Of a stretch of 64,000 nucleotides of DNA, positions 1 through 64,000 are shown piece by piece. Under the pieces are notes generated by a model. It had not been told where the DNA came from and did no database searches. It saw only the letters and a list, made by a program, of their open reading frames with translations. The translations under genes were made by a program, and so were the position numbers. Position 1 is the first letter of the stretch, and each line of letters starts with the position of its first letter. The stretch comes from Armatimonadota bacterium. GTDB lineage: Bacteria > Armatimonadota > DTGP01 > JAKQQT01. The stretch covers positions 1-64,000 of the forward strand of contig DASXVS010000042.1 in assembly GCA_036504095.1 (NCBI GenBank), written 5' to 3'.

Positions 1-93
1 CACGAATGGGTGGAGATTCGCCCTGAACTACACGATGATGCAATCTATTTCGCAAACGTCCGCATCGCCGCTCTCGCTGAGGCCCGGGTGTAA
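1..93 (+). CDS. IS481-type transposase, C-terminal tail (cut by window edge)
   Basis: The first 30 codons, ending in TAA at 91-93, encode the same C-terminus (HEWVEIRPELHDDAIYFANV and onward to ALAEARV) as the complete transposase at 3806-4915. The two are identical over this stretch. Only the end is visible, so domain content cannot be judged here. It lies on the opposite strand to the complete copy. Confidence 0.9.
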   Translation, partial: HEWVEIRPELHDDAIYFANVRIAALAEARV

Positions 94-138
94 ACCATCT
101 GTTGTCAGAAACTGTAAAGGATCTCTTGACATCGGACA
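1..138 (+). mobile_element. IS481-family element, right end (partial)
   Basis: After the transposase stop the sequence matches the right end of the complete copy at 3761-4985 and finishes with the same terminal repeat (TCTTGACATCGGACA, ending at 138). The sequence beyond, CTGGGGGACCAAA and GTAGCGCGGGCG, also matches the sequence just outside the right end of the second copy. Both copies therefore sit in members of the same repeat family. Confidence 0.85.
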
Positions 139-427
139 ATACTGGGGGACCAAACGGGGAGGGTTCGGGGGTAGCGCGGGCGCCTCGCCTGTATCCGGAC
201 CTATCCCGGCTCGCTAAGGCTCGCCACCCCTCCCTGAAGGGAGGGGCACCGGCCGCCGGACTCGCTAGCGCGGGCGCCTCGCCCGCATCCCGTGGCGCCG
301 GCCTCCGTGCCGGCGGACGGTCTCACGGTAGGGCCGGCGTCCTCGCCGGTTTTCGGGAGTGGTCAACCCTCGTCGCGAGGGGACGTGCCCTTGGATTGTG
401 CTACGCTGTCAGGTCAATCGCCGCGTG
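139..427. repeat. Mosaic of short GC-rich dispersed palindromes, no gene
   Basis: No credible coding frame is seen. The stretch holds several short hairpins (CCCTCCCTGAAGGGAGGG, GCCGGCCTCCGTGCCGGC) and two copies of the string AGCGCGGGCGCCTCGCC. Related strings recur near 3715 and 27180. This looks like intergenic repeat debris next to the insertion sequence. Confidence 0.6.
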
Positions 428-561
428 GAGCCCTCACCCCGGCCCTCTCCCCGAGGGAGAGGGAGCACGTTTGTGAGCTACGCCACCTTCACGGTTTGAG
501 CGGAAGCCCATTCCGATTCCCCCTCGCCCGCAGGGAGAGGGGGTTAGGGGGTGAGGGCTCC
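428..561. repeat. Palindromic dispersed repeat, copy A
   Basis: A 134-bp unit begins GAGCCCTCACCC and ends GGGTGAGGGCTC, so its termini are inverted repeats. Inside are CTCTCCCCGAGGGAGAGGG and CCCTCGCCCGCAGGGAGAGGG. A second copy in the same orientation lies at 962-1090. Size, terminal inverted repeats and lack of coding potential resemble a MITE or REP-like unit. Confidence 0.7.
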
Positions 562-566
562 GGGAC

Positions 567-1007
567 TTAGCGGTCCAGATCAGCGGCGATCTTGGCAAGC
601 ACACTCTCAATCTCGCCGCACACCTCATCATTCGTTACGCGCAAAACCCGAAATCCGTGCGACACCGCCCACTCATCTCGCACGGAATCGCGCTCAGTCT
701 GTAGCGCGTGGATGCCGCCATCAACTTCAATGATCAGATTGTATGCGTGGCAATAGAAATCCGCGATGAACGGACCAACGTTGTGTTGCCGGCGGAACTT
801 CGCGCCACCAAGTCGCCGACCGCCAAGGCGTTCCCAGAGCATATCCTCAGCGGGCGTCTGAACGTGCCGCAACTCCCTCGCTCGCTCAAGAAGCGGGTCC
901 GGAATAGTGCGGGCACGGCCGGCCAGGATTGAAATGTCATCGTTCTCGGGCACGGTGGAAGTCCTCACCCGGCCCTCTCCCCGAGGGAGAGGGAGCACGT
1001 CTTTCAC
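567..1007 (-). CDS. DUF559 / Vsr-like endonuclease-domain protein
   Basis: About 146 residues. From residue 43 the protein follows the DUF559 pattern: TPAEDMLWERL, then RRLGGAKFRRQHNVGPFIADFYC, then LIIEVDGGIHA, and near the end GFRVLRVTNDEV. The E-V-D-G core is the catalytic region of the PD-(D/E)XK/Vsr-like fold as known for this family. The longest frame starts at a GTG inside repeat copy B, so the first residues (MKDVLPLPRGEGR) are repeat-encoded. Internal GTG codons at 968 or 953 are plausible true starts. The gene sits exactly between two direct copies of the palindromic repeat. The substrate is unknown; a nicking role linked to the repeats is only an inference. Confidence 0.8.
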   Translation of the reverse strand: MKDVLPLPRGEGRVRTSTVPENDDISILAGRARTIPDPLLERARELRHVQTPAEDMLWERLGGRRLGGAKFRRQHNVGPFIADFYCHAYNLIIEVDGGIHALQTERDSVRDEWAVSHGFRVLRVTNDEVCGEIESVLAKIAADLDR

Positions 1008-1090
1008 CTACGCCACTTTCGCGGTTTCAGTGCAAGCCCAGTCCGGTTCCCCCTCGCCCGTAGGGAGAGGGGGTTAGGGGGTGAGGGCTC
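962..1090. repeat. Palindromic dispersed repeat, copy B
   Basis: This copy is closely similar to 428-561 and in the same orientation. It shares CTCTCCCCGAGGGAGAGGGAGCACG, the middle CGCCAC(C/T)TTC segment, and the end AGGGAGAGGGGGTTAGGGGG. It overlaps the 5' end of the longest DUF559 frame on its left. On its right it supplies the last codons and stop of the gene at 1074-1766. Confidence 0.7.
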
Positions 1091-1766
1091 CGCGGGCGTC
1101 GCGTTTAGCCTTCCACGCCGCGTGCGCATCCAACGGCGCTTTGAAAAGGCGGTTGAAATCATCGATTACGTCCGGCTTGATGTCACCCAATATCCATTCA
1201 CAATCCTTGAGGTGACCTTGGAAGACGTTTACAACCTCTAACACCTCCTCATAGCACGCCTCGACCTCTGCCATTGAAATCCACACAGCAGTGACGCTCT
1301 GGCGATCACCGACTCCTTGCAGGTCGGAGTGAGCGAGGACCTTGTTTCGAATGCGGCGTATTCGCCCTGCTAGATTGTGCTCCTTGATCCACTTCTTCTT
1401 GTCTTCGACTACTTCGATCACTGATTCGCGGGTCGGAGCGTGGACGAAAACCTCGGGATTTTGCGCTACCAAGTCCAGGAGTGCGGAAAGGCTGGCATGA
1501 TCATGGCGGCGATCACGGGGATCAAAGATGCGCGCAAGCGCCATGATCGCCTCATGTCTACAGCTAATCACGACGGACTGCAGCAGCCAGCTGTGGCCGT
1601 CCAAACGGTCTTCATTAACGGCTTCTGTGACCACTTGCCATGTGGATAGCGCCGCCCAACCTCCGATCAGGTTGTCCCAAATCACCCTGAAGCGCTGATC
1701 AATATCCTCCCTTCGCAGTGAGATACTCTCTGCACTTTTCATCTCGACAGAAACCTCACTTGCCAC
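1074..1766 (-). CDS. HEPN-like (AbiU2-type) protein
   Basis: 230 residues from a GTG start preceded by GAGGTGAGGC. The protein is mostly helical and acidic, and near residue 140 carries RRIRNKVLAHSD. This matches the R-x5-H signature of HEPN domains and resembles AbiU2-like HEPN proteins, several of which act as RNases in abortive infection. There is no partner nucleotidyltransferase or antitoxin next to it. The last five residues (GALTP) and the TAA stop lie within repeat copy B, so the original C-terminus may have been altered by repeat insertion. Function is by inference from the motif and the neighbouring DUF559 and IS genes. Confidence 0.6.
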   Translation of the reverse strand: MASEVSVEMKSAESISLRREDIDQRFRVIWDNLIGGWAALSTWQVVTEAVNEDRLDGHSWLLQSVVISCRHEAIMALARIFDPRDRRHDHASLSALLDLVAQNPEVFVHAPTRESVIEVVEDKKKWIKEHNLAGRIRRIRNKVLAHSDLQGVGDRQSVTAVWISMAEVEACYEEVLEVVNVFQGHLKDCEWILGDIKPDVIDDFNRLFKAPLDAHAAWKAKRDARGALTP

Positions 1767-1777
1767 GCTGCCTCACC

Positions 1778-1894
1778 TCACATCTCCACGCTCCACTGCC
1801 CGGCGTCCACCTTTGCCGCGGGTGCCAGCTTCGTGCCCTTGATAACCGATAGGCTGGCGAAATGAAACCCATAGCGCGTCAGCAACTGGTCCAT
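1778..1894 (-). pseudogene. Short unrecognised frame (38 codons), possible remnant
   Basis: An ATG-started frame (MDQLLTRYGFHFASLSVIKG...) lies between the beta-helix gene and the HEPN gene. It stays open upstream to the stop of the beta-helix gene. The sequence REMDQLLTRYGFHF faintly resembles HicA-like starts, but too little is present to name it. It may be a truncated gene remnant or chance. Confidence 0.25.
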
Positions 1895-1924
1895 TTCTCG
1901 GAACTGGACGCGCGGGGACGTTTC

Positions 1925-3385
1925 TCATGACGGGTCGAGGCCCGTGGCCCGGCGGACTATCCACACGACATCGAACATATCAATGGTATCTGCGGATGCT
2001 CCGCCACGGTCCGCATTCAGGTGCGCAAAGTCCGAAGGAGTGACGTAGGAAAGGCCACCCATAGATGCCAGGGCTGATTCTCCATCGTGAAGAGTGTAGG
2101 CGTCAATAGTACCACTCTCGAACGCACCCATATCCACGTGTGCGCCGACAATGCGGGGGCGGCCTTCCGCATCACGCTGTCCCGCAGTTACGAGGGTATC
2201 ATCACCCGCGTCGATGCACGGCGAGCCGGAAGTCAGGTGGAAGTCGCCGCCCGTTCGGCTTACGAACCGCGGATCCTGAGAAATATTGCCGTTGGTACCG
2301 GTCGGGTCGGGGATGTTTCTGAAGTCGTCCGGGCTGCTGCCGTAAACGTCGTTGTGCGACAACATTACCTTGCCACCGTTCAAGTAGATCCCAGTGGAGT
2401 TGAAGGCAACAATAGAGTTGGTCACGGACGCCGTGCCACCGCTTTCCACGTAGACACCCGAGCCGATGGTGTTACCGCTGATGGTGCAGTTGGTCAGGGT
2501 AGCCATTCCGCTCACGAAGGCAGCAGTGGAGTTACCGCTTAAGGTGCAGTTGGCAATAGTCGCCGTGCCACCAACGCGGGCTCCCGTGGTGTTGCCACTG
2601 ATGGCGCTGTTGGAGACGTTCGCTGTGCCTCCAGATGTGAAGATGCCAGTGGTGTTTGAGGTGACTACACAGTTGGTCATTGTCACAGTGCCACTGAACA
2701 CGTCGATGCCAGTTCCATTATTGCTGACAGTGCAGTCTGTGATGGTCGCCGTGCCGTGGACGCCATAGTAGTTGCCGCTAATGGTGCAGTTTGTGATGGT
2801 CGCCGTGCCACCGTAATCCACGTAGACCCCAGAGCCATTGGTGTTACCGCTGATGGTGCAGTCGGTGATGGTCGCCGTGCCACCAGGCACAAAGATGCCG
2901 GTACCGTTACCTTGGATGGTGCAATTGGTGATGGTCGTCGTGCTGTTTACACGTATGGCATTTCCGCCATTGCGGACGGTAAAGCCATCCACAACAGCGC
3001 CCTTGACGGAAGACGAAACCACGTTGGACGTTGTGTTGTTGCCGTCCAGTATGGTGACGTTTGCCTTCACGTCACGCTGCCCTCTGTCAGTCTCCGTCCC
3101 GGCGAATCCGCCGTAGAGTCCCACGTCCGTGGGAAGGGTAATGGACTCCACGTATGCGGGCGAGGCTGGCTCAGACTTGGCCACCCATACGTCGTCCCCA
3201 CCGTAACCCGCGTTCAATGCTTCCTGGACAGTGAGGAATGCAGTAGACCAGGCGGTTCCATCGTGCGTTGGTCCTGCCGCGTTGGCGTTCACATAAAGGA
3301 CCGCCGACGTGGACGCGCCGGCAACGAGGGAGAGGTGATAGCCTGCCAGCAGCAGGCGAATAGATGCGCGATAGATGCGTGCCAT
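1925..3385 (-). CDS. Secreted right-handed beta-helix protein with dockerin-like tail
   Basis: About 486 residues from the ATG at 3385, chosen because it is preceded by GAAGGT and followed directly by a signal peptide (IRLLLAGYHLSLVAGASTSA). The longest frame would begin at 3505. The N-terminal segment YVNANAAGPTHDGTAWSTAF is typical of parallel beta-helix proteins. Repeated coils such as TATITNCTISGN follow (about 2480-2960), then VDMGAFES, as in the choice-of-anchor Q group. The C-terminus (ADTIDMFDVVWIVRRATGLDPS) looks like half of a dockerin module. The likely role is a surface or secreted polysaccharide-binding or lyase-like protein; catalysis cannot be shown. Confidence 0.75.
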   Translation of the reverse strand: MARIYRASIRLLLAGYHLSLVAGASTSAVLYVNANAAGPTHDGTAWSTAFLTVQEALNAGYGGDDVWVAKSEPASPAYVESITLPTDVGLYGGFAGTETDRGQRDVKANVTILDGNNTTSNVVSSSVKGAVVDGFTVRNGGNAIRVNSTTTITNCTIQGNGTGIFVPGGTATITDCTISGNTNGSGVYVDYGGTATITNCTISGNYYGVHGTATITDCTVSNNGTGIDVFSGTVTMTNCVVTSNTTGIFTSGGTANVSNSAISGNTTGARVGGTATIANCTLSGNSTAAFVSGMATLTNCTISGNTIGSGVYVESGGTASVTNSIVAFNSTGIYLNGGKVMLSHNDVYGSSPDDFRNIPDPTGTNGNISQDPRFVSRTGGDFHLTSGSPCIDAGDDTLVTAGQRDAEGRPRIVGAHVDMGAFESGTIDAYTLHDGESALASMGGLSYVTPSDFAHLNADRGGASADTIDMFDVVWIVRRATGLDPS

Positions 3386-3505
3386 CCGTTTTGACCTTCT
3401 AAGGGAAACGATGGCTGTCCCAGCGGGCGCCTTTGCGGGTGGGGCAAGCCGATGAGTGCGTGTGCCAACCTGTTGGTTGGTTGCCATCTGGAGTATATCG
3501 CGCAT

Positions 3506-3760
3506 GGTAGACAGCTTGCGAATGCGGTTCGCCCCGTACCGCCTCGCCGCCCGTCCGCGCCATATCAGGTCGAGACCCTTCGCAGGCTCAGGGTGACGTA
3601 AGGGTCGGGTTCGCCCAATGCTTGTTTGGTCTTCCTCCGCGAGACCTCCCCGTACGGGTCCTCCGCGTTGTTGACGATGAGATTCTTCGCTGCGCTCAGA
3701 ATGACATGTTGGGTCGCCCGCGCTACGCCTGCAACCCTCCCCCTTTGGTCCCCCAGCATT
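3506..3760. repeat. Intergenic dispersed-repeat segment
   Basis: No gene is supported. The stretch contains boilerplate strings such as CCTTCGCAGGCTCAGGGTGA and GATTCTTCGCTGCGCTCAGA. The latter recurs almost unchanged near 32440. It ends in CCTCCCCCTTTGGTCCCCCA, the left half of the palindrome into which the IS481 element inserted. Confidence 0.5.
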
Positions 3761-4985
3761 TGTCCGATGTCAAGAGATCCTTTACAGTTTCTGACAACAG
3801 ATGGTTTACACCCGGGCCTCAGCGAGAGCGGCGATGCGGACGTTTGCGAAATAGATTGCATCATCGTGTAGTTCAGGGCGAATCTCCACCCATTCGTGGA
3901 TCAGACCTTTGCCAGCCCGGTAGAGATGGCCCTTGTAGGTAACAGTTCCATTCTGCTCGACCTTGCGGGTCACAGCGCCCTCTGGTATCACATGGGCCGG
4001 CAGCTTGTTTGGGCGTTGCTTGAAACTGCTTTCGTAGACGACCCCCGGAACGCGCATCCCCAACGCCTCGTGGGGCCGGACCCAGTTGTAGCCATATTGG
4101 TACTCGACGAGTATCCTCTGTGCCATCTCCACATTGGCCTGGTCTAGTTTGTCACCGAGTTCCAGTTTCAGGGTCTCGTGGAACCGTTCCACCTTTCCCT
4201 GCGTTTGCGGGTGGCGCACCCGACCGTGCAACGTGCGTATCCCCAGTAGCCACAGGTTCGCCTCGAAACGGGTGGGGCCCTTCGACTGCCAGTCGTTGAA
4301 CCCGTCCCCATTATCCGAAAGGATGCTGTCGGGCAAACCCACCTCGCCGAACAGGTTCCACAGCGCTTCGAACACCGTTTCCGTTGTCTTGTGCGGCAGT
4401 GCTGCAAGCAGCAACAGGAACCGCGAATGATCGTCCAAAACGCTCAACGGCCAGTAACGGTAACGCCGCGGCACCCCCTTGTAGTCCAATTGCCACAACT
4501 CGTTGCACCGATCACGCTCGAAGCGTTGGTCCCCTTGCGATAGTCTGACTTGACGGCCAACCAGGCCGTTGCGCTTCAGTATCCGGTCCACCGTTCGAAC
4601 GCACACGGGTGCCGTGGAATCACGCCACAACGTGACGTGCAACTTCTTCGCCCCCCACGCCCGGTGCTTCTCCTTCTCGGCCAGCACTATCTCCTCGACG
4701 CTCAAAGGCGATACACGAGCGATTGCGTGTGGCCGCCGCGAACGTTCCGTCAACTCGGCGATCCCTTCCTCCCGCGCTCGATTCACCCACAGATACGCCG
4801 TTGTACGGCTGACGCCAGACTGGCGGGCGGCTTCCGATACGCTGATGCCACCCTCCAGCACCAGGCTCGCCAATCGTTTCCGTGACTGCATAAGCGATTG
4901 CTCCTGAAATGGCATCCCACACCTCCCGAGCGAAGTGTAAAGGATGTCTTGTCAGAAACTGTCCACCATCTATTGTCATCAGACA
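3761..4985 (-). mobile_element. Complete IS481-family insertion sequence (1225 bp)
   Basis: Terminal inverted repeats are TGTCCGATGTCAAGAGATCC at 3761-3780 and, on the other strand at the left end, TGTCTGATGACAATAGATGG (4966-4985), matching at 16 of 20 positions. The 4-bp sequence CATT flanks both ends (3757-3760 and 4986-4989) and looks like the target duplication. The element encodes one transposase and no passenger gene. Removing it restores a CCCCC-agcatt-GGGGGG palindrome. Confidence 0.9.
3806..4915 (-). CDS. IS481-family transposase
   Basis: 369 residues, full length for IS481. The N-terminal helix-turn-helix (ISVSEAARQSGVSRTTAYLWVNRA, about residues 24-47) binds DNA ends. The rve-type DDE core follows: LWQLDYKG with the first Asp, VLDDHSR, SDNGDGFN with the second Asp, and GKVERFHETLK with the catalytic Glu. 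No frameshift is seen, so the copy may be active. It is the sole gene of the element at 3761-4985, and its C-terminus is identical to the partial copy at the window start. Confidence 0.95.
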   Translation of the reverse strand: MPFQEQSLMQSRKRLASLVLEGGISVSEAARQSGVSRTTAYLWVNRAREEGIAELTERSRRPHAIARVSPLSVEEIVLAEKEKHRAWGAKKLHVTLWRDSTAPVCVRTVDRILKRNGLVGRQVRLSQGDQRFERDRCNELWQLDYKGVPRRYRYWPLSVLDDHSRFLLLLAALPHKTTETVFEALWNLFGEVGLPDSILSDNGDGFNDWQSKGPTRFEANLWLLGIRTLHGRVRHPQTQGKVERFHETLKLELGDKLDQANVEMAQRILVEYQYGYNWVRPHEALGMRVPGVVYESSFKQRPNKLPAHVIPEGAVTRKVEQNGTVTYKGHLYRAGKGLIHEWVEIRPELHDDAIYFANVRIAALAEARV

Positions 4986-4989
4986 CATT

Positions 4990-5122
4990 GGGGGGTAGGG
5001 GGGCTCCGGGACGACCATGCGATGTCGGCGAGGACGCCGACACTACCGGATTGGACGATGGACGATAGAAGATGGAAGTTGGATGGGAGTCCGGCTGCTG
5101 TCTCCCGCCTCCTGTCTCCTCC
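4990..5122. repeat. Intergenic repeat debris before the inverted-leader module
   Basis: No gene seen. It contains TGGACGATGGACGATAGAAG followed by ATGGAAGTTGGATGG, a dispersed string that reappears near 46381, and short hairpin-forming GC-rich text (GTCGGCGAGGACGCCGAC). Confidence 0.4.
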
Positions 5123-5172
5123 AAAAAAACTTCAGACAAAACCGCCTCCTCGCGGGCTAGTAAGTAGGAGGC
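5123..5172 (+). repeat. Inverted leader, left copy (ends in a ribosome binding site)
   Basis: This 50-bp sequence runs from an A7 tract through ACTTCAGACAAAA and CTCGCGGGCTAGTAAGTAGG to AGGC. It matches the reverse complement of 7577-7626 at 47 of 50 positions. The GGAGG at its end sits 7 bases before the ATG at 5179. The same sequence therefore serves as 5' leader for two convergent genes and forms the ends of a 2.5 kb module. Confidence 0.85.
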
Positions 5173-5178
5173 ATTCAA

Positions 5179-6015
5179 ATGGCTACTAACCCTGCACGGT
5201 CCGAGGGGGACGGTATGATACGCGGCAAAGGACCGCGGGAGATCGCCGTTGCGAGCCGCGGCGATTGGCCCCCTTATGGCGAGGGGAGCGCGGCCTGGCC
5301 GGTGTGGCCGTCCATGTCGAGCATCACGCGGCTGCGGGTGATGAGCTATCTCTGCCAGCACGTTCCCGCCGGTTCCCCGGCCATCGCACGGGACCTGGGG
5401 ATAGCGCCGACGACGGTGCGGTCCGTTTTGTGGGGCCTGAAGTCCACGTGGGCCGTCAGCGTGTGCGCGAGGCCAGCGAAGCGGAGGCGGCCGAAGTCAT
5501 CGGCCGGCAACATTAAGTACCTGGACTGGCAGGCCACCGATACCGGGCGCAAATGGCTGTGGCGCTACGGTTGGGTCACGCGGCGCATCGGGTGGGACCT
5601 GGAGTGGCAGACGGCCGGCTACGAGGGGCGGCTGGATGTGATGCCTTACGACGTCTTGCACGACCACGCCGAACCCTCCCTGCTGCGTCCCACACCGCTG
5701 GCCATCATGCATTACCTCACGCGGTGCCCTCCGGAGCAAACCCCGACCCTTGCAGAGCACTGCGGGTTCAGCTACTTCTCCGTGCACGCGCTCCTGCAAA
5801 AGTGGTGGCGGCTCGGCTGGGTGGAAAAGACGCAGAACGCCGTGGAGCCGCGCAGCTACTTCGCGCCGGACTTCGTGACGGAAGCCCCGCGCTGGCTCCT
5901 CACGGAACGCGGAAAGCAGGCAGTGGAGCGCCACACCGCCGCGCTCCGATGGGCCAGCCAGACCGCCGGTTACACCCCACCGCCGGACGACCCGTTCCTG
6001 AACGATGAATTATGA
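5179..6015 (+). CDS. Double winged-helix DNA-binding protein
   Basis: 278 residues, with the start fixed by GGAGG in the 50-bp leader. Two similar halves are visible. The first, about residues 44-125, runs from SSITRLRVMSYLCQHVP through SPAIARDLGIAPTTVRSVLWGL to TDTGRKWL. The second, about 170-260, runs from LRPTPLAIMHYLTRCPP through TLAEHCGFSYFSVHALLQKW to LTERGKQAVERH. Each fits a MarR/ArsR-like winged helix with a C-terminal LTxxG wing. It converges on a terminase-like gene that uses the same leader. It may be a regulator or, by analogy with phage packaging, a small-terminase-like DNA-recognition partner. The latter is inference. Confidence 0.65.
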   Translation: MATNPARSEGDGMIRGKGPREIAVASRGDWPPYGEGSAAWPVWPSMSSITRLRVMSYLCQHVPAGSPAIARDLGIAPTTVRSVLWGLKSTWAVSVCARPAKRRRPKSSAGNIKYLDWQATDTGRKWLWRYGWVTRRIGWDLEWQTAGYEGRLDVMPYDVLHDHAEPSLLRPTPLAIMHYLTRCPPEQTPTLAEHCGFSYFSVHALLQKWWRLGWVEKTQNAVEPRSYFAPDFVTEAPRWLLTERGKQAVERHTAALRWASQTAGYTPPPDDPFLNDEL

Positions 6016-6051
6016 GCGAGGAACGATGAATGCACTCCGCCCTCCCCGTCT

Positions 6052-6092
6052 CCCCCTTCCCGCCGCGCGTAGCGCGGGAATCGGGAAGGGGG
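6052..6092. terminator. Hairpin between convergent genes
   Basis: CCCCCTTCCCG at 6052-6062 pairs perfectly with CGGGAAGGGGG at 6082-6092, with an inner CGCGCgtaGCGCG stem. It lies between the two stops at 6015 and 6214 and could terminate from either side. No long T tract follows. The rest of 6016-6213 is dispersed boilerplate with no gene. Confidence 0.5.
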
Positions 6093-6213
6093 CCGGGGGG
6101 TTAGGTCCGGAAGCGTCGGGCTCGGAGGCCCAACCTCCCGTTTCTGGCAGAATCTCGAATCCTCTGCGCTCCTCAGCGTCCTCTGCGCCCTCTGCGGTAG
6201 ATCGGGATGATTT

Positions 6214-7569
6214 TCAGGAAAGCACCTTGACGTTGATCAACGCCGGGCCGCACTTCGTCGCTTGCAGCGCCAGGGCCAGCGCCCAGAGCTTGTCCGCGTG
6301 GGCCCCGTCCTTCACCGGCGCGTCATAGCACGGTATGCCGGACTCGCGCACGGTCCGGCGGAGCGATTGGATCTGGTCCATCAGGCTGCGGTTCCGCGGG
6401 ATGGTCAGCGTGCCGCGCTCCAGGTCCCGCTTCAGGGCGGACGCCATCCGCTCCTTGCCGGCGGCGGTGAAAGTCACGGGTACCACGCGTTCCGGGCACT
6501 GCGCCATGATGCGTTCGCCCAGCTCGCAGCCGATGCCGGTGGCGTCGATGCACGCCATCTTCACGCCCGGCACCGCCAGGCAATCCATGATCGCGTTTTC
6601 CTGCTGCTCAAAGGTGGCGTTGACCATCGTGCGGATGCAGCACACGGTATGGCGGTCGCGTTCCTCGCGGAGGACCACGATCTCGGTGGCGTTGGCCACG
6701 CGGCCCACGTCTACTCCCACGAACAGCCGGCCCGGAACGGCGGCCAGGGCCGCCCAGGTGCCGGCCAGCGGGATGTCGTTCGCGTTCGCCTCGATCAGCG
6801 GCCACGAGATGAACGCGTCGTTGCTGTCCACGAAGCGCAGTTCGTATTCCTGCTGGAACGCCTCCAGGTCCAGCGTCTCGCGGATCGCGATGAGGACGTC
6901 GGTGCCGTAGACGCCAACGCGGCGGTCCGTATCGGCGTCCGGGTCCTGCCGGGCCGCCTCGACGTCGTTGCACAGCCACGGGGCGTCCCACCATGGCACG
7001 ACGTGCTGGGAGTAGTGGGCGGCGATGAGCGGGTCAGACGTCACGCGGAAAAAGGCGCCGATGTCCCCGTTCGGGGTGGACGCGGCGGTGATGCGTCCTC
7101 CGTGGGTGATCACGGGGATCGCCCCGGTATACAGGCGCTGGGAGTTTGGGTAGAACGCCATCTCGTCCAGGTAGATGTTGGCGCCGGAGCGGCCCCGCGG
7201 CGAGCGGCAGGGAAACGAGAGGAGTCGCCCGCGGTTCGCGAAGCGTATCTCGCGGACGCCGGAGAGGGTAAGGCGCGGACGCATCCGCGCGGGCAGGCTT
7301 TCGTACAGGTCCATGGCGTAGAGGATCTTCTCCGCCGCCTCCTCGCGGTTGAGGCTCACGAAGATGCTGAAGCGCCCGTAAGCCACGGCCTCGGCCAGCG
7401 CCTCCAGCGCGAACAGCCAGGAGAACCCCGTCTGCCGGGCCTTCAGAACGGCGCGGAACCGGCTGCGGTCCGCCAGAAAACGCTGCTGATAGTCGGTGAG
7501 TGTGTACCCGGACGAACGGACGGCGGACGCGATCACCTCGTCCGCCGTCAAGCCGTTACGCTTCGCCAT
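6214..7569 (-). CDS. Stand-alone phage terminase large-subunit-like (Mu gp28-type) protein
   Basis: 451 residues. The ATPase half has a Walker A-like KARQTGFSW (about residue 38), Walker B IYLDEMAF (about 133) and the coupling motif ITAASTPNG. The RNase H-like nuclease half shows acidic residues in FVGVDVGR, MACIDATGIG and GAHADKLWALALA. This layout is that of headful packaging terminases, closest in style to Mu gp28. No portal, capsid, protease or tail gene is nearby, which is unusual. The ATG follows GGAGG at the end of the right leader copy (7577-7626). The frame is intact, so it may be a retained remnant or part of a small mobile module. Confidence 0.8.
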   Translation of the reverse strand: MAKRNGLTADEVIASAVRSSGYTLTDYQQRFLADRSRFRAVLKARQTGFSWLFALEALAEAVAYGRFSIFVSLNREEAAEKILYAMDLYESLPARMRPRLTLSGVREIRFANRGRLLSFPCRSPRGRSGANIYLDEMAFYPNSQRLYTGAIPVITHGGRITAASTPNGDIGAFFRVTSDPLIAAHYSQHVVPWWDAPWLCNDVEAARQDPDADTDRRVGVYGTDVLIAIRETLDLEAFQQEYELRFVDSNDAFISWPLIEANANDIPLAGTWAALAAVPGRLFVGVDVGRVANATEIVVLREERDRHTVCCIRTMVNATFEQQENAIMDCLAVPGVKMACIDATGIGCELGERIMAQCPERVVPVTFTAAGKERMASALKRDLERGTLTIPRNRSLMDQIQSLRRTVRESGIPCYDAPVKDGAHADKLWALALALQATKCGPALINVKVLS

Positions 7570-7576
7570 GATTTTG

Positions 7577-7626
7577 GCCTCCTACTTACTAGCCCGCGAG
7601 GAAGCCCTTTTGTCTGAAGTTTTTTT
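7577..7626 (-). repeat. Inverted leader, right copy
   Basis: Reverse complement of the left copy at 5123-5172 with three mismatches. It carries the ribosome binding site of the terminase-like gene. The inverted pair could allow inversion of the 2.4 kb between, swapping which gene lies next to which flank. Confidence 0.85.
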
Positions 7627-7695
7627 CAGCATCCAGCATCCGGCATCCAGCATCCAGGTCCGAAGTCCGGCCTGGATGCTGAATGCTGGATGCTG
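7627..7695 (-). terminator. Long imperfect hairpin of GCATCCA repeats
   Basis: The left arm (7627-7658), built of CAGCATCCAGCATCC-type units, pairs with CCTGGATGCTGAATGCTGGATGCTG-type sequence at 7671-7695. It lies seven bases past the stop of the dockerin gene and next to the T7 tract at 7620-7626, so on the minus strand it could end transcription. The same GCATCC repeat type occurs near 38281-38310. Confidence 0.55.
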
Positions 7696-7701
7696 CCCCC
7701 C

Positions 7702-10700
7702 TCACAGCCCGTGGGCTATGCGGTTCACCTTGACGGCGTCTTTCATGTCCACAACGCCGTCACCATTGACGTCCGCGCTCGGGAAGGCGATTCCCGGCAC
7801 GGTTGAGGTTGTGAGTCCGCCCGCCAACTGCGTGGCCAGAATCACGTCCTTGGAGTCTACAACGCCGTCCTGGTTGATGTCGCCAAGCAGCGGCGGGCCA
7901 CCCAGCAGAATGGCGGAAGTCCAGGTGTTCGGGGTGGTTTCCGCGCCCGGCAATCCGGTGAGACTCATCAGGGTATCGGTACCCGGCGCGCTGGAGTCAT
8001 TGTCCCGCCCTTGCAGGTTGAACCCGATCACGCCTCCAATCGCCGGTGTATAACTCCACGCGTTCGGCTGCTTCCACGGCAGCGATCCCTCGATGGCATA
8101 CCCGCCTGCCAGGCGCACGAATTTGATGACGTTCAAAACGCCTTTCAGGGCATCCCTGCTCTGTGGCGAATTGGCGATGGCGGTATAATCCACGGTGCCG
8201 GCGGCCGGCGGGTCGGCGGAAATCCTCACATCGAAGTCACTGTCCGTGTAGGATGTTCCCCCATTGTGCTGGTGGTCGGAGAGGCTCAGGAACATCTGGA
8301 GCCCGTCTCGCCCGAGCAGATCGGTGGGATCTACTGGCGAAGCCGGCAGCGAGACCACGTCGTCCGCCACGAACGCGGCGAAATACAGGTTGTCTGTATC
8401 CCACTTCAGTTTCACCTGCGCCGAGTAATCGGCCAGGCCGCTCCAGTGGCCGGGCAGCAGGTCCTGCACCGCCTGGTTGAGGTTGATGATGGGCGCGCCA
8501 TTCCATTCGGCAGCGGTGATGTTGCCGTCGATGGTGATGGGCGTCGTTGTGTGGAAGATGGGTATCTGGCCCGTGAGGACCACGTTGAACGGGTTGCTGT
8601 CCACGGCCTCTTCCGGATCATCGCTGGGCGTCGCGGTAAGCACGTAACCCACACCGGCCTTTGTGACCGAGAACTGGTTGAAGGTGACCCTGCCTCCGGA
8701 AACCTGCCCGGTAGTCGTCCCGGTCAGGGTGGCGCCGTCCGACCCGGTACCGGGCTTGATCGACAGGGAGACGGAACCCGTCATGTCTGTGATGAGGTTG
8801 CCGTCCGGGTCACGGGCCGAGATAACGGCCCCACCGGGCAGCGCACCGCCAACCACGGCCGTACCCAGGATAACGTCCCAATGCCACTTGGAACCCTTCC
8901 GAACGTAAGGCCTATAGCACACGGTAACCTCGCAGGTCCTGCAGTTAACGTCGGTGAATTCATAACGTACACAGAATGAAAGGCTGTCCGCACACGGCCA
9001 GCCGGGTATCGGTGGGAACTGGATGTTCATGGGGAATGCCTGCCCCGCGCCGAGGTTCACGCCGGCCGGCGCTACAGACTTCCAGACCATTGCGTGAGCG
9101 TTGACCAGCGGGATGCTGGCGTTGAAGCCAGGACTCGCGCCCCAGCCGATGAGGTAGCTGTTCACCGGGCCGGCTGTGCCGCAGGTGACCGGGGTAAACG
9201 TCCGATTCGTGGTGACCACCGTACCCACGACACGAATGATGGGGCCAAGTCCCGCGAGAACGCTGAGGGTTGGCGCGAAAGTGGCCGAACCGCCTGGGCC
9301 TAGCGTGAAGGTGCTTGGCGTTGCCGTCAGCATTACGCCGTCGCAGCAGGGTTTCGGCGTAATGTCACACGGCTGGATTCCGATCTCCTTTGTGATCGGC
9401 GGACACGCCGGCCCCATGGAGATCGTCACTGTCACAACGCCGCCACCGGTCGGATTCCAGTTGATGGTCACGCAAGGGCCGTTGTTCGGTCCCACGATGG
9501 TCCCGTTGGTAACAGACCACAGGTACGTGGCGCCCGGCGGCGGTGGCGTCACGCAATAGACGCCTTGCTGGCAGGTTGTGGGAGGCCCGGTAATGGTGAA
9601 CACTGGTGTGGGGCACGGCGTCCAGCACTTGGTGACGGTGTTGGAGGTGTAGACGACGCCAGTGGCATCCGTCCACGTGGCGACGATATAGTCGCACCCG
9701 GGGCCCTTCGTGTCCGGATACGTCCAGGATGCCACGCCGCCGACGTTGGTGTTGCCGGTTCCGGTGGCGCCGGTATTAGGGCCTGCGATTACGGTGAACG
9801 TCACGACCGTGTTGACCGGCGGAATGGGTGTGATCGTGGCGCTGACGGTGTGATTCGTTCCCACCGGGTTGGTCGCGGTTTTGGGTCCAAGCTGAATATT
9901 CGTGATGACATCAACTTTGTCGCCGGTGACGATGATGTAGGGCAGGCCGTGGGTCCCGTCCGTGGCGCTGTACACGTTGGTCAGGTTTTGGCCGATGGCG
10001 AACACGTAGAAGTTGGCCGGCCAGGAGTCGAACCCTTCGTGCATCGAGCAGCCCCATCCGGAGAGATTGGCGTCCAACAGCAGCGGCACAGGCGGCAGGC
10101 CGACGCTTGGTCCCGTGAGACCAGGTGCGGTCGCTACGATGTGTGCGTTGTTGTAACACCCAAGCTGGCCGTGAATCATGAAAGTGCCGAACTGGTCCAT
10201 CAACGGCAGGGGTTGTGGCGTGACGGGCGCGGCGTCGTAGTAGCAGCTCAGTGAAACGAAGGCACCGGTTTTTGCGGGGTTGTTTGCCGCGAAGTAGATG
10301 CCGCGGCGTTTCAGGTCTGTTCCCCTGTCCTTCAAGCCGGGAAGTGTTTCGGTGTGCAGGGCTTCATCGGTGCCTGTGATGAGGATGTTGCCTGTAACGG
10401 CTGGCGACCAGACTGTCCGGTTGGCCAACGCGGCCGTTATAGGGCCGGTACCACCAACGCAGAGCGGGTCGCCCAGGATGATGGCCCGGAAGGTCGCAAA
10501 ATTGGCGGTGGTCATGCTGCCCCACGTAGTGGCGTTGTTCAGCACAACATCGAAGCCGAGGTTGAGCGCTTCCACCGCTTCCTGGCTTGTCGCGCCGCCA
10601 TAGACGGTGTCGTCAAGGATTATGACGGAATTACCGGCAACGGGGGCGTTGACCAGGTTTGTGTAGGTGGTGTTGGCGCCAGATGGCGCGGCAAGGGCGC

Positions 10701-10758
10701 CGGCCAGGCCGGCCACAAGGAATGAGACACGGAGCCACACCGGAATGATGCACCTCAT
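7702..10758 (-). CDS. Large secreted Ig-like/CBM9-like protein with type I dockerin
   Basis: 1018 residues with a signal peptide (VSFLVAGLAGALAAPSGA). The first 280 residues contain SVIILDDTVYGGATSQEAVEAL and may form a Rossmann-like adhesion domain. Ig/PKD-like segments rich in Cys follow (CPTPVFTITGPPTTC; PCCDGVMLTATPSTFTLGPG). Around residue 740 PITIDGNITAAEWNGAPII opens a CBM9-like carbohydrate-binding domain. The C-terminus holds two full calcium-loop dockerin repeats, DINQDGVVDSKDV and DVNGDGVVDMKDA. No cohesin is in the window, so the dockerin is probably a surface-attachment or maturation tag. It is transcribed divergently from mutS. Confidence 0.8.
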   Translation of the reverse strand: MRCIIPVWLRVSFLVAGLAGALAAPSGANTTYTNLVNAPVAGNSVIILDDTVYGGATSQEAVEALNLGFDVVLNNATTWGSMTTANFATFRAIILGDPLCVGGTGPITAALANRTVWSPAVTGNILITGTDEALHTETLPGLKDRGTDLKRRGIYFAANNPAKTGAFVSLSCYYDAAPVTPQPLPLMDQFGTFMIHGQLGCYNNAHIVATAPGLTGPSVGLPPVPLLLDANLSGWGCSMHEGFDSWPANFYVFAIGQNLTNVYSATDGTHGLPYIIVTGDKVDVITNIQLGPKTATNPVGTNHTVSATITPIPPVNTVVTFTVIAGPNTGATGTGNTNVGGVASWTYPDTKGPGCDYIVATWTDATGVVYTSNTVTKCWTPCPTPVFTITGPPTTCQQGVYCVTPPPPGATYLWSVTNGTIVGPNNGPCVTINWNPTGGGVVTVTISMGPACPPITKEIGIQPCDITPKPCCDGVMLTATPSTFTLGPGGSATFAPTLSVLAGLGPIIRVVGTVVTTNRTFTPVTCGTAGPVNSYLIGWGASPGFNASIPLVNAHAMVWKSVAPAGVNLGAGQAFPMNIQFPPIPGWPCADSLSFCVRYEFTDVNCRTCEVTVCYRPYVRKGSKWHWDVILGTAVVGGALPGGAVISARDPDGNLITDMTGSVSLSIKPGTGSDGATLTGTTTGQVSGGRVTFNQFSVTKAGVGYVLTATPSDDPEEAVDSNPFNVVLTGQIPIFHTTTPITIDGNITAAEWNGAPIINLNQAVQDLLPGHWSGLADYSAQVKLKWDTDNLYFAAFVADDVVSLPASPVDPTDLLGRDGLQMFLSLSDHQHNGGTSYTDSDFDVRISADPPAAGTVDYTAIANSPQSRDALKGVLNVIKFVRLAGGYAIEGSLPWKQPNAWSYTPAIGGVIGFNLQGRDNDSSAPGTDTLMSLTGLPGAETTPNTWTSAILLGGPPLLGDINQDGVVDSKDVILATQLAGGLTTSTVPGIAFPSADVNGDGVVDMKDAVKVNRIAHGL

Positions 10759-11066
10759 ATGAAAAGATCCTTTCGGGTTGCACCCCTAAGATTGCAACCA
10801 TGCGAGCGCGGTAAGCGCGCCGACGATTCATTAACCGAATTACGGTCAGTCATTAGCAAATGACCGCTGTAACAACTTAACAAACAGCTTGCCCTGAGGT
10901 TCCTTTACATGTGGATTTGAGACCGCTGGAATGACGGTGAATCGGAGGGGCCCAGCCCGCCAGCGCGGCCGTGGTGATTCTACGGTCTTGAGGCGATGTA
11001 GGGAACCCCCGCGCCCTCCGCGTTGAATTCGGGCAATGCCATCCTCCGCGTTGAAATCGTTCTAAA
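10759..11066. promoter_or_regulatory. Divergent intergenic region between dockerin gene and mutS
   Basis: No gene is supported. The region must hold promoters for both flanking genes. A direct repeat CCTCCGCGTTGAA(A/T)TCG occurs at about 11014-11032 and 11041-11057, just before mutS. AGAAAGGATC-like text (GAAAAGATCC) lies before the dockerin start. No clear -35/-10 pair could be assigned. Confidence 0.35.
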
Positions 11067-13643
11067 ATGGGGTTCGTGGAACACGCCCCCAAACTCACCC
11101 CGATGATGGCGCAGTACAACGCCGTCAAGGCCCAGTACCCGGACGCCCTCGTGATGATGCGCATGGGCGATTTCTACGAGATGATCGGCGAGGACGCCGA
11201 GCGTGCAGCGCCGGTCCTCGAGATCACGCTGACGAGCCGCCCTGTCTCCAAGAGCGACCGCGTCCCCCTCTGCGGCGTGCCCTACCACGCAGCCGATCGC
11301 TATATCGCGAAACTCATCGCCGCCGGTTTCCGGGTGGCTATCGCCGACCAGTTGGAGGATCCCAAGAAGGCGAAGGGCATCGTCAAACGCGGCGTTACGA
11401 GGGTCGTCACGCCCGGCACGGTGGTCGAGGACTCGCTGCTCCCCGGCAAGGCCAACAATTTCCTCGTGGCGGTCGCACAGGGCGGCGACAACTTCGGGCT
11501 GGCCGTGGCCGATGTCAGCACCGGGGAGTTCGCCGTGACGGAACTGCGCGGCTCCGATCCGCGCAGGGCTCTGCTGGACGAACTGACACGGCTCCAGCCG
11601 GCGGAAACGCTGCTCCTGCACGATTTCCTGATCGAGGAGGACGTGAGGGCGGTCGTGAAGGGCCGCCTGGAGGCCTTCGAATCGAAAGCCGACATCCGCT
11701 CGCCGCACCAGATCCTGTGCGAGCATTTCGGCGTCGCCAGCCTGCGCGGGTTCGGCTGCGAAGACCTGCCGCTGGCCCAGCAGGCGGCTGTGGCCGTGCT
11801 GGACTACCTGGAGGGCAACCACCTCTCCGCAAAGCACCACCTGAACGGCCTCTCGACCTACAGCACGGACCACTTCCTGTTCCTGGACGCCACCGCCCGC
11901 CGCAACCTGGAGCTCACCAGCACGCAGTGGACCGCCACCGGCGCCAGCCTGCTCCAGACGCTGGATCGGACCGCCACGCCGGGCGGCGTCCGCCTGCTGC
12001 GCCAGTGGATCGAGCACCCGCTTCTGGACGTGGATACGATCCACGCGCGCCAGGACGCCGTCGCCGAGTTCCACGCCTCCACGATCCTCCGCCACGATGC
12101 CGGCGCCGCGCTGAAAGGCATCGCGGACCTCCCGCGCCTCGTCAGCCGCGCCGCCACGGGCGCGTCCAACCCGCGCGATATGGCAGCCATGAACGCCTCT
12201 CTGGAACGCATTCCGGAGTTGGCCAGAGCGCTTACATCGTGCGAGTCGTCGCTCCTGGTGGTGCTTCGCGAGGCGCTGGACCCGTGCGACGACCTGCGGA
12301 GCCTCTTGAGCGCGGCCATCGTGGACGATCCGCCGCTCAAGATGCAGGACGGCGGGTACATCCGCGCCGGCTTCAATGCCGACCTCGACCACCTGCGCGA
12401 TCTGGCCGCCAACGGCCGCCAGTACATCGCGAACCTGGAGGCGCAGGAGCGCGAGCGGACGGGCATCAAGACGCTCAAGATCGGCTACAACAGCGTATTT
12501 GGTTACTACCTGGAGGTCTCTCGCTCGCAGGTTAACGGCGTGCCGGACGACTGGATCCGCAAGCAGACCACGGCGAACGGCGAGCGCTACGTGACGCCGC
12601 AGTTGAAGGAGTTCGAGCACGAGGTCCTCGGAGCGGACGAGAGGATTTCGGCGCTGGAGTCGGAGCTATTCAAGGCGGTCCGGGACGCGGTGGCGGACCA
12701 GTCGGTACGGCTGCTCGCCCTTGCCGCTGCGCTGGCCCAGGTGGACGCGCTGCTCGGGTTGGCGAAGGCCGCCGTTGAGAACCGCTACACGCGGCCGGAG
12801 GTCAACGCGGACGACGCCATCCGGATAACGGCCGGCCGGCACCCGGTGGTGGAGCGGTCGCAGTCCGACGCGTTTATCCCCAACGACTGCGTGCTGAACA
12901 GCGAGGAACGCCTCATTGTCCTCACCGGACCTAACATGAGCGGCAAGAGCACGTGGCTGCGGCAGGTCGCTCTCATCGTGCTGATGGCGCAGATGGGGTC
13001 GTTCGTGCCGGCGGACAGCGCGACGATCGGCGTGGTGGACCGCATCTTCACCCGCATCGGCGCTCATGACGACCTTTCGAGCGGACAAAGCACGTTCATG
13101 GTCGAGATGACCGAGACTGCCAACATTCTGTCCAACGCCACGGAGCGCAGCCTCGTCATCCTGGACGAGATCGGGCGTGGAACGAGCACTTACGACGGCC
13201 TGAGCATCGCCTGGGCGGTGGTGGAGCACCTCGCCGGCGTTGGGTGCAAAACCCTGTTCGCAACCCACTACCACCACCTGAACGACCTGGAGAAGCAGCA
13301 GGATGGCATCCGCAACTACCGCATCGCCGTTCGGGAGGACGGCCACCGCATCCTCTGGCTCCGCAAGATCATCCGCGGCGGCACGGACAAGAGCTACGGC
13401 ATCCAGGTCGCGCGCCTGGCCGGCCTGCCGGACACAGTCATCGCCCGCGCCACCGAGGTGCTGGACCAACTGGAAGGCGACGGCAACCCGCCGGCGAAGG
13501 TAGACAAGGTGGAGCACTTGCAGTTGACGCTCTTTGACGCCCAGCAGACGCCTATGGAGAAGGAACTGAAGGCCCTGGACGTGAACGTCCTCAGCCCCAT
13601 CGAAGCGCTGAACCTCCTGCACAAGTGGAAGGGGGAGAGGTAG
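11067..13643 (+). CDS. mutS: DNA mismatch repair protein MutS
   Basis: 858 residues, the usual MutS1 length. The mismatch-binding start reads LTPMMAQYNAVKAQYPDALV then MRMGDFYEMIGEDA, with the Phe-x-Glu wedge. Connector and core domains follow, with the clamp region around ERERTGIKTLKIGYNSVFGYYLEVS. The ATPase has Walker A TGPNMSGKSTWLRQ, signature SSGQSTFMVEMTE, Walker B LVILDEIGRGTSTYDG and the ATHYHHL switch. It ends in the conserved tetramerisation motif ALDVNVLSPIEALNLLHKWK. It recognises mismatches with MutL, which is not in this window. Three shortened copies of its 3' end occur downstream (14940, 16228, 18600). Confidence 0.98.
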   Translation: MGFVEHAPKLTPMMAQYNAVKAQYPDALVMMRMGDFYEMIGEDAERAAPVLEITLTSRPVSKSDRVPLCGVPYHAADRYIAKLIAAGFRVAIADQLEDPKKAKGIVKRGVTRVVTPGTVVEDSLLPGKANNFLVAVAQGGDNFGLAVADVSTGEFAVTELRGSDPRRALLDELTRLQPAETLLLHDFLIEEDVRAVVKGRLEAFESKADIRSPHQILCEHFGVASLRGFGCEDLPLAQQAAVAVLDYLEGNHLSAKHHLNGLSTYSTDHFLFLDATARRNLELTSTQWTATGASLLQTLDRTATPGGVRLLRQWIEHPLLDVDTIHARQDAVAEFHASTILRHDAGAALKGIADLPRLVSRAATGASNPRDMAAMNASLERIPELARALTSCESSLLVVLREALDPCDDLRSLLSAAIVDDPPLKMQDGGYIRAGFNADLDHLRDLAANGRQYIANLEAQERERTGIKTLKIGYNSVFGYYLEVSRSQVNGVPDDWIRKQTTANGERYVTPQLKEFEHEVLGADERISALESELFKAVRDAVADQSVRLLALAAALAQVDALLGLAKAAVENRYTRPEVNADDAIRITAGRHPVVERSQSDAFIPNDCVLNSEERLIVLTGPNMSGKSTWLRQVALIVLMAQMGSFVPADSATIGVVDRIFTRIGAHDDLSSGQSTFMVEMTETANILSNATERSLVILDEIGRGTSTYDGLSIAWAVVEHLAGVGCKTLFATHYHHLNDLEKQQDGIRNYRIAVREDGHRILWLRKIIRGGTDKSYGIQVARLAGLPDTVIARATEVLDQLEGDGNPPAKVDKVEHLQLTLFDAQQTPMEKELKALDVNVLSPIEALNLLHKWKGER

Positions 13644-13646
13644 CAC

Positions 13647-13729
13647 CATGGTAATTCTGAAAGGTTTCTTTCAGGATGCCCCAAGTTTTGAAAAGATTCC
13701 CGCGTATTCTTTCAGAATGCGCTACCATG
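13647..13729 (+). promoter_or_regulatory. Nested inverted repeats upstream of the Fic gene
   Basis: CTGAAAggtttcTTTCAG at 13657-13674 is a compact inverted repeat. CATGGTA-n3-CTGAAAG (13647-13663) mirrors CTTTCAG-n7-TACCATG (13709-13729). The CTTTCAG motif thus appears three times between mutS and the Fic start. This may be an operator bound by the winged helix of the Fic protein, or the inner hairpin may end mutS transcripts. No consensus promoter was assigned. Confidence 0.45.
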
Positions 13730-13763
13730 CAAGCGGCGGCATTGTCGCGGAAGGGAATCCCCA

Positions 13764-14912
13764 GTGAACCCAACTGAGTTTCACAGCACAGAAGCTGGTA
13801 CAGTGACTCTCACTCGCGAGGGTTACCATGCCTTTCTGCCAGCCCCCCTGCCACCAAAGCTCCGTTACGATGACGCCCTCGTGCTAGCGCTGTCCAAAGC
13901 GGACACTGCACTGAGCGAACTTGCGGGTGTCGGACGAACTCTGCCAAATCCCCACCTTTTCATCATGCCCTACGTTCTCCGCGAGGCGGTTCTCTCCACT
14001 CGCATCGAGGGAACGCAAGCCGGGGTTTCCGACTTCCTGCTTGATGAGGTGGGGGAAAAGACTTCCACACAGCCGGCAGACAGGCAGGAGGTACAAAACT
14101 ACATTCAGGCGATGGAGTATGGATGCAAGCGCCTAAGCGATCTGCCGCTCTCCAGGCGACTGGTATGCGAGATACACGCGCATCTGCTAAATGGCGTACG
14201 CGGAAAACACAGCACACCGGGCGAAGTTCGTCGATCACAAAACTGGATTGGAGGCACATCACCGGCTGACGCGGTTTACGTTCCTCCGCCAATCTACGAA
14301 ATGGACAATGCTCTCACCCTTTGGGAATCGTACCTGCACGAACGTGACAAGTATCCACCACTTATCCAGTGCGCGCTGATGCACGAGCACTTCGAGTCGA
14401 TACATCCGTTCCTCGATGGCAACGGACGCATTGGCCGCCTCCTGATCACGTTGTTCCTGATCGAGCGAGGCCGGCTGACTCGACCGATGCTTTATCTGTC
14501 TGCTTACATCGAGGCTACAAAGGGCCAGTATTACGATTGTCTGCAGCGCATCCGCACTCATGGCGACTGGCGATCGTGGTTGCTCTACTTCCTTGGAGGC
14601 GTGACGCAGGCCGCAGCCGATGCCGCACGCCAGGCCGGCCATCTTATGGACCTGTGGCGGGACTACGAGTACAGGCTACGTAACGAGCCCAGGGCCCATG
14701 TCTTGCTCCCACCTCTCTTCGCCAACCCTTATATGACAGTTGCCCGTGCTGAGAAGATTCTGCGGGTATCGACGCCAACCGCTAGAAAAGCTGTACTCGC
14801 GCTGGAAGCACATGGCATGCTCGAAAACGTTCCTCAAAGCCCCTGGCGCAGGTTGTACATGGCGCGTCCGATTCTCGATTCGTTCGAGCCAGCAGAGGTG
14901 TCTGGAGCCTGA
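13764..14912 (+). CDS. Fic/DOC-family protein with C-terminal winged helix
   Basis: 382 residues, GTG start. The catalytic Fic motif is HPFLDGNGRIGR at about residue 215, complete with His and the anion-binding loop. An N-terminal inhibitory helix STRIEGTQ (about residue 78) is the S/T-x-x-x-E/G motif that blocks ATP binding in class II Fic enzymes, so activity is self-restrained. The last 60 residues (VARAEKILRVSTPTARKAVLALEAHGML) form a helix-turn-helix domain, common in free-standing Fic proteins. It would transfer AMP or a related nucleotide to a protein target, which is unknown. It lies between mutS and the first extra copy of the mutS tail. Confidence 0.92.
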   Translation: MNPTEFHSTEAGTVTLTREGYHAFLPAPLPPKLRYDDALVLALSKADTALSELAGVGRTLPNPHLFIMPYVLREAVLSTRIEGTQAGVSDFLLDEVGEKTSTQPADRQEVQNYIQAMEYGCKRLSDLPLSRRLVCEIHAHLLNGVRGKHSTPGEVRRSQNWIGGTSPADAVYVPPPIYEMDNALTLWESYLHERDKYPPLIQCALMHEHFESIHPFLDGNGRIGRLLITLFLIERGRLTRPMLYLSAYIEATKGQYYDCLQRIRTHGDWRSWLLYFLGGVTQAAADAARQAGHLMDLWRDYEYRLRNEPRAHVLLPPLFANPYMTVARAEKILRVSTPTARKAVLALEAHGMLENVPQSPWRRLYMARPILDSFEPAEVSGA

Positions 14913-14939
14913 TCAGGGGTCTCCTTGCGCCACACTGTG

Positions 14940-15068
14940 ATGCACTCGTTGGGGGCCGCGGAGTCGCCGATGGAGAAAGAACTCGAAGCGCTGGACGTTA
15001 ACGTACTATCGCCCCCCGAAGCGCTGAACCTCTTGTACCAATGGAAAGGCGAGGATGGTAAACGATGA
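14940..15068 (+). CDS. Micro-ORF: duplicated MutS C-terminal tail, copy 1
   Basis: A 42-residue frame reads ESPMEKELEALDVNVLS then PPEALNLLYQWKGEDGKR, aligning without gaps to the last 30 residues of MutS. Compared with mutS over 28 codons, about ten differences are silent and four change the residue. That suggests selection on the peptide, or origin from a diverged full mutS. The TGA overlaps the next start as ATGA, so translation of the following secreted protein is probably coupled. No separate ribosome binding site is obvious. Confidence 0.6.
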   Translation: MHSLGAAESPMEKELEALDVNVLSPPEALNLLYQWKGEDGKR

Positions 15069-16207
15069 TCATGAAACTGAACTCACTGACTCTGGTTGTC
15101 CTCAGTGCCGCGATTATGGGATGCGTGCCCGCTGCGCGCGCGATGGACAGGCCCACGAAGCCGAAGGAGACCAAGCAAATGCGCCGAGGATTCACGATCC
15201 CCAGGGTCTGGGTGCGCCGGGGCCTCGTGCTGCCGCGGCAGGAAGGGGAAGGCAACAGCGTCAGCGGCGATCCGTGCATCGTCTGGGACGAGGCCATCAA
15301 CGGATGGCGGATGGTCCTGTTTCACGATCCTCCCGGCCATGCGCAGGCCGTCTGCTTGAATCGCGATGACCTTGGCCCCGGAAACTGGAAACTCGAGGGT
15401 CCCCTGCCGGTGGCGAATCCGGAGGCGGTGGGCGGTTTCCACAAGCCGTTCTTCGTGATGGACCCGGACCACCCCAACCAGGCGGCGAAGATCGACGGCC
15501 GCTATTGCCTGCTGGTCGTCAGCTTCAAAGACGGGCACAAACAGGTCCAGCGAGCGTGGTCCGAGAAGCTCGCCGGGCCGTGGACGTTCGAACGCGAGGC
15601 CATCATCCCGACAGGCGCCGGGGATGCGTTCGATGCAAAGCACACGGACGCGGTCACTGGCTACTATTTCCCCAAGCGCAAGGAGTTCCTTTACTTCTAC
15701 ATGGGATATCCGGCCAAAGCGCAGCCGAGGAAGATCAGCCCGTACGGCTCGGCACAGGCCGTCGCCACGCAGAAGCTAGGCGACAAGGTGGCGACGAAGC
15801 GCGGCGTGATCCTCGCGCCTTCCCAGCAAACCGGGCATTGGGCTTCGGGCTGGGTTGGCGGCCTCCAGTTGCTGCGTGGAGCGCAGCACCGCTGGGTAGC
15901 CGTCGTCAACGCGTCGCCCACCGCGCCCGATCCCGGCAACAAGGCTGAGTGGAACGAGGAACCCGCACCGAGCCTGGGCGGCTTCGCCTGGTGCGATGAG
16001 GAATGGCCGGTGAAAGGCTGGCACTTTGCTCCGGCGCCCATCGAGTGGGTCAAAGACATTCCCAGGGATGCGCTTGATGCCGGCGAAGGATACAACCTGT
16101 GGCGGCAGTTCATCCACGTCTTGCCAGACGGGCGGGCCGCCCTTTTCTACAACAGCGGCTATTACGGTCGCGAGCAATTGTACATGAAGTTGAGTCAGAG
16201 GCCGTGA
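15065..16207 (+). CDS. Secreted beta-propeller glycosidase-like protein
   Basis: 380 residues with an N-terminal export signal (KLNSLTLVVLSAAIMGC), whose IMGC could be a lipobox. The body shows GDPCIVWDEAINGWRMVLFH, AGPWTFEREAIIPTG, DAKHTDAVTGYYFPKRKEFL and LFYNSGYYGREQLYMK. These spaced Asp- and Trp-rich blades are typical of five-bladed propeller enzymes of the GH43/GH32/GH130 type. I could not assign catalytic residues or a family. Its start overlaps copy 1 of the MutS-tail frame by ATGA. Its signal peptide resembles that of the gene at 16377, suggesting a shared 5' cassette. Confidence 0.65.
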   Translation: MIMKLNSLTLVVLSAAIMGCVPAARAMDRPTKPKETKQMRRGFTIPRVWVRRGLVLPRQEGEGNSVSGDPCIVWDEAINGWRMVLFHDPPGHAQAVCLNRDDLGPGNWKLEGPLPVANPEAVGGFHKPFFVMDPDHPNQAAKIDGRYCLLVVSFKDGHKQVQRAWSEKLAGPWTFEREAIIPTGAGDAFDAKHTDAVTGYYFPKRKEFLYFYMGYPAKAQPRKISPYGSAQAVATQKLGDKVATKRGVILAPSQQTGHWASGWVGGLQLLRGAQHRWVAVVNASPTAPDPGNKAEWNEEPAPSLGGFAWCDEEWPVKGWHFAPAPIEWVKDIPRDALDAGEGYNLWRQFIHVLPDGRAALFYNSGYYGREQLYMKLSQRP

Positions 16208-16227
16208 CCGGTACGCCCCGGGCCGGT

Positions 16228-16380
16228 GTGCAAAACGCGGAGCATATGCTGCAGATCTTTTTCGAAGCCGTCGAATCGCCGATGGAAAGAGTACTGAAAG
16301 CCCTGGACGTGAACGTCCTGAGCCTCACTGAGACGCTGAAACTGCTGCACAAATGGAATCGCGAGGCGGGTAAACGATGA
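16228..16380 (+). CDS. Micro-ORF: duplicated MutS C-terminal tail, copy 2
   Basis: A GTG-started frame of 50 residues (an inner ATG is at 16246) contains EHMLQIFFEAVESPME then RVLKALDVNVLSLTETLKLL and HKWNREAGKR. Homology to MutS reaches about 20 residues further upstream than in copy 1, covering EHLQLTLFDAQQTPME of MutS. It ends in the same AGKR-TGA/ATGA overlap with the next gene as copy 1. Confidence 0.6.
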   Translation: MQNAEHMLQIFFEAVESPMERVLKALDVNVLSLTETLKLLHKWNREAGKR

Positions 16381-18584
16381 TCAAACTGAACTCACGCACC
16401 CTGGTCGTGCTCTGCGCCGCGAGCATCGGATGCGCGCCGGCATTGGCCGGCGCCTGGCCGTTCCAGCCGGCGGCGGATACGTTCGATCCGAATGCCCTCC
16501 TGGATCTGCACTCGCTGAATGAGAAGACCGCCGGGCAGTCCGGCTTCGTCCGCCGGAGCCCGGACGGGCACGGATTCGTCCTGGGCAACGGAAAACCCGT
16601 CCGTTTCTGGGCGGTCACGGATTATGTCCAGCGCCTCCCCGGCGCGACGGACCTCGAACACCACGCCCGGTGGCTAGCGAAGCGTGGCGTGAACATGGTG
16701 CGCTTCCACGGGCAGCTAACACCCAAGGGCGAAGCCACGAAGATCACGGACGCCAACCGCGAGGAGATAGACCAGTGCTGGAAGCTCGTGGCCGCCATGA
16801 GGAAGCACGGCATTTACACCACCATCTCCCCGTACTGGGCTTTCGGCTACGGCAACATCCCGGCGTCCTGGGGCGTGCCGGGCGATGCGGGCCAGAGCCC
16901 GGCCGCCCTTCTCTTCTGGGACAAGACTCTCCAGAACGGCTACAAAGCGTGGATGCGGGCGCTCCTCTCACCCCCCAACCCCTACACCGGCATCCCGCTT
17001 GCGAAGGACCCGGCCGCGGCCATCATCCAGCTCCAGAACGAGGACAGCATGCTGTTCTGGACGATGCAGGGCGTGAAGGGGGAACAACTCCGCGCCATCG
17101 AGCGGCGGTTCGGAGAGTGGTTGGCCCGACGGTACGGCTCCCTGGAAGCGGCGAAATCCGCGTGGGGCAGCGCCACCCATCCGGACGATGACGCGGCGGA
17201 CCGTCGCGCCGGCCTGTTCATCGTGTGGGAGTTCACGCAGCCGCAGCAGGGCGGCAAGGCGAAGCGCCTCGCGGACCAGCTCCATTTCTACGCCGACACA
17301 ATGCGGACTTTTGACTCCGAGATGGCGCGCTTCCTGCGTCAGGACCTCGGCTGCCGGCAGCTCATCAACGCCGGGAACTGGAAGACGGCGGACGACGTGA
17401 AGCTCAATGATGTCGAGCGGTACGTCTACACCCAAAACGACGTCATCGCCGTCAACCGGTACTTCGGCGGCATCCACATCGGCCCGCACGACGGCTGGGC
17501 GGTCGAGGTGGGCGATCACTTCACGAACGCGTCTGCTCTGCTAAGGCCGCTGGAGATGCCGATGAACCTGAAACAGGTGGTCGGCTATCCGAGCCTCATC
17601 ACGGAGAGCGAGTGGGTGGCGCCATCTCTCTACCAGTCGGAAGGCCCCTTCCTTACCGCCGCGTACCAGTCGCTAACCGGGGTGGACGCGTTTTACTGGT
17701 TCAGCGATGGAGACAGCGCGGAGTGGCGGCAGCCGGATGGACCCTGGGCGGTGAAATGGGCGATCAACACGCCGATGCAGCTCGGTCAGTTCCCGGCGGC
17801 GGCGCTGCTGTACCGCAAAGGGTATCTGAAGCGGGGGGCAACGACGGTCCACGAGGAACGCGCGCTGGAGGACCTCTGGCAGCGGCGAACCCCGATCATC
17901 GCGGAGGCCAGCGGGTTTGATCCGAACCGGGACGCGGGCGACATCGCGCCGCGATCCGGCGTCAGAACCGGCGTGGACGCGCTCGCGTTTCTGGTCGGGC
18001 CTGTTGAAGTGACGTACGGGGGTGACCCGGCGAAGAGCCGGGTGATCGATCTGAAGCCGTATATCAGGAAGGACCGAAAGACCGTGGTCAGCGATACCGG
18101 GGAGATCCGGTTGAACTACGGAGTCGGGCTTTGCGTGCTGAATGCGCCCCGCGCCCAGGGCGCAGCGGGTTTCCTTCGCAAGGCGGGGCCGATCGGCCTT
18201 TCGGACGTGCGGATCACCTCGGGCAATGAGTACGCCAGTATGCTTGCCGTATCCATGGACGGTAAACCCCTCCGCTCATCCGGCCGGGTGCTGGTGCAAG
18301 TGGGGACCACCGCGCGGCCCGCAGGCTGGGAAGACCGCGAAGCCGACTTCTCCAGTACCGACGGCAAGACGGCCTACCATGGCCGCCAGGTCGTCGCCTT
18401 CGGCCATCCACCCTACGAGATCGAGCAAACCGACATCACTTTCACCCTGAGGAATCCACGGATAAAGGACGTCGTCGTGCTCGACGCTAACGGGAACGCG
18501 GCCGGAGATGTGCCGACGGTGCGGCACGGCGCCAAAATCACCGTCAAGCTCCCAGCCAACGCGATGTACGTGGTCTTGCGCTGA
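16377..18584 (+). CDS. Secreted TIM-barrel glycoside hydrolase (GH5/GH39-like clan)
   Basis: 735 residues with signal peptide KLNSRTLVVLCAASIGCAPA. The barrel starts at GHGFVLGNGKPVRFWAVTDY and LAKRGVNMVRFHGQL. A probable acid/base Glu lies in IIQLQNEDSMLFW, and a probable nucleophile Glu in PSLITESEWVAPS. Both sit at clan A strand ends. After the barrel come beta-sandwich segments (ALAFLVGPVEVTYGG and onward). The family cannot be fixed by eye. The start is coupled by ATGA to copy 2 of the MutS-tail frame. It probably acts outside the cytoplasm on a plant or algal polysaccharide. Confidence 0.75.
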   Translation: MIKLNSRTLVVLCAASIGCAPALAGAWPFQPAADTFDPNALLDLHSLNEKTAGQSGFVRRSPDGHGFVLGNGKPVRFWAVTDYVQRLPGATDLEHHARWLAKRGVNMVRFHGQLTPKGEATKITDANREEIDQCWKLVAAMRKHGIYTTISPYWAFGYGNIPASWGVPGDAGQSPAALLFWDKTLQNGYKAWMRALLSPPNPYTGIPLAKDPAAAIIQLQNEDSMLFWTMQGVKGEQLRAIERRFGEWLARRYGSLEAAKSAWGSATHPDDDAADRRAGLFIVWEFTQPQQGGKAKRLADQLHFYADTMRTFDSEMARFLRQDLGCRQLINAGNWKTADDVKLNDVERYVYTQNDVIAVNRYFGGIHIGPHDGWAVEVGDHFTNASALLRPLEMPMNLKQVVGYPSLITESEWVAPSLYQSEGPFLTAAYQSLTGVDAFYWFSDGDSAEWRQPDGPWAVKWAINTPMQLGQFPAAALLYRKGYLKRGATTVHEERALEDLWQRRTPIIAEASGFDPNRDAGDIAPRSGVRTGVDALAFLVGPVEVTYGGDPAKSRVIDLKPYIRKDRKTVVSDTGEIRLNYGVGLCVLNAPRAQGAAGFLRKAGPIGLSDVRITSGNEYASMLAVSMDGKPLRSSGRVLVQVGTTARPAGWEDREADFSSTDGKTAYHGRQVVAFGHPPYEIEQTDITFTLRNPRIKDVVVLDANGNAAGDVPTVRHGAKITVKLPANAMYVVLR

Positions 18585-18599
18585 GACACCCGAGAACCG

Positions 18600-18690
18600 A
18601 TGGACGGGCAAATAAGGTGCTCGGAGGTGAACTGCCGAGCCGCATCGAGGCTCTGAACCTGCTGCACGAGTGGAAGAATGGGAGAGCTGT
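18600..18690 (+). pseudogene. Degenerate MutS C-terminal tail, copy 3
   Basis: CCGATGGA at 18597 begins a stretch aligning to the mutS 3' end. The frame is shifted, but LPSRIEALNLLHEWKNGR is still readable at about 18630-18684. It lies between the glycosidase stop and the toxin-antitoxin operator, the third recurrence of this 3' end after mutS. Confidence 0.55.
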
Positions 18691-18740
18691 TAACCAGCCG
18701 GTGGGTCGGCGTTCACAGGATATGTCGCCGATGGTAACAT

Positions 18741-18766
18741 GTGTACACAAGGCAACTTGTTTACAC
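18741..18766 (+). promoter_or_regulatory. Toxin-antitoxin operator palindrome
   Basis: GTGTACACAAG at 18741-18751 and CTTGTTTACAC at 18756-18766 form an inverted repeat with ten of eleven pairs, 13 bases before the antitoxin start. Phd/YefM proteins bind such TGTACA-containing palindromes to repress their own operon. Autoregulation is inferred from this. Confidence 0.6.
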
Positions 18767-18778
18767 TAGGAGGGACCA

Positions 18779-19030
18779 ATGTCAACCATGACGTGCCGGC
18801 AGCTGAGGACGGATCTCGCGGACACACTCAATCGTGTGGCATATGCGGGTGAGCGTTTCGTTATCGAGCGCCATGGGAAGCCGGTGGCGGCCATCGTGTC
18901 CGTAGAGGACCTTGCCGAGATAGAAGCGCGGGAGGATGCAGAGGATATCGCGGATCTGAGAGCTTCCATCGCCGAAACGCAGGAAGTGGGCACCGTGCCA
19001 TTTCGTGGCCTGCTTGCCTCGAAACCCTAG
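18779..19030 (+). CDS. Phd/YefM-family antitoxin
   Basis: 83 residues, with AGGAGG six bases before the ATG. The N-terminal DNA-binding fold is clear: CRQLRTDLADTLNRVAYAGERFVIERHGKPVAAIVSVEDL. It is followed by an acidic helix (EIEAREDAEDIADLRASI) that would wrap the toxin, and the usual GTVPF end. The partner toxin overlaps its 3' end by 26 bases. Confidence 0.9.
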   Translation: MSTMTCRQLRTDLADTLNRVAYAGERFVIERHGKPVAAIVSVEDLAEIEAREDAEDIADLRASIAETQEVGTVPFRGLLASKP

Positions 19031-19244
19031 CCATTCCCTGCCGCGTGCGATGCAGGAGCGGCTTGAACCCCATATCCTGGCAATTGAGGGAGACCCTCGA
19101 CCTCACGGATGCCGAAAGCTCTCCGCGCCGCTTGAAGGGTACCGGATTTGGGGGGGCGACTACCGGGTCGTCTATCAGGTAGATGATGCCGCACGCATCG
19201 TGTTCATCCACAAGATCGCCCCGCGTGACGGCGTTTGCACGTGA
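19005..19244 (+). CDS. RelE/ParE-family toxin, N-terminally short
   Basis: 79 residues from a GTG within the antitoxin gene. The conserved core is present: LPRAMQERLEPHI, DPRPHGCRKLSAPLEGYRIW, GGDYRVVYQVDDAARIVFIH and the end KIAPRDGV. The first strand and part of the first helix seen in ParE/RelE (about 15-20 residues, normally before LPR) are replaced by unrelated residues. The toxin may therefore be weakened or inactive. Arg residues of the RxGDYR-type core are retained. Confidence 0.75.
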   Translation: MACLPRNPSHSLPRAMQERLEPHILAIEGDPRPHGCRKLSAPLEGYRIWGGDYRVVYQVDDAARIVFIHKIAPRDGVCT

Positions 19245-19361
19245 ACTCAGTTGAATCGCTGAACTGAATCGCCGAGCCTCCCGCGGAGACAGAGTTCTTT
19301 CGAAATGCGGCAGAGACGGACTGTTGGCGCCGTGAAACGGCTATATGAAAAGGCAAACATA

Positions 19362-20453
19362 ATGAGAATTTCGATTACGAAGAACCCCCTGAACAGAACC
19401 GGGGAGCGGATCACTCTCGCGGCGGTACTGTCGCTCGCCTGGGCGCTGCCGTCCATGGCTCAGCCACAGGCCGCTTCGGTGAACAAGGACGTTCAGAAGT
19501 CGCCGCGGAACACGGCGGGTGCGACTAAAGATGCGAAGGGTGCGGTCACGTCGGGCAATCCGTTGTTCCCGGGGTGGTATGCCGATCCCGAGGTCGCGGT
19601 GTTCAAGAAGCAGTACTGGATCTATCCGACCTACTCGGCGCCGTATGACCAGCAGACCCACCTGGATGCCTTTTCCTCCAAGGACCTGGTTACCTGGACG
19701 AAGCACCCAAGCATCATCGATACGAACGCCGTGACATGGGCCCGGCGGGCCATGTGGGCGCCCGCCATCATCGCAAAGGGCGGCAAGTACTACCTGTTCT
19801 TCAGCGCCAACGACATTCAAAACGACGATCAGATCGGCGGCATCGGCGTGGCGGTCTCGAAGTCTCCGGGCGGGCCCTTCAAGGATTATCTGGGCAAGCC
19901 CTTGCTGGGCAGAATCATCAACAGGGCGCAGCCGATCGACCAGTTTGTGTTCCGTGACAGAGACGGCACGTACTATATGATCTACGGAGGCTGGGGGCGG
20001 TGCAACATCACCAGACTCAAGGACGATTTTACTGGCCTCGTTCCCTTTGCCGACGGCGCCACCTTCAAGGAGATCACGCCCAGAGGCTACGTGGAAGGCC
20101 CAGACATGTTCGTGCGCAAGGGGAAGTACTACTTCATGTGGTCGGAGGGCGGATGGGGCGGCCCCAACTACCGTGTGGCGTATGCCATCGCCGATTCGCC
20201 ACTCGGGCCTTTCGAGCGCATCGGCACGATTCTGCAGCAGGACCCCGCTGTCGCCACGGGCGCCGGCCACAACTCGGTGCTGCAGGTTCCCGGCACGGAC
20301 GACTGGTATATCGTCTATCACCGAAGGCCGCTGGGCGAAACGGACGGCAACCACCGCGTCACCTGCATCGACAAGATGTTCTTCGATGAAAGGGGTTTTA
20401 TCCTGCCGGTCAAGATCACGAATACCGGGGTCGCGAAGCAGACCGTCAAGTAG
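19362..20453 (+). CDS. GH43-family arabinosidase/xylosidase-like enzyme
   Basis: 363 residues from the ATG at 19362, chosen because it opens directly into a signal peptide (ITLAAVLSLAWALPSMAQ). An in-frame start at 19305 is less likely. The five-bladed propeller begins at GWYADPEVAVFKKQYWIYPT, which carries the catalytic base Asp. WARRAMWAPAIIAKGGKYYLFFS follows, then IDQFVFRDRDGTYYMIYGG with the pKa-tuning Asp, then YVEGPDMFVRKGKYYFMWS with the acid Glu, and AGHNSVLQVPGTDDWYIVYH. All three catalytic positions are intact. It should act on arabinan or xylan side chains in the periplasm or outside. Confidence 0.88.
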   Translation: MRISITKNPLNRTGERITLAAVLSLAWALPSMAQPQAASVNKDVQKSPRNTAGATKDAKGAVTSGNPLFPGWYADPEVAVFKKQYWIYPTYSAPYDQQTHLDAFSSKDLVTWTKHPSIIDTNAVTWARRAMWAPAIIAKGGKYYLFFSANDIQNDDQIGGIGVAVSKSPGGPFKDYLGKPLLGRIINRAQPIDQFVFRDRDGTYYMIYGGWGRCNITRLKDDFTGLVPFADGATFKEITPRGYVEGPDMFVRKGKYYFMWSEGGWGGPNYRVAYAIADSPLGPFERIGTILQQDPAVATGAGHNSVLQVPGTDDWYIVYHRRPLGETDGNHRVTCIDKMFFDERGFILPVKITNTGVAKQTVK

Positions 20454-20484
20454 AGCGATGCTCCCTTCATTCAGATCGATCGGA

Positions 20485-20507
20485 GGCCGGATACACCGTA
20501 TCCGGCC
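20485..20507. terminator. Hairpin between convergent genes
   Basis: GGCCGGATAC-acc-GTATCCGGCC forms a perfect 10-bp stem between the GH43 stop (20453) and the fibre-like gene stop (20540). No T tract follows on either strand, so it may be a weak or factor-dependent terminator. Confidence 0.5.
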
Positions 20508-20539
20508 CCCAATCTCAAGCGTCTCACATCGAACCTGCC

Positions 20540-22441
20540 TCAGCGAACGTTCACCAGGACCTCGATGAGGCCTGCGTCAGCGCCGTCAAACGGGGCGAGA
20601 GCCTTCCCGATGATGCTTCCGGCCGGCGGGTTGGAACCGGCTTTCATCGCGACGCCGGGACGCGTCGATGTCACCAGCAGGTCGCCACGGCGGATCGATC
20701 CGTTGCCTGCGCACACTTTGGTGGGGATGACGCCGATAACGCCGAGGGGCACAAGGTCGGACTGGTCCTCATCGACGTCGCGTTCGGTGAGAAGCACCCC
20801 CGGCTTCTTGGCAACCACTCCGGCCACGCGCGTTGAATACGCTTCGGCGCACTTCTCCATCGTGCGGTCGGTTCGCTCCGATATGACGAGAACGTCACCC
20901 GGCTCATAGGCGGCGCGGCTGCCTTCCACGGCGAAGTCCTCGGCGACGTCCGCTCCGCTGTACTGCGCTCCGCCGTTGAAGAAACCCCTGCCGTTGTTGT
21001 CGATGCGAGCCTCGTTGGCGCCGTTCGTTTGGAAGACGGCGAGGTTGCGCAGGGTGGTGGTGCTGGTTCCCACTCCGGTGTGGTTGACGTACAGCGCGTT
21101 GCCTGTGGCGCTTGTGACGGCTTCCAGCGCATTGGCCGCGCTGACCGCATTGATAACCTCAAATCGCCCCCCCGCGCCCGTACCGCCGGCGGACCCTCCG
21201 GTACCTAGAACGCCGGGCCCTGACTTTGTGGTGAACCCCCTGACGCCGGAGCCCAGCCCGTCGTTGCGGCCGACAACGGAACCGGATAAATCGCACAAGG
21301 TCATGCCAACTATTCCCTCGCCCTTGAGATTCTTCCCGATCAGGCCGGCGCCGCTCATCGCACTCGTTGAACCGTACAAGGCAGTTCCGTCCGTTGAGAC
21401 GCTGTAGACGCCGTATCCCGACGCTGCGGAGACGTTGAGGCCGGTTCCGCTTCCGTTTTGCGTGAGGACGAGTGCGGTCGCGGTCGACCCCGCCGGCACT
21501 GTGAGCTGGGCGGGTGTTCCGGTATTGGAAGTGGCGGAGAGAGCGATGCCGGAATCGGTAGCGATGCTGAGGCCGCGCCCAATTCCGGCGTGCGTGATCG
21601 TTACGGCATCCGCCGGTGATCCAGCGGGTGAAACAAATTGTCCAGCGGACCCGGTGGAGGAAGTGGCGTAGACGCCGGTCCCGGTTGACGATATGCCCTG
21701 AAGCCCGCTGTTAGAGGTGCTTTGTCCGAATACCCCTACTCCCTGAGGGGTGCTACCATAGACGCCATAGCCACCGTTGGCGAAGCCGTACACACCCCAG
21801 CCGGATCCGGCGTAGGAGCCATACACGCCAATTCCGAGGCCGCTTGTTCCATAATTGATCCCGCGAACCGCGGCCGAGAAAACTCCGGTCGACGGGGAGG
21901 AGACAATTCCCTGAATCGCCGTTGCCGAAGGATCCGTGGAATCTGTTATCCCCAAGATGCCGGGATCCGTCCCGGTGGTGGACGTTCGGCGACCCAGAAT
22001 GCCCGATCCCGTTCCGGCGTTGCCGATCGCCAGGGCCGCGCCCTGATAAGTGGTTGTGGCGAGCGTTGGCAACGCCAGACCGATCGCGTACGGGACGGAT
22101 GACAGCGGGAGGCGGGGCGTCATCTCCGCGTCAGGGGGCAGCGCAACGCCCACGAAGTATGGCGAATTGAACGTGACAGACGAGGGGAATGGGGTTGCAC
22201 TGCCCAACGCCGTGTTAAACACGCCGGCAACGGTCGTTACCGCCTTGGCTTCCGACCACATCGGTGAGCCACCTGAAGGCACCGCATACAAGGACAGCGT
22301 TACATTGTAGGTTCCGTTGGCCACCGGAGCACCGGTGGGCTTGGAGAGACGTCCCTCGAAGGGGATCGTTCGAGGCGCCTGGGCGATTGCCATGGTCGCG
22401 GCCACGCCCAGCAGCATGCACATAACAGCAGTCGTTCGCAC
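20540..22441 (-). CDS. Secreted fibre-like repeat protein
   Basis: About 633 residues from the GTG at 22441, chosen because AAAAAGGAG lies just upstream and a signal peptide (VMCMLLGVAATMAIAQ) follows. The N-terminal domain reads TIPFEGRLSKPTGAPVANGTYNVTLSLYAVPSGG, a pattern shared with secreted proteins that carry tail-fibre-like regions. A Gly-rich repeat region follows, with units such as GVYGSYAGSGWGVYGFANGG and GTGVYATSSTGSAGQF. The C-terminal 150 residues (SGADVAEDFAVEG, YEPGDVLVISERTDRTMEKC, RRGDLLVTSTRPG) form a conserved end domain. The role is probably adhesion or surface structure; no enzymatic motif was recognised. Confidence 0.65.
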   Translation of the reverse strand: MRTTAVMCMLLGVAATMAIAQAPRTIPFEGRLSKPTGAPVANGTYNVTLSLYAVPSGGSPMWSEAKAVTTVAGVFNTALGSATPFPSSVTFNSPYFVGVALPPDAEMTPRLPLSSVPYAIGLALPTLATTTYQGAALAIGNAGTGSGILGRRTSTTGTDPGILGITDSTDPSATAIQGIVSSPSTGVFSAAVRGINYGTSGLGIGVYGSYAGSGWGVYGFANGGYGVYGSTPQGVGVFGQSTSNSGLQGISSTGTGVYATSSTGSAGQFVSPAGSPADAVTITHAGIGRGLSIATDSGIALSATSNTGTPAQLTVPAGSTATALVLTQNGSGTGLNVSAASGYGVYSVSTDGTALYGSTSAMSGAGLIGKNLKGEGIVGMTLCDLSGSVVGRNDGLGSGVRGFTTKSGPGVLGTGGSAGGTGAGGRFEVINAVSAANALEAVTSATGNALYVNHTGVGTSTTTLRNLAVFQTNGANEARIDNNGRGFFNGGAQYSGADVAEDFAVEGSRAAYEPGDVLVISERTDRTMEKCAEAYSTRVAGVVAKKPGVLLTERDVDEDQSDLVPLGVIGVIPTKVCAGNGSIRRGDLLVTSTRPGVAMKAGSNPPAGSIIGKALAPFDGADAGLIEVLVNVR

Positions 22442-22605
22442 TTCGCACTCCTTTTTGGGATATGCCAGGCAGGCTCCGCGTCTGAATCCGATCCCGCATT
22501 TCCCGGCCCGGCCGCTCAGATTACTGAACACGTGACGCAGGCACAAAGACATGATGTTTGTTCCATATCGGTCTTATCAGCGCCCGCATGTACCGCTCGC
22601 TCCGC

Positions 22606-22653
22606 CCAAAAACGCGATGAGCGCCGGACCAGGCTCCTGGTCCGGCGCTCATC
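22606..22653 (-). terminator. Strong rho-independent terminator of the alpha-mannosidase gene
   Basis: GATGAGCGCCGGACCAGG at 22616-22633 pairs perfectly with CCTGGTCCGGCGCTCATC at 22636-22653. On the minus strand the hairpin is followed by GCGTTTTT (22608-22614). It begins 17 bases past the mannosidase stop at 22670. Confidence 0.85.
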
Positions 22654-22669
22654 GAATCTCGCTCAACGT

Positions 22670-25600
22670 TTAGAACGTCAGGCGCAGGGTCTTTACCTCG
22701 TTGTGGCCGAGCGGGACGGTGACGGCCGTGCCTCCCGACGGGTATTGTGTGAGCGCGTTTTCCATCATGTCCGCGTCCCAGACCGCTTTCGGGGCTTCGG
22801 CGAAGATCAACTCGGCCTCTCCGTCCAATCCCGCCGTTTCGAAGAAGCGGAGGATGACGTCGTCGCCGTCCTCGGCCGCCTTGAGCGCGCTGATAACCAC
22901 ATTCGGCTGCGCGATCTCCACGAACGCTGCGCTTCCGGCGCCCGGGCGGGCGATCAACGGATCGTTCAGGCTGTGGGCCTCGCGATAAACCTTCCCCTCA
23001 ACCCAGCCGCCGGCGTGCGGGTAGAAGCTGTACGTGAACACGTTGACACCGCGGTCGCATTTGGGATCGGGGCTGTTGGGAGAGCGGAGAAGAGTGAGGC
23101 GCATCGCATTGCCCTTAATGTCGTGGCCGTGCTTGCAGTCGTTCAGGAGGCTCACGCCGTGGGCATCAACGCTGAGGTCGGCCCATTGAAGCGCGGGGAC
23201 CTCGAACTGCGCCTTCTCGTGGCTCGTTTCGTTGCCGGTGCTGCGCTCGATGGCGGCGTAAGGGACCTCATAGGTGGCCACCTTCGTCTGGACGTTCGCG
23301 GGGAACAGCACCTTGATCATCGTGCGGCTCTCGTGCCAGTCCACACGGTTCACAACGTCCACGCGCTTGGAGCCAGCGGTGAGGATGACGTCCTGGACGA
23401 ACGTGGACGCGCGCCATTGGCGGGTGGTCCGAACGCGGGCTCGCACCGGGCCGGATTCCAGCACCTCGATGTGAACGGGTCCGGTCAGGTCTTCCCGCTG
23501 CGCGGCGAAATCCTTGTCGATCTCCCACGCTTCCCACTTGCCTGGGTTGTCCACAAACGCCTGCAGAAGGTTGCCGGCTTTGCCCGGTTCCACGGCCTCG
23601 AAGTCCTGCGCCTTGTCGTAGACACGCGTGAATGTGCCGTTGGGCGCGATCTCCACGCGGAGGTTGGCGTTCTCAATGAAGGTATCGCCCGCCGACAGAG
23701 TACCCTCAACGGGTTGGGAACCGGCGGCGACGGTATACGTCGCGACGCCGAGTGCGGGGACGCCTTTCGCGAGGAAAAGGAGCGTCGGGACGCCTGCGTC
23801 TTCCACCACCTGGCTCGGGACTGGCCCCGCCGGTCCGGTAACGACGAACGAATCGCCGCTCAGGCCGATCTTCTCCAGCGCGATGGAAGCGACCCCGTCG
23901 CGCGCCCAGTTCATCGGATTGGCCACAACGACCGATCCGGCCCCGGAGCCCTTACCCAACGCTTTGAGCGCGGCGTCCAGCAGGGCGCCACCTTCGCCCT
24001 GGATCTGCGCGTAATCGGATGCGGCGTCGGCCGCGGCGGCGCCGATGCAAGAGCCCGGCAGGATGTCATGGAACTGGTTGAAAAGCGTGAGCTTCCACAA
24101 TTCCTTCAACTTGTCGCCCGGATACGGCAGACCGAATCGGCCGGCCAGCACGCTGAACGCCTCGACGTTACGCAGAAGGCGCTCGGCCTCGCGGTTGCCG
24201 CGCTTGATGGCGGCCTGGCTGGTGAATGTGCCTCGGTGATACTCCAGATAGAGTTCGCTGTTCCAGACCGGCAGTTCGTGGCCGGCCTTCGCTTCCGATA
24301 CCATCCCGGCGACGAAATCATGGGCCCGCTCATGCTTCACCGCCGGATAGGGCTTCCGGGCGGCCAGGCTATCGGCGCGGTCCAGCATGTCGCGGGTCGG
24401 TCCGCCGCCGTGGTCTCCGATGCCGTAAAGGTGGCAGGTCCGGTTGAAGCCCGTTTCCTTGACCATGTACGCCAGGTCCGAGATCAGTTTGTTCGGCCAG
24501 ACGTGGCCCACATAATCGGTCGGGAAATACGAGAAGATGCGGCTGTTGTCCGGCGACTCCCACCAGAACGCGCGGTACGGCCAGAGGTTCGTGTCATTCC
24601 ACGTGAGTTTCTGGGTGAGGAAGGCCGAGATACCGCACTTCTTGTAGACCTGGGGCATCGACCAGTTGTAGCCGAACGAATCCGGGTTCCAGCCGAGCGT
24701 GACGTCCTTGCCGAACTTCTCCATGAAGTAGCGCTTGCCGTATACCACCTGGCGGACGAACGATTCGCCGCACGGCAGGTTGCAGTCCGGCTCGACCCAC
24801 ATTCCGCCGACGATCTCCCAGCGACCTTCGTTGACGCGCTGTTTGACCTCCTCGAAAATGTCCGGCCAGAGTTGTTCCACCCACTCGTAGGACTGCGCCT
24901 GGCTGTGCGCGAAGATAAAATCGGGATACTCGCGCATGAGGTTGAGCACGCTGCGGAAGGTATCGTGACAGACCTGTTTAGTCTCTTCGCGGTCCCACAG
25001 CCACGCCATGTCGATATGGGCGTTCGCGGTGAGCGCGATGGTATAGCGCTTGAACAGGTCGTCGAGGCCGGAGAGCGTCTCGTTGGCGGTTTCTATGCTC
25101 TCCAGGAGGCCCGCCGTATTGCCGGACGCGATGGCCGCCCGGTCGATCGCCTCCGCCGCCTGCGTGAGCACATAATCGCCTTTGCCGGTGAGCGCCGTCA
25201 GGCGAGTGGACACGTCCACGCTTTCCAGGTGGGCGTTGATCGCCGGCCTCACTCCGTCCACCGCGCCGTACTCAAGGACCGCCGAGTGGAGGCCGATGCC
25301 GCGTCCGGAAGTGCCTTCCGACACCTCCGCGCTGTTGCTGCCGGGGCCGGCCACACGGATCGCCACCTCATATGTCTGGCCTGGCCTGGCCCGTTCCACC
25401 AGGACAACGCGGCTATTTCCGCGGTGGTACCTTCCGTGATAGCGGCCGTTCACATACACCTCGCCGTAATGGAGGATGTCCAGGATCAGCGTGACAGGCA
25501 GGCCCGCGACTGGCCAGCCGTGGTGCTTCTCTGGTGTCACGATGGTCGTACGGTACCATGCGGCGGGCAGGCCGTAAATGTCGTTCGGCAGTTCGACCGG

Positions 25601-25741
25601 CGCCCATCCCGTTCCGCCTCCGGTCGAGGAAAGGGGATCGTCGGACGGGGTTGCCGACCAACCGGCCACGGGGGTGGCGGCGATATCCGAAAGTACCCGG
25701 TGGATCGTCTCCACGAGGGTGGGTTGTTCAGGCACTAGCAT
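22670..25741 (-). CDS. GH38 alpha-mannosidase
   Basis: 1023 residues, typical of bacterial GH38 enzymes, with no signal peptide, so probably cytoplasmic. The N-terminal beta-sandwich (GWAPVELPNDIYGLPAAWYR) precedes the catalytic domain. That domain has TANAHIDMAWLWDREET with zinc ligands His and Asp, GRWEIVGGMWVEPDCN, and TLGWNPDSFGYNWSMPQ holding the nucleophile region. LFNQFHDILPGSCIG carries a further zinc ligand. C-terminal beta-domains run from about residue 640. It removes alpha-mannose from glycans. The start is preceded by AAGGAGT. The gene ends in its own strong hairpin and looks monocistronic. Confidence 0.93.
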   Translation of the reverse strand: MLVPEQPTLVETIHRVLSDIAATPVAGWSATPSDDPLSSTGGGTGWAPVELPNDIYGLPAAWYRTTIVTPEKHHGWPVAGLPVTLILDILHYGEVYVNGRYHGRYHRGNSRVVLVERARPGQTYEVAIRVAGPGSNSAEVSEGTSGRGIGLHSAVLEYGAVDGVRPAINAHLESVDVSTRLTALTGKGDYVLTQAAEAIDRAAIASGNTAGLLESIETANETLSGLDDLFKRYTIALTANAHIDMAWLWDREETKQVCHDTFRSVLNLMREYPDFIFAHSQAQSYEWVEQLWPDIFEEVKQRVNEGRWEIVGGMWVEPDCNLPCGESFVRQVVYGKRYFMEKFGKDVTLGWNPDSFGYNWSMPQVYKKCGISAFLTQKLTWNDTNLWPYRAFWWESPDNSRIFSYFPTDYVGHVWPNKLISDLAYMVKETGFNRTCHLYGIGDHGGGPTRDMLDRADSLAARKPYPAVKHERAHDFVAGMVSEAKAGHELPVWNSELYLEYHRGTFTSQAAIKRGNREAERLLRNVEAFSVLAGRFGLPYPGDKLKELWKLTLFNQFHDILPGSCIGAAAADAASDYAQIQGEGGALLDAALKALGKGSGAGSVVVANPMNWARDGVASIALEKIGLSGDSFVVTGPAGPVPSQVVEDAGVPTLLFLAKGVPALGVATYTVAAGSQPVEGTLSAGDTFIENANLRVEIAPNGTFTRVYDKAQDFEAVEPGKAGNLLQAFVDNPGKWEAWEIDKDFAAQREDLTGPVHIEVLESGPVRARVRTTRQWRASTFVQDVILTAGSKRVDVVNRVDWHESRTMIKVLFPANVQTKVATYEVPYAAIERSTGNETSHEKAQFEVPALQWADLSVDAHGVSLLNDCKHGHDIKGNAMRLTLLRSPNSPDPKCDRGVNVFTYSFYPHAGGWVEGKVYREAHSLNDPLIARPGAGSAAFVEIAQPNVVISALKAAEDGDDVILRFFETAGLDGEAELIFAEAPKAVWDADMMENALTQYPSGGTAVTVPLGHNEVKTLRLTF

Positions 25742-25854
25742 ACTCCTTAGGCAACAGGGGACGTGACGCAGGGGGCGGGCGGTGAAAGCGGCGTCCGGTT
25801 CATTTTAGCGGACGCCCGCGCGGAAGGAAACGCCCCGGCCGGAAATCAGTGAAT

Positions 25855-25921
25855 GAGGAAACGAGGAAATCGGGAAACGCCTCGGTTCGATATACTCATT
25901 TCTTCGTTTCCTCGTTTCCTC
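25855..25921. repeat. Inverted repeat overlapping the glycosyltransferase 3' end
   Basis: GAGGAAACGAGGAA at 25855-25868 pairs with TTCCTCGTTTCCTC at 25908-25921. The right arm encodes the last residues (GGNEETKK) of the glycosyltransferase, so the repeat appears to have extended or replaced its end. It may act as terminator. The rest of 25742-25895 shows no gene. Confidence 0.5.
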
Positions 25922-27110
25922 CCAGGTTCTCCTCGTGGTGGCCGGAGCCCAGGAGGCCGGCGTACAGGGCGTCCGTTCGCTCGGTGGCCGAGCCGGAACT
26001 GCGCCGACGAGCCGTTTCGCGCGCCGAGGCGGCCATCCGCTCGCGCTGCGCGGGGTCATCCAGGAGCGTGGCGACCGCGTGCCGGAACGCATCCGTATCC
26101 AGCGCCGAAATCAGGCCGTCGTGCCCGTCCACCATTCCCTCGCGGGCGCTGAACGAGTCCACCGCCACTACCGGCGTGCCCGCAGCCAGGGACTCACCGA
26201 TGGTCAGTGGGTTGACTTCCGTGACGCTCGTGATGAGGAAGAGGTCGGCGGCGGCGTAGTACCGCGCCGTCTGCTCGTGCGGCAGTTTGCCCGCGAAGGC
26301 TACGCGATGGTTCAGACCCAGGTCCGAAGCGCGACGCTCGAGCTCGGCGCGCTGCGGTCCGTCTCCCACGAACACAAGCCGCGCGTTCTTCGCCTCGAGG
26401 AGCGGCGCCACGCTTTCCAGCATGAAGAGGAGGTTCTTCTCGCTCGCGATGCGGCTCACGCTCAATATGAACGTCTCGCCCGGCGCAAGCCCCAGTTCCT
26501 CGCGCACCCCCTCGCCGGACGCGTTCAGGAAATCGCCCGAGTCCACGTCGTTGGGGATGACTTCGATGCCGACCGTCACGCCGTATTCGCGGAGAAGGGC
26601 TTCCATGCCGGCGGCCACCGTGACCACCTGGTCGCACGTGTTGCAGAACTCGCGGATGATCTGCCGCACGATCCACCGGCCCGGTTCGTGCCACGGCGTC
26701 CAGTAGTGTACGTATTGCTCGTACTGGGTGTGGACCGTCACGACCAGCGGGATGTCCAGCCGCCTCGCCAGCGCGCGGGCGACCGTTCCGAGCAGAAACG
26801 GGTGCTGCGTGTGCGCGATATCGTACGATTTCGCGGCGATGTCGTTGAATGCCATGGGGGTGAGCGGCATGCTGATCGGAATCCAGCCGGGGAGCGGGAC
26901 AGGCACGGCCGGCAGGCGTGTCACACCGGTCTCGTCGGCCGGCTGGTCCGGGTGGTAGGGCGCGTAGACATCCACCTGGTGGCCCAGGGTACGCAGGCCT
27001 TCCACCAGCGTGCGGGTGGCGACGGCGACGCCGCTCACGATGGGCGGATAGGCCTCGGTGAACATGGCGATCTTGAGGGGCCGGCTCTCCGGCGGGGTAT
27101 CAGGAGTCAT
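25896..27110 (-). CDS. GT4-family glycosyltransferase (diacylglycerol glucosyltransferase-like)
   Basis: 404 residues, GT-B fold. The N-terminal half starts KIAMFTEAYPPIVSGVAVATRTLVEGL, and includes HTQHPFLLGTVARALARRL and VVTVHTQYEQYVHYW. The C-terminal half has FILSVSRIASEKNLLFMLES, LVFVGDGPQRAELERRA, and the nucleotide-sugar site ITSVTEVNPLTIGESLAAGTPVV with the E-x7-E pattern. The start region resembles alpha-monoglucosyldiacylglycerol synthases, so a glycolipid product is plausible. The acceptor is not proven. The last residues are encoded by a dispersed inverted repeat. Confidence 0.85.
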   Translation of the reverse strand: MTPDTPPESRPLKIAMFTEAYPPIVSGVAVATRTLVEGLRTLGHQVDVYAPYHPDQPADETGVTRLPAVPVPLPGWIPISMPLTPMAFNDIAAKSYDIAHTQHPFLLGTVARALARRLDIPLVVTVHTQYEQYVHYWTPWHEPGRWIVRQIIREFCNTCDQVVTVAAGMEALLREYGVTVGIEVIPNDVDSGDFLNASGEGVREELGLAPGETFILSVSRIASEKNLLFMLESVAPLLEAKNARLVFVGDGPQRAELERRASDLGLNHRVAFAGKLPHEQTARYYAAADLFLITSVTEVNPLTIGESLAAGTPVVAVDSFSAREGMVDGHDGLISALDTDAFRHAVATLLDDPAQRERMAASARETARRRSSGSATERTDALYAGLLGSGHHEENLGGNEETKK

Positions 27111-27120
27111 ACCGCTAGGA

Positions 27121-27216
27121 TAGCGCCCGGAAAGGGCTGAGGGCTGAGGGGCAAGGGCTGAGGAGCGCGATGGAGCGCGGGCGCCCCGCCCGCATCCGGC
27201 CCTCAGCCCTCGGCCC
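27121..27216. repeat. Dispersed GC-rich repeat, no gene
   Basis: The stretch contains GGGCTGAGGGCTGAGG-type text that folds onto CCCTCAGCCCTCGGCCCTCA, and the string GCGGGCGCCCCGCCCGCATCC related to repeats at 170-290. It lies between two minus-strand genes. Confidence 0.45.
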
Positions 27217-28458
27217 TCACCGCGGCACCCACATGTTGTTCATGTTGTCCGGGGACCAACAGTTGTGCTCGGTGATCTTAAGGCCGGCGGTCGTTGTCGT
27301 GCCGATGCCGACCGTCGTGGAGACCTTCAGGAAGGCCGCATGACCGTCGCAGAATGCGTACACGCCGCCTCCACCGTAGAAGTCGCGAGCGACGCCGCGA
27401 TCTGCGTTCAGACCGTATGGCTCTCGATACGGGTGGTTTTGCGCGTCGTTCACAATCTCGATGAAAGCCCGTGGGCTGATGTCGATCCAGCCGTACAGGG
27501 CATCCCTCCATTGCGAGCTGCCCTTACCGGCCCGACCCGTGAACGGTATCGGGTCTGGCGCCCGTCCGTACACTCCGGGCATCGAAGCGTTAGTGGTCAG
27601 TTCGGCGAAGAGGATGGTCTCCGCCGGACTGCCGACGGCACCGGCGCTGGACGGCGCCGGCGGGTTGTTATTGGCGGCGGTGGTGAAATCCGCGTTCCCG
27701 TCCCCCATCGGGGGTGCGATGAGCAGGCCGTTCAAGCCGTAGGTGAGAACGCGACGGTGGGTGGGGTCTGAGTACGACCTGATGCCCGTGTCGCCGTTAT
27801 TGAAGGCGTCCTTGGCCTTCAGCTGACTGTTGATCTGCTCGTCCCAGCAGTTATGGGCGTACGCGCCGTCGGGATTGCGGACCCAGCCGGGGAAGGTCTC
27901 GCTGTAGTCCTGTGAGTACATCACCTCTGCGACCCACAGTTGCTTGATGTTGTTGAACGATTTGGTCTTGCGGCTGCCGTACATGTGCTCCGCTTGAGTC
28001 AGAGGCATTGCGAAGAACCACGCAAGCAGGAATGCGATGCCGCACACATTCGCCGCATATTTCGCGGAGGCCATGGCTTTCACTTCGAAGCCGGCACGCG
28101 CTAGGAAATACCGCGCAAGGCTCCAGGCGCCTCCCAGCATCGGCAGCAGCAGCGCGGCGTACTCAAGGTCTCTTACGATATCCCACCGCTCGACGCTGTA
28201 CGGAACCGCGGTCAGCGTCAGGCAAGCCAAGCCCACCAAGCCCAACCAGCCGGACGCACCCAGCGAGGCGCGTGTGATACCCCGCGAACGGATGCCGCTC
28301 ACCACTCCGATGAACATCGAAACGCTCACGTAGACGATGAGTCCGCAAACGATCAAGCCGATCCAGTCTGCGCCTGCGGCGAGGACCGCAAGTGCGAGAA
28401 TCGCCAGCGCGACGAACCCCCACTTCCTCAGCGACAAACCGTGCCAATTGTTTATCAT
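27217..28458 (-). CDS. Polytopic membrane protein with DUF1559/prepilin-like C-terminal domain
   Basis: 413 residues. The first 180 hold four to five hydrophobic segments (WGFVALAILALAVLAAGA; WIGLIVCGLIVYVSVSMFIG; WLGLVGLACLTLTAVPY; VCGIAFLLAWFFAMPLT). The C-terminal half follows the pattern of DUF1559 pseudopilins: SFNNIKQLWVAEVMYSQDYSETFPGW, dispersed Gly/Pro loops, PAETILFAE, and the end motif GGGGVYAFCDGHAAFLK, as in H-x9-DG proteins. There is no type IV prepilin cleavage motif, so the polytopic part replaces the usual N-terminal helix. It is 28 bases downstream of the gene at 28487-29806 and probably co-transcribed with it. Confidence 0.7.
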   Translation of the reverse strand: MINNWHGLSLRKWGFVALAILALAVLAAGADWIGLIVCGLIVYVSVSMFIGVVSGIRSRGITRASLGASGWLGLVGLACLTLTAVPYSVERWDIVRDLEYAALLLPMLGGAWSLARYFLARAGFEVKAMASAKYAANVCGIAFLLAWFFAMPLTQAEHMYGSRKTKSFNNIKQLWVAEVMYSQDYSETFPGWVRNPDGAYAHNCWDEQINSQLKAKDAFNNGDTGIRSYSDPTHRRVLTYGLNGLLIAPPMGDGNADFTTAANNNPPAPSSAGAVGSPAETILFAELTTNASMPGVYGRAPDPIPFTGRAGKGSSQWRDALYGWIDISPRAFIEIVNDAQNHPYREPYGLNADRGVARDFYGGGGVYAFCDGHAAFLKVSTTVGIGTTTTAGLKITEHNCWSPDNMNNMWVPR

Positions 28459-28486
28459 GTCGTTGCCTCCACGAACGCAGCGTCGA

Positions 28487-29806
28487 CTATTTGGCTCCAG
28501 GCGGGTACTGAAAGCGCAGAGACTCCGTCAGCGACCGAGCCCTCTCCGGTTCCAGCCCTGAAGTGTCCGGGTGCGCCGCGATTTCGAAAGCGTTGCCGTT
28601 GAACTTGTACTCGAGCGGGCGGTTAGTCTGGTAATCGACCGGCTGTGGAGCACCCGCCTGTTCCAGCGTGGCGGGATACTTCCCGTGCCGGGCGCGGTAC
28701 GCCAGCACCGATGCGGCGGTTGCGATCACTGCACGCTTGGTGGCCGCACCCGAAGCACTCCCGGCAACCTCTCGGAACATTCGCACCCGTACCATTGCGA
28801 AGTGAAACGCCGGGGCGGCCATTCGGCGTTCGCGAGTGGCGGCGGTGGCCTCCTGGAACTCTCGATCCACCTGCGCAATGGCGTCGTTGCGCTCGGATAT
28901 TGGTCGGCGAGAAGCCGCCATGTACCGGGTCATCCAGTGAAGCCAGACGGCCTCGCTGGCGTCCGCGAAATACCCCCGTGTGGCCGCGTGCAGTCCGAGC
29001 GCGTGCGGTATCCAGAGCGGGTGCGCTTGGGGTGCCGGCACTTTGCGCACATGGTCGATGCGGCGCACGGTCCCGAGTCCGTCCAGTGTTTCTCCTGCGA
29101 TGAACCGGCTGAAGTCACGATTCGATCTGTACGAAGTGACTTCGTCGCGAACTGCCTCCGCAACGCCGGGCCGTTCGCCGGCCTCTTCCAACAGATCCCT
29201 GAAACCGCTCATGGCGATCGCTTCGATAGCGAAGCTGGTCAGTTGAGTGAGCAGAACCTGCTGCTCCAGACATTGGTTGGCGATTCTCAGGGAAATCGCC
29301 TCATTCCGCACTGCCTCTACGTACCGCCCCTCGCGGGCCATCAGTTCGCTCTCCCAGCGGATCATGATGGCTGCCTGGCGCATGCTGGTCAGCCTCGGGA
29401 TGAGTTGGTTGTTCTCCGGTGCGACATCGATGCGCGCGTGTGGTTTGGCCGCGGCGGTGTGGATGACTCTCAATATCTCGTGTTTGGCGGTGATGAGCGC
29501 GCGAAGCTCCTCCGTGCTTTCCACCCTCGGGCTGCCGCCGCGGTGCTCGCTCGCCGGCCGTGGGCGTTTCGTTTCGGGCGGCTCGACCTCCCGCAGTGCG
29601 GTGAGCTTGTCGTACAGCGGGACGGCGTCATCCGCCGCCGAGATCGCCGGCAGCGGGTTCTCCGATTCGGACAGCGGGATCCCCGCCGCGCGCGCCGCGG
29701 CGCGTTCAGCCTTGAGATCGTAGGTACGCAACCACCGACCGGCAAACAGAACCACCGCTACAAGGATCACGATGACCGTCAGGAGGATAAGCCGCCGCTT
29801 GTTCAC
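28487..29806 (-). CDS. Single-pass membrane protein of unknown function
   Basis: 439 residues. One N-terminal membrane helix (LILLTVIVILVAVVLFAG) is followed by a long, mostly helical, charged exterior part. Near the end ATAASVLAYRARHGKYPATLEQAG, then YQTNRPLEYKFNGNAFEI, resembles the terminal part of pseudopilin-like or secretion-associated proteins of Planctomycetota and Armatimonadota. No catalytic motif was recognised. It starts the two-gene unit with 27217-28458. Confidence 0.6.
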   Translation of the reverse strand: MNKRRLILLTVIVILVAVVLFAGRWLRTYDLKAERAAARAAGIPLSESENPLPAISAADDAVPLYDKLTALREVEPPETKRPRPASEHRGGSPRVESTEELRALITAKHEILRVIHTAAAKPHARIDVAPENNQLIPRLTSMRQAAIMIRWESELMAREGRYVEAVRNEAISLRIANQCLEQQVLLTQLTSFAIEAIAMSGFRDLLEEAGERPGVAEAVRDEVTSYRSNRDFSRFIAGETLDGLGTVRRIDHVRKVPAPQAHPLWIPHALGLHAATRGYFADASEAVWLHWMTRYMAASRRPISERNDAIAQVDREFQEATAATRERRMAAPAFHFAMVRVRMFREVAGSASGAATKRAVIATAASVLAYRARHGKYPATLEQAGAPQPVDYQTNRPLEYKFNGNAFEIAAHPDTSGLEPERARSLTESLRFQYPPGAK

Positions 29807-29895
29807 AATGCTCTCCCAAAGCGCATCGATTGGTGGCTTTCACTCCAGCCACTTTGCATTCTCCATTCTTCATTCTTCATTTTGCATTCGCCGCC
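29807..29895. repeat. Short A/T-rich boilerplate repeats
   Basis: The interval contains TTTGCATTCTCCATTCTTCA followed by TTCTTCATTTTGCATTC, a tandem of CATTCTTC units unlike the GC-rich surroundings. No gene is seen; it is probably a dispersed intergenic repeat. Confidence 0.4.
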
Positions 29896-31146
29896 TCACC
29901 CTCCCGCCGCCACCTTGTCCACGTCCGCAGCCGCCTTCTTCAGCGCGTCCTCCGGCGTCGCCTGTCCCAGCAGCGCCGACTGTACGGCGTCACACACTTT
30001 CACGCTCATCTGCTCCCATTTCGGGTGGGTAGGCACGTATCTGCCCTTGGGCAGCGCTTTCATGAAGAACGCGCGGTTCTTGTCGGCGGTCATCTTCGGG
30101 TCGGCGGCTACAGTGGATTTCTCCGGCAGCATCCCGGACGCCGCATCCCACGCGAGGCGGTTCGCATCCTTGTACCAGAACGCGAGGAACTTGTGCGCCA
30201 GGTCCTTGTTGGGCGATTTATCGAAGGCCACCATCACATCGGTCACTGCTGGGAAGACGGGGCCGGTTTTGCCGGGGATTTCGGTTATACCGTACTTCAG
30301 ATCGGGGACGTCCTTGCGGAGCATTCCGGCGAAAAACGGGCCGGTGATGACCATGGCGATCTTGCGCGCCTTGAACAAGTCTTGCAGGCCCTCGCGGGTG
30401 TATCCGGTCGGTGAAGGCTCGGAGAGGCCGTTCTTGACGAGGCTCGTCTCGAACGCCAGCGCCTCCTCACCGGCCGGCGAGGCCAGGGCGCACTTGCCGT
30501 CCTTGCCGAGGATTTCGCCGCCCGCCCCCCAGAGGAAATAGTAGTAATAGAGGTCGGTTTCGACTTCCTTGCCCTGGATGCCGATGCCGTTCACGCCGGG
30601 ATTCGCGGCCTGTACCTTGCGGCAGGCGGTCTCGAGTTCGGCCCAGGTCTTCGGCGGCTTCACGCCCGCCTTAGCCAGCATATCCGCGTTGTAGTAAAGC
30701 CCTCGCACGCTCGCCGCGCACGGCAGGCCCACCAGTTTGCCGTTCACGCGGCCCGTATCCAATACGGACGGGATGAAATCCTCGAGCGCGATGCCGGTGA
30801 CGTCCGGATCGGAGAGGTCGGCCAGGAGGCCGGCGTCGGCGTACTCGTTCATCCATCGGGTGCCCACGATGGCGATGTCCGGCGACTGGTTACCGCTGAT
30901 GAGCGTTTGCAGTTTCTGGTGGCCGTCGTTCCAGGCGACGATGTCGATCTGGACCTGCCCGTCCTTGCTCTGCCTGTTAAAATCATCAACGATGCGCTTC
31001 TGGACGGCGGATGACGCGCTGTCATAGTCCATCGAGAGGAATTTGATGGTCCTGCCGCCCGGCGCGGTGGGCGATTGTTTGACGCCGCATCCGGCCAGAA
31101 GGGTGGCGGCCAGGGCCGCGGTGAGAAGTGCCGGCAGTCGCAACAT
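29896..31146 (-). CDS. Extracellular sugar-binding lipoprotein (ABC family 1)
   Basis: 416 residues. The signal peptide ends in the lipobox LLAGC. The mature part is of the ABC sugar solute-binding type: TIKFLSMDYDSASSAVQKRI, SPDIAIVGTRWMNEYADAGLLADLSD, GLPCAASVRGLYYNADMLAK, PKTWAELETACRKV and KARKIAMVITGPFFAGML. The partner permeases and ATPase are not adjacent, so it either works with a transporter elsewhere or is an orphan. The ligand is probably an oligosaccharide, by family. The gene stands alone between repeat segments. Confidence 0.88.
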   Translation of the reverse strand: MLRLPALLTAALAATLLAGCGVKQSPTAPGGRTIKFLSMDYDSASSAVQKRIVDDFNRQSKDGQVQIDIVAWNDGHQKLQTLISGNQSPDIAIVGTRWMNEYADAGLLADLSDPDVTGIALEDFIPSVLDTGRVNGKLVGLPCAASVRGLYYNADMLAKAGVKPPKTWAELETACRKVQAANPGVNGIGIQGKEVETDLYYYYFLWGAGGEILGKDGKCALASPAGEEALAFETSLVKNGLSEPSPTGYTREGLQDLFKARKIAMVITGPFFAGMLRKDVPDLKYGITEIPGKTGPVFPAVTDVMVAFDKSPNKDLAHKFLAFWYKDANRLAWDAASGMLPEKSTVAADPKMTADKNRAFFMKALPKGRYVPTHPKWEQMSVKVCDAVQSALLGQATPEDALKKAAADVDKVAAGG

Positions 31147-31149
31147 GTT

Positions 31150-31274
31150 GGAACACCTCGCTTCGGGGATTATGCCTATATGTTAGCGCGTGGCGCGACG
31201 CGGCGAGGGGGCGAGGGGGCGACACGGAGAGGGGGTGAAGCGGAGACACGGAGAGGTCCCCCGCCCCCTCGCCC
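31150..31274. other. Intergenic stretch, low-complexity GC-rich
   Basis: It contains GGCGAGGGGGCGAGGGGGCGA and GACACGGAGAGG repeats, with CCCCCGCCCCCTCGCCCC near the deacetylase stop that can fold back on them. No gene is seen; the hairpin may serve as terminator for the deacetylase gene. Confidence 0.35.
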
Positions 31275-32330
31275 CTACCCTTTCATCAACTCGCTGACGG
31301 GTACCACCCGCAGGCCGCGGGCGTCAAGCCCTTCGAGAATCGCGGGCAGGGCGTCGGCGGTTGCCTGGGAGCCGACGTGCAGCAGGACCACGTCACCGGG
31401 TTGCACGCGGCCCAGCACGCGCTTCGAGATCTCGTCGCTCGTGATGCCCTTTTTCACGCTGTCCCAACTGTCCAGCGCCCAGCAGACCGTGTGGAAGCCG
31501 TCGGCGGCCACTTCGTTGCGCACGCGGTTGTCCCGGTCGCCGAACGGCGGACGGAAGAGCGTGGGGGTCTGGCCGGAGATCTCGCGGATCAGATCATTTG
31601 TGCGGGTCAACTGGCTGTCGATCTGCGCGTCGGTCAGTTCCGTGAACTTGGGGTGGCTCCAGGAATGGTTGCCGAGTTCCATGCCGTCATCCGCGATGCG
31701 CTTCACGCTGTGGGGATACCGCTGGGCGAAGCGGCCGGCCACGAAAAAGGTCGCCTTGTACCCGTGGTGGTCGAGCGTTGTGAGGATCTTGGGGAGCGGT
31801 TTGTCGTCGTAGCATCCGTCGAAGGAGAGCGCCACCTCCCCGGCGGCCCCGGGGTTCCGCTCGAATTCACCCTTCGTCACACGGGGCATGCGGATAGCGC
31901 GGCGCTCCGTCTTCGGCGGTTCGATTGCCGGGGGCGCGTCCGGGGTCAATTTCACGGATGGTTCGACGATTTCGCGGCGAGGCTCGGGAACATCCGCGGA
32001 GCCCGCCGGGCCTTCGACGCCGTTCGTGGGCCTGGCGTCCGGTTCAGGGGCGGGTTCCGCGGGCTTTGGCGGTTTCTCCGTTACAATGACCTTCGGCTCC
32101 GGCGGCCTCGCGGCCGGTTCTTCCGCCACGCGCTCGGGCCGCGCCGGCCGCGCAACGATCGGAGCGCCGGATGGCGCCCGCGGCGCCGTCGCCTTGGGGG
32201 CGCATGCGTAATAGACCAGTCCGGAGATTCCGGCCAGGACAAGGAGCAGCCCCATCGGGTTGCGTCGGGCGGGTGGTGCGTTCCATCGTTCCGGTCTCTT
32301 CTTCGTTGCTGCTTTCCGCCGTGTCGCCAT
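31275..32330 (-). CDS. Membrane-anchored polysaccharide deacetylase (NodB domain)
   Basis: 351 residues. A basic N-terminus and one membrane helix (MGLLLVLAGISGLVYYAC) are followed by a Pro/Ala/Glu-rich linker of about 120 residues. The NodB domain then follows: SFDGCYDD (motif 1, closer to the PdaA form FDNGYENG than to the common TFDDG), KATFFVAGRFA, HSWSHP (metal-binding motif 2), RPPFGDRD (motif 3), DSWD (motif 4) and LLHVG (motif 5). It should deacetylate cell-wall or exopolysaccharide amino sugars outside the membrane. Confidence 0.9.
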   Translation of the reverse strand: MATRRKAATKKRPERWNAPPARRNPMGLLLVLAGISGLVYYACAPKATAPRAPSGAPIVARPARPERVAEEPAARPPEPKVIVTEKPPKPAEPAPEPDARPTNGVEGPAGSADVPEPRREIVEPSVKLTPDAPPAIEPPKTERRAIRMPRVTKGEFERNPGAAGEVALSFDGCYDDKPLPKILTTLDHHGYKATFFVAGRFAQRYPHSVKRIADDGMELGNHSWSHPKFTELTDAQIDSQLTRTNDLIREISGQTPTLFRPPFGDRDNRVRNEVAADGFHTVCWALDSWDSVKKGITSDEISKRVLGRVQPGDVVLLHVGSQATADALPAILEGLDARGLRVVPVSELMKG

Positions 32331-32339
32331 TCCGCCCCC

Positions 32340-32500
32340 TAAATGAGGATTTGGGGTTTAGGGGTCTGGCGCCGGGGGCCGGAGTCCCGACTCATTTCAT
32401 TCTCAGCCAAGCGAAGGATCTCAACCCATCGTCGAGATTCTTCGCTTCGCTCAGAATGACAATCCTGCGTCCCGCCGCCCTGAAGCCTAACCCGCTGCCC
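32340..32500. repeat. Dispersed repeat segment
   Basis: No gene seen. It contains GAGATTCTTCGCTTCGCTCAGAATGACA-type text, also found near 3685, and a reversed partial copy AGCGAAGGATCTCAACCC. It separates the deacetylase from the S41 protease pair. Confidence 0.45.
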
Positions 32501-33796
32501 CTAGCCCCGTAGCTTCGCCTGCAGTACCGCCACACCTTTGGCGATCTGCGGATCGTCCATCAGTTTGCGCGTTTGCTGTACCTTCGCAAAATCCTTGTCC
32601 GTCACGTTCACAAAAACGTCCGGCGCGATGCCCTTCTTGTTGATGTCCACCATCGCCGGCGTATAGTAACGGTGCGTGGTGATCAGCACCGCGCTGTTGT
32701 CTGTGGCGATCGGGTTGATCGTCTGGACCAGGCCTTTGCCCCAGGTGGTCGAGCCGACCAGCGTTCCCGACTTCGTATCCTTGATGGCGCCTGAGACGAT
32801 CTCGCTGGCGCTTGCGCTGTACTTGTTGATCAGGATGACGACCGGGATGTGGCCTACCGAGCGCTTCACACGGATCGCATCCATGCTTTCGGGTTTTCCG
32901 CCTCGCTCCTTTATCCATACAATCGGGCCGCTGTGCACGAATCGGCTGGAAATGGCGACTGCCTGCTCCAACAGGCCGCCCGGGTTCCATCGGAGGTCAA
33001 AGATCAGCCCGCGGACCTTCTTGGCCTGCAGTTTACCCAGCGCCTCCCCCACGCGGCGGTCGCTCTGGTCGTTGAACGACGACAGCGACATGTAGCCGAT
33101 GTTCCCGGGCAGAACCTGAGTCACAACGTTGTCAAACTCAACGATATCCCGGACGACATGGAACACGAGAGGGTGCTTGACGCCTTTCCTCTCGACGGTC
33201 AGGGCCACCGCGGTGCCACGTTCTCCACGGATCAGCTTCACCGCGTCGTCGACCTTCGAGGACGTGATCACCGTGTTGTCGACTTTCACGATGTGGTCGC
33301 CCGGCTTCAGGCCCGCTTTACGGGCGGGGCTTCCTTCGATGGTATCGACCACGATCACCTGGCTGGCGCGAGCGTCCAGGCGCGCACCGATGCCGCTGAA
33401 TTCGCCGTGGTTCTCGTCCATCATGTCACGGTATTCACCCGGGGTGAGGAACCGCGTGTAGCGATCTCCGAGGCTTCCCAGCATACCGCGGATCGCCGCG
33501 TAGGTGAGAAGCTGGTCGGTGGTGTATTCGGTGCTTTTCGGAAGCGAACCGTAATAGCGCTGGTGGATCGTGTCGAGGGCTTCCTGATACGTATCGACCG
33601 GCGGCATGTCCTCATCGGGCGCGGTATCGCGGAGGGCGGACGAGGTCGGCAGGGTGTCCGGGAGCAGTCCGACGCTTGCCACACGCAACGCGACACGCGG
33701 CTCCCGTCCGCCCAGACCGACCCGGAACCCGCCATAGGAGGCAACCGCCAGTGCGGCCGCCAACACGCCAACGCTGCTTATTCTACGAAACGTCAT
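32501..33796 (-). CDS. S41-family C-terminal processing protease
   Basis: 431 residues with an N-terminal membrane anchor or signal. The tail-specific protease start is YQEALDTIHQRYYGSL then IRGMLGSLGDRYTRFLTPGEY. The PDZ domain is GIGARLDARASQVIVVDTIE, SPARKAGLKPGDHIVKVDN. The catalytic core has GLIFDLRWNPGGLLEQAV, then NKYSASASEIVSGAI with the Ser, and TTWGKGLVQT with the Lys. Both dyad residues are present. It sits 43 bases after a related gene lacking both, so the two likely form one operon. The role is probably periplasmic protein processing. Confidence 0.92.
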   Translation of the reverse strand: MTFRRISSVGVLAAALAVASYGGFRVGLGGREPRVALRVASVGLLPDTLPTSSALRDTAPDEDMPPVDTYQEALDTIHQRYYGSLPKSTEYTTDQLLTYAAIRGMLGSLGDRYTRFLTPGEYRDMMDENHGEFSGIGARLDARASQVIVVDTIEGSPARKAGLKPGDHIVKVDNTVITSSKVDDAVKLIRGERGTAVALTVERKGVKHPLVFHVVRDIVEFDNVVTQVLPGNIGYMSLSSFNDQSDRRVGEALGKLQAKKVRGLIFDLRWNPGGLLEQAVAISSRFVHSGPIVWIKERGGKPESMDAIRVKRSVGHIPVVILINKYSASASEIVSGAIKDTKSGTLVGSTTWGKGLVQTINPIATDNSAVLITTHRYYTPAMVDINKKGIAPDVFVNVTDKDFAKVQQTRKLMDDPQIAKGVAVLQAKLRG

Positions 33797-33839
33797 TCAA
33801 CTTCCTTTGGAGAAAAGGCATTTGCCCTCAAGCCACGAA

Positions 33840-35126
33840 CTAACGGAAGGCCTTCATCGCCGCCGCCGGCTGATCCGCGGCGCTTGCCACTGCTACGCCG
33901 GGCGTGACGCCCCGAGCCTGGAATGACTGGCCGTTGGATGTGAATATCTTTCCGGTGGTCATCAGGAGCGACGAGCCGTCGTGCAGCACAACGACGCTGT
34001 GCTCCATGCCGTCGCCGAACGTCCTGGTACCCACCAGGGTTGCGCGTCCATTCGCCGCGAGGGACCCTGCGAGGAACTCGGCGGCGCCCAGCGTGCTGCG
34101 GTCCACCATCACGACCAGCGGCCCGGTCCAGGCGTTCGACGTCTTGTGCGCCACTAGCGCGGCCTTTCCAGTCTTGGCGCCCACCTTGCGGCTGACGCTT
34201 CCGAGGTCGCCGTCCGTGAACCGGGAGGCTACCTGGGCGGCCCGCTCCAGCGATCCGCCAACGCAGCCACGGAGGTCAAGCACGATGCGTCTGGCGCCTG
34301 ATTCCGTTGCGCGCTCCAATGCGGAATCCAGTTGCGGTCCCACGGATTTGGTGAGTCCCGAAATCCTTACCTCCGCCACGTCGGCGTCGCGGGAGACGAC
34401 CTCCACGGGGGGGATCTTCGTCGAGGCGGCCGCCACGTCCACGACTTCCAGCGACTTGCCGCCGCCACCCATGAGCGTGAGCCGCACGGACTCTCCGTCG
34501 CGGGACAGGCGCTGCATGATGTCGCGCGTGGTGAAAATGACGGCGTCATCGGTCTGGGGTAGCGTGGGCGCCGGCAGGGCCGACCTATCGGACCGCTTGA
34601 TGACCGGCAAATTCAGATGCGGGCCGTAGACCCACTGGCTGCCGATCATCACGATCGCGTCGCCGACGTGCAGACCCGCCCTGGCCGCAGGACCGCCGGG
34701 CAGCACGTTCGCGATGACGACACGGCGGCGCTCGCCCTGTTTGACGTGGGTTGCCTCGATGTTTACAACCGCGCCGATCCCGTGGAACAGCCCATCCTCC
34801 GCGTCGAGGATATCCCGCGTTTCAGCGGGGTCCAGGAACCGGCTGTTCGGATCGTCCAGTTCGTCCATCATCTGGCGCAGGGCGCCATAGGTGAGGCTCT
34901 TCTCGTCCTGGACCTTGTCCACATACGAGTCTTCGAGGCTGTCCAGGACGGCCGCGAAAGTCTGGGAAGGCGAGTGGCTCATTTCGCGCCCGGTGAGGCT
35001 GGCGAGCCATAGGGATCGGCCGGTCCGGTGGCCGCCGCTGTATTTGCGCGCGTAGACGCCCATGGCGAACGAAGCCACGGCCACCAGTGCGCACACCAGG
35101 AACAAGTTTCTGTAATGTCTCTGCAT
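33840..35126 (-). CDS. S41-like pseudoprotease
   Basis: 428 residues with an N-terminal anchor (FLVCALVAVASFAMGVYA). The fold of S41 proteases is clear: FAAVLDSLEDSYVDKV, LRQMMDELDDPNSRFLDPAE, PDZ-like GPAARAGLHVGDAIVMIG, and IVLDLRGCVGGSLERAAQVA. At the active site, however, the SASASE segment reads TLGAAE, with Gly where the catalytic Ser should be. The T-x-GKG segment reads TFGDG, with Asp for the catalytic Lys. Spacing between the two positions is unchanged. The protein is therefore probably inactive and may bind substrate or regulate the active paralogue encoded immediately downstream. Confidence 0.85.
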   Translation of the reverse strand: MQRHYRNLFLVCALVAVASFAMGVYARKYSGGHRTGRSLWLASLTGREMSHSPSQTFAAVLDSLEDSYVDKVQDEKSLTYGALRQMMDELDDPNSRFLDPAETRDILDAEDGLFHGIGAVVNIEATHVKQGERRRVVIANVLPGGPAARAGLHVGDAIVMIGSQWVYGPHLNLPVIKRSDRSALPAPTLPQTDDAVIFTTRDIMQRLSRDGESVRLTLMGGGGKSLEVVDVAAASTKIPPVEVVSRDADVAEVRISGLTKSVGPQLDSALERATESGARRIVLDLRGCVGGSLERAAQVASRFTDGDLGSVSRKVGAKTGKAALVAHKTSNAWTGPLVVMVDRSTLGAAEFLAGSLAANGRATLVGTRTFGDGMEHSVVVLHDGSSLLMTTGKIFTSNGQSFQARGVTPGVAVASAADQPAAAMKAFR

Positions 35127-35219
35127 GATTTCTAATTATACCACTTCGGGCGCTTGCGTCACCCGAGTCTTCAGGCGGATTATCTTGTCCCGCTCGTCGG
35201 CGCGCCGCTACCGTGAACC

Positions 35220-36164
35220 ATGATGTCACGCTGGATCACCATAGCGGCCCTGGCCGCGCTGCACTGCCGCGCGTTTGCCGGCGGGCCCTCTTCGAGCGCC
35301 GATTTTGCCACGAAAGTCCTTGCCTATAGCGGGGTTAACGGCGTTTCAGGCTATACGTCACACCCTGAATATGCCATCGGCCCTCCGAGCACATCCGCTT
35401 CGCCCATCGTTCCGGACAATTCGTCCGTGTTCTCCTTCGGCTGGGGCGGCTTTATCACCCTCGGTTTCGACAAGCCAATCACCAACGACCCACGCCATCC
35501 AGGCGGTTACGATTTCATCGTCTTCGGAAACGCTTTCTACGCCGGCGGCGACCCCGCGGCGCCGTATCGCGAACCGGGCTACGTTGAAGTGGGCGTCGAT
35601 CCCACCGGCCTGCACCAATACAACGTCGGCGTCAAATGGTACTGGCTCAAGGGCTCGCCCGCACCGGCGTCCGTTTCCGGGTTTCCGATTGCGCCCCCAG
35701 GTTGGACGGATACCGTCATCGGCTACGCCGACTGTACTCCCACAGACGGCAGTGGCGATCCGCTTGTTCCCTCCGACCCGTATGCGGCGTCGATTACACC
35801 GGGCTCGGCCGGCGGCGACGCGTTCAACCTTGACTGGGCGGTCGATGCCAACAACCTTCTCGCCCACCTGGATTACGCGGATTTCGTGCGGGTTACCTGC
35901 GCCGTGAACGCGCTGACCAACCTCGGTAATCCATACTCAACGGAAGTCGATGCCGTTTCGCTCGTGCGCCCCCGCGTTCCGGGTGACGTGGACTACGACA
36001 ACACCGTCACGATATCCGACGCGTGCCTCGCGCTGCGGGCCGCGCTTTCCGTCGATAGCCTCGACATCGAGCAGCAGCGCCGCGCAGATGTCACGGGACA
36101 TGATGGCCCGCCAACCGTCGCCGACGCTGCGGCCATCCTCCAGACAGCCGCCGGCATGCGCTAG
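35220..36164 (+). CDS. Secreted protein with type I dockerin-like C-terminus
   Basis: 314 residues with signal peptide WITIAALAALHCRAFA. The main domain (FATKVLAYSGVNGVSGYTS, GGFITLGFDKPITND, GGYDFIVFGNAFYAGG, PGYVEVGVD) resembles cell-surface proteins of unknown function that carry a beta-sandwich. The C-terminus has two dockerin-type segments, GDVDYDNTVTISDACLALRA and ADVTGHDGPPTVADAAAIL. The first loop has a good D-x-D-x-D spacing. The gene converges on the MFS gene, with the stops overlapping in CTAG. Confidence 0.75.
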   Translation: MMSRWITIAALAALHCRAFAGGPSSSADFATKVLAYSGVNGVSGYTSHPEYAIGPPSTSASPIVPDNSSVFSFGWGGFITLGFDKPITNDPRHPGGYDFIVFGNAFYAGGDPAAPYREPGYVEVGVDPTGLHQYNVGVKWYWLKGSPAPASVSGFPIAPPGWTDTVIGYADCTPTDGSGDPLVPSDPYAASITPGSAGGDAFNLDWAVDANNLLAHLDYADFVRVTCAVNALTNLGNPYSTEVDAVSLVRPRVPGDVDYDNTVTISDACLALRAALSVDSLDIEQQRRADVTGHDGPPTVADAAAILQTAAGMR

Positions 36165-37432
36165 GGGCTCGCGGCGCCGCCGGTGTCCGATACCACAGCC
36201 TCGTGCAGGCGTCCGAGCCTTCGCAGTTGCGGCCAGATCGCGGCGACCCCTAGAACGACCACGATCGTGCCCACGCCTCCCGCCACGACCGAGATCTGGG
36301 GAGTGAGATACTGCGCCACGAGGCCGGACTCGAAGCCGCCCAGTTGGTTTGAAGTGCCGATGAACAGCCCGTTCACCGCGGCGACGCGCCCTCGCAGTTC
36401 GTCGGGCGTTCGCAACTGCACCAGCGTCTGCCGGATCACCACGCTCACGTTGTCGAACACGCCGGTGAGAAACAGCATGCCCAGGGAGAGCAGGAACGAG
36501 CGGGAAAGGCCGAACACGATGGTCGCCGCCCCGAACCCGGAAACCGCCCAGAGGAGCGTCGTTCCGGCGCGCTGCATGGGCCGGGCGTGCGCCAGGTAGA
36601 TAGCCATGCAGAACGCCCCGGCCGACGGGGCCGCCTGCAGCCAGCCCAGACCGCCGGGACCGACTTTGAGGATGTCCTTGGCATATACCGGCAGCAGCAC
36701 CGTGGCCCCGCCCAGCAGCACAGCGAACATATCCATCGTGATCGCGGCGAGGATAATCTTCGTCCGATACACGAAGCCGGCGCCTGCTATCACGGACCGC
36801 AACGTTACCGGCTCCGTCGGCCGCTTGATGCTGCGAACGCGGATCATCGAGACCACCGCCGCGAAGGCGAGCGATGTCAGAGCCGCGGCGGCGAATACGG
36901 GGGCGGCGCCATGGAGGACCGCCAGCATCACACCGCCCATCGCGGGGCCGGCGACGGACGCGACCTGCATGCACGTGCTGTTCCACGTCACCGCGTTGGA
37001 GAAGACCTCCGCCGGGACGATCTGCGGCATCAGCGCGGCGCGGGACGGATTTCGGACCGCCATCGCGCAGCCCGCGAGAAACAGCAGGGCATAGGTGCCG
37101 ATCACGGGCCCGTGCATGACGCTCAGCGCGGCGAGGCCCAACGAACACAGCGCCGTCGCGATCTGGGACGCAATCAGCACGATGCGCCGGTCCAGGCGAT
37201 CCGCCAGATGGCCGGCGGGAAACGTCAGAAGGATGACAGGGAGGATCTGCACGAGCCCAACATATCCCAGGGCCAATTTGGAGTGGGTGCGCTCGTACAA
37301 CTCCCAGCCCACGGCCACGCTCTGAGCCTGCGCCCCGAGTATACCCAGAACGTTTCCGAGGGCGTACAGCTGGTACTCCCGCAGGCGCAGGGCGGCGTAT
37401 GGGTCGTGTGCTTCGTTCGGCAAGGAATCCAT
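36161..37432 (-). CDS. MFS transporter (EntS/MFS_3-like exporter)
   Basis: 423 residues with about 12 membrane helices. Features include LYALGNVLGILGAQAQSVAVGWELYERT at the start, HLADRLDRRIVLIASQ as the loop 2-3 motif, LAGCAMAVRNPSRAALMPQIV, and PDELRGRVAAVNGLFIGTSNQLGG. These match the MFS_3 (enterobactin exporter-like) subgroup. The substrate is unknown. Its stop (36161-36163) overlaps that of the convergent dockerin gene. Upstream, 239 bases separate it from the divergent outer-membrane gene. Confidence 0.85.
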   Translation of the reverse strand: MDSLPNEAHDPYAALRLREYQLYALGNVLGILGAQAQSVAVGWELYERTHSKLALGYVGLVQILPVILLTFPAGHLADRLDRRIVLIASQIATALCSLGLAALSVMHGPVIGTYALLFLAGCAMAVRNPSRAALMPQIVPAEVFSNAVTWNSTCMQVASVAGPAMGGVMLAVLHGAAPVFAAAALTSLAFAAVVSMIRVRSIKRPTEPVTLRSVIAGAGFVYRTKIILAAITMDMFAVLLGGATVLLPVYAKDILKVGPGGLGWLQAAPSAGAFCMAIYLAHARPMQRAGTTLLWAVSGFGAATIVFGLSRSFLLSLGMLFLTGVFDNVSVVIRQTLVQLRTPDELRGRVAAVNGLFIGTSNQLGGFESGLVAQYLTPQISVVAGGVGTIVVVLGVAAIWPQLRRLGRLHEAVVSDTGGAASP

Positions 37433-37671
37433 CCTGTCGGGGCGGGAGCGATAGAACGGGGCCTGCGAGCGTGGCCATCGCAGCTCTTTTGCCGCCGCCG
37501 CCGCAAAAATCTGCCATTTTGCCCCGTACGGTATTATAATCGGTTACGCGGGACCTTACTGTCGGAGGGCGTCCATCGCCCGCTGCGCCAGCGTGGAAAC
37601 ACCGGATACTCGCGGCGCGTGTGACGGTGGGTCTCAGCAACACCATTGTCCGGATGTGTATGGAGGATACG
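37433..37671. promoter_or_regulatory. Divergent promoter region of MFS and outer-membrane genes
   Basis: No gene is supported. A TATTATAAT box at about 37532-37540 could be a -10 element for the rightward gene. TGGAGG at 37660-37665 is its ribosome binding site. No clear operator was found. Confidence 0.35.
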
Positions 37672-38268
37672 ATGATGCGGATAACCCACGCCCTCGCCCT
37701 GTTTGCGGCAGTGTCTGCGTTGACGACCGTTTCGGCGAACGCTCAGTCGCCGTCCCTCTCCGACCAGATCACCGTCAAAGGCGGCATCTTCACCCCCGCC
37801 AAGGGTCCCGTTAAGGACGTTGACAAGAACTGGTGGATTGGCGGAGCCGAATACGCCTTCGGCAACCCCGACGCCCAGGCCGTGAACAGCCTGGAAGTGT
37901 TGTACAGCAGCAAGAGCGGCACCGTCACCCCGTCCGGTTCTGCCGGCATCGAAAGCAAGTACAAAGTGCTCTCGTTCGCGCTGAACCACAAGATTCGACG
38001 GGTTGCGAAGGACACCGTACCGCTCGGCAACATCCTGTTCTACGGGGGCGGCATCGGCCTTGACTACGTTGACGTGAAGATAGCGGACCCCAACACGGGC
38101 GGCGAAGGCAACATCAGCAAGAAGAAGACCGTTGGCGGCGCCAACCTCTTCATCGGCTATGATATCGCGGCCAATTTCCAGATCGAAGCCAAGTACCAGT
38201 TCGCGTTGGGGAAGGTGGCGGACCGCGACGTCAGCGGCCCCCAGTTCCTTCTCGGCTTCAAGTTCTAA
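37672..38268 (+). CDS. Small outer-membrane beta-barrel protein
   Basis: About 198 residues from the ATG at 37672, selected because GGAGG precedes it and the signal peptide ITHALALFAAVSALTTVSANA follows. Alternating hydrophobic strands run through VNSLEVLYSSKSGTV, YKVLSFALNHKI, ILFYGGGIGLDYVDVKI and FIGYDIAANFQIEAKYQF. The last residues (QFLLGFKF) end in Phe, the usual barrel-assembly signal. It resembles OmpW/OmpA-type 8-stranded barrels. Its presence points to a diderm cell. A strong terminator follows. Confidence 0.75.
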   Translation: MMRITHALALFAAVSALTTVSANAQSPSLSDQITVKGGIFTPAKGPVKDVDKNWWIGGAEYAFGNPDAQAVNSLEVLYSSKSGTVTPSGSAGIESKYKVLSFALNHKIRRVAKDTVPLGNILFYGGGIGLDYVDVKIADPNTGGEGNISKKKTVGGANLFIGYDIAANFQIEAKYQFALGKVADRDVSGPQFLLGFKF

Positions 38269-38298
38269 GCCCCCGAAGCGGCATCCTGCATTCGGCAC

Positions 38299-38340
38299 GC
38301 GGCATCCAGGCTCCGGCCCGGATGCCGCATGCCATTTTTT
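38299..38340 (+). terminator. Rho-independent terminator of the outer-membrane gene
   Basis: GCGGCATCC (38299-38307) pairs with GGATGCCGC (38320-38328), followed by ATGCCATTTTTT to 38340. It lies 31 bases past the stop. The stem uses the dispersed GCATCC repeat type. Confidence 0.8.
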
Positions 38341-38493
38341 GTACCGCCGACCCCGTGACGCGACCCGCCCAGGCTAAGCCCTCAGCCCCTGTCACTCGGC
38401 CCATCCCTCCCGCTAAACGCGGTCCGACCATGTGGAATAACAATTCAAGGCTGCCCGTTTGCAGCCGATGTGGCGGCCACGGAGGTCTGGGTC

Positions 38494-39711
38494 ATGCGGG
38501 TGCTGAACATAGGGCTGGGTGCGCGGACGGCGCAATCGAACGCAACCGGCCATGCGGCGGAGTGGACGCGTGAGATCTCGCGCCTCGTAGGGGAATACGT
38601 GTCAGTCACCGAGGGGGACGGTGAGGATGCAACGCCGGTCCGGTTGGCGGATAACGCAACGGCGTATACTTTACGCTGCCATCCTCTGGCCTATCCGTTT
38701 GCGGCGGCCGCGTTCGCGGAGCGCCTGCATCGCCGGGAGCCGTTCGACCTCTGCACCGCGGAAGACCCGGTCCGGTCCGGCCTGGCCGGCGCCCTGTTTT
38801 CCCGGCGAACCGGGGTACCGCTGAACGTGGAAAACCCAGCCTTCCACGTCCATGACCCGGCAGGGCCGCATGCGCGCGCTTGCCAACCCATTTACTACCG
38901 GATTGGGCTCCGGGTACTCAGACAGGCGGACAGCATCCGCAATTACAGTCCCGACCAGGATGCGGCGCTCATTCAATTGGGCATTCCGCGCGATCGCATC
39001 GACTGCATTCCGCACCCTTTCCCGGAAGTCGCTGCGACTGACCGCGCTGCCTGCCGTAAACGACTCAACCTCGGCGCGAACGACCGGATGGTCCTCCGCG
39101 CCGGCCGCATGGTACCGTACGAGAACGTCGGCGCGTTGCTGGGTGCTTTCGCCATAATGCGGCGAAACTGCGCGGCGCGCCTGTTCCTGGTGGGTGACGG
39201 CCCGTGCCGCCGCGGGTGGGAGGCGCGCGCCCGCGATCTTGGATTAGCCGACGCCGTCACGTGGGCCGGAGCCGTGCCGGAGGGCGACATGCCCGGCTAC
39301 TACGCCGCCGCGGATGTATTCGTGGCGCCGGCCATCCAGGAGACCGGCCCGCGGACCGTACTTGAAGCGCTCGCCGCCAATTGCCCCGTCATCGTCACGC
39401 CCCGGATGGGCGTCGTCCGCTACGGAATATGCGAGCATGAGCGCACCGCCTTTGTGGTTCCGCACGACGACGTGTCCGCCATGGCTTCCGCCATGCGGCA
39501 GATGTTGGAGGATACGGAGCAGGCGCGCGCGATGGCCGCTTTGGGTCGGGAACGCGCGCTCGACCGGTGCGCCCTCGGCCGGGTCGCCAGGGAGGTTGCC
39601 AGCGTGTTCCGGGAGACCGTCCAGCGCGTCGATTTGGAGGCGTCCGTCCGCGGTGTCGATTCCGCTCTCGTATCCGCCGGCCGAACGCCGGAATTGAGGC
39701 TTGAGGTCTGA
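38494..39711 (+). CDS. GT4-family glycosyltransferase
   Basis: About 405 residues from the ATG at 38494, supported by GGAGG eight bases upstream. GT-B fold: MRVLNIGLGARTAQSNATGHA at the N-terminus, FDLCTAEDPVRSGLAGALF, then the C-terminal domain with VLRAGRMVPYENVGALLGAF, RLFLVGDGPCRRGWEARA and VAPAIQETGPRTVLEALAA. The E-x7-E site, here ETGPRTVLE, is intact. It probably adds a sugar to a surface glycan or exopolysaccharide. No other biosynthesis genes are adjacent. Intergenic 38341-38493 shows no gene. Confidence 0.85.
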   Translation: MRVLNIGLGARTAQSNATGHAAEWTREISRLVGEYVSVTEGDGEDATPVRLADNATAYTLRCHPLAYPFAAAAFAERLHRREPFDLCTAEDPVRSGLAGALFSRRTGVPLNVENPAFHVHDPAGPHARACQPIYYRIGLRVLRQADSIRNYSPDQDAALIQLGIPRDRIDCIPHPFPEVAATDRAACRKRLNLGANDRMVLRAGRMVPYENVGALLGAFAIMRRNCAARLFLVGDGPCRRGWEARARDLGLADAVTWAGAVPEGDMPGYYAAADVFVAPAIQETGPRTVLEALAANCPVIVTPRMGVVRYGICEHERTAFVVPHDDVSAMASAMRQMLEDTEQARAMAALGRERALDRCALGRVAREVASVFRETVQRVDLEASVRGVDSALVSAGRTPELRLEV

Positions 39712-39728
39712 GGGAGACTGGGCCTAGA

Positions 39729-39983
39729 TTAGCCCAACCTAGCCCGCCCTCGTAGCACGCTTCCATCACCGCCCCGTGGATCCGTCGTGGTCACCGGGTC
39801 GCCGCCCACGTAGCCGTAGAGGTTGATGCCGCCGGCGTATCCGATGGGATCACGGGTTACGAACCGGCCCGCGGCTGGGTCGTAGTAGCGGTGCGTCATC
39901 AGCACGAGGCCCGTCCCGGCGTCTGTGTAGGCGCCCCACTGACCCTGGTAGCCGAAAACCTCGCTGGTGGCCGAACCGCTCAC
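39729..39983 (-). CDS. RHS cassette 10: terminal core fragment with minimal tip
   Basis: 84 residues: GYQGQWGAYTDAGTGLVLMT then HRYYDPAAGRFVTRDPIGYA and GGDPVTTTDPRG, ending after only 12 more residues (GDGSVLRGRARLG). No toxin domain and no immunity gene follow, so this is either the end of the original RHS gene or a cassette that lost its tip. It differs slightly from the other cores (RFV for RWL). Confidence 0.65.
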   Translation of the reverse strand: MSGSATSEVFGYQGQWGAYTDAGTGLVLMTHRYYDPAAGRFVTRDPIGYAGGINLYGYVGGDPVTTTDPRGGDGSVLRGRARLG

Positions 39984-40049
39984 TCGCCTTGATCCAACTG
40001 CTGTATTCCCAATTTTCCGCCCACACGCCGGAATACAGAGAGGCGAACG

Positions 40050-40517
40050 CTACTCTATATCATCAAGCGGGCGGAGCGCTAGTTTGGTCTTCCAGAACGT
40101 ATAAGCTGAGTTGATCTCGTCTTCAGACAGTGAGAAGCCGGGCAATCTCCTCGCCATTTCCAACCAAGCTAAGATAGCGACAACTTGTCGCCTGTCGAAC
40201 AGCTCGAGCCTCTCCAACGTCCTGCTTTGTATTGAAGGATCGTCACCCCAAGGCTGTATGCTCCAGAGCACCTCGTCGCCCCCTGCGTTATCGACCGGGT
40301 CCGGTGTGTGGTAGGTCACCAAGTCCTTGAGTATCCAAGGTAGAGTGAATTGGTACTCATCATCCGACATGTCCCAAATATGGAAGCGCATTTCAGCCAA
40401 GTAGTCGTGATTGTGCACATGCTGTTCGAGACTCTTGTGCGAGGGTGCTACGATATCAAATGCACTGTCCAGAATTTGCCAGACCTTTTCCCACCCGGGT
40501 GGAATGTCTTCAGACAT
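40050..40517 (-). CDS. RHS cassette 9: candidate immunity protein (DUF6714-like)
   Basis: 155 residues, acidic, soluble. DEYQFTLPWILKDLVTYHTP and LELFDRRQVVAILAWLEMAR resemble the DUF6714 pattern of a yYLPayl segment and a C-terminal FtpeQ-like helix. It directly follows the tip at 40573-40992, the position expected of an immunity gene. Neither the pairing nor the family was tested. Confidence 0.5.
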   Translation of the reverse strand: MSEDIPPGWEKVWQILDSAFDIVAPSHKSLEQHVHNHDYLAEMRFHIWDMSDDEYQFTLPWILKDLVTYHTPDPVDNAGGDEVLWSIQPWGDDPSIQSRTLERLELFDRRQVVAILAWLEMARRLPGFSLSEDEINSAYTFWKTKLALRPLDDIE

Positions 40518-40572
40518 TGATTACCCTTTCGATATGAAGGTACGAGTAAAAGCCCTTTCGGAAATAGCTCAT

Positions 40573-40992
40573 TTAGTGCGCACCCTGAGGCGCCAGCACG
40601 CGCGCAGCTCCAGCTGCCGCGGCCTCCCATGCGGCGAGCGAGGCATCCGCAGCGCGCATCAACGCGCCGCCCCCAACTAGTATCAGCATCTTACCCGAGT
40701 CATCATGGATCGCCTCATTGGGGTCTGGCAGTTCCCACTTCTTAGCCACCCACTTCTGTGCCTCTTTACATGGTGCAGGAGGCTGTCCCTTACAACGTGC
40801 ATAATAGGTGGCAAGATTCGCTATTAGCGCCGCACGCAGGCCGACTAGCTCCAGATAATGGGACCAAGGTTTGGTGATCCTTATCACACCGTTAACGCGG
40901 TATTCCTGCCCGCCGAAATAGTCGGCCTTTGGGTCGTATTTGGCATCCTTTGTTTCCAGCTTGGCGATCAGTCGATAGATCTTGGCCAGCAA
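40573..40992 (-). CDS. RHS cassette 9: C-terminal tip, separated from its core by a stop
   Basis: About 139 residues (LLAKIYRLIAKLETKDAKYD then YFGGQEYRVNGVIRITKPWS, ARCKGQPPAPCKEAQKWVA). It is in frame with the RHS core upstream, but a TAA at 41017-41019 lies between core and tip, after GLAAQS. Unless the stop is bypassed, the tip cannot be made as an RHS fusion. The toxin type is not recognised. Confidence 0.55.
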   Translation of the reverse strand: MLAKIYRLIAKLETKDAKYDPKADYFGGQEYRVNGVIRITKPWSHYLELVGLRAALIANLATYYARCKGQPPAPCKEAQKWVAKKWELPDPNEAIHDDSGKMLILVGGGALMRAADASLAAWEAAAAGAARVLAPQGAH

Positions 40993-41016
40993 GTCCCCAC
41001 ACTCACCGCTCGACAG

Positions 41017-41190
41017 TTATGACTGCGCCGCCAGTCCCCACGAATCGCTTCCGTTCACCGGGTCCCCGCCCACGTAGCCGTACAGGTTCACCCCGCCGTT
41101 ATAGCCGATGGGATCACGCGTCAGCCAGCGGCCGGTGGCGGGATCGTAGTAGCGGTGGCCGCAGAGCACCAGGCCGGTTTCCTAGGGTCT
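41017..41190 (-). pseudogene. RHS cassette 9: core fragment ending in TAA
   Basis: Frame reads ETGLVLCGHRYYDPATGRWL then TRDPIGYNGGVNLYGYVGG, DPVNGSDSWGLAAQS and TAA. Upstream a TAG stands immediately before the core, so there is no start codon. Bases 41191-41296 show no gene. Confidence 0.7.
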
Positions 41191-41296
41191 TGTGGTAAAC
41201 CGCCTGGATACTACAGAGGTTGAGACTCCCTTGGAACGGGCTTATGCTAGATTGGCATTTTATAGCCCTATGCACAAAATGCAGCCTCTTCAAGAT

Positions 41297-42151
41297 TCAT
41301 TCGATCGCATCCGGATTGGGCGGTGACGCCAGAGTTTGCTGGAGCGCGATGATGAGCTCTTTTTCAAGGGGTATTTCGTCCCCGTCAATCTGATCCAAGA
41401 GGTATACCTTGTCATCGGGATTATCTTGACGATAACCCAAAGCGTAACGAGAAATGTCATCCTCCGCTACGATAAGGTATAGGCCGTCTGGTTGAACGAC
41501 GCTTCGTACCCGTGTACCGAAAAACCTCCATTGGCCGCAACGAAAGCCATTGGTCTCGCGAAGGAGAGCAGAATAGTCAGCAGGAATCGGGCGCGTAAAA
41601 CGTGCAGAGAGCTCATCGAAGTCACTTTCAGAGGCCGGTCCGGCTATTCCCGTTGGAGGTAGTGCAAACCCAAGCTGGGACAGATCCGAACTCGGGGGCA
41701 CGGGTGTTGTACTCCTGTCGATCGATTCTGCACGGATTTGTGACATGTCGACAAGAACAGATGCTGTACAGGTGATGGCCGCTCCCCTCAGTCGACTTGG
41801 TGACCTTGAGAACTCAAGTGAGGAGATTCGACCATTTGCCGCAACAACATCACATCGCAAAGGTGGAACGCCTGGTGATTTTACCTGCACGCGAGCAAAT
41901 GCGACCTCACTTCGTTGATCAAAGAACAGAGGAAGATGCTCACGTGAGGTTCGCGTGAAGCCCATAATGACCATTCTATCCTTCGCGCTGCGACTCAAAG
42001 TGTCGATTAGGAGGACTTGGGACTCCAGAATGGAGCCAGCCGTGCCCATCGACGATCTTGCGGCATTCAGGACGCTCGTTTCATAATCTCTCAACGATGC
42101 GCTGCCGAACCGTACCTTCCGCCAAAGTCGGTCAACAAATTCATTCAGCAT
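41297..42151 (-). CDS. RHS cassette 8: SUKH (SMI1/KNR4)-like immunity protein
   Basis: 284 residues. The C-terminal 120 residues follow the SUKH pattern: SESDFDELSARFTRPIPADY, SALLRETNGFRCGQWRFFG, and YLIVAEDDISRYALGYRQDN. SUKH proteins are a large immunity superfamily for polymorphic toxins. The N-terminal half is of unknown type. The gene lies 16 bases after the tip at 42168. Confidence 0.75.
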   Translation of the reverse strand: MLNEFVDRLWRKVRFGSASLRDYETSVLNAARSSMGTAGSILESQVLLIDTLSRSAKDRMVIMGFTRTSREHLPLFFDQRSEVAFARVQVKSPGVPPLRCDVVAANGRISSLEFSRSPSRLRGAAITCTASVLVDMSQIRAESIDRSTTPVPPSSDLSQLGFALPPTGIAGPASESDFDELSARFTRPIPADYSALLRETNGFRCGQWRFFGTRVRSVVQPDGLYLIVAEDDISRYALGYRQDNPDDKVYLLDQIDGDEIPLEKELIIALQQTLASPPNPDAIE

Positions 42152-42167
42152 GGATTACTGGCTCTGA

Positions 42168-42722
42168 TCATCGGTTTGCCACATTTTCAGCACCACCCCA
42201 CCCTGCTCCAGCCGCACTCCCGTATATCAGGCGCGGTACTCTATCGATCTGCTGCAGGATTGGATGCCATTTGCTTCCCAGCTCACGGCAACCCTTCGGG
42301 TACCTATACGCGTCGTGTAGGAAGTGCCTAGCAGGTGTTACGAAGTTGCCGTTCAGTTTTGATCTCCCGAGGCCCTTTACGCATCGTGGTGCCCGCGCTA
42401 GAATCTTCTTCACAATGCGATTCGGTACCCAATGTGAGAACTCCTTACACGCCTGCTTGGCGCCGGCCGCTTTGAGCCCACCCGCTACCCCAAAGGCAGC
42501 CGAGTGAACGAAGCCTGTGGCCTCGCCTCCTCGGTACCACCCGGAGTCGGTGTTCACAGCCTCGTTCGCGTCCCCAACACCCAGCACCTCCCCAACGTAC
42601 TTTCTAGCGATCTTTGTACCGCCCAGGGTCAACGTGTCGCCCCAACCTGCGATGAAATTGGCAGCGTTGTCCAGCCCATCTAGCCCGCTTGGGTCGCTCC
42701 AGTTCACCGGGTTCCCGCCCAC
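42168..42722 (-). CDS. RHS cassette 8: core end and tip
   Basis: The frame is open to 42884 and upstream encodes QAQWGAYTNYYTDQETGYIL and the standard core, but has no start codon after the TGA at 42885-42887. A GTG at 42722 allows a shorter product. The tip has DNAANFIAGWGDTLTLGGTK then GEVLGVGDANEAVNTDSGWYRGG, a common RHS pre-toxin region. The basic end FSHWVPNRIVKKILARAPRC may be a nuclease-type toxin. Identity is not certain. Confidence 0.6.
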   Translation of the reverse strand: MGGNPVNWSDPSGLDGLDNAANFIAGWGDTLTLGGTKIARKYVGEVLGVGDANEAVNTDSGWYRGGEATGFVHSAAFGVAGGLKAAGAKQACKEFSHWVPNRIVKKILARAPRCVKGLGRSKLNGNFVTPARHFLHDAYRYPKGCRELGSKWHPILQQIDRVPRLIYGSAAGAGWGGAENVANR

Positions 42723-42962
42723 GTAGCCATACAGGTTGATACCGCCGGCGTAACCGATAGGGTCCCGCGTCAGCCACCGACCCGTAGCGGGATCGTAGTA
42801 GCGGTGACCGCAGAGGATGTAGCCCGTTTCCTGGTCGGTGTAGTAGTTCGTGTAAGCGCCCCACTGAGCCTGGTAGCTACCCGATCACTGGGCCGGCGTG
42901 CCTACGGTGTGAAACAAGCGACCAAACAGGCTGTATACTTGCCCTCAGGCATCTGATGACAA

Positions 42963-43397
42963 TCATAAGCAGGGTAGTGCAGCCAACCAGTCAATGCCGA
43001 TGACGGAACATACTGACCGCAAGCACTCTACGTTCCACTCAAGCACAGCGTGCCAATCTTCGAAGCACGGGCTTACGACGAAGCCCACTTTGTCTTCAAA
43101 CTCATCCACCGTCATCCTTGCTCCAATGAATGACCGAATATTATCGACCAGTTCAGATAGCCGCATTCTGGAACTGCCCTTTAAGTCCCCTTCCGTAAAT
43201 AGCCAAACTGGATCGATTCTGAGTAAGGAGCACAGCTTGGATACTTCGGCGAGAGAAAGGCAAGTCTCCAGTTCATCGTCGAAAGTCTCCAGATCGTAAT
43301 ACGATGGCACACTAATCCCAAGTGCGGCTGCGACTTCCCTTTCGGTCTTGCCCGACAGCTCACGAGCTAGTTTTAGCTTACTTCCGAGGGAGCCCAT
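42963..43397 (-). CDS. RHS cassette 7: helix-turn-helix (XRE-like) candidate immunity protein
   Basis: 144 residues. SKLKLARELSGKTEREVAAALGISVPSYYDLE is a lambda-repressor-type helix-turn-helix. The C-terminal half is acidic (VDNIRSFIGARMTVDEFEDK and WHAVLEWNVECLRSVCSVIG). It lies downstream of the tip at 43545, the immunity position. It may be an HTH-containing immunity protein or a regulator carried with the cassette. Confidence 0.6.
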   Translation of the reverse strand: MGSLGSKLKLARELSGKTEREVAAALGISVPSYYDLETFDDELETCLSLAEVSKLCSLLRIDPVWLFTEGDLKGSSRMRLSELVDNIRSFIGARMTVDEFEDKVGFVVSPCFEDWHAVLEWNVECLRSVCSVIGIDWLAALPCL

Positions 43398-43544
43398 TTA
43401 TACCTCCAAGTGCCGTCAGATCCGTCGGCATATGCGTTGCGCTTTGCCTCGGGCAACCGCGGGTCACCGCATGAGGCACCCTGATCTGCGACCCCCATAT
43501 GTCAGTCCGCTAGGTAGAGCATTCTGACACGTATTCAACGGGCG

Positions 43545-43964
43545 TCACGCCTTAGTATTTGGTCGTTTTCCGCCAGCCTTGTAGTATGTTTCTGGGAACC
43601 AAATACAACTGAGATCGAACGTTGAACCAAACGTAGCGATGATTTCGGTAACCACTGCCCTAAAGACAGGGACTCGCGGCTTGGGCCAAGGGTCATCGGC
43701 AGATTGGTCATTTTTGGGAGGCCGTTTCTGGTTAGGCCACGGCTTCTTCGCGTTCGGCGGATATCTCCCTCCCTTATCGCAGTCGTAGTGATCCCAGTGG
43801 CCGTTGTCTTCCGGGTGCGGATACCATTTGGCACGTGATTTGGGATTCTGGCAATAATCTCCTCGTGAATCTGAACCCGTTGGCCAATTGCGATTCCAGC
43901 CCGGCGGACGCCTGCCCGGCTTCGGAAGATACGGATCCAGTCCGCTCGGATCGATCCCGTTCAC
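43545..43964 (-). CDS. RHS cassette 7: core end and tip with His/Asp-rich motif
   Basis: The frame is open from 44159 and upstream encodes LPWAGTVTATNTDSETGYIL and the core, but has no start codon. It begins directly after the stop of the cassette 6 immunity gene. The tip includes SRAKWYPHPEDNGHWDHYDC, resembling the His-Asp-rich terminal domains of some polymorphic nuclease toxins. It ends in a short hydrophobic stretch (AVVTEIIATFGSTFDLSC). The toxin activity is inferred. Confidence 0.6.
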   Translation of the reverse strand: MNGIDPSGLDPYLPKPGRRPPGWNRNWPTGSDSRGDYCQNPKSRAKWYPHPEDNGHWDHYDCDKGGRYPPNAKKPWPNQKRPPKNDQSADDPWPKPRVPVFRAVVTEIIATFGSTFDLSCIWFPETYYKAGGKRPNTKA

Positions 43965-44154
43965 AGGGTCGCCGCCGACGTAGCCGTACAGGTTGATCCC
44001 GCCGTGGTAGCCGATGGGGTCCCGGGTCAGCCACCGGCCCGTAGCGGGATCGTAGTAGGGGTGGCCGCAAAGGATGTAGCCCGTCTCGCTGTCCGTGTTC
44101 GTCGCCGTTACCGTGCCCGCCCATGGGAGCTGCCCAAATCGGTCGGGACCTTCG

Positions 44155-44547
44155 TTACCTCATGCGAAAGAACCTCGGCAAAATGACTGCAATCCCGATC
44201 ATATATATAACCCACGTGGCGCCTGATGATGCGAGCGTCGAACGTGGTGTGCGCTGGCACGCGAGCAACGCCGTCGCCGCCATCGCCCATACAATGGCGA
44301 ATCCGTAATAGAACGGGCGCGAAACGATGAACCGCCGGTCGGATTGGGGTGTTTCTACCTGAGAGCTCTCACGCCGATTGGAGAGGACATATGCGCGCAT
44401 AACGTAGACGTCCCAGACCGCCACGATCAAGAGCACTATTGGAAGGACTACTGCGCCCGACACACCAGCGGTGATCGCGACACTAAACCCCAGCATGGCC
44501 ACCAGCCCGCCCACAATCCACAACTTTACTGCATCAGATCTCAGCAT
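44155..44547 (-). CDS. RHS cassette 6: small membrane protein, candidate immunity
   Basis: 130 residues with four predicted membrane helices (LWIVGGLVAMLGFSVAITAG, VVLPIVLLIVAVWDVYV, YYGFAIVWAMAATALLAC, ATWVIYMIGIAVILP). It follows the cassette 6 tip by 40 bases. A membrane immunity protein would suit a toxin acting at the inner membrane or periplasm; no family was recognised. Confidence 0.55.
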   Translation of the reverse strand: MLRSDAVKLWIVGGLVAMLGFSVAITAGVSGAVVLPIVLLIVAVWDVYVMRAYVLSNRRESSQVETPQSDRRFIVSRPFYYGFAIVWAMAATALLACQRTPRSTLASSGATWVIYMIGIAVILPRFFRMR

Positions 44548-44587
44548 CAGCTACGCCTTACCCTCGATTGGCCGAGCACTTCGCCAA

Positions 44588-45133
44588 CTAGCCAAAGTGC
44601 TTGCGCCAGATCAGCTTCCCCCAGTTAACCAGTTGACCCGCAGTTTCAGTGATGTCCAACTGAAGGCTAAAACTCTTTCCTTGGTTGGCGACAGCACCAA
44701 TGCAGCCATATTTCGGACTAATGCCGTACTCCATTTCCCTATATGGGAGTTCCATATAGGTCCATGGTTCGAAAAAGTTGATATAGCTCGGATATACTAC
44801 TCCCCTCGCATTCACCCCGTCCGGCCAAGAGACGCACGCTGAACCGCCATGTGCGCCAGCGAGCGCTGCGTACGCGTAATTGGACCTCGATACTCCAGTT
44901 CTGAGGGGAGATTTGGGATCTGCCCAACCGTTGAAGGTCGGGCCGGCCGAAGCCCCAAGCCCGTACCCGCTGTTGCCGTTCACGCTGAGACGCAGACCGA
45001 TGTGCGTGCCCCCGCACTGAGTATGGTCCGTGACGACTCCACAGTCGGCTCCGAGACCGAAAATGGCCGCGAAAGCGTTCACGCTTACCCCAACATAGCT
45101 GCCTTCGAATCCGCTCGGGTCCGCCCCGTTCAC
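44588..45133 (-). CDS. RHS cassette 6: core end and Gly/aromatic-rich tip
   Basis: The frame is open to 45274 and encodes LQGHRYYDPATARWLTRDPI upstream, again without a start codon. It abuts the stop of the cassette 5 immunity gene. The tip has SYVGVSVNAFAAIFGLGADC, SVNGNSGYGLGASAGPTFNG and NYAYAALAGAHGGSACVSW, alternating small and aromatic residues that suggest beta structure. Toxin class unknown. Confidence 0.55.
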   Translation of the reverse strand: MNGADPSGFEGSYVGVSVNAFAAIFGLGADCGVVTDHTQCGGTHIGLRLSVNGNSGYGLGASAGPTFNGWADPKSPLRTGVSRSNYAYAALAGAHGGSACVSWPDGVNARGVVYPSYINFFEPWTYMELPYREMEYGISPKYGCIGAVANQGKSFSLQLDITETAGQLVNWGKLIWRKHFG

Positions 45134-45274
45134 CGGGTCGCCGCCAACGTACCCGTACAGGTTGATGCCGCCGTTGTAGCCGATGGGATCGCGGGTAAGC
45201 CAGCGGGCGGTTGCGGGGTCGTAGTAGCGATGGCCTTGCAGGCGTTCGTGGTTACAGCGACTTCGCTCCGTTTT

Positions 45275-45847
45275 TCAGGAGTCGCAATCCGTTTGGGCCT
45301 TGCGACCTTCTTCGCCCGGACGTGCCCGCACAACCATATACAGGTGAAGCACCAAACCCAGGAGCGCTCCGCTGAACATGTTCGGGACGAAGGTATGCAT
45401 TACTATCCACCAAACCTGGTCGGCGGTCGTTCCTGGTGGTTGCCCGGCCAACGTGCCCGCCCTAAGGACTCGCCATGCCGAGACCGCGAGGCCGGACACG
45501 ACGGCGCCACCAGTTGCCAACGCGACCGCCCGCGCGAATGACCATAGGGTTGATCGCGCGTGCAGAATGGCTAGTTCGCCGCACGACACGATGATGGCGC
45601 CTGCCAAGCCTGCTACGGCACAGCCAGTGATCGCAACAGGATACGGGCTTTCACCGGGCTCTGAAGCAACGCAAAACCATCCCCAGAAGAGCCAACCCAG
45701 GGGTATACCCATCAAAGCGCCCCATAGGGCCCCGAGCAGACCACGTCCGAGGACCCAGGCAGCCATACGCCAGAAAATGGGTGGGAGGACGGGCCAATCA
45801 AATAGCTCGCGCGTCAACCCATCAGGAAGCACTCTTTTGAATAACAT
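45275..45847 (-). CDS. RHS cassette 5: multi-pass membrane protein, candidate immunity
   Basis: 190 residues with about four membrane helices (LLGALWGALMGIPLGWLFWG, PVAITGCAVAGLAGAIIVSC, AVALATGGAVVSGLAVSAW, MFSGALLGLVLHLYMVV). It lies six bases downstream of the cassette 5 tip. No family recognised. Its TGA is in frame with the cassette 6 core, so the junction lies exactly at the stop. Confidence 0.55.
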   Translation of the reverse strand: MLFKRVLPDGLTRELFDWPVLPPIFWRMAAWVLGRGLLGALWGALMGIPLGWLFWGWFCVASEPGESPYPVAITGCAVAGLAGAIIVSCGELAILHARSTLWSFARAVALATGGAVVSGLAVSAWRVLRAGTLAGQPPGTTADQVWWIVMHTFVPNMFSGALLGLVLHLYMVVRARPGEEGRKAQTDCDS

Positions 45848-45852
45848 ACGTG

Positions 45853-46329
45853 CTACTGTCCTTCCGGACCTTCCGCGGCGCCATTGAACTGGTTGAACAG
45901 CGATTTGGGCGTCTCAACGCTTTGCGTATTCCTTGAGAACCCGGGCATAATGGAACTCAGTTTGTCGCGCGCCCAGTCAGCGCAATTGTATTCCTGCGCA
46001 TCATACAAGGGATGCGGCCCTATAAAAGCCCCCCGAAGCTTCTTCACATCTCCCCTGGTGATGGAAACCGGATTCGATACCTTTCCGGTAGGCTTCTTAT
46101 GCGTTTCCACAACGGCTCCCGGCCCTGTTGACTGCGAACTGCACATGTCCGCCGGCTTTTGAGGGTAGAATCCCCAGTAGCACGAGTGCAGCATGCCCTT
46201 GTCATCGTGCCACTCGACCTCTATGGTGACGTGGCTACCGGTCAAGCCGGCCGGCCCCCCTTCAGACTGGATAAGGCGCACCTTTTCTAGCCCCCAGGGA
46301 TCACTCCCGTTCACCGGGTCGCCGCTCAC
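45853..46329 (-). CDS. RHS cassette 5: tip with possible Cys-protease motif
   Basis: Core remnant SRDPIGYQGGINLYGYVSGD precedes the tip. In the tip, EVEWHDDKGMLHSCYWGFYP and EYNCADWARDKLSSIM stand out. The N-C-x-x-W sequence resembles the nucleophile segment of papain-like/NlpC-type effectors. A matching His cannot be assigned with confidence. The core is cut at about 46380 by a dispersed repeat. Confidence 0.5.
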   Translation of the reverse strand: MSGDPVNGSDPWGLEKVRLIQSEGGPAGLTGSHVTIEVEWHDDKGMLHSCYWGFYPQKPADMCSSQSTGPGAVVETHKKPTGKVSNPVSITRGDVKKLRGAFIGPHPLYDAQEYNCADWARDKLSSIMPGFSRNTQSVETPKSLFNQFNGAAEGPEGQ

Positions 46330-46380
46330 ATACCCGTATAGGTTGATACCGCCCTGGTAGCCGATGGGATCGCGGGAACT

Positions 46381-46588
46381 GGACGATGGAGGTTAGAAGA
46401 TGGATGTTGGACGATCCAAAGACCGACAGCCAACCTCCGCCACTATACCTAACCGTAGCCGTCAAAGCCCACTCCTGTGGCGATACCGTTCGCCCGATTG
46501 TAGTTCGCATAGGCGCCTGTCGGATCGAACCCGCAGAACGCTTTGCCGCGGTTTGGCGTCATTACCGACGAGAGGAACCGAGAACGAG
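46381..46588 (-). pseudogene. RHS cassette 5: interrupted core fragment with inserted repeat
   Basis: On the minus strand GKAFCGFDPTGAYANYNRAN then GIATGVGFDGYG and a stop resemble the RHS segment GVATNIGFDAFGARQ found in cassette 1. Between this and the core end at 46380 lies the repeat TGGACGATGGAGGTTAGAAG, also seen near 5056. The core was thus broken by repeat insertion with loss of about 40 codons. Confidence 0.45.
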
Positions 46589-47236
46589 CTACGGATTCTC
46601 CTCGTACGACCGGTTGAGTTCGTTTGATAGGGTGAGCTCTTCGGCGATCATCTCTTCCGGAACCGGTATGTTCAGATAGTCATAGTCATCGTGGGTGCCG
46701 ATACCAAACCGCACGCGTTCTCGCGCGGCGTTGAGGCACTCAGCAGTCAGTTGCTCACCAAACACCCGCACAGCCTCCGGCGTCGAAATGATCTTGAAAT
46801 ATACAAACTCACGAAAACCCGATTGGCAGGCCGGCCCATCCTGCCAATCGGTGGCAAGCCATGTGTGGACGATGATGAAAGAACCACCCAGGTCGGGCTC
46901 ACGTGCTTCCACGCAAACTTTCAGCCAAAAGTTGTCAACGAAAGCCGACAACGCCTGGTCCAGGAGGGGCACACCGGATTCCGTGAAAGGCTGCTCCGGC
47001 AACCCTCCCGGTGGGATCTCGCGCACTCGAGCAAACGCTCTGGCTAACCGGTAAACTGTCCTGTCCAGGAGCTCCCAGTTAGCCACAGTGTAACGGCGCT
47101 CATACCGGTCAGTGCCAGATTGAAAGGCGATATTGTACTCAAATTCCGCCGTCTCCGGCGATGCGGGGACTGGCGCCACCTCCAGGTATACGTCGCCATG
47201 TATCTCCTCGCCGTCACGCCAGTGCAGAATAGCCAT
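46589..47236 (-). CDS. RHS cassette 4: soluble candidate immunity protein, unrecognised
   Basis: About 215 residues from the ATG at 47236, preceded by TTGGAGGGAAG. The protein is acidic and without membrane segments (MAILHWRDGEEIHGDVYLEV, FVDNFWLKVCVEAREPDLGG, YFKIISTPEAVRVFGEQL). No known family was recognised. Its place right after the cassette 4 tip is the only evidence for immunity. Confidence 0.6.
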   Translation of the reverse strand: MAILHWRDGEEIHGDVYLEVAPVPASPETAEFEYNIAFQSGTDRYERRYTVANWELLDRTVYRLARAFARVREIPPGGLPEQPFTESGVPLLDQALSAFVDNFWLKVCVEAREPDLGGSFIIVHTWLATDWQDGPACQSGFREFVYFKIISTPEAVRVFGEQLTAECLNAARERVRFGIGTHDDYDYLNIPVPEEMIAEELTLSNELNRSYEENP

Positions 47237-47296
47237 CGGATTGCTTCCCTCCAAACCGTTTTCGAGCCGCAGTTCAGTCAGACACGAGTTCAGCGC

Positions 47297-48025
47297 CTAC
47301 CTGCCAGCGGCCCGACGCTGGGCTGCGATCTCGTCTGCCTTTTCCCTCGCAATTCTGTTCAGCTCTTTCCAACCGTGATTGGGATTGTTCCCCTTGTCGC
47401 AGCCCTTGAACTTTGCCTTGGCGCTCTCAATAGCCCGCTTGATTCGCTCTCTCAGCCCGGGATCGTTAGGTGGGAGACCGGCTCCACTTAGAGCATTCGA
47501 AATCGCCTTATGAGCCGCTGCATTCGCAGCCGTATTGTCACCTTGCCGCATCTTCTCCTTCGCCGCAGCCAGTGATCCGTGCGATGCTAAGGCCGCCGAT
47601 GGAATTGTTGGATGGAAATGGTCCCATATCGCCAACCCACCACACACGATTACGCCAACCCCAGCTGTAATCACAACGGCCCCGTCACCAACGGGATCGG
47701 CAGGCCCTCCGCCGACAATCTCTTCAGCCACGGCAGCTCTCAAAAAGAACTGCCCGGCCTCGAGCGCGAGAGAAGCGCTATACCCGCTCGGGTCGCTCCC
47801 GTTCACCGGGTCGCCGCCCACGTAGCCGTACAGGTTGATGCCGCCGTTGTAGCCGATAGGATCGCGGGTCAGCCATCTGCCCGTTGCGGGATCGTAGTAA
47901 CGGTGCGTCATCAGCACCAGGCCCGTGCCGGCGTCTGTGTAGGCGCCCCACTGACCCTGGTAGCCGAACGGTGCGGCGATGGTGTGGTTGCCTCCAGAAA
48001 AGGTCTCGTGCAGTTGGATCACCAA
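47297..48025 (-). CDS. RHS cassette 4: core end and helical basic tip
   Basis: 242 residues with a complete core end (FGYQGQWGAYTDAGTGLVLM onward). The tip begins ASLALEAGQFFLRAAVAEEI, has a hydrophobic stretch (DGAVVITAGVGVIVCGGLAI), and ends in a basic helical domain (RERIKRAIESAKAKFKGCDK, NHGWKELNRIAREKADEIAA). The final part suggests a nucleic-acid target, but the toxin family is not identified. A TTG start overlaps the end of the cassette 3 immunity gene by seven bases. Confidence 0.6.
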   Translation of the reverse strand: MVIQLHETFSGGNHTIAAPFGYQGQWGAYTDAGTGLVLMTHRYYDPATGRWLTRDPIGYNGGINLYGYVGGDPVNGSDPSGYSASLALEAGQFFLRAAVAEEIVGGGPADPVGDGAVVITAGVGVIVCGGLAIWDHFHPTIPSAALASHGSLAAAKEKMRQGDNTAANAAAHKAISNALSGAGLPPNDPGLRERIKRAIESAKAKFKGCDKGNNPNHGWKELNRIAREKADEIAAQRRAAGR

Positions 48026-49110
48026 CTCATCTGTACCGGATAACCGGGGAATTCCAATTCCTTCAGAGTCGACAGCTTTCGTAGGAACCGGCCTTCACAA
48101 TCAACGAGAACCAGGCCGCTGCCTCCAGGCGCACCCTCATCGCTTTGAAGGATTGCCATCCGCGTCCCATCAGGTGCGTATGCTACCACCTCGAAGATGG
48201 CCAACCGTGCCGACATGAGGATTCGGCTTGTGTGACTGGCGAGATCGTAGCGTCGAATGCTCTTGCCCCCTTGGCGGAAAGGACCTTCAATCACGGTCAG
48301 AAATCTCCCATCGGGAGACCATGCTGGGCTCTCTCCACGGCCTAGTCTCTGGCGCTTCCTGCCGTCCGGCCGCACGATCCATACGTCGCTGTGATGCAGC
48401 GAATGCCCAGCGCTGTCCTTTCCCATCACCGTAAACGCAATGCTGTCCCCGAGCGGCGACCATGCCACGCTACAAAACCCGTTTGGAAAGTCACTACTGG
48501 TGGCAAGCACTTGCCGGGCCCGCGAGGTCAAGTCATATACAGTTAACCGCTCGTTGCTCGCGATAGCGACACGGCGGCCATCAGGCGACCAGGCAACCGA
48601 TCCCAGGTGAATGTCATGCAAAGTGTCATCGTCCGGTTCAGGCAGATCAGTACCCCGCCCGAAGGCTTGCTTTGCCCCATTGTACGGGTAGACGGCGAAG
48701 CCAGCGGGGTCTACCGTCAGCACTCGCCGGCGGTCCGCCGACCAATGCACAGTTATCACGCTGCCGCCCCTTGAAAGCGCAGCTAACTTTCGATTCGGAA
48801 GCGCCGAGGCTTTGACACCGAAGACAACCGATGGATTCGTTCTCGTTCCGTAGAAGGGATCAACAACGAGAAGAATCGGAGTACGGGCCGATACCTGGCG
48901 AGCCTTTGAGTAGACATTACGTGCATCGGATGCCGCGGCCACTTGAGGTAGCACCCCCGGCGTAACGAACACACACAGGATGACCGTCACGGCGTACAGC
49001 CAGGGCCGATTCGCCGCCAACACCCAGCGTTCGTTCGACTCTGGCCGTTCTGGTGTCCGCGTCACGCAAGCTGTGCTGCCTGAAGTGCCTGACGAGCTAC
49101 TTGGTATCAT
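48019..49110 (-). CDS. RHS cassette 3: membrane-anchored TolB-like propeller, candidate immunity
   Basis: About 363 residues from the ATG at 49110, overlapping the cassette 3 tip by 14 bases. The frame could start at 49170. One membrane helix (LYAVTVILCVFVTPGVLPQV) is followed by WD40/TolB-like blades: VAWSPDGRRVAIASNERLTV, SVAWSPLGDSIAFTVMG, DVWIVRPDGRKRQRLGRGES, PAWSPDGRFLTVIEG. It occupies the immunity slot of a cell-wall-hydrolase-like tip. A periplasmic propeller as immunity protein would be unusual; it may instead be cargo. Confidence 0.6.
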   Translation of the reverse strand: MIPSSSSGTSGSTACVTRTPERPESNERWVLAANRPWLYAVTVILCVFVTPGVLPQVAAASDARNVYSKARQVSARTPILLVVDPFYGTRTNPSVVFGVKASALPNRKLAALSRGGSVITVHWSADRRRVLTVDPAGFAVYPYNGAKQAFGRGTDLPEPDDDTLHDIHLGSVAWSPDGRRVAIASNERLTVYDLTSRARQVLATSSDFPNGFCSVAWSPLGDSIAFTVMGKDSAGHSLHHSDVWIVRPDGRKRQRLGRGESPAWSPDGRFLTVIEGPFRQGGKSIRRYDLASHTSRILMSARLAIFEVVAYAPDGTRMAILQSDEGAPGGSGLVLVDCEGRFLRKLSTLKELEFPGYPVQMSW

Positions 49111-49594
49111 CTTTCGGCCTTCCCCATACCTGAACCCAAGGCAGAATGGAACCAATGCTACGGTACACATGCCTCTGGGGTTCGTGACCGCCTAGAGATG
49201 CCTCGTAGACGATATAGACAGTTGTGCAGTACGTCCTACCCTTCTTGCCTTTCCGTCTTCTAGCTTCGGTCCCCCCAAATATGCTGACGTGGCCGTGTCC
49301 GTCTGTTACCAAAACGTCCCCTGATTGCATCGTTCCATCGCTAATCTTGCCCTGTGACCAACGCTTATTGGTCTTGATGTAGTGCGAGATACTGCCAGAG
49401 CCAACGCTAGGATAACGGTTGTCATCTTCACCCACAACGTAGTGAGTAAACCTTCCACAGTCCGTAGTGTCTACTCGGGCGTTTGGGTCGCGTCGATAGT
49501 GATCGAGATTACTAATCGCGTCTCTGGCCCGGTTGAGACGTTCTGCTGCTGTCAGCCCGCTCGGGTCGCTCCCGTTCACCGGGTCCCCGCCCAC
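49097..49594 (-). CDS. RHS cassette 3: tip with NlpC/P60-like features
   Basis: About 150 residues after the core end. DTTDCGRFTHYVVGEDDNRY supplies a Cys, and SGDVLVTDGHGHVSIFGG supplies the His of an NlpC/P60-like fold. Such tips usually cut peptide bonds of peptidoglycan. The upstream core carries a TGA (49646-49648), so a start at the GTG (49594) or stop bypass would be needed. The last codons overlap the start of the next gene. Confidence 0.65.
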   Translation of the reverse strand: MGGDPVNGSDPSGLTAAERLNRARDAISNLDHYRRDPNARVDTTDCGRFTHYVVGEDDNRYPSVGSGSISHYIKTNKRWSQGKISDGTMQSGDVLVTDGHGHVSIFGGTEARRRKGKKGRTYCTTVYIVYEASLGGHEPQRHVYRSIGSILPWVQVWGRPKDDTK

Positions 49595-49645
49595 GTAGCC
49601 GTACAGGTTGATGCCGCCGTTGTAGCCGATGGGATCGCGGGTTAG

Positions 49646-49900
49646 TCATCTGCCGGTGGCGGGGTCGTAGTAGCGGTGGCCTTGCAGGACCAGGCCGGTC
49701 TCGCTGTCCGTATAGCTGCCCCACGCGCCCTGGTACTGGAACGGGGAGGCGATGGTGGGGTTCCATCGACCGGAGACGCGATCAGACACCATCAACACTG
49801 AGCCTGAACAACGTCGGGATACCCTATCGTCCATGCGATAAGCTGATAATCCGACCATCCCATTTGGAGATTTTGGCCTCAGCGACCCCGCCCTTGACAA
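49646..49900 (-). pseudogene. RHS cassette 3: core fragment truncated by TGA
   Basis: The frame reads PFQYQGAWGSYTDSETGLVL then QGHRYYDPATGR and TGA, exactly where other cores have the Trp of GRWLTRDP (TGG to TGA). The frame continues downstream as LTRDPIGYNGG into the tip. The first 40 residues (MSRAGSLRPKSPNGMVGL...) are not RHS-like. Confidence 0.7.
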
Positions 49901-50198
49901 TCACCCACCCGAGGCTAGTCTTCCCCACTGGGCCTCTGTACGGGAATGTACCGGTAACCGTCCAGATATCGCCGTGCAACCTGGCTCTGAATGGCTTCTC
50001 CCTGGCGATTCGGCCCGCTCCCAATAGCGGTATCCATACGGCCTCCGCAACCCGCTTGGCGGTCGCCGCGTCGGGCACGTAGCCTTCCGTTGGACCGTGC
50101 CAGCCCTGTGGTTGCCTGCCGTAGGCTGTTGTCAAAGGTATTAGGGCGCATGAGAACAGCACCATCACGCACACCCGCACTATTCGCGTCGATTTCAT
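49824..50198 (-). CDS. RHS cassette 2: NTF2-fold immunity protein, exported
   Basis: 124 residues with signal peptide VCVMVLFSCALIPLTTAYG. The mature part (VPDAATAKRVAEAVWIPLLG, KPFRARLHGDIWTVTGTFP, KGGVAEAKISKWDGRIISLS) matches the NTF2-fold immunity family (YbbC/YhhH type) found with polymorphic toxins. Export implies protection in the periplasm. It lies 48 bases after the DUF4329-like tip. It overlaps the start of the unrelated part of cassette 3. Confidence 0.8.
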   Translation of the reverse strand: MKSTRIVRVCVMVLFSCALIPLTTAYGRQPQGWHGPTEGYVPDAATAKRVAEAVWIPLLGAGRIAREKPFRARLHGDIWTVTGTFPYRGPVGKTSLGWVIVKGGVAEAKISKWDGRIISLSHGR

Positions 50199-50246
50199 CG
50201 CGTCCCCCCCAAATCAGCTTGACCGAATCAACCGTCGTTATAAGAA

Positions 50247-50879
50247 CTACTTTGGAGCGACCGTCCCTACCACGATTACGCGCCCTGGCCCCTTCTTCTT
50301 GGGATCCGGATCGTATCGCTTGATCTTTCCTTGCGGTGTACCCAGGAAACCGGGCCAGCCGTTCGTCGTGTTGTCTTGTTTGTCGGTAGGTGAAAAGTTT
50401 GCGTATTCACCAGGGTTCCATTTCGGGCAATTTCCGTGCGTATGGTAATCCGCAGCCGCCCTGTTCGGATTGGTATCCAACGCAGCTCCGCCATCGGTGC
50501 CCATCAATGGCACTGGAGCCGTGTAGGAATAGGAACCATCCCTATTCTTATAGATAAAACCTGCGTATTCCCGATCTTCTCTGATTGACTTCGGGTTAAT
50601 GTCCCGTATCGCCTGCTTTCCACACGCGTTCAAAGATTTATACTTGTCGCCTGGCTTGAGTCCACTGGGGTCGCTTCTGTTCACCGGGTCTCCGCCCACG
50701 TACCCGTACAGATTGATGCCGCCGTTGTAGCCGATGGGATCGCGCGTTAGCCATCTGCCGGTGGCGGGATCGTAGTAGCGGTGGCCACACAGCACCAGGC
50801 CGGTGGTGGTCTCCGCGTCGGTGTAGTAGCCCCACTGGCCGCTGTAACCGTAAGGATCGTTGTTCGGGTTGCCGGCCAA
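50247..50879 (-). CDS. RHS cassette 2: core end and DUF4329/JAB-like tip
   Basis: 210 residues from a TTG; the core frame stays open to about 50930. After the standard core the tip has KSLNACGKQAIRDINPKSIR, SYTAPVPLMGTDGGAALD, then DYHTHGNCPKWNPGEYANFS with FSPTD. The H-x-H plus S-x-x-D arrangement is the metal site of JAB-like/DUF4329 polymorphic toxins, followed by GFLGTPQGKIKRYDPDP as in that family. Predicted to be a metal-dependent peptidase- or deaminase-type effector; the target is unknown. Confidence 0.75.
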   Translation of the reverse strand: MAGNPNNDPYGYSGQWGYYTDAETTTGLVLCGHRYYDPATGRWLTRDPIGYNGGINLYGYVGGDPVNRSDPSGLKPGDKYKSLNACGKQAIRDINPKSIREDREYAGFIYKNRDGSYSYTAPVPLMGTDGGAALDTNPNRAAADYHTHGNCPKWNPGEYANFSPTDKQDNTTNGWPGFLGTPQGKIKRYDPDPKKKGPGRVIVVGTVAPK

Positions 50880-50968
50880 CCTGGCGCCGTACGCGTCATA
50901 GATGTCGTTGGTGACGACGTTCTTGCTTTACGCGGCTACGACCGCGGATGGCTACGCGTCTTGGCGCT

Positions 50969-51160
50969 TCAGTTAGCGTTGGGTGGCCCGCCCCTCCATT
51001 TCATCACAAGCACGCGTACGCCGACGCACACCACGGCGAAGGTGAGCACCACAGCGGGTCCAGATTCGCTGATGACTGGGATGGACGTCAGTGCCATGAA
51101 GAGCACGAAGATGATCCCAACTGTTATGAACGCGCCCACCCAGTCATAGTCTTTCCACAC
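50969..51160 (-). CDS. RHS cassette 1: small two-helix membrane protein, candidate immunity
   Basis: 63 residues with two hydrophobic helices (AFITVGIIFVLFMALTSIPV and AVVLTFAVVCVGVRVLVM). It sits 58 bases after the cassette 1 tip. No family was recognised; size and position fit a membrane immunity protein. Confidence 0.5.
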   Translation of the reverse strand: MWKDYDWVGAFITVGIIFVLFMALTSIPVISESGPAVVLTFAVVCVGVRVLVMKWRGGPPNAN

Positions 51161-51218
51161 CGAGGAGATCTCCTTTGTGCCCAGTAGCAGAGGGAGGCGC
51201 TGCTACCGGGCATAGAGG

Positions 51219-52148
51219 TTAGCGACCCATGAGCTGGCGCTCAGTCTGGCTGCAGAAGCCGCTCCACCATTCTGCCACGTTCGAACACGCATCGCGAAAT
51301 GTCTGTGAAATGTTCAGTGTTGCCGTAATCTGCTTGCACGCCACGATCCCTGCGCCTTCGGTGGGGCCGAATTTCGCACCACCCGAAAACGTCAAATTGT
51401 ATAGCATATCGTACACATCCTCTACTGTGTTCAGGGCGCCGGGCGGGAAACCCGCGGTGATCGAACCACCACCAAGTAGACCGCCGAACACTGTCACGCT
51501 GTTACCAGTTGAGCAGCCCGACTGGATAGTGCAGTTACCGGAAGCTGTCGCACCAACACCCGGCCCTGCGGAGTATCCGAGGGCAGGACTCTTCCAGGGC
51601 ACGCAGAACCCACCCCCCACGTATGCGTCGACACCTATGTCCCCGTTCGTGTCATACAGGATGTCCACACCTAAAAGGCCACCAATGCCCGGCAAACCGG
51701 CGACTCCTCCCAGGCCAAGGCTGCCTACACGCCCTCCCCCCTTCGCGCTATACCCGCTCGGATCACTCCCGTTCACCGGGTCGCCGCCCACGTACCCGTA
51801 CAGGTTGATGCCGCCGCTATACCCGATGGGATCGCGCGTCAGCCACCGGCCCGTTGCGGGATCGTAGTAGCGGTGGCCGCAGACCACCAGGCCGGTGGTG
51901 GTCTCCGCGTCGGTATAGTAGCCCCACTGGGCGCCGTATTGGAACACGTTGGTGTTGCCGTTCAGCTGGCGCGCGCCAAACGCGTCGAAGCCTATGTTCG
52001 TCGCAACGCCGGACGTGATCTGGTTGGCCGCGTTGCCCTTGCTGTCGAACATGTAGAACGTGCTGGCGGACCCGACGCGACGCGAGACGAGGCCATCGGC
52101 GCCGAAGGTGTTCACGGCAGTGACCGTTCCCGATGCGTTCATCTCCAC
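51219..52148 (-). CDS. RHS cassette 1: longest core fragment and Gly-rich tip
   Basis: 309 residues. The core part is the longest in the array: ASGTVTAVNTFGADGLVSRR, STFYMFDSKGNAANQI, GVATNIGFDAFGARQLNGN, then the standard end. In frame it extends to about 52190 (PGTQPIVEMNASG), where RHS similarity stops. The tip is Gly-rich and weakly hydrophobic (SLGLGGVAGLPGIGGLLGVD, SVTVFGGLLGGGSITAGFP) with several Cys. It may be membrane-active, but this is a guess. Bases 52191-52376 show no gene. Confidence 0.65.
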   Translation of the reverse strand: MEMNASGTVTAVNTFGADGLVSRRVGSASTFYMFDSKGNAANQITSGVATNIGFDAFGARQLNGNTNVFQYGAQWGYYTDAETTTGLVVCGHRYYDPATGRWLTRDPIGYSGGINLYGYVGGDPVNGSDPSGYSAKGGGRVGSLGLGGVAGLPGIGGLLGVDILYDTNGDIGVDAYVGGGFCVPWKSPALGYSAGPGVGATASGNCTIQSGCSTGNSVTVFGGLLGGGSITAGFPPGALNTVEDVYDMLYNLTFSGGAKFGPTEGAGIVACKQITATLNISQTFRDACSNVAEWWSGFCSQTERQLMGR

Positions 52149-52376
52149 GATGGGCTGTGTGCCAGGGTAGTGACCTTCATCGAAACGAACCTCCTCCGAG
52201 CGAAAGAGGCGCCGGGCAACACGTCGTCGGGTTGCGGAGCGCGAAGAAGCATAACGTTCACTTGCTGGAAGGGTATGGCGGCGTTATCGATATAGTCAAT
52301 GCATATATGTTGAGACCCGATTCCGGTGTGGACGGCTGGAGGTCGGGATTGGCTCCAACCCCCAGCCTCTAGACCA

Positions 52377-53402
52377 TCACTTCTGCGCCACCTTCACCCA
52401 CGCGTTCGTCTTCGCGCCTTCGTAGGCCGCTTCCATCACGGCCACGCGGGCGGCGGCTTCGGCGGGCTTCACCAGGTTGTCGTGCGGCTTGCCTTCCAGA
52501 GCGTCCAGGAACTGGGCGATCGGATGGACACCGGCCGGCGGAAGGTCCTTCCACGGCTCTTTCCCGTCGGCGTTCGGCACCTTGTCACTCTTGAAGTAGA
52601 ACTGGCCCTTGAATATGGCCGCGTGGCCTTCGGTGCCGCTGATGAGGAGCGTCAGCGGGTTGTCCACGTCCAGCCACCCGGCCGCCAGGGTGCCGATGAC
52701 TCCGCTCTGGAATTTGAGGAGCGCTTCCCCTGTCTCATCGCAGCCCGGATAACGGTCGGTCACGGCGCGGATCTCGGCGGTGGCGGCTTCAATGCCGCCG
52801 AGAAGCCACATCATTACGTCCAGGGTGTGGGTGCCCAGATCCCCGAACGCGCCCACCCCGGCGATTTTGGGATCGGCCATCCAGCGGTAGTCGGTGTCAA
52901 ACCAGCCGCCCAGGGAACCGTTGTGGCACGTGGAGCCGCGCACGCGGGTGATCTTGCCGAAACTCCCCTTGGCGATCTGTTCCTTCAGGAAAAGGTGTTC
53001 GGGCAGCGTACGCATGAAGTAGCCGGTGGTGAAGATCACGCCGGCTCTTTCGATGGCGTCGGCCATGGCGAAGCTCTCCTTCGCCGTACCGGCGAGCGGC
53101 TTCTCGGCGAAGATGTGCTTTTTCGCGGCGGCGGCGGCGGGCACGAGATCTATATGGCGGTCCGTTTCGGAGTATATCACCGCGCCGGCGATTTCGGGAT
53201 CGCTCCAGATCGTTTCGAGGTCAGTTGCGACACGGGAGCCCAGTTCGCCCGCGTATTTCGCGGCGCGGCCGGCGTCGTGATCCCACACGGCCTTGACGTT
53301 TATCCCGGGGCGTTCCTTGACCATCCTCACGAATTGGGGCGTGTGGATATGCGCCGCGCCGACCAGCGCAACGCTGACTACCTTCTCTGTGGCCACTGGC
53401 AT
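52377..53402 (-). CDS. Gfo/Idh/MocA-family oxidoreductase
   Basis: About 341 residues; ATG at 53402 with GAGGAG close by. The GTG at 53396 has better spacing, and the frame is open to 53420. The NAD(P)-binding fold starts VSVALVGAAHIHTPQFVRMV. EKPLAG holds the conserved Glu-Lys-Pro, and GAFGDLGTHTLDVMMWLLGG the catalytic-type Asp/His segment of the family. Substrates are usually sugars or inositols, so a sugar-catabolic role fits the neighbourhood. It stands alone after the RHS array. Confidence 0.88.
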   Translation of the reverse strand: MPVATEKVVSVALVGAAHIHTPQFVRMVKERPGINVKAVWDHDAGRAAKYAGELGSRVATDLETIWSDPEIAGAVIYSETDRHIDLVPAAAAAKKHIFAEKPLAGTAKESFAMADAIERAGVIFTTGYFMRTLPEHLFLKEQIAKGSFGKITRVRGSTCHNGSLGGWFDTDYRWMADPKIAGVGAFGDLGTHTLDVMMWLLGGIEAATAEIRAVTDRYPGCDETGEALLKFQSGVIGTLAAGWLDVDNPLTLLISGTEGHAAIFKGQFYFKSDKVPNADGKEPWKDLPPAGVHPIAQFLDALEGKPHDNLVKPAEAAARVAVMEAAYEGAKTNAWVKVAQK

Positions 53403-53501
53403 TTCTCCTCTGTGTGACAATTTGCGCGTGCGCCCCGTCTCCGGGAGCGCGCATCACTCCATAATATGGCGGCAGACCGCCACAAAATGGAGGCACACGG
53501 A

Positions 53502-54173
53502 ATGGACGCCACGCTGCGCCCGAGAATCAAGATCTGCTGCATCGGCAGCGAAGAGGAGGCGCGCCTGGCCGTGCTCTGTGGCGCTTCCGCGCTGGGCTTC
53601 GTGTCGCACATGCCCAGCGGTCCGGGCGTCATCTCCGAGGAGTTGATCGCCCGCATCGTGCCCGTTGTCCCGCCTGGTGTGGCAACCTTCCTGCTCACTT
53701 CGGCGCAGACCGCGGAAGAGATCGTCGCCCAGCAGCGGAGGACGCGCGTGAACACCATTCAGCTGTGCGATTCGCTGGATGTGCCGGACTACGCCGCGAT
53801 GCGGGACGCTATGCCCGGAATATCGCTGGTGCAGGTGATCCACGTGACCGGAGAGGCCTCCATTCGCGAAGCCGTGGAGGTCGCGCCGCACGTGGATGCC
53901 ATCCTGTTGGATTCGGGCAACCCCGCGCTGGCGGTGAAGGAGCTGGGGGGCACCGGGCGCCGGCACGACTGGAGCATCAGCCGCCGCATTCGCGAAGCCG
54001 TGGGGGCGCCGGTTTACCTTGCGGGCGGGTTGAGGCCGGACAATGTGCGCGAAGCGATCGCGCAGGTCGGCCCCTTCGGGCTGGATGTATGCAGCGGCGT
54101 ACGGTCGAACGGGCGATTGGATGAGCGCAAACTCCGCGCGTTTTTGGTGGGATGCACGACGGACGGCGGCTGA
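53502..54173 (+). CDS. trpF: Phosphoribosylanthranilate isomerase-like protein (TrpF)
   Basis: About 224 residues from the ATG at 53502, chosen for GGAGG eight bases upstream. Earlier in-frame ATGs at 53466 and 53487 lack this. TIM barrel with IKICCIGSEEEARLAVLCGA (KICG-type start with the catalytic Cys), VNTIQLCDSLDVPDY, AILLDSGN, GTGRRHDWSI with the catalytic-region Asp, LAGGLRPDNVREAIAQVGPF and LDVCSGVRSNGRLDERKLR. It isomerises phosphoribosylanthranilate in tryptophan synthesis. No other trp gene is adjacent. Confidence 0.9.
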   Translation: MDATLRPRIKICCIGSEEEARLAVLCGASALGFVSHMPSGPGVISEELIARIVPVVPPGVATFLLTSAQTAEEIVAQQRRTRVNTIQLCDSLDVPDYAAMRDAMPGISLVQVIHVTGEASIREAVEVAPHVDAILLDSGNPALAVKELGGTGRRHDWSISRRIREAVGAPVYLAGGLRPDNVREAIAQVGPFGLDVCSGVRSNGRLDERKLRAFLVGCTTDGG

Positions 54174-54226
54174 CGGGTTTGATACCCATCAGCCACCGTC
54201 CGATCAGTGTGTTATGCCCGGGTGTT

Positions 54227-54931
54227 TCAGTGCTTGCGGTTGCGGCGCAGGCTCAGCAGGCCGACAGCGCTCGAGGCGAACAGCGCCAGCGTGGAAGGTT
54301 CGGGAACGGGCGGCGTCTCTTTGACGGCCGTGACTTTCACGAAGCCCTTGTCCGCAGCATTAGTAATCCATACATTCGGGCCAATGGTCTCGAATCCGTA
54401 CTGAACGTGATGTCCCGCGGCGGTTGTCTGCAGGCCGATGTTGAATACGCCCGGAACGAGCGGCGCGGTGACCGAGGTCCACGATGAGTAATCCGGCGCG
54501 AAGTCCTTGATGAACGCGACGGAGGTATACGGCGGCACCAGGGAGTTGGCCAGCACCTCGCCCGTAAAGTTGAGAAGCTGTCCGGGCAAGGTGGTGCTGT
54601 TTTCGACGTAGAAGTTGGCGTCCATGGTCTTGTTGCCGGTCCCATCCGCCTTGTACCAATACGCGTCAGCGAGACCATTCGGAGGGCTAATCGTATTCGG
54701 GCTCAGTGTGACCACCGGGCCGGCAAATGTGGCGCGCAGGTCCGCCGTGCCCCACGGGCTGCCCCAAAGGTATCCCCCTCCATCCGACGGAAGGCTGAAT
54801 ACGTTCATGTATCCGAGCCAGTTAGCGCTGGGATCGACCCCGACGGTTACCGACGCGTCGGCCTTGATGGCCGTGCCAAATAGGGCACAGATGGCGATGA
54901 TTCTAACGAGTGATTTCATTTTCTGCATCAA
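54227..54931 (-). CDS. PEP-CTERM protein with GVDPS...GYMN domain
   Basis: 234 residues. After signal peptide LVRIIAICALFGTAIKADAS comes a domain starting VTVGVDPSANWLGYMNVFSL, with TADLRATFAGPVVTLSPNTI, FYVENSTTLPGQLLNFTGEV and HHVQYGFETIGPN. The C-terminus PVPEPSTLALFASSAVGLLS ending RRNRKH is a full PEP-CTERM sorting signal, processed by an exosortase (not seen here). The same domain occurs twice in 55228-56556. The function is probably extracellular binding. Confidence 0.82.
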   Translation of the reverse strand: MMQKMKSLVRIIAICALFGTAIKADASVTVGVDPSANWLGYMNVFSLPSDGGGYLWGSPWGTADLRATFAGPVVTLSPNTISPPNGLADAYWYKADGTGNKTMDANFYVENSTTLPGQLLNFTGEVLANSLVPPYTSVAFIKDFAPDYSSWTSVTAPLVPGVFNIGLQTTAAGHHVQYGFETIGPNVWITNAADKGFVKVTAVKETPPVPEPSTLALFASSAVGLLSLRRNRKH

Positions 54932-55139
54932 TCCTCTCTTTCTCGACAGGTTGAGAGCGCGGGTGACAGACGGATGCGGTGGCTTTTGGTCTGCACGGGC
55001 CCGGATCGATTCGAGAGTACTGCGGTCCGGTTCCGCGTGTTTGTCACTATTGCTCTAACGTGATTTCGCAGCACAATAGCTGCCAACCTGCGTGTCATGC
55101 GCGATCATGAGGTGATTGTTTCGGTATAAGATTGCGAAA

Positions 55140-55164
55140 GGGGGGCAGGAGAACCCTGCCCCCC
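55140..55164 (-). terminator. Hairpin terminator after the two-domain gene
   Basis: GGGGGGCAGG pairs with CCTGCCCCCC (55140-55164) around a short loop, about 65 bases downstream of the stop at 55228 on the minus strand. TTTCGCAATCTTA follows, so it is plausible as a terminator, with a weak T tract. Confidence 0.55.
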
Positions 55165-55227
55165 GTCTATCGCGACTCATGGCGGATCCGGAATCCGGCC
55201 GTCGAGTCGGGGAACCGCCCTTGCGGC

Positions 55228-56556
55228 CTACGGATTTGGATCCTTGGCGTTCACCTTTCGAACGATACGGAGGACGTCGGTGAGCTGGATGCCGGCAGGG
55301 GTTTCGATGTCAAACCGCGTTACATCCGCCGCGGTCGCCGCGGCCAGCCCTCCCCACTCTTTGAGAGCCGTGACCGCTTCGGCCACGGTGTACGGCACGG
55401 CGGCCGCGGTCATCTGTGCGCTGCCCAGTGTAGCAACGTTCGCCAGCTGCGCGGGCGGGCCCTTGGTGTCGAAGCCGTACTGCACGTGGTCGCCAGGGTG
55501 CGTCTGCAGTGTGACGGTAAACGTCCCGTTGACCAGCGGCGCCGTCGCTTCGGTGAACGCGGAATAGCCGGCGTTGAAATCCCGAACGAAGGCGTTGCAG
55601 GAGTACGGGCTCACCAGGGTGTTCGCCAGTCCCTTGCCGGTGAAGTGCACGAGCTTCCCTGGCAGCGTTGTGTCATTTTGCACGTAGACCAGGGCTTCGA
55701 GGGTCCTGTTAGCGGAATACCCGCCCGGGCCCGAAGGGTCGACTTTCCACCATAAAGGGTCCAGTCCCGGAGGGTTATTGACGGAGATGCTGGTATTAGG
55801 GGATGTCGTCAGGACGGCCCCGTTCCATGTGGCGGGAAGGTCAGCCACGGCCCAAACGCTTCCTCCAATGTACGCTCCGCCGTCGGTGGGGAGGCTGAAC
55901 CAGTTCATGTAGCCGATCCAGGCCGCCGCCGGGTCCAAACCCACGGTTACCTCTTCCACCGGTGAAGAGGTCGCCGTAATCTGCACGGATCCGAGTCCGG
56001 CAACCTCGCTCAAGCGGGCATTCGGCCCCTTTGTGGCGAATCCGTACTGAACGTGGTCCCCCGCCGTGGTCTGAAAGTGAATACTGAACGGACCGGGGAC
56101 AACCGGAATTTCCACGCCTGTATGGGTGGAGAAGTCCGGGGCGAAGTCCTTGATGAAGATGACGGAAGCATAGGGGCTCACGAGGGTGTTCGCGATGACG
56201 TTGCCGGAGAAGGTCACATCCTTGCCCGGCAGTGTGGTGCTGTCTTCAACGTAGAAGAGAGCTTCCATGATTTTGTTGCCGGTGCCCGGGCCGGGCCCGG
56301 TCCACCAATAGGGATCGAGCGGGTTAGTCGCGTCGATGTTGGTGTTGGGGGTCAGGGTGAGCGTCGTGCCGTTGAAAGTGGCGGGAAGGTCGGCCGTGGC
56401 CCATGCCGAGCTGAAGGCGGCGGCTCCGGACAACTCCGTGACATTCATGTAGCCGATCCAGGCCTTGGTGGAGTCCACACCGACGGTTACCTGCGCGCTC
56501 GCTCCGGCGGTGCCCAGCAAGGCGCAGATGGCAATGTTTCTGATCAGTGATCTCAT
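55228..56556 (-). CDS. Secreted protein with two GVD...GYMN domains and dockerin-like tail
   Basis: 442 residues with signal peptide NIAICALLGTAGASA. Domain 1 starts VTVGVDSTKAWIGYMNVTEL and domain 2 VTVGLDPAAAWIGYMNWFSL. Each carries STTLPGK/DTTLPGK, ANTLVSPY and GDHVQYGF, homologous to the PEP-CTERM protein at 54227. In place of PEP-CTERM, the C-terminus has ADVTRFDIETPAGIQLTDVL then RIVRKVNAKDPNP, like one dockerin helix-loop repeat, similar to the end of the beta-helix protein at 1925. GGAGGAATAA precedes the ATG. Confidence 0.75.
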   Translation of the reverse strand: MRSLIRNIAICALLGTAGASAQVTVGVDSTKAWIGYMNVTELSGAAAFSSAWATADLPATFNGTTLTLTPNTNIDATNPLDPYWWTGPGPGTGNKIMEALFYVEDSTTLPGKDVTFSGNVIANTLVSPYASVIFIKDFAPDFSTHTGVEIPVVPGPFSIHFQTTAGDHVQYGFATKGPNARLSEVAGLGSVQITATSSPVEEVTVGLDPAAAWIGYMNWFSLPTDGGAYIGGSVWAVADLPATWNGAVLTTSPNTSISVNNPPGLDPLWWKVDPSGPGGYSANRTLEALVYVQNDTTLPGKLVHFTGKGLANTLVSPYSCNAFVRDFNAGYSAFTEATAPLVNGTFTVTLQTHPGDHVQYGFDTKGPPAQLANVATLGSAQMTAAAVPYTVAEAVTALKEWGGLAAATAADVTRFDIETPAGIQLTDVLRIVRKVNAKDPNP

Positions 56557-56862
56557 TTATTCCTCCATGTTGCGTCGTTCTCAGCGAATGTACGAGCCTT
56601 CCTGAGTGTCAGGAGCGCTTTATTGTTCTACATCCGCAATATCGATTTCCGCGTTCGACGGCATCGCCCTCGACGAACGTTCCAACCTGCTCGTTCGCGT
56701 CGGCGGCGCCGGCGTTCTGTTTTCACGAACCGGCCATCGGGTGTAGCCGGGAGATGCCTGTGACGATCTTCAGCGCAGATTTGGAGGTGGAGGTCTGTTC
56801 TGCCGTTCGATCGCTACAGGGGGAGTTTGGAATCTCTCCCGCCAAAATGCGCGGGAGAAGGG
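56557..56862. promoter_or_regulatory. Intergenic region upstream of the two-domain gene, no gene seen
   Basis: 306 bases without a supportable reading frame. It should carry the promoter of the minus-strand gene starting at 56556, with GGAGG just before that start. No clear -10/-35 or operator was assigned. The hairpin at 56835-56858 belongs to the flanking glycosidase gene. Confidence 0.35.
56835..56858 (-). terminator. Hairpin after the agarase-like gene
   Basis: TCTCCCGC (56835-56842) pairs with GCGGGAGA (56851-56858), five bases past the stop at 56863 on the minus strand. AATGC-type loop and no strong T tract. Confidence 0.45.
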
Positions 56863-59001
56863 TTATTCGTTCTTCGGTAAGCTGCCTCCGGGCTGCGCGT
56901 CCAACGGGTGGCCGGACACCAGGCGTGTCGCGGTCGCAGCCAGGTTGGCAGTCCGCACGGAATCAATCAGGTCCCATTTAGGCCTGTCGGTGATATCCAC
57001 CAGGCCAAATGCATAGTGCTCGCCAATCACCAGATTGGCGCCCGCTCCCGGGCCGCGCCCCGTGACGGGCTGGTCGCGGTATTGGAAATAGCCCGCTCCC
57101 ACGCAGTACGGGTTGGCGGCCGCGTCGTGAAGCCAGCGTCGGTAATGCCCGGCGGCATCGCGGTTGTCCTCCGTGGACACCGTCGAATACACGCCGAGGC
57201 CCCGCCGCCCATTTTCAAACGGCGGAAACGAGAACTCGCCGCACAGGATCGGCTTGCCCGCTTCCCGCATCCAGCGGTCCATATCAGGGGTCGAGAACGT
57301 CTCCGAATACAGGTCGTAGCCGAGGACATCGCAATGCGCGGCCGCGAGCGCCCAGTCCGACTGGTTTTCCCACCACCACGGCACAACCCAGAAGCCGAAG
57401 TAGAGATGGTTGGGATCCAGGCCTTTGACGGTTTCGTAGAGGAAACCGTAGTACTTGTCGGCGAATGTATGCCGCATCAACTCGACGTCGGCGTCGTTCG
57501 GTGCCGGCGTGGATGCGTAAAGCTCGTCGCGGCTGCCGGCCGTGATTTTCCATGCCGTCGCGGCCGCCGAGACGTCGCCGCTATAGGTCTTATCGAGGCA
57601 ACTGTCGATGATCGCCCTCTTGGCGGGCGACGATGGCTTCGAGAGTATCCCGGTGATCTCCGATTTCAGGATGATCTCGTCGCGCTCATTGCCGACCGAC
57701 CAGCCTACCAGCCAGGGGTCGGTCTTTCGCGGCTCGACCTGTTTGCGCAAGGTTTCTTTGAAGGCCGCCTGAACCGCGGGGTCGAACACGTCCGGGTGCG
57801 CCGCCAGGGTCGGCACGCCGGGATAGTAGATCACGGCGATGTTCGGCGTTTCCTCAAGGGTTGCGTCGGACCACTTGGACACGCCGGTGAAGCCCCACGC
57901 GTCGAGGCGGCGCCTGATCGCCGGCGCTGTCTTTGCGTACCAATCCGGGCCGTATTTACGGACCATGTTGGCGGTGTAGAACGACACGTAATCGACATTG
58001 TCGTTCCAGCCCCACGGGCTTTTCGCCCAGGCCTGTTCGAAGGCCCCATCGCGGGGCGGCAGTTCGGCGAAGAGGTATTCTCGGCCGGTGACCGGGGTGC
58101 GCTCCCACGCCGCGCGGTCCACGGTGCACAGGCCAACATAGAACAGCGGATTGCCTTCCGGCGAGAGCATCCACCAGTATCCGTTCCGTTTGGTGACGCT
58201 GAAATAGCCGGATTTTCCGCCGGTCCAACCGGCGTCCGTCCGGCCGCCGAACCGATCGAGGCGCGTGGAGCGCACCCATTTGCCGGTATGCGAGGCTTCG
58301 TCGGCAATGGCGGCCTTCAGGTCCGCGTCGCTTTTGACTTTACCCGGGAACTCGGAGTGGACAGGCTGCCCGTAGCGATCCACGAACGGCGCCAGCGTCC
58401 GGATGTCCGGCGCTTTCGTCAGGCGAACCTTGGCGATTACGGTGAGCGTCTCGCCGGACCGCGTTGTCCAGGCGATGCGCTTCGGCGACTGTGGTTCAAA
58501 CATCCGAAGCGCCAGCGTGCCCGGGGTTTGGGCAGGCCAGCGCGCATCCGCCTTGCGTCCCGTGTCCGTTCGGAGCGAGAGGGACGCCTCGTTCACAAGG
58601 TATTCGGCCGGGCTGTTCGCCCATCCGGGCGTTCGGAACGAATCCGCCTTCACTTCGGCCGGTTCGAACGCGCCTTTGCTTTCGCCGATGAGGACGCCGT
58701 CGAGGAAGACCGTCGCCACACCCGGCGAAACGACCGCCTGGATCGTGTAGTCCTTGTCCAACCGCCACGCGGGCGTGTGTTCGATGTAGCGCCACGCCTT
58801 GCCGTCGCCGATTCCCAGCACGATTTTCAAGGTGGCAAGGCGAAGCGGTCCATCGGGAGCGCTGTTTTCCAGATTCAGCGAGAATCCCTTGCAGCGCTCG
58901 AAGTCGTTCTGCTGGGCCAGCCAAACGCGGTTGTCCGATCCCCTCGCGTTCATCGCGAGCGTAGCGAACAGTACCGCGGTTATCGTGGGGCGGCTCGACA
59001 C
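56863..59001 (-). CDS. Secreted agarase-like (GH50/GH86-type) glycoside hydrolase
   Basis: 712 residues, GTG start 9 bases after the prepilin stop. The N-terminal half is a beta-sandwich (FSLNLENSAPDGPLRLATLK). The catalytic half opens GYFSVTKRNGYWWMLSPEGN then PLFYVGLCTV, the typical start of agarase-like barrels. Putative acid/base Glu is in LVGWSVGNERDE. Putative nucleophile Glu is in KPILCGEFSFPPF. A short hydrophobic N-terminus (TITAVLFATLAMNARG) suggests export. It follows the DUF1559 gene directly, suggesting one transcript under nearby LacI control. Confidence 0.78.
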   Translation of the reverse strand: MSSRPTITAVLFATLAMNARGSDNRVWLAQQNDFERCKGFSLNLENSAPDGPLRLATLKIVLGIGDGKAWRYIEHTPAWRLDKDYTIQAVVSPGVATVFLDGVLIGESKGAFEPAEVKADSFRTPGWANSPAEYLVNEASLSLRTDTGRKADARWPAQTPGTLALRMFEPQSPKRIAWTTRSGETLTVIAKVRLTKAPDIRTLAPFVDRYGQPVHSEFPGKVKSDADLKAAIADEASHTGKWVRSTRLDRFGGRTDAGWTGGKSGYFSVTKRNGYWWMLSPEGNPLFYVGLCTVDRAAWERTPVTGREYLFAELPPRDGAFEQAWAKSPWGWNDNVDYVSFYTANMVRKYGPDWYAKTAPAIRRRLDAWGFTGVSKWSDATLEETPNIAVIYYPGVPTLAAHPDVFDPAVQAAFKETLRKQVEPRKTDPWLVGWSVGNERDEIILKSEITGILSKPSSPAKRAIIDSCLDKTYSGDVSAAATAWKITAGSRDELYASTPAPNDADVELMRHTFADKYYGFLYETVKGLDPNHLYFGFWVVPWWWENQSDWALAAAHCDVLGYDLYSETFSTPDMDRWMREAGKPILCGEFSFPPFENGRRGLGVYSTVSTEDNRDAAGHYRRWLHDAAANPYCVGAGYFQYRDQPVTGRGPGAGANLVIGEHYAFGLVDITDRPKWDLIDSVRTANLAATATRLVSGHPLDAQPGGSLPKNE

Positions 59002-59009
59002 CGGGGTTC

Positions 59010-59777
59010 TTACCTGTACTCGGGCAGGAGCTGGGCGGGCATGTCCGCGTAGTTCTGGGCGCAGGCCACGCTGTAGGTTGTGGCCGGGTCAGGCGACCAC
59101 ATCTGCTGCGGCACGTACGTCTTCGCGAGTTTCATCGCCTGCACGTGCGTGTCGGCGAAGATGAAGTTGACCATGCCGCTGTGAGTGGTGAATCCGCCTT
59201 CGGTGTCTTTCAGGCCGGTCGCGTTCCCATGCTGGCGAATCCAGTTCAGGAACGCCTGGTTGCCGGAATAGGCGCGAAGGTCTGAATAGATGGAGCGCGA
59301 TTCGACGAAGAGAATGGTCCCTGACGGGCTTTTAAACGCGGAGGTCGGAATGCCCCTGTTCTGATAGGTGGGGTTCACATAGAAGATATCGCCATTGTAC
59401 GCGTACGAACGAGGGAACCGCCCGCACTCATCGCCATAGCCCTTACCGGACGCCCCAGTAGGAGCCCAGGCGAACCGGTTGCTGGGGCAGATCCATACGT
59501 CCTTGGACTTGATCAGCGGGTCGAGCGCGTCCTTCCAGGTGGGCGATCCCAGGTTCCAGTTGGGCGGGATTCGCTCGGGCGGGAACGTCTCATCGTTATC
59601 GTTTGAATACTGCGTGAGGGCGATTCCGATCTGCTTTTCGTTGTTGATGCAGACGGTGGATTTGGCCCGCTCCCGCGCTTTGGCGAAGACCGGGAACAGG
59701 ATGGCGGCCAGGATCGCTATGATCGCGATGACCACCAGCAATTCAATGAGGGTGAACCCTCTCCGTTGATATTTCAT
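59010..59777 (-). CDS. DUF1559-type prepilin-like protein
   Basis: 255 residues. The N-terminus [20 protein letters not shown] is a type IV prepilin signal (cleavage after Gly, Glu at +5). [20 protein letters not shown] follows, then [13 protein letters not shown], the DUF1559 pattern. The C-terminal motif, usually H-x9-DG, reads [16 protein letters not shown], with Thr in place of Gly. Such pseudopilins are abundant in Planctomycetota and Armatimonadota. It sits upstream of, and 8 bases from, the agarase-like gene, and downstream of lacI. Confidence 0.9.
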
Positions 59778-59819
59778 GTGTCTAACTCCATTTGGGTATT
59801 CTCTGTCCCGGCCCTAGCG

Positions 59820-60908
59820 CTATGACATCAGCGGGCGCCCGGCGGGGGTGTCGTGGCGGATGGCCTGATCGGTCTCCGCATCGGGCGATCGACGTGCCCC
59901 GCACGACTCCCGAACGACGAGGCGCGTCCGCAGAATCTGCTCTTCCGATTCGTTCAATCCGGCGCCGTCCGCGCCGATGCTTGCCATCAGCATCTCGGCC
60001 GCTCGCTGCCCCATGCGGTACGTGGGCTGGTGTATCGTCGTCAGCGCCGGTTCAACGTGCTGCGCCAGCGGTATGTCATCGAATCCGACGACCGCGATGT
60101 CCTGCGGCACTCTCAACCCCGCCCGCTTGATGACCGCCATCGCCGCGATGGCGGACTGGTCGTTCGCGGCGAAAAGCGCCGTCGGGCGCGGCGATTGGGC
60201 GAGCAATTGCCTCATCGCCTCGCGACCGCCCTTCTCCGAATAATCGCCCTGCGCCACGAGACCCGGAACCACGCTCAGCCCGGCCTCTTCCATCGCCCGC
60301 CGGTAGCCCTGATACCTGCCGTCCGCGTCCGGCCGTCCCGCGGGCCCGGTTATGAAGGCGATGCGGGTATGGCCCAGGCGGATGAGGTGGCGGGTAGCAT
60401 CGTAACCGCCGCCTTCGTTGTCACTCCCCACGCTCGGAACATCACGGTCCGCCGAGTCGCGGTTGACCACCACAAACGGCACGCCCGCTGCGCGGCAGGC
60501 GCTGATTGCCGTTTCATTGGATACCCCGCCGAACAGGACGACGCCGGCCACGCGGTTTCCGGAAACCAGACGCCGGTAGCCCTCCGTGGTGTCGTCGTGG
60601 TGGACCAGCAGGTTCACGTCGATGCGGTGCCGTCCGGCGGTATCCAGAACGCCGGAAGAGATCTCCGAGAAGTAGAAACTGCGGAAAGTGTGCGAGTAGT
60701 AAGGTATCACAAGCCCCAGCGTGTTGGGCGGGCGCCCGGTGGCCAACGCGACGGCCTGGGGGTTGGGTTGGTAGTGCATGGCGCGTGCGACTTCCAGGAT
60801 GCGCGTCCTTGTGGCCTCACTCACCTTGCCCGCGTGTTTGTTGTTGACCACGCGGGAGACGGTGGAAGGGGACACCCCGGTTTCGTCTGCGATTCTTTGA
60901 AGTGACAT
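59820..60908 (-). CDS. LacI-family transcriptional regulator
   Basis: 362 residues. Helix-turn-helix SLQRIADETGVSPSTVSRVV with the hinge segment (ARAMHYQPNPQAVALATGRP), followed by the periplasmic-binding-like sensor (TLGLVIPYYSHTFRSFYFSE, GVVLFGGVSNETAI, ALFAANDQSAIAAMAVIKRA, VGFDDIPLAQHVEPALTTIH). It should bind a sugar effector and repress carbohydrate genes. Two palindromes upstream (60948-60987) point to autoregulation. Downstream genes are the prepilin and agarase-like genes; upstream is the large glycosidase-like gene. Confidence 0.95.
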   Translation of the reverse strand: MSLQRIADETGVSPSTVSRVVNNKHAGKVSEATRTRILEVARAMHYQPNPQAVALATGRPPNTLGLVIPYYSHTFRSFYFSEISSGVLDTAGRHRIDVNLLVHHDDTTEGYRRLVSGNRVAGVVLFGGVSNETAISACRAAGVPFVVVNRDSADRDVPSVGSDNEGGGYDATRHLIRLGHTRIAFITGPAGRPDADGRYQGYRRAMEEAGLSVVPGLVAQGDYSEKGGREAMRQLLAQSPRPTALFAANDQSAIAAMAVIKRAGLRVPQDIAVVGFDDIPLAQHVEPALTTIHQPTYRMGQRAAEMLMASIGADGAGLNESEEQILRTRLVVRESCGARRSPDAETDQAIRHDTPAGRPLMS

Positions 60909-60947
60909 GGTTCTTTTCCGCTTGCGCCGGCGACTGTGCCGACGCCT

Positions 60948-60987
60948 TAGTCAAGCGCTTGTCCATATTTAGTCAAGCGCTTGACTA
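60948..60987 (-). promoter_or_regulatory. Twin LacI-type operators
   Basis: TAGTCAAGCGCTTGACTA at 60970-60987 is a perfect 18-bp palindrome with the CAAGCGCTTG core usual for LacI-family sites (central CG). A second, TAGTCAAGCGCTTGTC, lies at 60948-60963. Centres are 22 bases apart, about two helix turns, suiting cooperative binding. They sit 40-80 bases before the lacI start, between it and the preceding gene. Confidence 0.8.
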
Positions 60988-61013
60988 AAGCATACCCTAT
61001 CCCAAAGGTCCTG

Positions 61014-64000
61014 TCAAGGCCCCTGTTGAATTTCTTTTTCGGGGACGGTGATCCGCAGCCGGTCTATCTCACCCCTGCGCCCGAAAATCGAGTCGCTGTC
61101 GGCGGCGTTCAGCGCGTTGCCGTCCACGGTGTCGATCCGCCCACCCCGGCGGTGAACCGACACCGAGGCGCCGGCGCCGATCTCGTAGCACACCGGCACC
61201 TGGCAGAACGTAAACGCCAGGCTGCCCGCCGGAAGGTTCCATGAGCGCTCCCCGCCCCCAACATCGACCCATGAAAACTCCGTCGCGCCGGCGTGGAATT
61301 CGGATCGCCGGAGGAGGCGCGGCGCGAACCGCACACGTCCGCCCGATATTTCGACTCCGAGTTCGCCCCACCGCGCCAGTATCTCCTCCTTGACCTGGCC
61401 GGTCATGCCCGGCTGCTGGGCGCCTTTGTGCCGGGGGGTGTGCGAATAGGCATCTGTGGGGAACGCTCCGTACTCCTGCGGCGTCTTGCGGAAACACATT
61501 CCGTTCCGGATGTCCTCGTAACGGGCGGCCAGGCCAGCCACCACCCCGGGAGCGGCGCCTTCATCAACCGCCGCGCGCCAGCACTCCTGCGTGGCAAGCA
61601 GGAGTTTCGCGACCATGTGCCAGTAGACGCTCCCCAGCCCTTCAAAGGCGAAGAAAGTGCCGCTGCGGCCCGTGAACTCGCTATGCACGAAGACGTCTTC
61701 CCAGAGGTCCATCACGGCGTTGCGATCCTGGCGCACCCGATCGGCCCAGCGTCCGGCGGCCTCCAGCGTGTCAAGGCGCGCGGTGAGATCGACGGCGTTG
61801 TGCAGATCGCCCTGGAAATGGAGGACGCCTTGCTCGTCCCGGACGACGAGCGAGACATCGCCGGCCGCGACGAGGCGGGCCAGAAGCGGAACGCGTTCCC
61901 CGGCCCCCTCCGGCAGGTTGTTCCGATTCAGGAACGGCTGCACGTCATGGTCGGGATAGAGGGTGTAGCTGTGCTGGTCGGCGCGATACATATCGCTTTG
62001 CCGCAGGGCGCGGAGGATGCCCAGCGCCTCTTCGGGGGTCGTGAGCCCGGAACTGAGCGCGGCCACCTGCCCTTCCAGCATCGGATACAAGTGCTTGATC
62101 TCCGCATTCCCGGGCTCTGGAACGCTGAGGACGTTGTAGCTGTGGTAGAGGCCGTCCTCGCGCCGGTTCGAGCGGATCGTATGGTCCACGATGGGCACGG
62201 CGGCGGCGATCAACGCGCGAAGATCGCCGGTGCCCACCTCGCAGCGGCCTTCGAGCCCCTCGCTGTACAGAGTGTTTCGGTAGTTTTCGCCGGCGCGGCC
62301 CAGCGCTTCCATCATCGCGTAGCGGCCCGCGCCGTCCAGGCCGGCGTCGACCCTCTCGCGCCATCCGCTCAGGATGGCCGTCATTTCGGAAACAAACCGC
62401 GCAACGGGGGCAGTCACGCTTACCACCGCACCGTCCGCCTCGTTGAGCAGCGTGTCCAGGAACCGGAGGTACCGCCGCACGTATTGCACCGTGACCACCG
62501 ACAGGCCCCATCCGGCCAGCGCATTGTTGGCGTCGTTCCATTCCGGGCGCTGCGTGTTCAGCCAGGTGCCGCCGTCCGGCACGAGGTTCGAGAGTTTCGC
62601 AAGGAGCGGCGCCAGCAGCTTTTCGGCCAGGGTTACGCGCACAATCCTGCCGCCCGCATCCTTCAGGAGGAAGCCGTCCGCGCCTTCAGACGCCTTGCGC
62701 AGCCTCAGGCGGTCGTCCAGGTCGTGGTTGTACGTTATCGTGTGCCTCGGATCGGCGATCATCGCATCGAATCCGGCGATCTCGTACGGCACGTGTGCGT
62801 AGGCAAAATCGCAGTCTCCCAACGCTCCGGCGAGCCGGCCCGGGTAGAACCGATGCGACATTTCGAGCAGGCGCAGCAGGTAGATGACCTGGTGATCTCC
62901 GAAGTATCCGACGAAACTCCAGGGGTCGCCTCTATGATGCACGTCCCAATCGATGCCGTCGCGGGAGATGCGCAGCGGGTTGTAGCCATCGGCGGTGGAT
63001 GCGTTGAGGAAGACCGCGATCATGGCCTCCAGCGCCTCCGGGTAGGACATCGCCAGGCTCTCCCAGTTCTGGAAGATGTCGCGCCAGTTGCCCTGGTACC
63101 CATACACGGGCTCGCCCACCGGGTCCTTGATGTGGATGGAAAACCCGTTCCACGGCCGGCTGGGGTCGCCGTGCCGGCGGCTGAAGGTGAGCGGCAGGTA
63201 TTCCCGCAGCACGCGGACCAGTTCGGGGTCCCCCGTCGCCCCGGCCGCCTCACGCAATTGGCGAAGCGTCAGCCGCTCGGGCAAGGACGCCGGCCAGTCG
63301 GCGTGGCGACGGGCAACCGAAGTATTGCGCGCGCTCAGGAACGCCGCGACATCCGTCCGGGGAAAGCGATCGGAATCCGCAAACGTGCCGCCGCGCATGC
63401 AATTGAACGTTACGTTGGAAAAATGGTGGGCGCCGGCCGCCGCATCCGCCGTTTCCTCGAGGCCATCAGCGCCGGCAACCAGCCGGCGCAGTCCGCTCAG
63501 GCTGTCCCGGAGGCTCGCCTCAAGGTCCTGCCGCAAGTGGCCGGGTGACCGCAGTTCACGCTTGAGGCGGACAATCGCCGCGTGGTCCATGCGTGTGTCC
63601 ACCACGTTCAGCCATTCGTGGCTCTCGCCCGGCGCGAGCTGCACGGAGTCCACGGCGAGGAAGGCGCCGGTCTCCCCGCGAATTTCCGGCTCGTCGTTCG
63701 GCACCGCACCGCTGCGGAATGCCTCGCACTGCCGTTCACACAGCAGGAACCTCGGGTTGGGATGGCCGATGGACCACGCCGTGGTCGCTCGCAGCGTTTC
63801 ATACGGGTCAGACGTGTCTGTGATGCCGGCGTTCAGCGTGAACAGCCCCAGGGGAAGCGACGGGACGCGCTCGTGGCGCATATACGCCTCGGCCAGATAG
63901 CTGTGGCGCGAGTAGGTGTCGTTGGAGACCCCGGGGACCATGAGCCGTCGCCACCCGTCAAGGTAGCGGATCTCCGCCGGATCGGCGCCGATGTTCGTCA
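61014..64000 (-). CDS. Very large six-hairpin-glycosidase-like protein (5' end beyond window)
   Basis: At least 995 residues. The frame remains open to 64000 (NIGADPAEIRYLDGWRRLMV), so the N-terminus is missing. The middle has GYQGNWRDIFQNWESLAMSY, STADGYNPLRISRDGIDWDV and DPWSFVGYFGDHQVIYLLRL, and later LYPMLEGQVAALSSGLTTPE, VFVHSEFTGRSGTFFAFEGL. The pattern of aromatic/acidic helical repeats fits an (alpha/alpha)6 barrel as in GH94/GH36-like or unclassified enzymes. I cannot fix the family or catalytic residues. Its position upstream of lacI suggests it is part of the same carbohydrate cluster. Confidence 0.6.
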   Translation of the reverse strand, partial: TNIGADPAEIRYLDGWRRLMVPGVSNDTYSRHSYLAEAYMRHERVPSLPLGLFTLNAGITDTSDPYETLRATTAWSIGHPNPRFLLCERQCEAFRSGAVPNDEPEIRGETGAFLAVDSVQLAPGESHEWLNVVDTRMDHAAIVRLKRELRSPGHLRQDLEASLRDSLSGLRRLVAGADGLEETADAAAGAHHFSNVTFNCMRGGTFADSDRFPRTDVAAFLSARNTSVARRHADWPASLPERLTLRQLREAAGATGDPELVRVLREYLPLTFSRRHGDPSRPWNGFSIHIKDPVGEPVYGYQGNWRDIFQNWESLAMSYPEALEAMIAVFLNASTADGYNPLRISRDGIDWDVHHRGDPWSFVGYFGDHQVIYLLRLLEMSHRFYPGRLAGALGDCDFAYAHVPYEIAGFDAMIADPRHTITYNHDLDDRLRLRKASEGADGFLLKDAGGRIVRVTLAEKLLAPLLAKLSNLVPDGGTWLNTQRPEWNDANNALAGWGLSVVTVQYVRRYLRFLDTLLNEADGAVVSVTAPVARFVSEMTAILSGWRERVDAGLDGAGRYAMMEALGRAGENYRNTLYSEGLEGRCEVGTGDLRALIAAAVPIVDHTIRSNRREDGLYHSYNVLSVPEPGNAEIKHLYPMLEGQVAALSSGLTTPEEALGILRALRQSDMYRADQHSYTLYPDHDVQPFLNRNNLPEGAGERVPLLARLVAAGDVSLVVRDEQGVLHFQGDLHNAVDLTARLDTLEAAGRWADRVRQDRNAVMDLWEDVFVHSEFTGRSGTFFAFEGLGSVYWHMVAKLLLATQECWRAAVDEGAAPGVVAGLAARYEDIRNGMCFRKTPQEYGAFPTDAYSHTPRHKGAQQPGMTGQVKEEILARWGELGVEISGGRVRFAPRLLRRSEFHAGATEFSWVDVGGGERSWNLPAGSLAFTFCQVPVCYEIGAGASVSVHRRGGRIDTVDGNALNAADSDSIFGRRGEIDRLRITVPEKEIQQGP

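Follow-up and report, generated by a model that had tools for sequence, protein, structure and literature searches.

Capsid-forming phage satellites (cfPICIs) encode heads and packaging but no tails and are contiguous islands with an integrase, and PBSX of Bacillus subtilis is one contiguous defective prophage with a tail. Gene transfer agents (GTAs), for which the criteria are taken here as printed in PMC9662315, are built from proteins of tailed phages whose genome is endogenised, often across several loci, and is not itself fully packageable; they form caudovirion-like particles, which package mostly random host DNA and deliver it to other cells, and they are mostly inherited vertically and co-diversify with the host. 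RcGTA is described there as a viriform encoded at five loci of about 20 kb (PMC9662315). GafA, a protein with two separate DNA-binding domains, is described as acting at the -10/-35 region of GTA promoters that lie scattered in the genome (PMC9638019; PMC11150451). The window, i.e. the whole stretch of 64,000 nucleotides that was analysed (part of C42), contains a gene pair which is probably one of 11 scattered loci forming a single regulon of domesticated phage head-and-packaging genes, GTA-like in character and served by a promoter-like leader.

The pair consists of a gene of a double winged-helix protein and a gene of a terminase large subunit (TerL), each preceded by a copy of the same 50-nt leader in inverted orientation (Table 1). 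The match of 47 out of 50 bases between one copy and the reverse complement of the other, reported in the initial annotation, was confirmed by an inverted-repeat search (94%). A search of the whole genome with the leader (draft assembly of 4,680,540 bases, i.e. 4.68 Mb, in 80 contigs) revealed 13 copies spread over 11 loci. The pattern TTCAGACAAA-N14-GGCTAGTAAGT, a core of 21 bases with a spacer of 14 bases in 13/13 copies, has 13 exact matches genome-wide and no near-matches with one to three mismatches, and a backwards-read control pattern gave no match; the 50-base repeat is thus far above chance. As 11 of the 13 copies lie elsewhere in the genome, the window pair is not a private module.

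Table 1. Positions of the leader copies, genes and neighbouring features (plain numbers refer to the window, prefixed numbers to the record named)
Feature	Position	Strand	Remarks
IS481-like transposase gene	3806-4915	-	within 3751-4995
Imperfect inverted repeats bracketing the transposase gene	3768-3789/4933-4954
Micro-repeats at leader borders	5090-5122, 7627-7695		window examples
Leader copy 1	5123-5172	+	A-tract, TTCAGACAAA, 14-base spacer, GGCTAGTAAGT, Shine-Dalgarno AGGAGG at 5166-5171
Two-box core, copy 1	5131-5165	+	TTCAGACAAA-N14-GGCTAGTAAGT; boxes and spacing identical in 13/13 copies
Double winged-helix protein	5179-6015	+	278 aa; the genome has 9 such paralogues
TerL (ATPase and RNase H-like nuclease)	6214-7569	-	451 aa; one of 4 paralogues
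Leader copy 2	7577-7626	-	Shine-Dalgarno at 7578-7583
Two-box core, copy 2	7584-7618	-	invariant
Secreted-looking protein	7702-10758		CBM9 plus dockerin
Leader loci	C42 (window), C40, C64, C8, C25, C16, C46, C24, C53, C48		two copies each on C42 and C40; two loci about 99 kb apart on C48
Head operon (C24)	L016:8220-13056		portal, protease, 141-aa protein, capsid, adaptor, 114-aa protein, 131-aa protein, in this order
Capsid genes	L016:10387-11526; L117:2130-3263
Scanned member of the head operon	L016:12661-13053
Secreted-looking protein	L016:5439-8117		beta-propeller
Secreted-looking protein	L017:5922-7196		dockerin
1113-aa protein	L014:8326-11667		upstream of the TerL gene on C16
Contiguous prophage	G000 C43:136000-170000		L127, L128

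When the leaders are aligned on the core, the two boxes are fully conserved and the spacer partly, and conservation falls sharply to background (<=0.8 bits) upstream of position -7 and beyond about +43. The sequences further upstream are unrelated between the copies, with a sharp 5' border at the A-tract. In about nine of the 13 leaders, low-complexity micro-repeats of the CTCCTGTCTCC, CAGCATCCAG and CCCTCAG types adjoin this border on the upstream side of the A-tract. The initial annotation considered the leader worth following in the genome and in relatives; the former yielded 11 copies beyond the window pair and the latter none (0/60 relatives, with the genus represented by one genome only). 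The leader was likewise not found in IMG/VR, and its letters had no match in the open-access papers searched.

Each of the 13 leader copies directly precedes an open gene of one of three types, namely TerL (four copies), double winged-helix protein (eight) and a phage head operon (one). The check proposed in the initial annotation, whether the leader always stands before the two gene types of the window, gave 12 of the 13 copies, the remaining one being at the head operon. With only three gene types behind 13 copies, the leader is not the boilerplate repeat in front of unrelated genes that the initial annotation had named as refuting its reading, and the suggestion there of a shared regulatory element is supported. 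The ninth winged-helix gene (C16) starts 41 bases after a leader-bearing TerL gene, in the same operon, and all TerL genes of the window family (n=4) and all winged-helix paralogues (n=9) in the genome sit in leader operons. A winged-helix gene adjoins TerL at three of the four TerL loci, convergently on C42, upstream in tandem on C40 and downstream in tandem on C16; at the fourth (C25) the leader lies about 225 bases from the contig end. The winged-helix gene on C46 is likewise situated at the end of its contig. All the leader genes are open, and dN/dS is well below 1 where tested, indicating purifying selection, with synonymous change among the TerL and winged-helix paralogues near or past saturation. 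An unchanged core against such deep gene divergence indicates selection on the leader element itself, and one trans-acting factor probably reads it. No tail or lysis genes were found behind any leader; the genome-wide search for tail genes, made with one family (PF10145), is weak evidence, since it missed a 997-aa ORF of tape-measure size in the prophage on C43.

The window TerL matched Terminase_6N and Terminase_6C of Pfam (1e-9 each) and phrog_2 (2e-31). In the alignment of the four paralogues (C42, C40, C25 and C16) KARQTGFS and YLDEMAF are invariant, as are the aspartates in the nuclease part; we take these to be the Walker and nuclease motifs of TerL, and the motif residues are kept in 4/4. 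The window protein is 58-60% identical to the other three, dN/dS over the six pairs is 0.13-0.39, and the four proteins form one clade in the tree (support 100/99). The TerL of G002, a genome of the same class, is placed next to this clade (90/85), on a long branch and therefore unsurely, and relatives outside the phylum show at most 36% identity (32 IMG/VR loci).

The winged-helix protein of the window was modelled by AlphaFold2 as two HTH-plus-wing units in tandem (mean pLDDT 77) and matched Pfam HTH_IclR at E 8e-5 (22.8 bits, cut-off 22). The double winged-helix and terminase-like identities proposed in the initial annotation were thus upheld by Pfam, PHROG and AlphaFold2. Identity to the other eight paralogues is 21-50%, and dN/dS of four winged-helix pairs is 0.33-0.46. 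The family gave only weak partial matches in four of 120 relatives (2e-6 to 9e-6), none was confirmed in IMG/VR or in phage records, and a fold search with the model returned generic winged-helix matches only (best PDB E 7.5e-3; best viral 5.9e-4). The winged-helix proteins may act as regulators of the leader, to which slightly less than an even chance is given; rather less confidently, they might be DNA selectors resembling the small terminase subunit and partnering TerL, a role that would fit their genes adjoining TerL.

The head operon on C24 encodes a portal (phrog_12, 1.6e-46; Pfam Phage_portal), an XkdF-like head maturation protease (phrog_3017, 1.6e-26; Pfam Peptidase_S78_2), a major capsid protein (phrog_1623, 7e-67; labelled virion structural protein in PHROG) and a head-tail adaptor (phrog_442, 1.5e-15). 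The capsid family phrog_1623 also matches in the B. subtilis control genome. The 131-aa protein has one hydrophobic stretch; the 114-aa protein did not match XkdH of Dulem virus 37, and its structure model was too poor to use (pLDDT 42). The six-gene head operon is also present in G001, a genome of another genus of the same family, with the gene order preserved and the 114-aa gene again the last; identities, in gene order, are 72.6 (portal), 67, 43, 66 (capsid), 54 and 66% (114-aa protein). G001 is 92% complete and consists of 760 contigs, of which the one with the head operon ends soon after the 114-aa gene. The leader was not found in G001, where the sequence in front of the head operon is single-copy, nor were a window-type TerL at 1e-20 or the winged-helix family at 1e-5. 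For the head genes, dN/dS is 0.20 (portal) and 0.25 (capsid).

Within the phylum, 24 of 291 genomes encode a portal of the broad C24 type, and relatives outside the phylum are about 27% identical (phage records, among the matches listed); in IMG/VR, patterns of the C24 portal and capsid were matched and no relative was confirmed. An insertion at about residues 140-210 of the capsid, common to both genera, matches baseplate and virion structural families. Contiguous TerL-portal-protease-capsid clusters were observed in G058, G083 and G109 of one genus (L118, L119 and L120); in each, portal and protease are separated by an extra, glycosyltransferase-like ORF of about 333-354 aa. G028, G041 and G015, which also share a genus (L097, L098 and L096), have one TerL gene, grouped in a short cluster with sigma-like, endolysin and holin-like genes, to which neck genes are added in G041; in G028 and G041 the cluster lies beside putative aspS/hisS. 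It looks like a conserved domesticated cluster.

Twenty proteins were scanned around the leader loci, including one member of the head operon. The neighbours scanned are host genes, among them recA, recR, diacylglycerol kinase, LigT, Nramp, a type II/IV secretion ATPase (T2SSE), prolyl peptidase and STAS. Among the scanned neighbours (n=20 proteins) no phage structural family and no integrase family was matched. The sole contiguous prophage found is located on C43 and contains integrase-like, TerL, portal and tail-like ORFs, of which the portal and terminase were named by search and the other products by reading of the sequences. As the scanned neighbours are host genes and this prophage has no leader copy, the leader genes are not visible remains of it, and the decayed prophage around the terminase envisaged in the initial annotation is not seen among those neighbours. 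Nor do structural genes, integrase and tail occur in one block at the leader loci.

The surroundings include several further features. Just upstream of the first leader of the window is an IS481-like transposase gene bracketed by imperfect inverted repeats. Large secreted-looking proteins adjoin several leader loci and carry CBM9 plus dockerin, beta-propeller and dockerin, respectively (Table 1). Upstream of the TerL gene on C16 is a 1113-aa protein with a putative P-loop NTPase motif, for which neither Pfam nor PADLOC gave a match at the cut-offs applied.

Another explanation could be that the leader genes are debris, either of a head-only, cfPICI-like satellite or of an extinct prophage that was broken up, with its genes and late promoter scattered and duplicated and without a working host function. 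A gene content restricted to the head would agree with this, as would the micro-repeats in the upstream flanks of the leaders and the separate tailed prophage on C43, a possible tail donor. The state of the genes argues otherwise: those listed are all open and under constraint where tested, the core is unchanged in 13/13 copies with none half-decayed, and the head operon is retained in a second genus. Also, the leader genes do not form a contiguous island with an integrase, the head operon being on C24 and the TerL genes on C42, C40, C25 and C16, and the 20 scanned proteins include no integrase family. Debris is thus considered unlikely, with roughly one chance in five left to it.

As to how the leader acts, a promoter/operator appears to be a better fit than an RNA element, judging from the two invariant boxes at fixed spacing, the freer spacer, the A-tract, the lack of conservation further up and the independence from the start codon. 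The last point comes from C24, where the leader starts 81 nt from the ATG and the gene has a Shine-Dalgarno sequence of its own. No sigma-70-like promoter was found at the window leaders, so that an alternative sigma factor or an activator likely reads the leader. A single dedicated factor would then serve all copies, and besides these two possibilities the winged-helix proteins are candidates, by analogy with GafA, a protein of two DNA-binding domains that reads GTA promoters at scattered sites.

It is improbable, more so than debris, that the leader acts in an mRNA transcribed from elsewhere, whether by a hairpin hiding the Shine-Dalgarno sequence, by binding a translational regulator or by anti-termination. 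The Shine-Dalgarno sequence does lie inside the conserved block, most copies could form a GCCTYC/GGAGGC helix (folding covered 8 of the 13 leaders), and anti-termination governs a known GTA. Pairing reaches 85.9% of cells, against 42-65% in slid versions, but it is no better than in shuffled columns (86.7%), and neither the consensus fold nor the pair counts reveal compensatory change or covariation; for the lack of covariation the hairpin is ranked below the promoter, though pairing exceeds that of the slid versions. Further, the helix is absent or weak in the C48b and C53 copies, the C24 copy has kept the boxes with an altered Shine-Dalgarno sequence, no conserved upstream sequence could carry a separate promoter, and no Rfam match exceeded the gathering score.

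The small mobile or invertible module suggested in the initial annotation, in which the leader would terminate a unit that transposes or inverts and the genes would be its cargo, fares worse and is very improbable. The sharp border at the A-tract, the unrelated upstream flanks and the presence of both leader orientations in the window might suggest such a cassette. Against this, the leader repeats at 10 further loci, where the two gene types stand apart or are otherwise arranged, just three gene types are carried, and the deep divergence of the gene copies contrasts with an undiverged leader. The leader genes have no shared 3' end, as no 11-base word is common to the 3' flanks of at least three of 12 genes; no recombinase gene was seen between the arms, 5123-7626 holding no credible gene besides the pair; and inverting 5173-7576 would separate neither gene from its leader. 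Finally, a defence or other non-capsid role of TerL and the winged-helix proteins, in which the head operon would belong to the set by coincidence, is the least probable reading, since no PADLOC model covers TerL or the window winged-helix protein and the head operon has the same exact leader core. In its favour, three of the 11 leader loci (C64, L010; C8, L012; C53, L017) have defence genes next to them (type IIG and type I restriction, type II methyltransferase, PDC-S41).

Under the preferred reading of a GTA-like regulon, all the leader loci would be switched on together by one factor acting at the leader; on co-expression capsids would assemble, and TerL would fill the heads with DNA. The packaged DNA would presumably be that of the host, as no packageable phage genome remains, and the system might act as a gene transfer agent or as a tail-less or tail-borrowing relative of one. 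A more daring proposal, which is unlikely as a whole, is a host-owned tail-less packaging machine of 11 loci, in which one head operon would be served by four terminases, each steered by interchangeable selectors from the nine-member winged-helix set, with one leader switching all: a GTA with selectable rather than random cargo.

If the regulon is real, a phage head and packaging motor has been dismantled, multiplied and wired into the host by a single short DNA element, and GTA-like systems would extend to a lineage for which the open-access literature searched has none. The 13 natural copies of one element would allow the control of such machines to be tested cleanly, and the two-box core could be used to find the regulon in further genomes of the genus. 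Nor would a terminase or winged-helix gene that stands alone then necessarily be prophage debris. No printed counterpart of the leader-gene system was found in the open-access literature, subscription papers and preprints being outside the search.

As in cfPICIs, the leader genes serve head and packaging functions, with no tail gene found; unlike the genes of cfPICIs, they are scattered among host genes. The XkdF-like protease domain is a likeness to PBSX-type heads; in contrast to these, the leader genes are neither contiguous nor accompanied by a tail that was found. To our knowledge, no GTA needs as many as four terminases and nine winged-helix proteins. Compared with the GTA criteria, the proteins are those of tailed phages and are encoded at 11 loci among host genes, a scatter that makes it likely that the system's own genome is not fully packageable. 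For the particle, head genes are in the regulon and no tail genes were found with the one tail family searched. The traces of vertical inheritance are divided: G001 has the head operon without this TerL and winged-helix family, and G002 has a TerL beside the four, without a portal. As the phage-derived proteins and the multi-locus arrangement are present, and packaging and delivery are putative, the system is termed GTA-like and not a GTA. Like RcGTA as described in PMC9662315, it has TerL, portal, protease and capsid genes derived from tailed phages at several endogenised loci, with co-regulation in RcGTA and probable co-regulation here. It differs, with packaging and transfer putative here, in having 11 loci, four TerLs, nine winged-helix paralogues and near-identical compact leaders, and no tail or lysis gene found. 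In comparison with GafA/GafYZ (PMC9638019; PMC11150451), to which the winged-helix proteins are likened by description, there are nine paralogues here, each itself inside a leader operon. Taken together, the leader-gene set appears to be a new relative of gene transfer agents, dispersed to an unusual degree.

Follow-up and report, generated by a model that had tools for sequence, protein, structure and literature searches.

The locus analysed here raises the question of why the 3' end of mutS recurs behind the complete gene and how the genes standing between these recurrences came to be there. The window, i.e. the whole stretch of 64,000 nucleotides that was analysed (contig DASXVS010000042.1 of an Armatimonadota bacterium, forward strand), contains a complete mutS and, all downstream of it, three copies of its tail comprising the last 30-57 codons, which are designated c1, c2 and c3 (Table 1). 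The array has the layout of a series in which displaced 3' ends of a single gene upstream are each followed by a cargo of their own. The copies are probably former mutS 3' ends, displaced in at least three imports of a related mutS end together with a cargo gene.

Table 1 Positions of mutS, the copies of its 3' end and the associated genes in the window
Feature	Position	Strand	Evidence
mutS, complete, parent gene of the array, 858 aa	11067..13643	+	Pfam MutS I-V, E down to 9e-85
Present 3' terminus of mutS, used as reference; clamp-like motif QLTLF + ALDVNVLSPIEALNLLHKWK	13481..13643	+	Alignments; 47.7 bits vs MutS-tail HMM
Cargo 1, Fic/Fic_N protein, 382 aa, HPFLDGNGR motif	13764..14912	+	Pfam Fic_N 2.7e-25, Fic 5e-20
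c1 (copy 1), probable displaced mutS end, open frame (ORF 14925-15068)	14955..15068	+	Alignments; 41.4 bits vs MutS-tail HMM
Shared unit, first copy: mutS end + start site + signal peptide	14955..15132	+	75% identity to 16267-16441
Cargo 2, 380-aa protein with signal peptide	15065..16207	+	No Pfam or NCBIfam match
c2 (copy 2), probable displaced mutS end, about 57 codons, open, eroded at conserved sites	16209..16380	+	Alignments; 20.6 bits vs MutS-tail HMM
Shared unit, second copy: mutS end + start site + signal peptide	16267..16441	+	Alignment with 14955-15132
Cargo 3, 735-aa secreted protein	16377..18584	+	No Pfam or NCBIfam match
c3 (copy 3), frameshifted, probable displaced mutS end	18597..18686	+	75% over 92 columns, E 1e-8; 20.1 bits vs MutS-tail HMM
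Phd/YefM antitoxin + ParE-like toxin pair behind c3	18779..19244	+	Pfam 1e-13 and 1.8e-4 (latter just below cutoff)

Copies of the mutS 3' end and the genes between them

The first-pass annotation, made from the letters alone, had reported three recurrences of the mutS 3' end, and all of them were recovered at or near where it had placed them. The scores obtained by local alignment were 51 for c1 (mutS 13539-13637 vs 14955-15053), 61 for c2 (mutS 13481-13661 vs 16209-16390) and 38 for c3 (mutS 13551-13639 vs 18597-18686), respectively, while the best score among 400 random stretches of the window was 18 and none of the 400 reached the score of any copy. By these controls, together with E values of 1e-8 to 1e-18 for the copies in blastn within the contig, chance similarity was ruled out, and the similarity noticed at first pass thus stands above controls. 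A dispersed repeat was also ruled out, since no other strong copy of the mutS end was found in the same genome outside the array. Homology to mutS begins at differing points in the copies (13481, 13539 and 13551), and no identical core common to all four mutS ends was found in the alignments beyond a few nucleotides. The right junctions vary between the cases described in this report, and decay obscures the actual joint.

A gap of 2-43 nt separates each copy from the stop codon of the cargo gene ahead of it. c2 reaches back far enough to cross the beta-clamp-like motif, which is damaged in c2 and absent from c1, and the conserved Pro and Ala positions of the C-terminal motif have been lost from c2; c3, described as degenerate at first pass, does require changes of frame for its alignment. 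The naming of the tail as the MutS tetramerisation motif was overstated, the tail carrying QLTLF and a conserved C-terminal motif. The stop codons of c1 and c2 each overlap the start of the next gene as ATGA, and the sequence GAGG lies about 10 nt ahead of that start in both tail ends. Furthermore, the repeat shared by c1 and c2 extends past the mutS stop codon, through the ATGA overlap and about 22 codons of a signal peptide (178 nt in all, at 75%).

The inserts are small (1.2-2.3 kb) and consist mostly of a single gene. The GC3 value of the Fic gene is 0.62 vs 0.90 for mutS. Between mutS and the Fic gene, at 13647-13729, lies an imperfect palindrome, CATGGTA-ATTCTGAAAG ... CTTTCAGAAT-GCGC-TACCATG, which perhaps represents, judging by its sequence, a Fic operator or terminator. 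For cargo 2, a homologue was found in one of 60 relatives (G023, 59%), and it is without the signal peptide of cargo 2, which is encoded at 15065-15140 and carries a lipobox-like ..AAIMGC. Because the only homologue found is without that signal peptide, the cargo 2 protein may have become exported by fusion to the mutS-end unit. The best homologues of cargo 3 occur in other families of the phylum, the top one (G005, 63%) having a different signal peptide, and the cargo genes behind c1 and c2 do not match each other despite their common signal peptide. The Phd/ParE pair is followed by a GH43 gene (19305), for which possession of the c1/c2 signal peptide was ruled out by alignment.

No recombinase was recognised by Pfam/NCBIfam among the gene products identified from mutS to the GH43 gene. 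On the other side of mutS, an IS481-like transposase gene is located at 3806-4915. Two further features were observed on that side: a gene for a terminase-like large subunit (Terminase_6N/6C) on the minus strand at 6214-7569, which is a possible prophage remnant, and an intergenic CCCTCACCCC..GAGGGAGAGG repeat in two copies (425-572 and 955-1103, 87% identical), which is also present in another contig (C48).

Decay and past constraint of the copies

Likeness to MutS was estimated with an HMM built from the MutS ends of fifteen relatives, for which the leave-one-out range was 43.5-64.2 bits. The scores (Table 1) fall with the distance from mutS, which fits each new event at mutS pushing the older ends away. 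The tails also differ in length: the present mutS has the shorter end (..WKGER), while c1 and c2 both end in ..GKR and the mutS of a relative of the same family (G001) in ..TKG. Standing beside the ATGA start, the ..GKR ends of c1 and c2 resemble the longer end of the G001 mutS, unlike the present mutS of the window.

Over the 28 codons from the Met to the Lys of WK, the alignment of mutS with c1 bore out the earlier count of about ten silent and four amino-acid changes. The dN/dS test proposed at first pass was carried out by the Nei-Gojobori method over 33 codons and gave 0.17 (mutS-c1), 0.23 (mutS-c2) and 0.25 (c1-c2), respectively, with dS values of 0.8-1.0. In the pairs of mutS with a copy, the mutS branch is itself constrained, and only the changes specific to c1 and those between c1 and c2 test the copies; the changes on the c1 branch (P = 0.02) and those of the c1-c2 pair (P = 0.018) were both short of replacements. 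The constraint tests, including that for G605 described below, comprise only 17-33 codons and assume simple neutral models. The first-pass annotation had left a choice between selection on the peptide and descent from full mutS copies; the signal on which it relied is real, and the low dN/dS of the copies is explained by the time that each end spent inside a working mutS.

Probable displaced ends in other genomes and behind clpB

The polarity of such an event can be followed in a genome of Planctomycetota (G291, locus L130), in which a second mutS end lies 1.1 kb downstream of mutS. A gene for a secreted phosphodiesterase-like protein stands directly after mutS, and the second mutS end forms its C-terminus in frame. 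The empty site is preserved in the close relatives G553 and G501, in which mutS adjoins the gene that follows the second end in G291; the flank matches, and the G291 copy abuts this ancestral flank. Changes specific to G291 relative to G553 and G501 amount to 9 of 93 nt in the mutS end vs 37 of 1407 nt upstream (P = 0.0015), and the codon changes of the G291 mutS end vs G553 are 10 silent and 1 replacement. At the same 9 sites, the copy has the state of the relatives at 5 and that of the G291 mutS at 2, and it shows 7 changes of its own. The working mutS end of G291 is therefore likely an import and the copy the old end, now decaying, as judged from the confinement of the excess, mostly silent changes to the mutS end and from the copy being nearer to the state of the relatives. 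No recombinase or integrase was found in the insert by Pfam/NCBIfam. Joining of one end by homology, with the import detectable in the resident gene, was shown in G291 only.

A second case in Planctomycetota (G605, L217 2856-4432) has the order mutS - Fic - mutS end. Along 17 aligned codons, all 5 of the 5 differences between mutS and the copy are silent, with no replacement (neutral P 0.0005-0.0026), and no integrase was found in the insert. The relative G304 has no Fic gene at that place. The Fic proteins of the window and G605 are distant, with 56 identical residues among 213 aligned. Just ahead of the mutS-end copy of G605, repeats of AACGTGGTAATAA were observed.

In the genome of the window itself, about 0.92 Mb (about a fifth of the genome, 579 frames) was scanned for the same layout. 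The last 19 codons of clpB (L201 4822-8223, corresponding to 44822-48223 of contig C45) are found again about 0.7 kb further downstream, beyond a DUF6883/DUF4926 pair and a terminator-like hairpin, with 78% identity over 65 nt, of which the middle 29 nt are nearly identical. No integrase was found in this insert. As clpB shows the same layout, mutS is not the sole anchor.

A profile search at E <= 0.05 found the MutS end in 256 of 291 Armatimonadota genomes, four hits being obtained only in the genome of the window. Ten others gave 2-3 hits, which is fewer than the approximately 15 false hits expected at that cut-off; in the one inspected (G193), a near-identical end on a second contig was an assembly or strain variant. 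By this search, tail copies as a general trait of Armatimonadota were ruled out. The family relative G001, the closest one compared, is without the gene order of the window. The first-pass annotation had proposed that copies be looked for in related genomes, and they were absent from the other Armatimonadota examined. Outside the phylum, the second hit of G606 (Planctomycetota) was rejected as a contig-edge variant and that of G654 as a lone MutS-end frame at the end of a contig (C88, L233), behind a transporter-like frame and unlinked to the mutS contig. In the phylum of L145 (called Acidobacteriota), second hits were mostly second long frames, with one at a contig edge, and none was verified as a displaced end. 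Displaced mutS ends behind mutS are rare: of about 850 genomes from three phyla in which a MutS end was detectable, three had a verified adjacent case (the window, G291 and G605).

Proposed serial displacement, its alternatives and known systems

The copies, their decay order and their past constraint are directly seen in the window; the empty site, the insertion and the changes confined to the mutS end are directly seen in another phylum. An event of displacement would begin with homologous recombination of the resident mutS with a related incoming mutS end (left joint), by which the incoming end would complete mutS and the cargo gene would follow it. The right joint would fall within the last 20-57 codons of the resident gene, and the old end would remain behind the new cargo, beside its former neighbour. 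Repetition would lead to mutS - Fic - c1 - gene 15065 - c2 - gene 16377 - c3, from youngest to oldest, and a displaced end, no longer serving MutS, would decay. Before decay, such an end would keep the Shine-Dalgarno-like GAGG and the ATGA overlap and may couple the translation of the cargo. The joining reaction would in all cases be homology-facilitated illegitimate recombination, and the donors would presumably be congeners. From the decay order, the constraint and the layout, we infer that the polarity of G291, with the old end behind the cargo and the new end on mutS, holds in the window too. The model needs donors which already carried cargo behind mutS, and the signal peptide common to c1 and c2 with unmatched cargo needs an extra fusion step. 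The suggestion made at first pass that repeated insertions had left the mutS-end copies was essentially right; it was worded as duplication, and displacement fits better, given the polarity in G291.

The main rival is that the copies are what is left of site-specific integrative elements (a prophage, a satellite or an island) whose attB lay in the mutS 3' end. Like e14 at icd, each element would have brought a mutS end of its own as attP, and it would later have lost all but one cargo gene. Replacement of a tail with mostly silent differences is the exact signature of e14 and icdC, and integrase-bearing elements are known in the mutS 5' end in hundreds of Proteobacteria (PMC5296598). However, this reading is unlikely, being weakened by the absence of an integrase from four insert sets (between mutS and the GH43 gene, and in the G291, G605 and clpB inserts), by the variable homology starts with no identical core in all four ends, and by the size of the inserts, mostly with one gene; moreover, neither the 50,697 phage records nor the 72,556 plasmid records contained a match to the mutS end. 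Plain duplication is quite improbable. In that case, insertion of the cargo would have generated an intragenomic copy of the resident mutS end, in the form of a long target-site duplication or a tandem repeat, with no import on the mutS side. Direct repeats flanking an insert would look alike, and the decay of c2 and c3 is indeed like that of free copies, but the replacements between the copies and mutS, and among the copies, are too few for free drift, and the excess of changes in G291 lies on the working mutS end, not just on the copy. Both observations would be unexpected if the extra copy had arisen in place and drifted.

The first-pass annotation had also suggested a functional micropeptide able to bind MutS. 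Selected micro-ORFs, with c1 and c2 translated as short MutS-binding tail peptides or as coupled leaders for the cargo, would agree with the open frames of c1 and c2, their ATGA overlap with the next start and dN/dS values of about 0.2. Such a function is most improbable in view of the eroded conserved sites of c2, the absence of the clamp motif from c1, the frameshift in c3, the fall of MutS-likeness with distance, the absence of the copies from the other Armatimonadota examined, and the fusion of the G291 copy to another protein as its C-terminus. A role of c1 and c2 in translation coupling is possible as a by-product.

Displacement at mutS, as the preferred reading, suggests that housekeeping genes can anchor the acquisition of one gene at a time without an integrase, and that the ends left behind constitute a readable, ordered record of acquisition events. 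A scan of the last 45 codons of every gene against its downstream DNA would reveal such ends in any genome and measure the rate of acquisition. It is conceivable, if rather doubtful, that genes repeatedly land at the mutS 3' end one at a time, each brought in without an integrase by an accompanying mutS end that serves as the homologous handle, and that import at mutS may favour itself. The last point follows from MutS normally blocking recombination between diverged sequences; hypothetically, damage to mutS could open a cell to diverged DNA and at the same time make a new mutS end advantageous to it. Denamur et al. are said to have reported in 2000 that mismatch-repair genes are often transferred. 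The kinds of cargo recur, Fic genes and secreted enzymes each occurring in two phyla, and this recurrence may be due to chance.

Several known systems resemble parts of this array. In the mutS-rpoS region of E. coli, variable, horizontally acquired genes adjoin mutS (PMC4209514, PMC7232297); unlike in the window, displaced mutS ends are not mentioned in the titles and abstracts of these reports. In Vibrio splendidus 12B01 and others, mobile elements are located in the mutS 5' end with an orphaned mutS piece on the other side (PMC5296598), so that here too mutS has been invaded repeatedly and a gene piece left behind, but those elements concern the 5' end and involve an integrase, excision and an effect on the mutation rate, whereas the window concerns the 3' end, with no integrase. 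In E. coli K-12, icd receives a new 3' end from e14 and the old end, icdC (165 bp), is left at the far side of the insert, icd and icdC differing by 10 silent and 2 replacement changes (PMC11148124, PMC4759930). The inserts of the window are likewise flanked by the new end of the gene and its displaced old end, with mostly silent differences; in contrast, the prophage e14 bears an integrase and has an 11-bp core, and the inserts of the window are single genes in three serial rounds, with neither an integrase nor a common core.

The orphan ends of Rhs, CDI and T6SS loci are alike in that incoming modules serially displace the 3' end of a gene, so that old ends and cargo accumulate as an array; for the displaced ends of T6SS effectors, homology-facilitated illegitimate recombination has been proposed (PMC5361080). 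The displaced gene of the window is instead a repair gene, mutS, and its cargo consists of Fic and two secreted proteins, rather than an effector C-terminus with an immunity gene. An array of the former kind was observed in the window itself, 26 kb away on the minus strand (39759-52148), where about 10 copies of an RHS-core end, 76-88% identical and 1.1-1.7 kb apart, precede a different C-terminus or small gene in each case, as an orphan array without a full-length rhs in front. Displaced ends have thus been known for prophage sites and toxin genes; here they are serial and stand behind a core repair gene.
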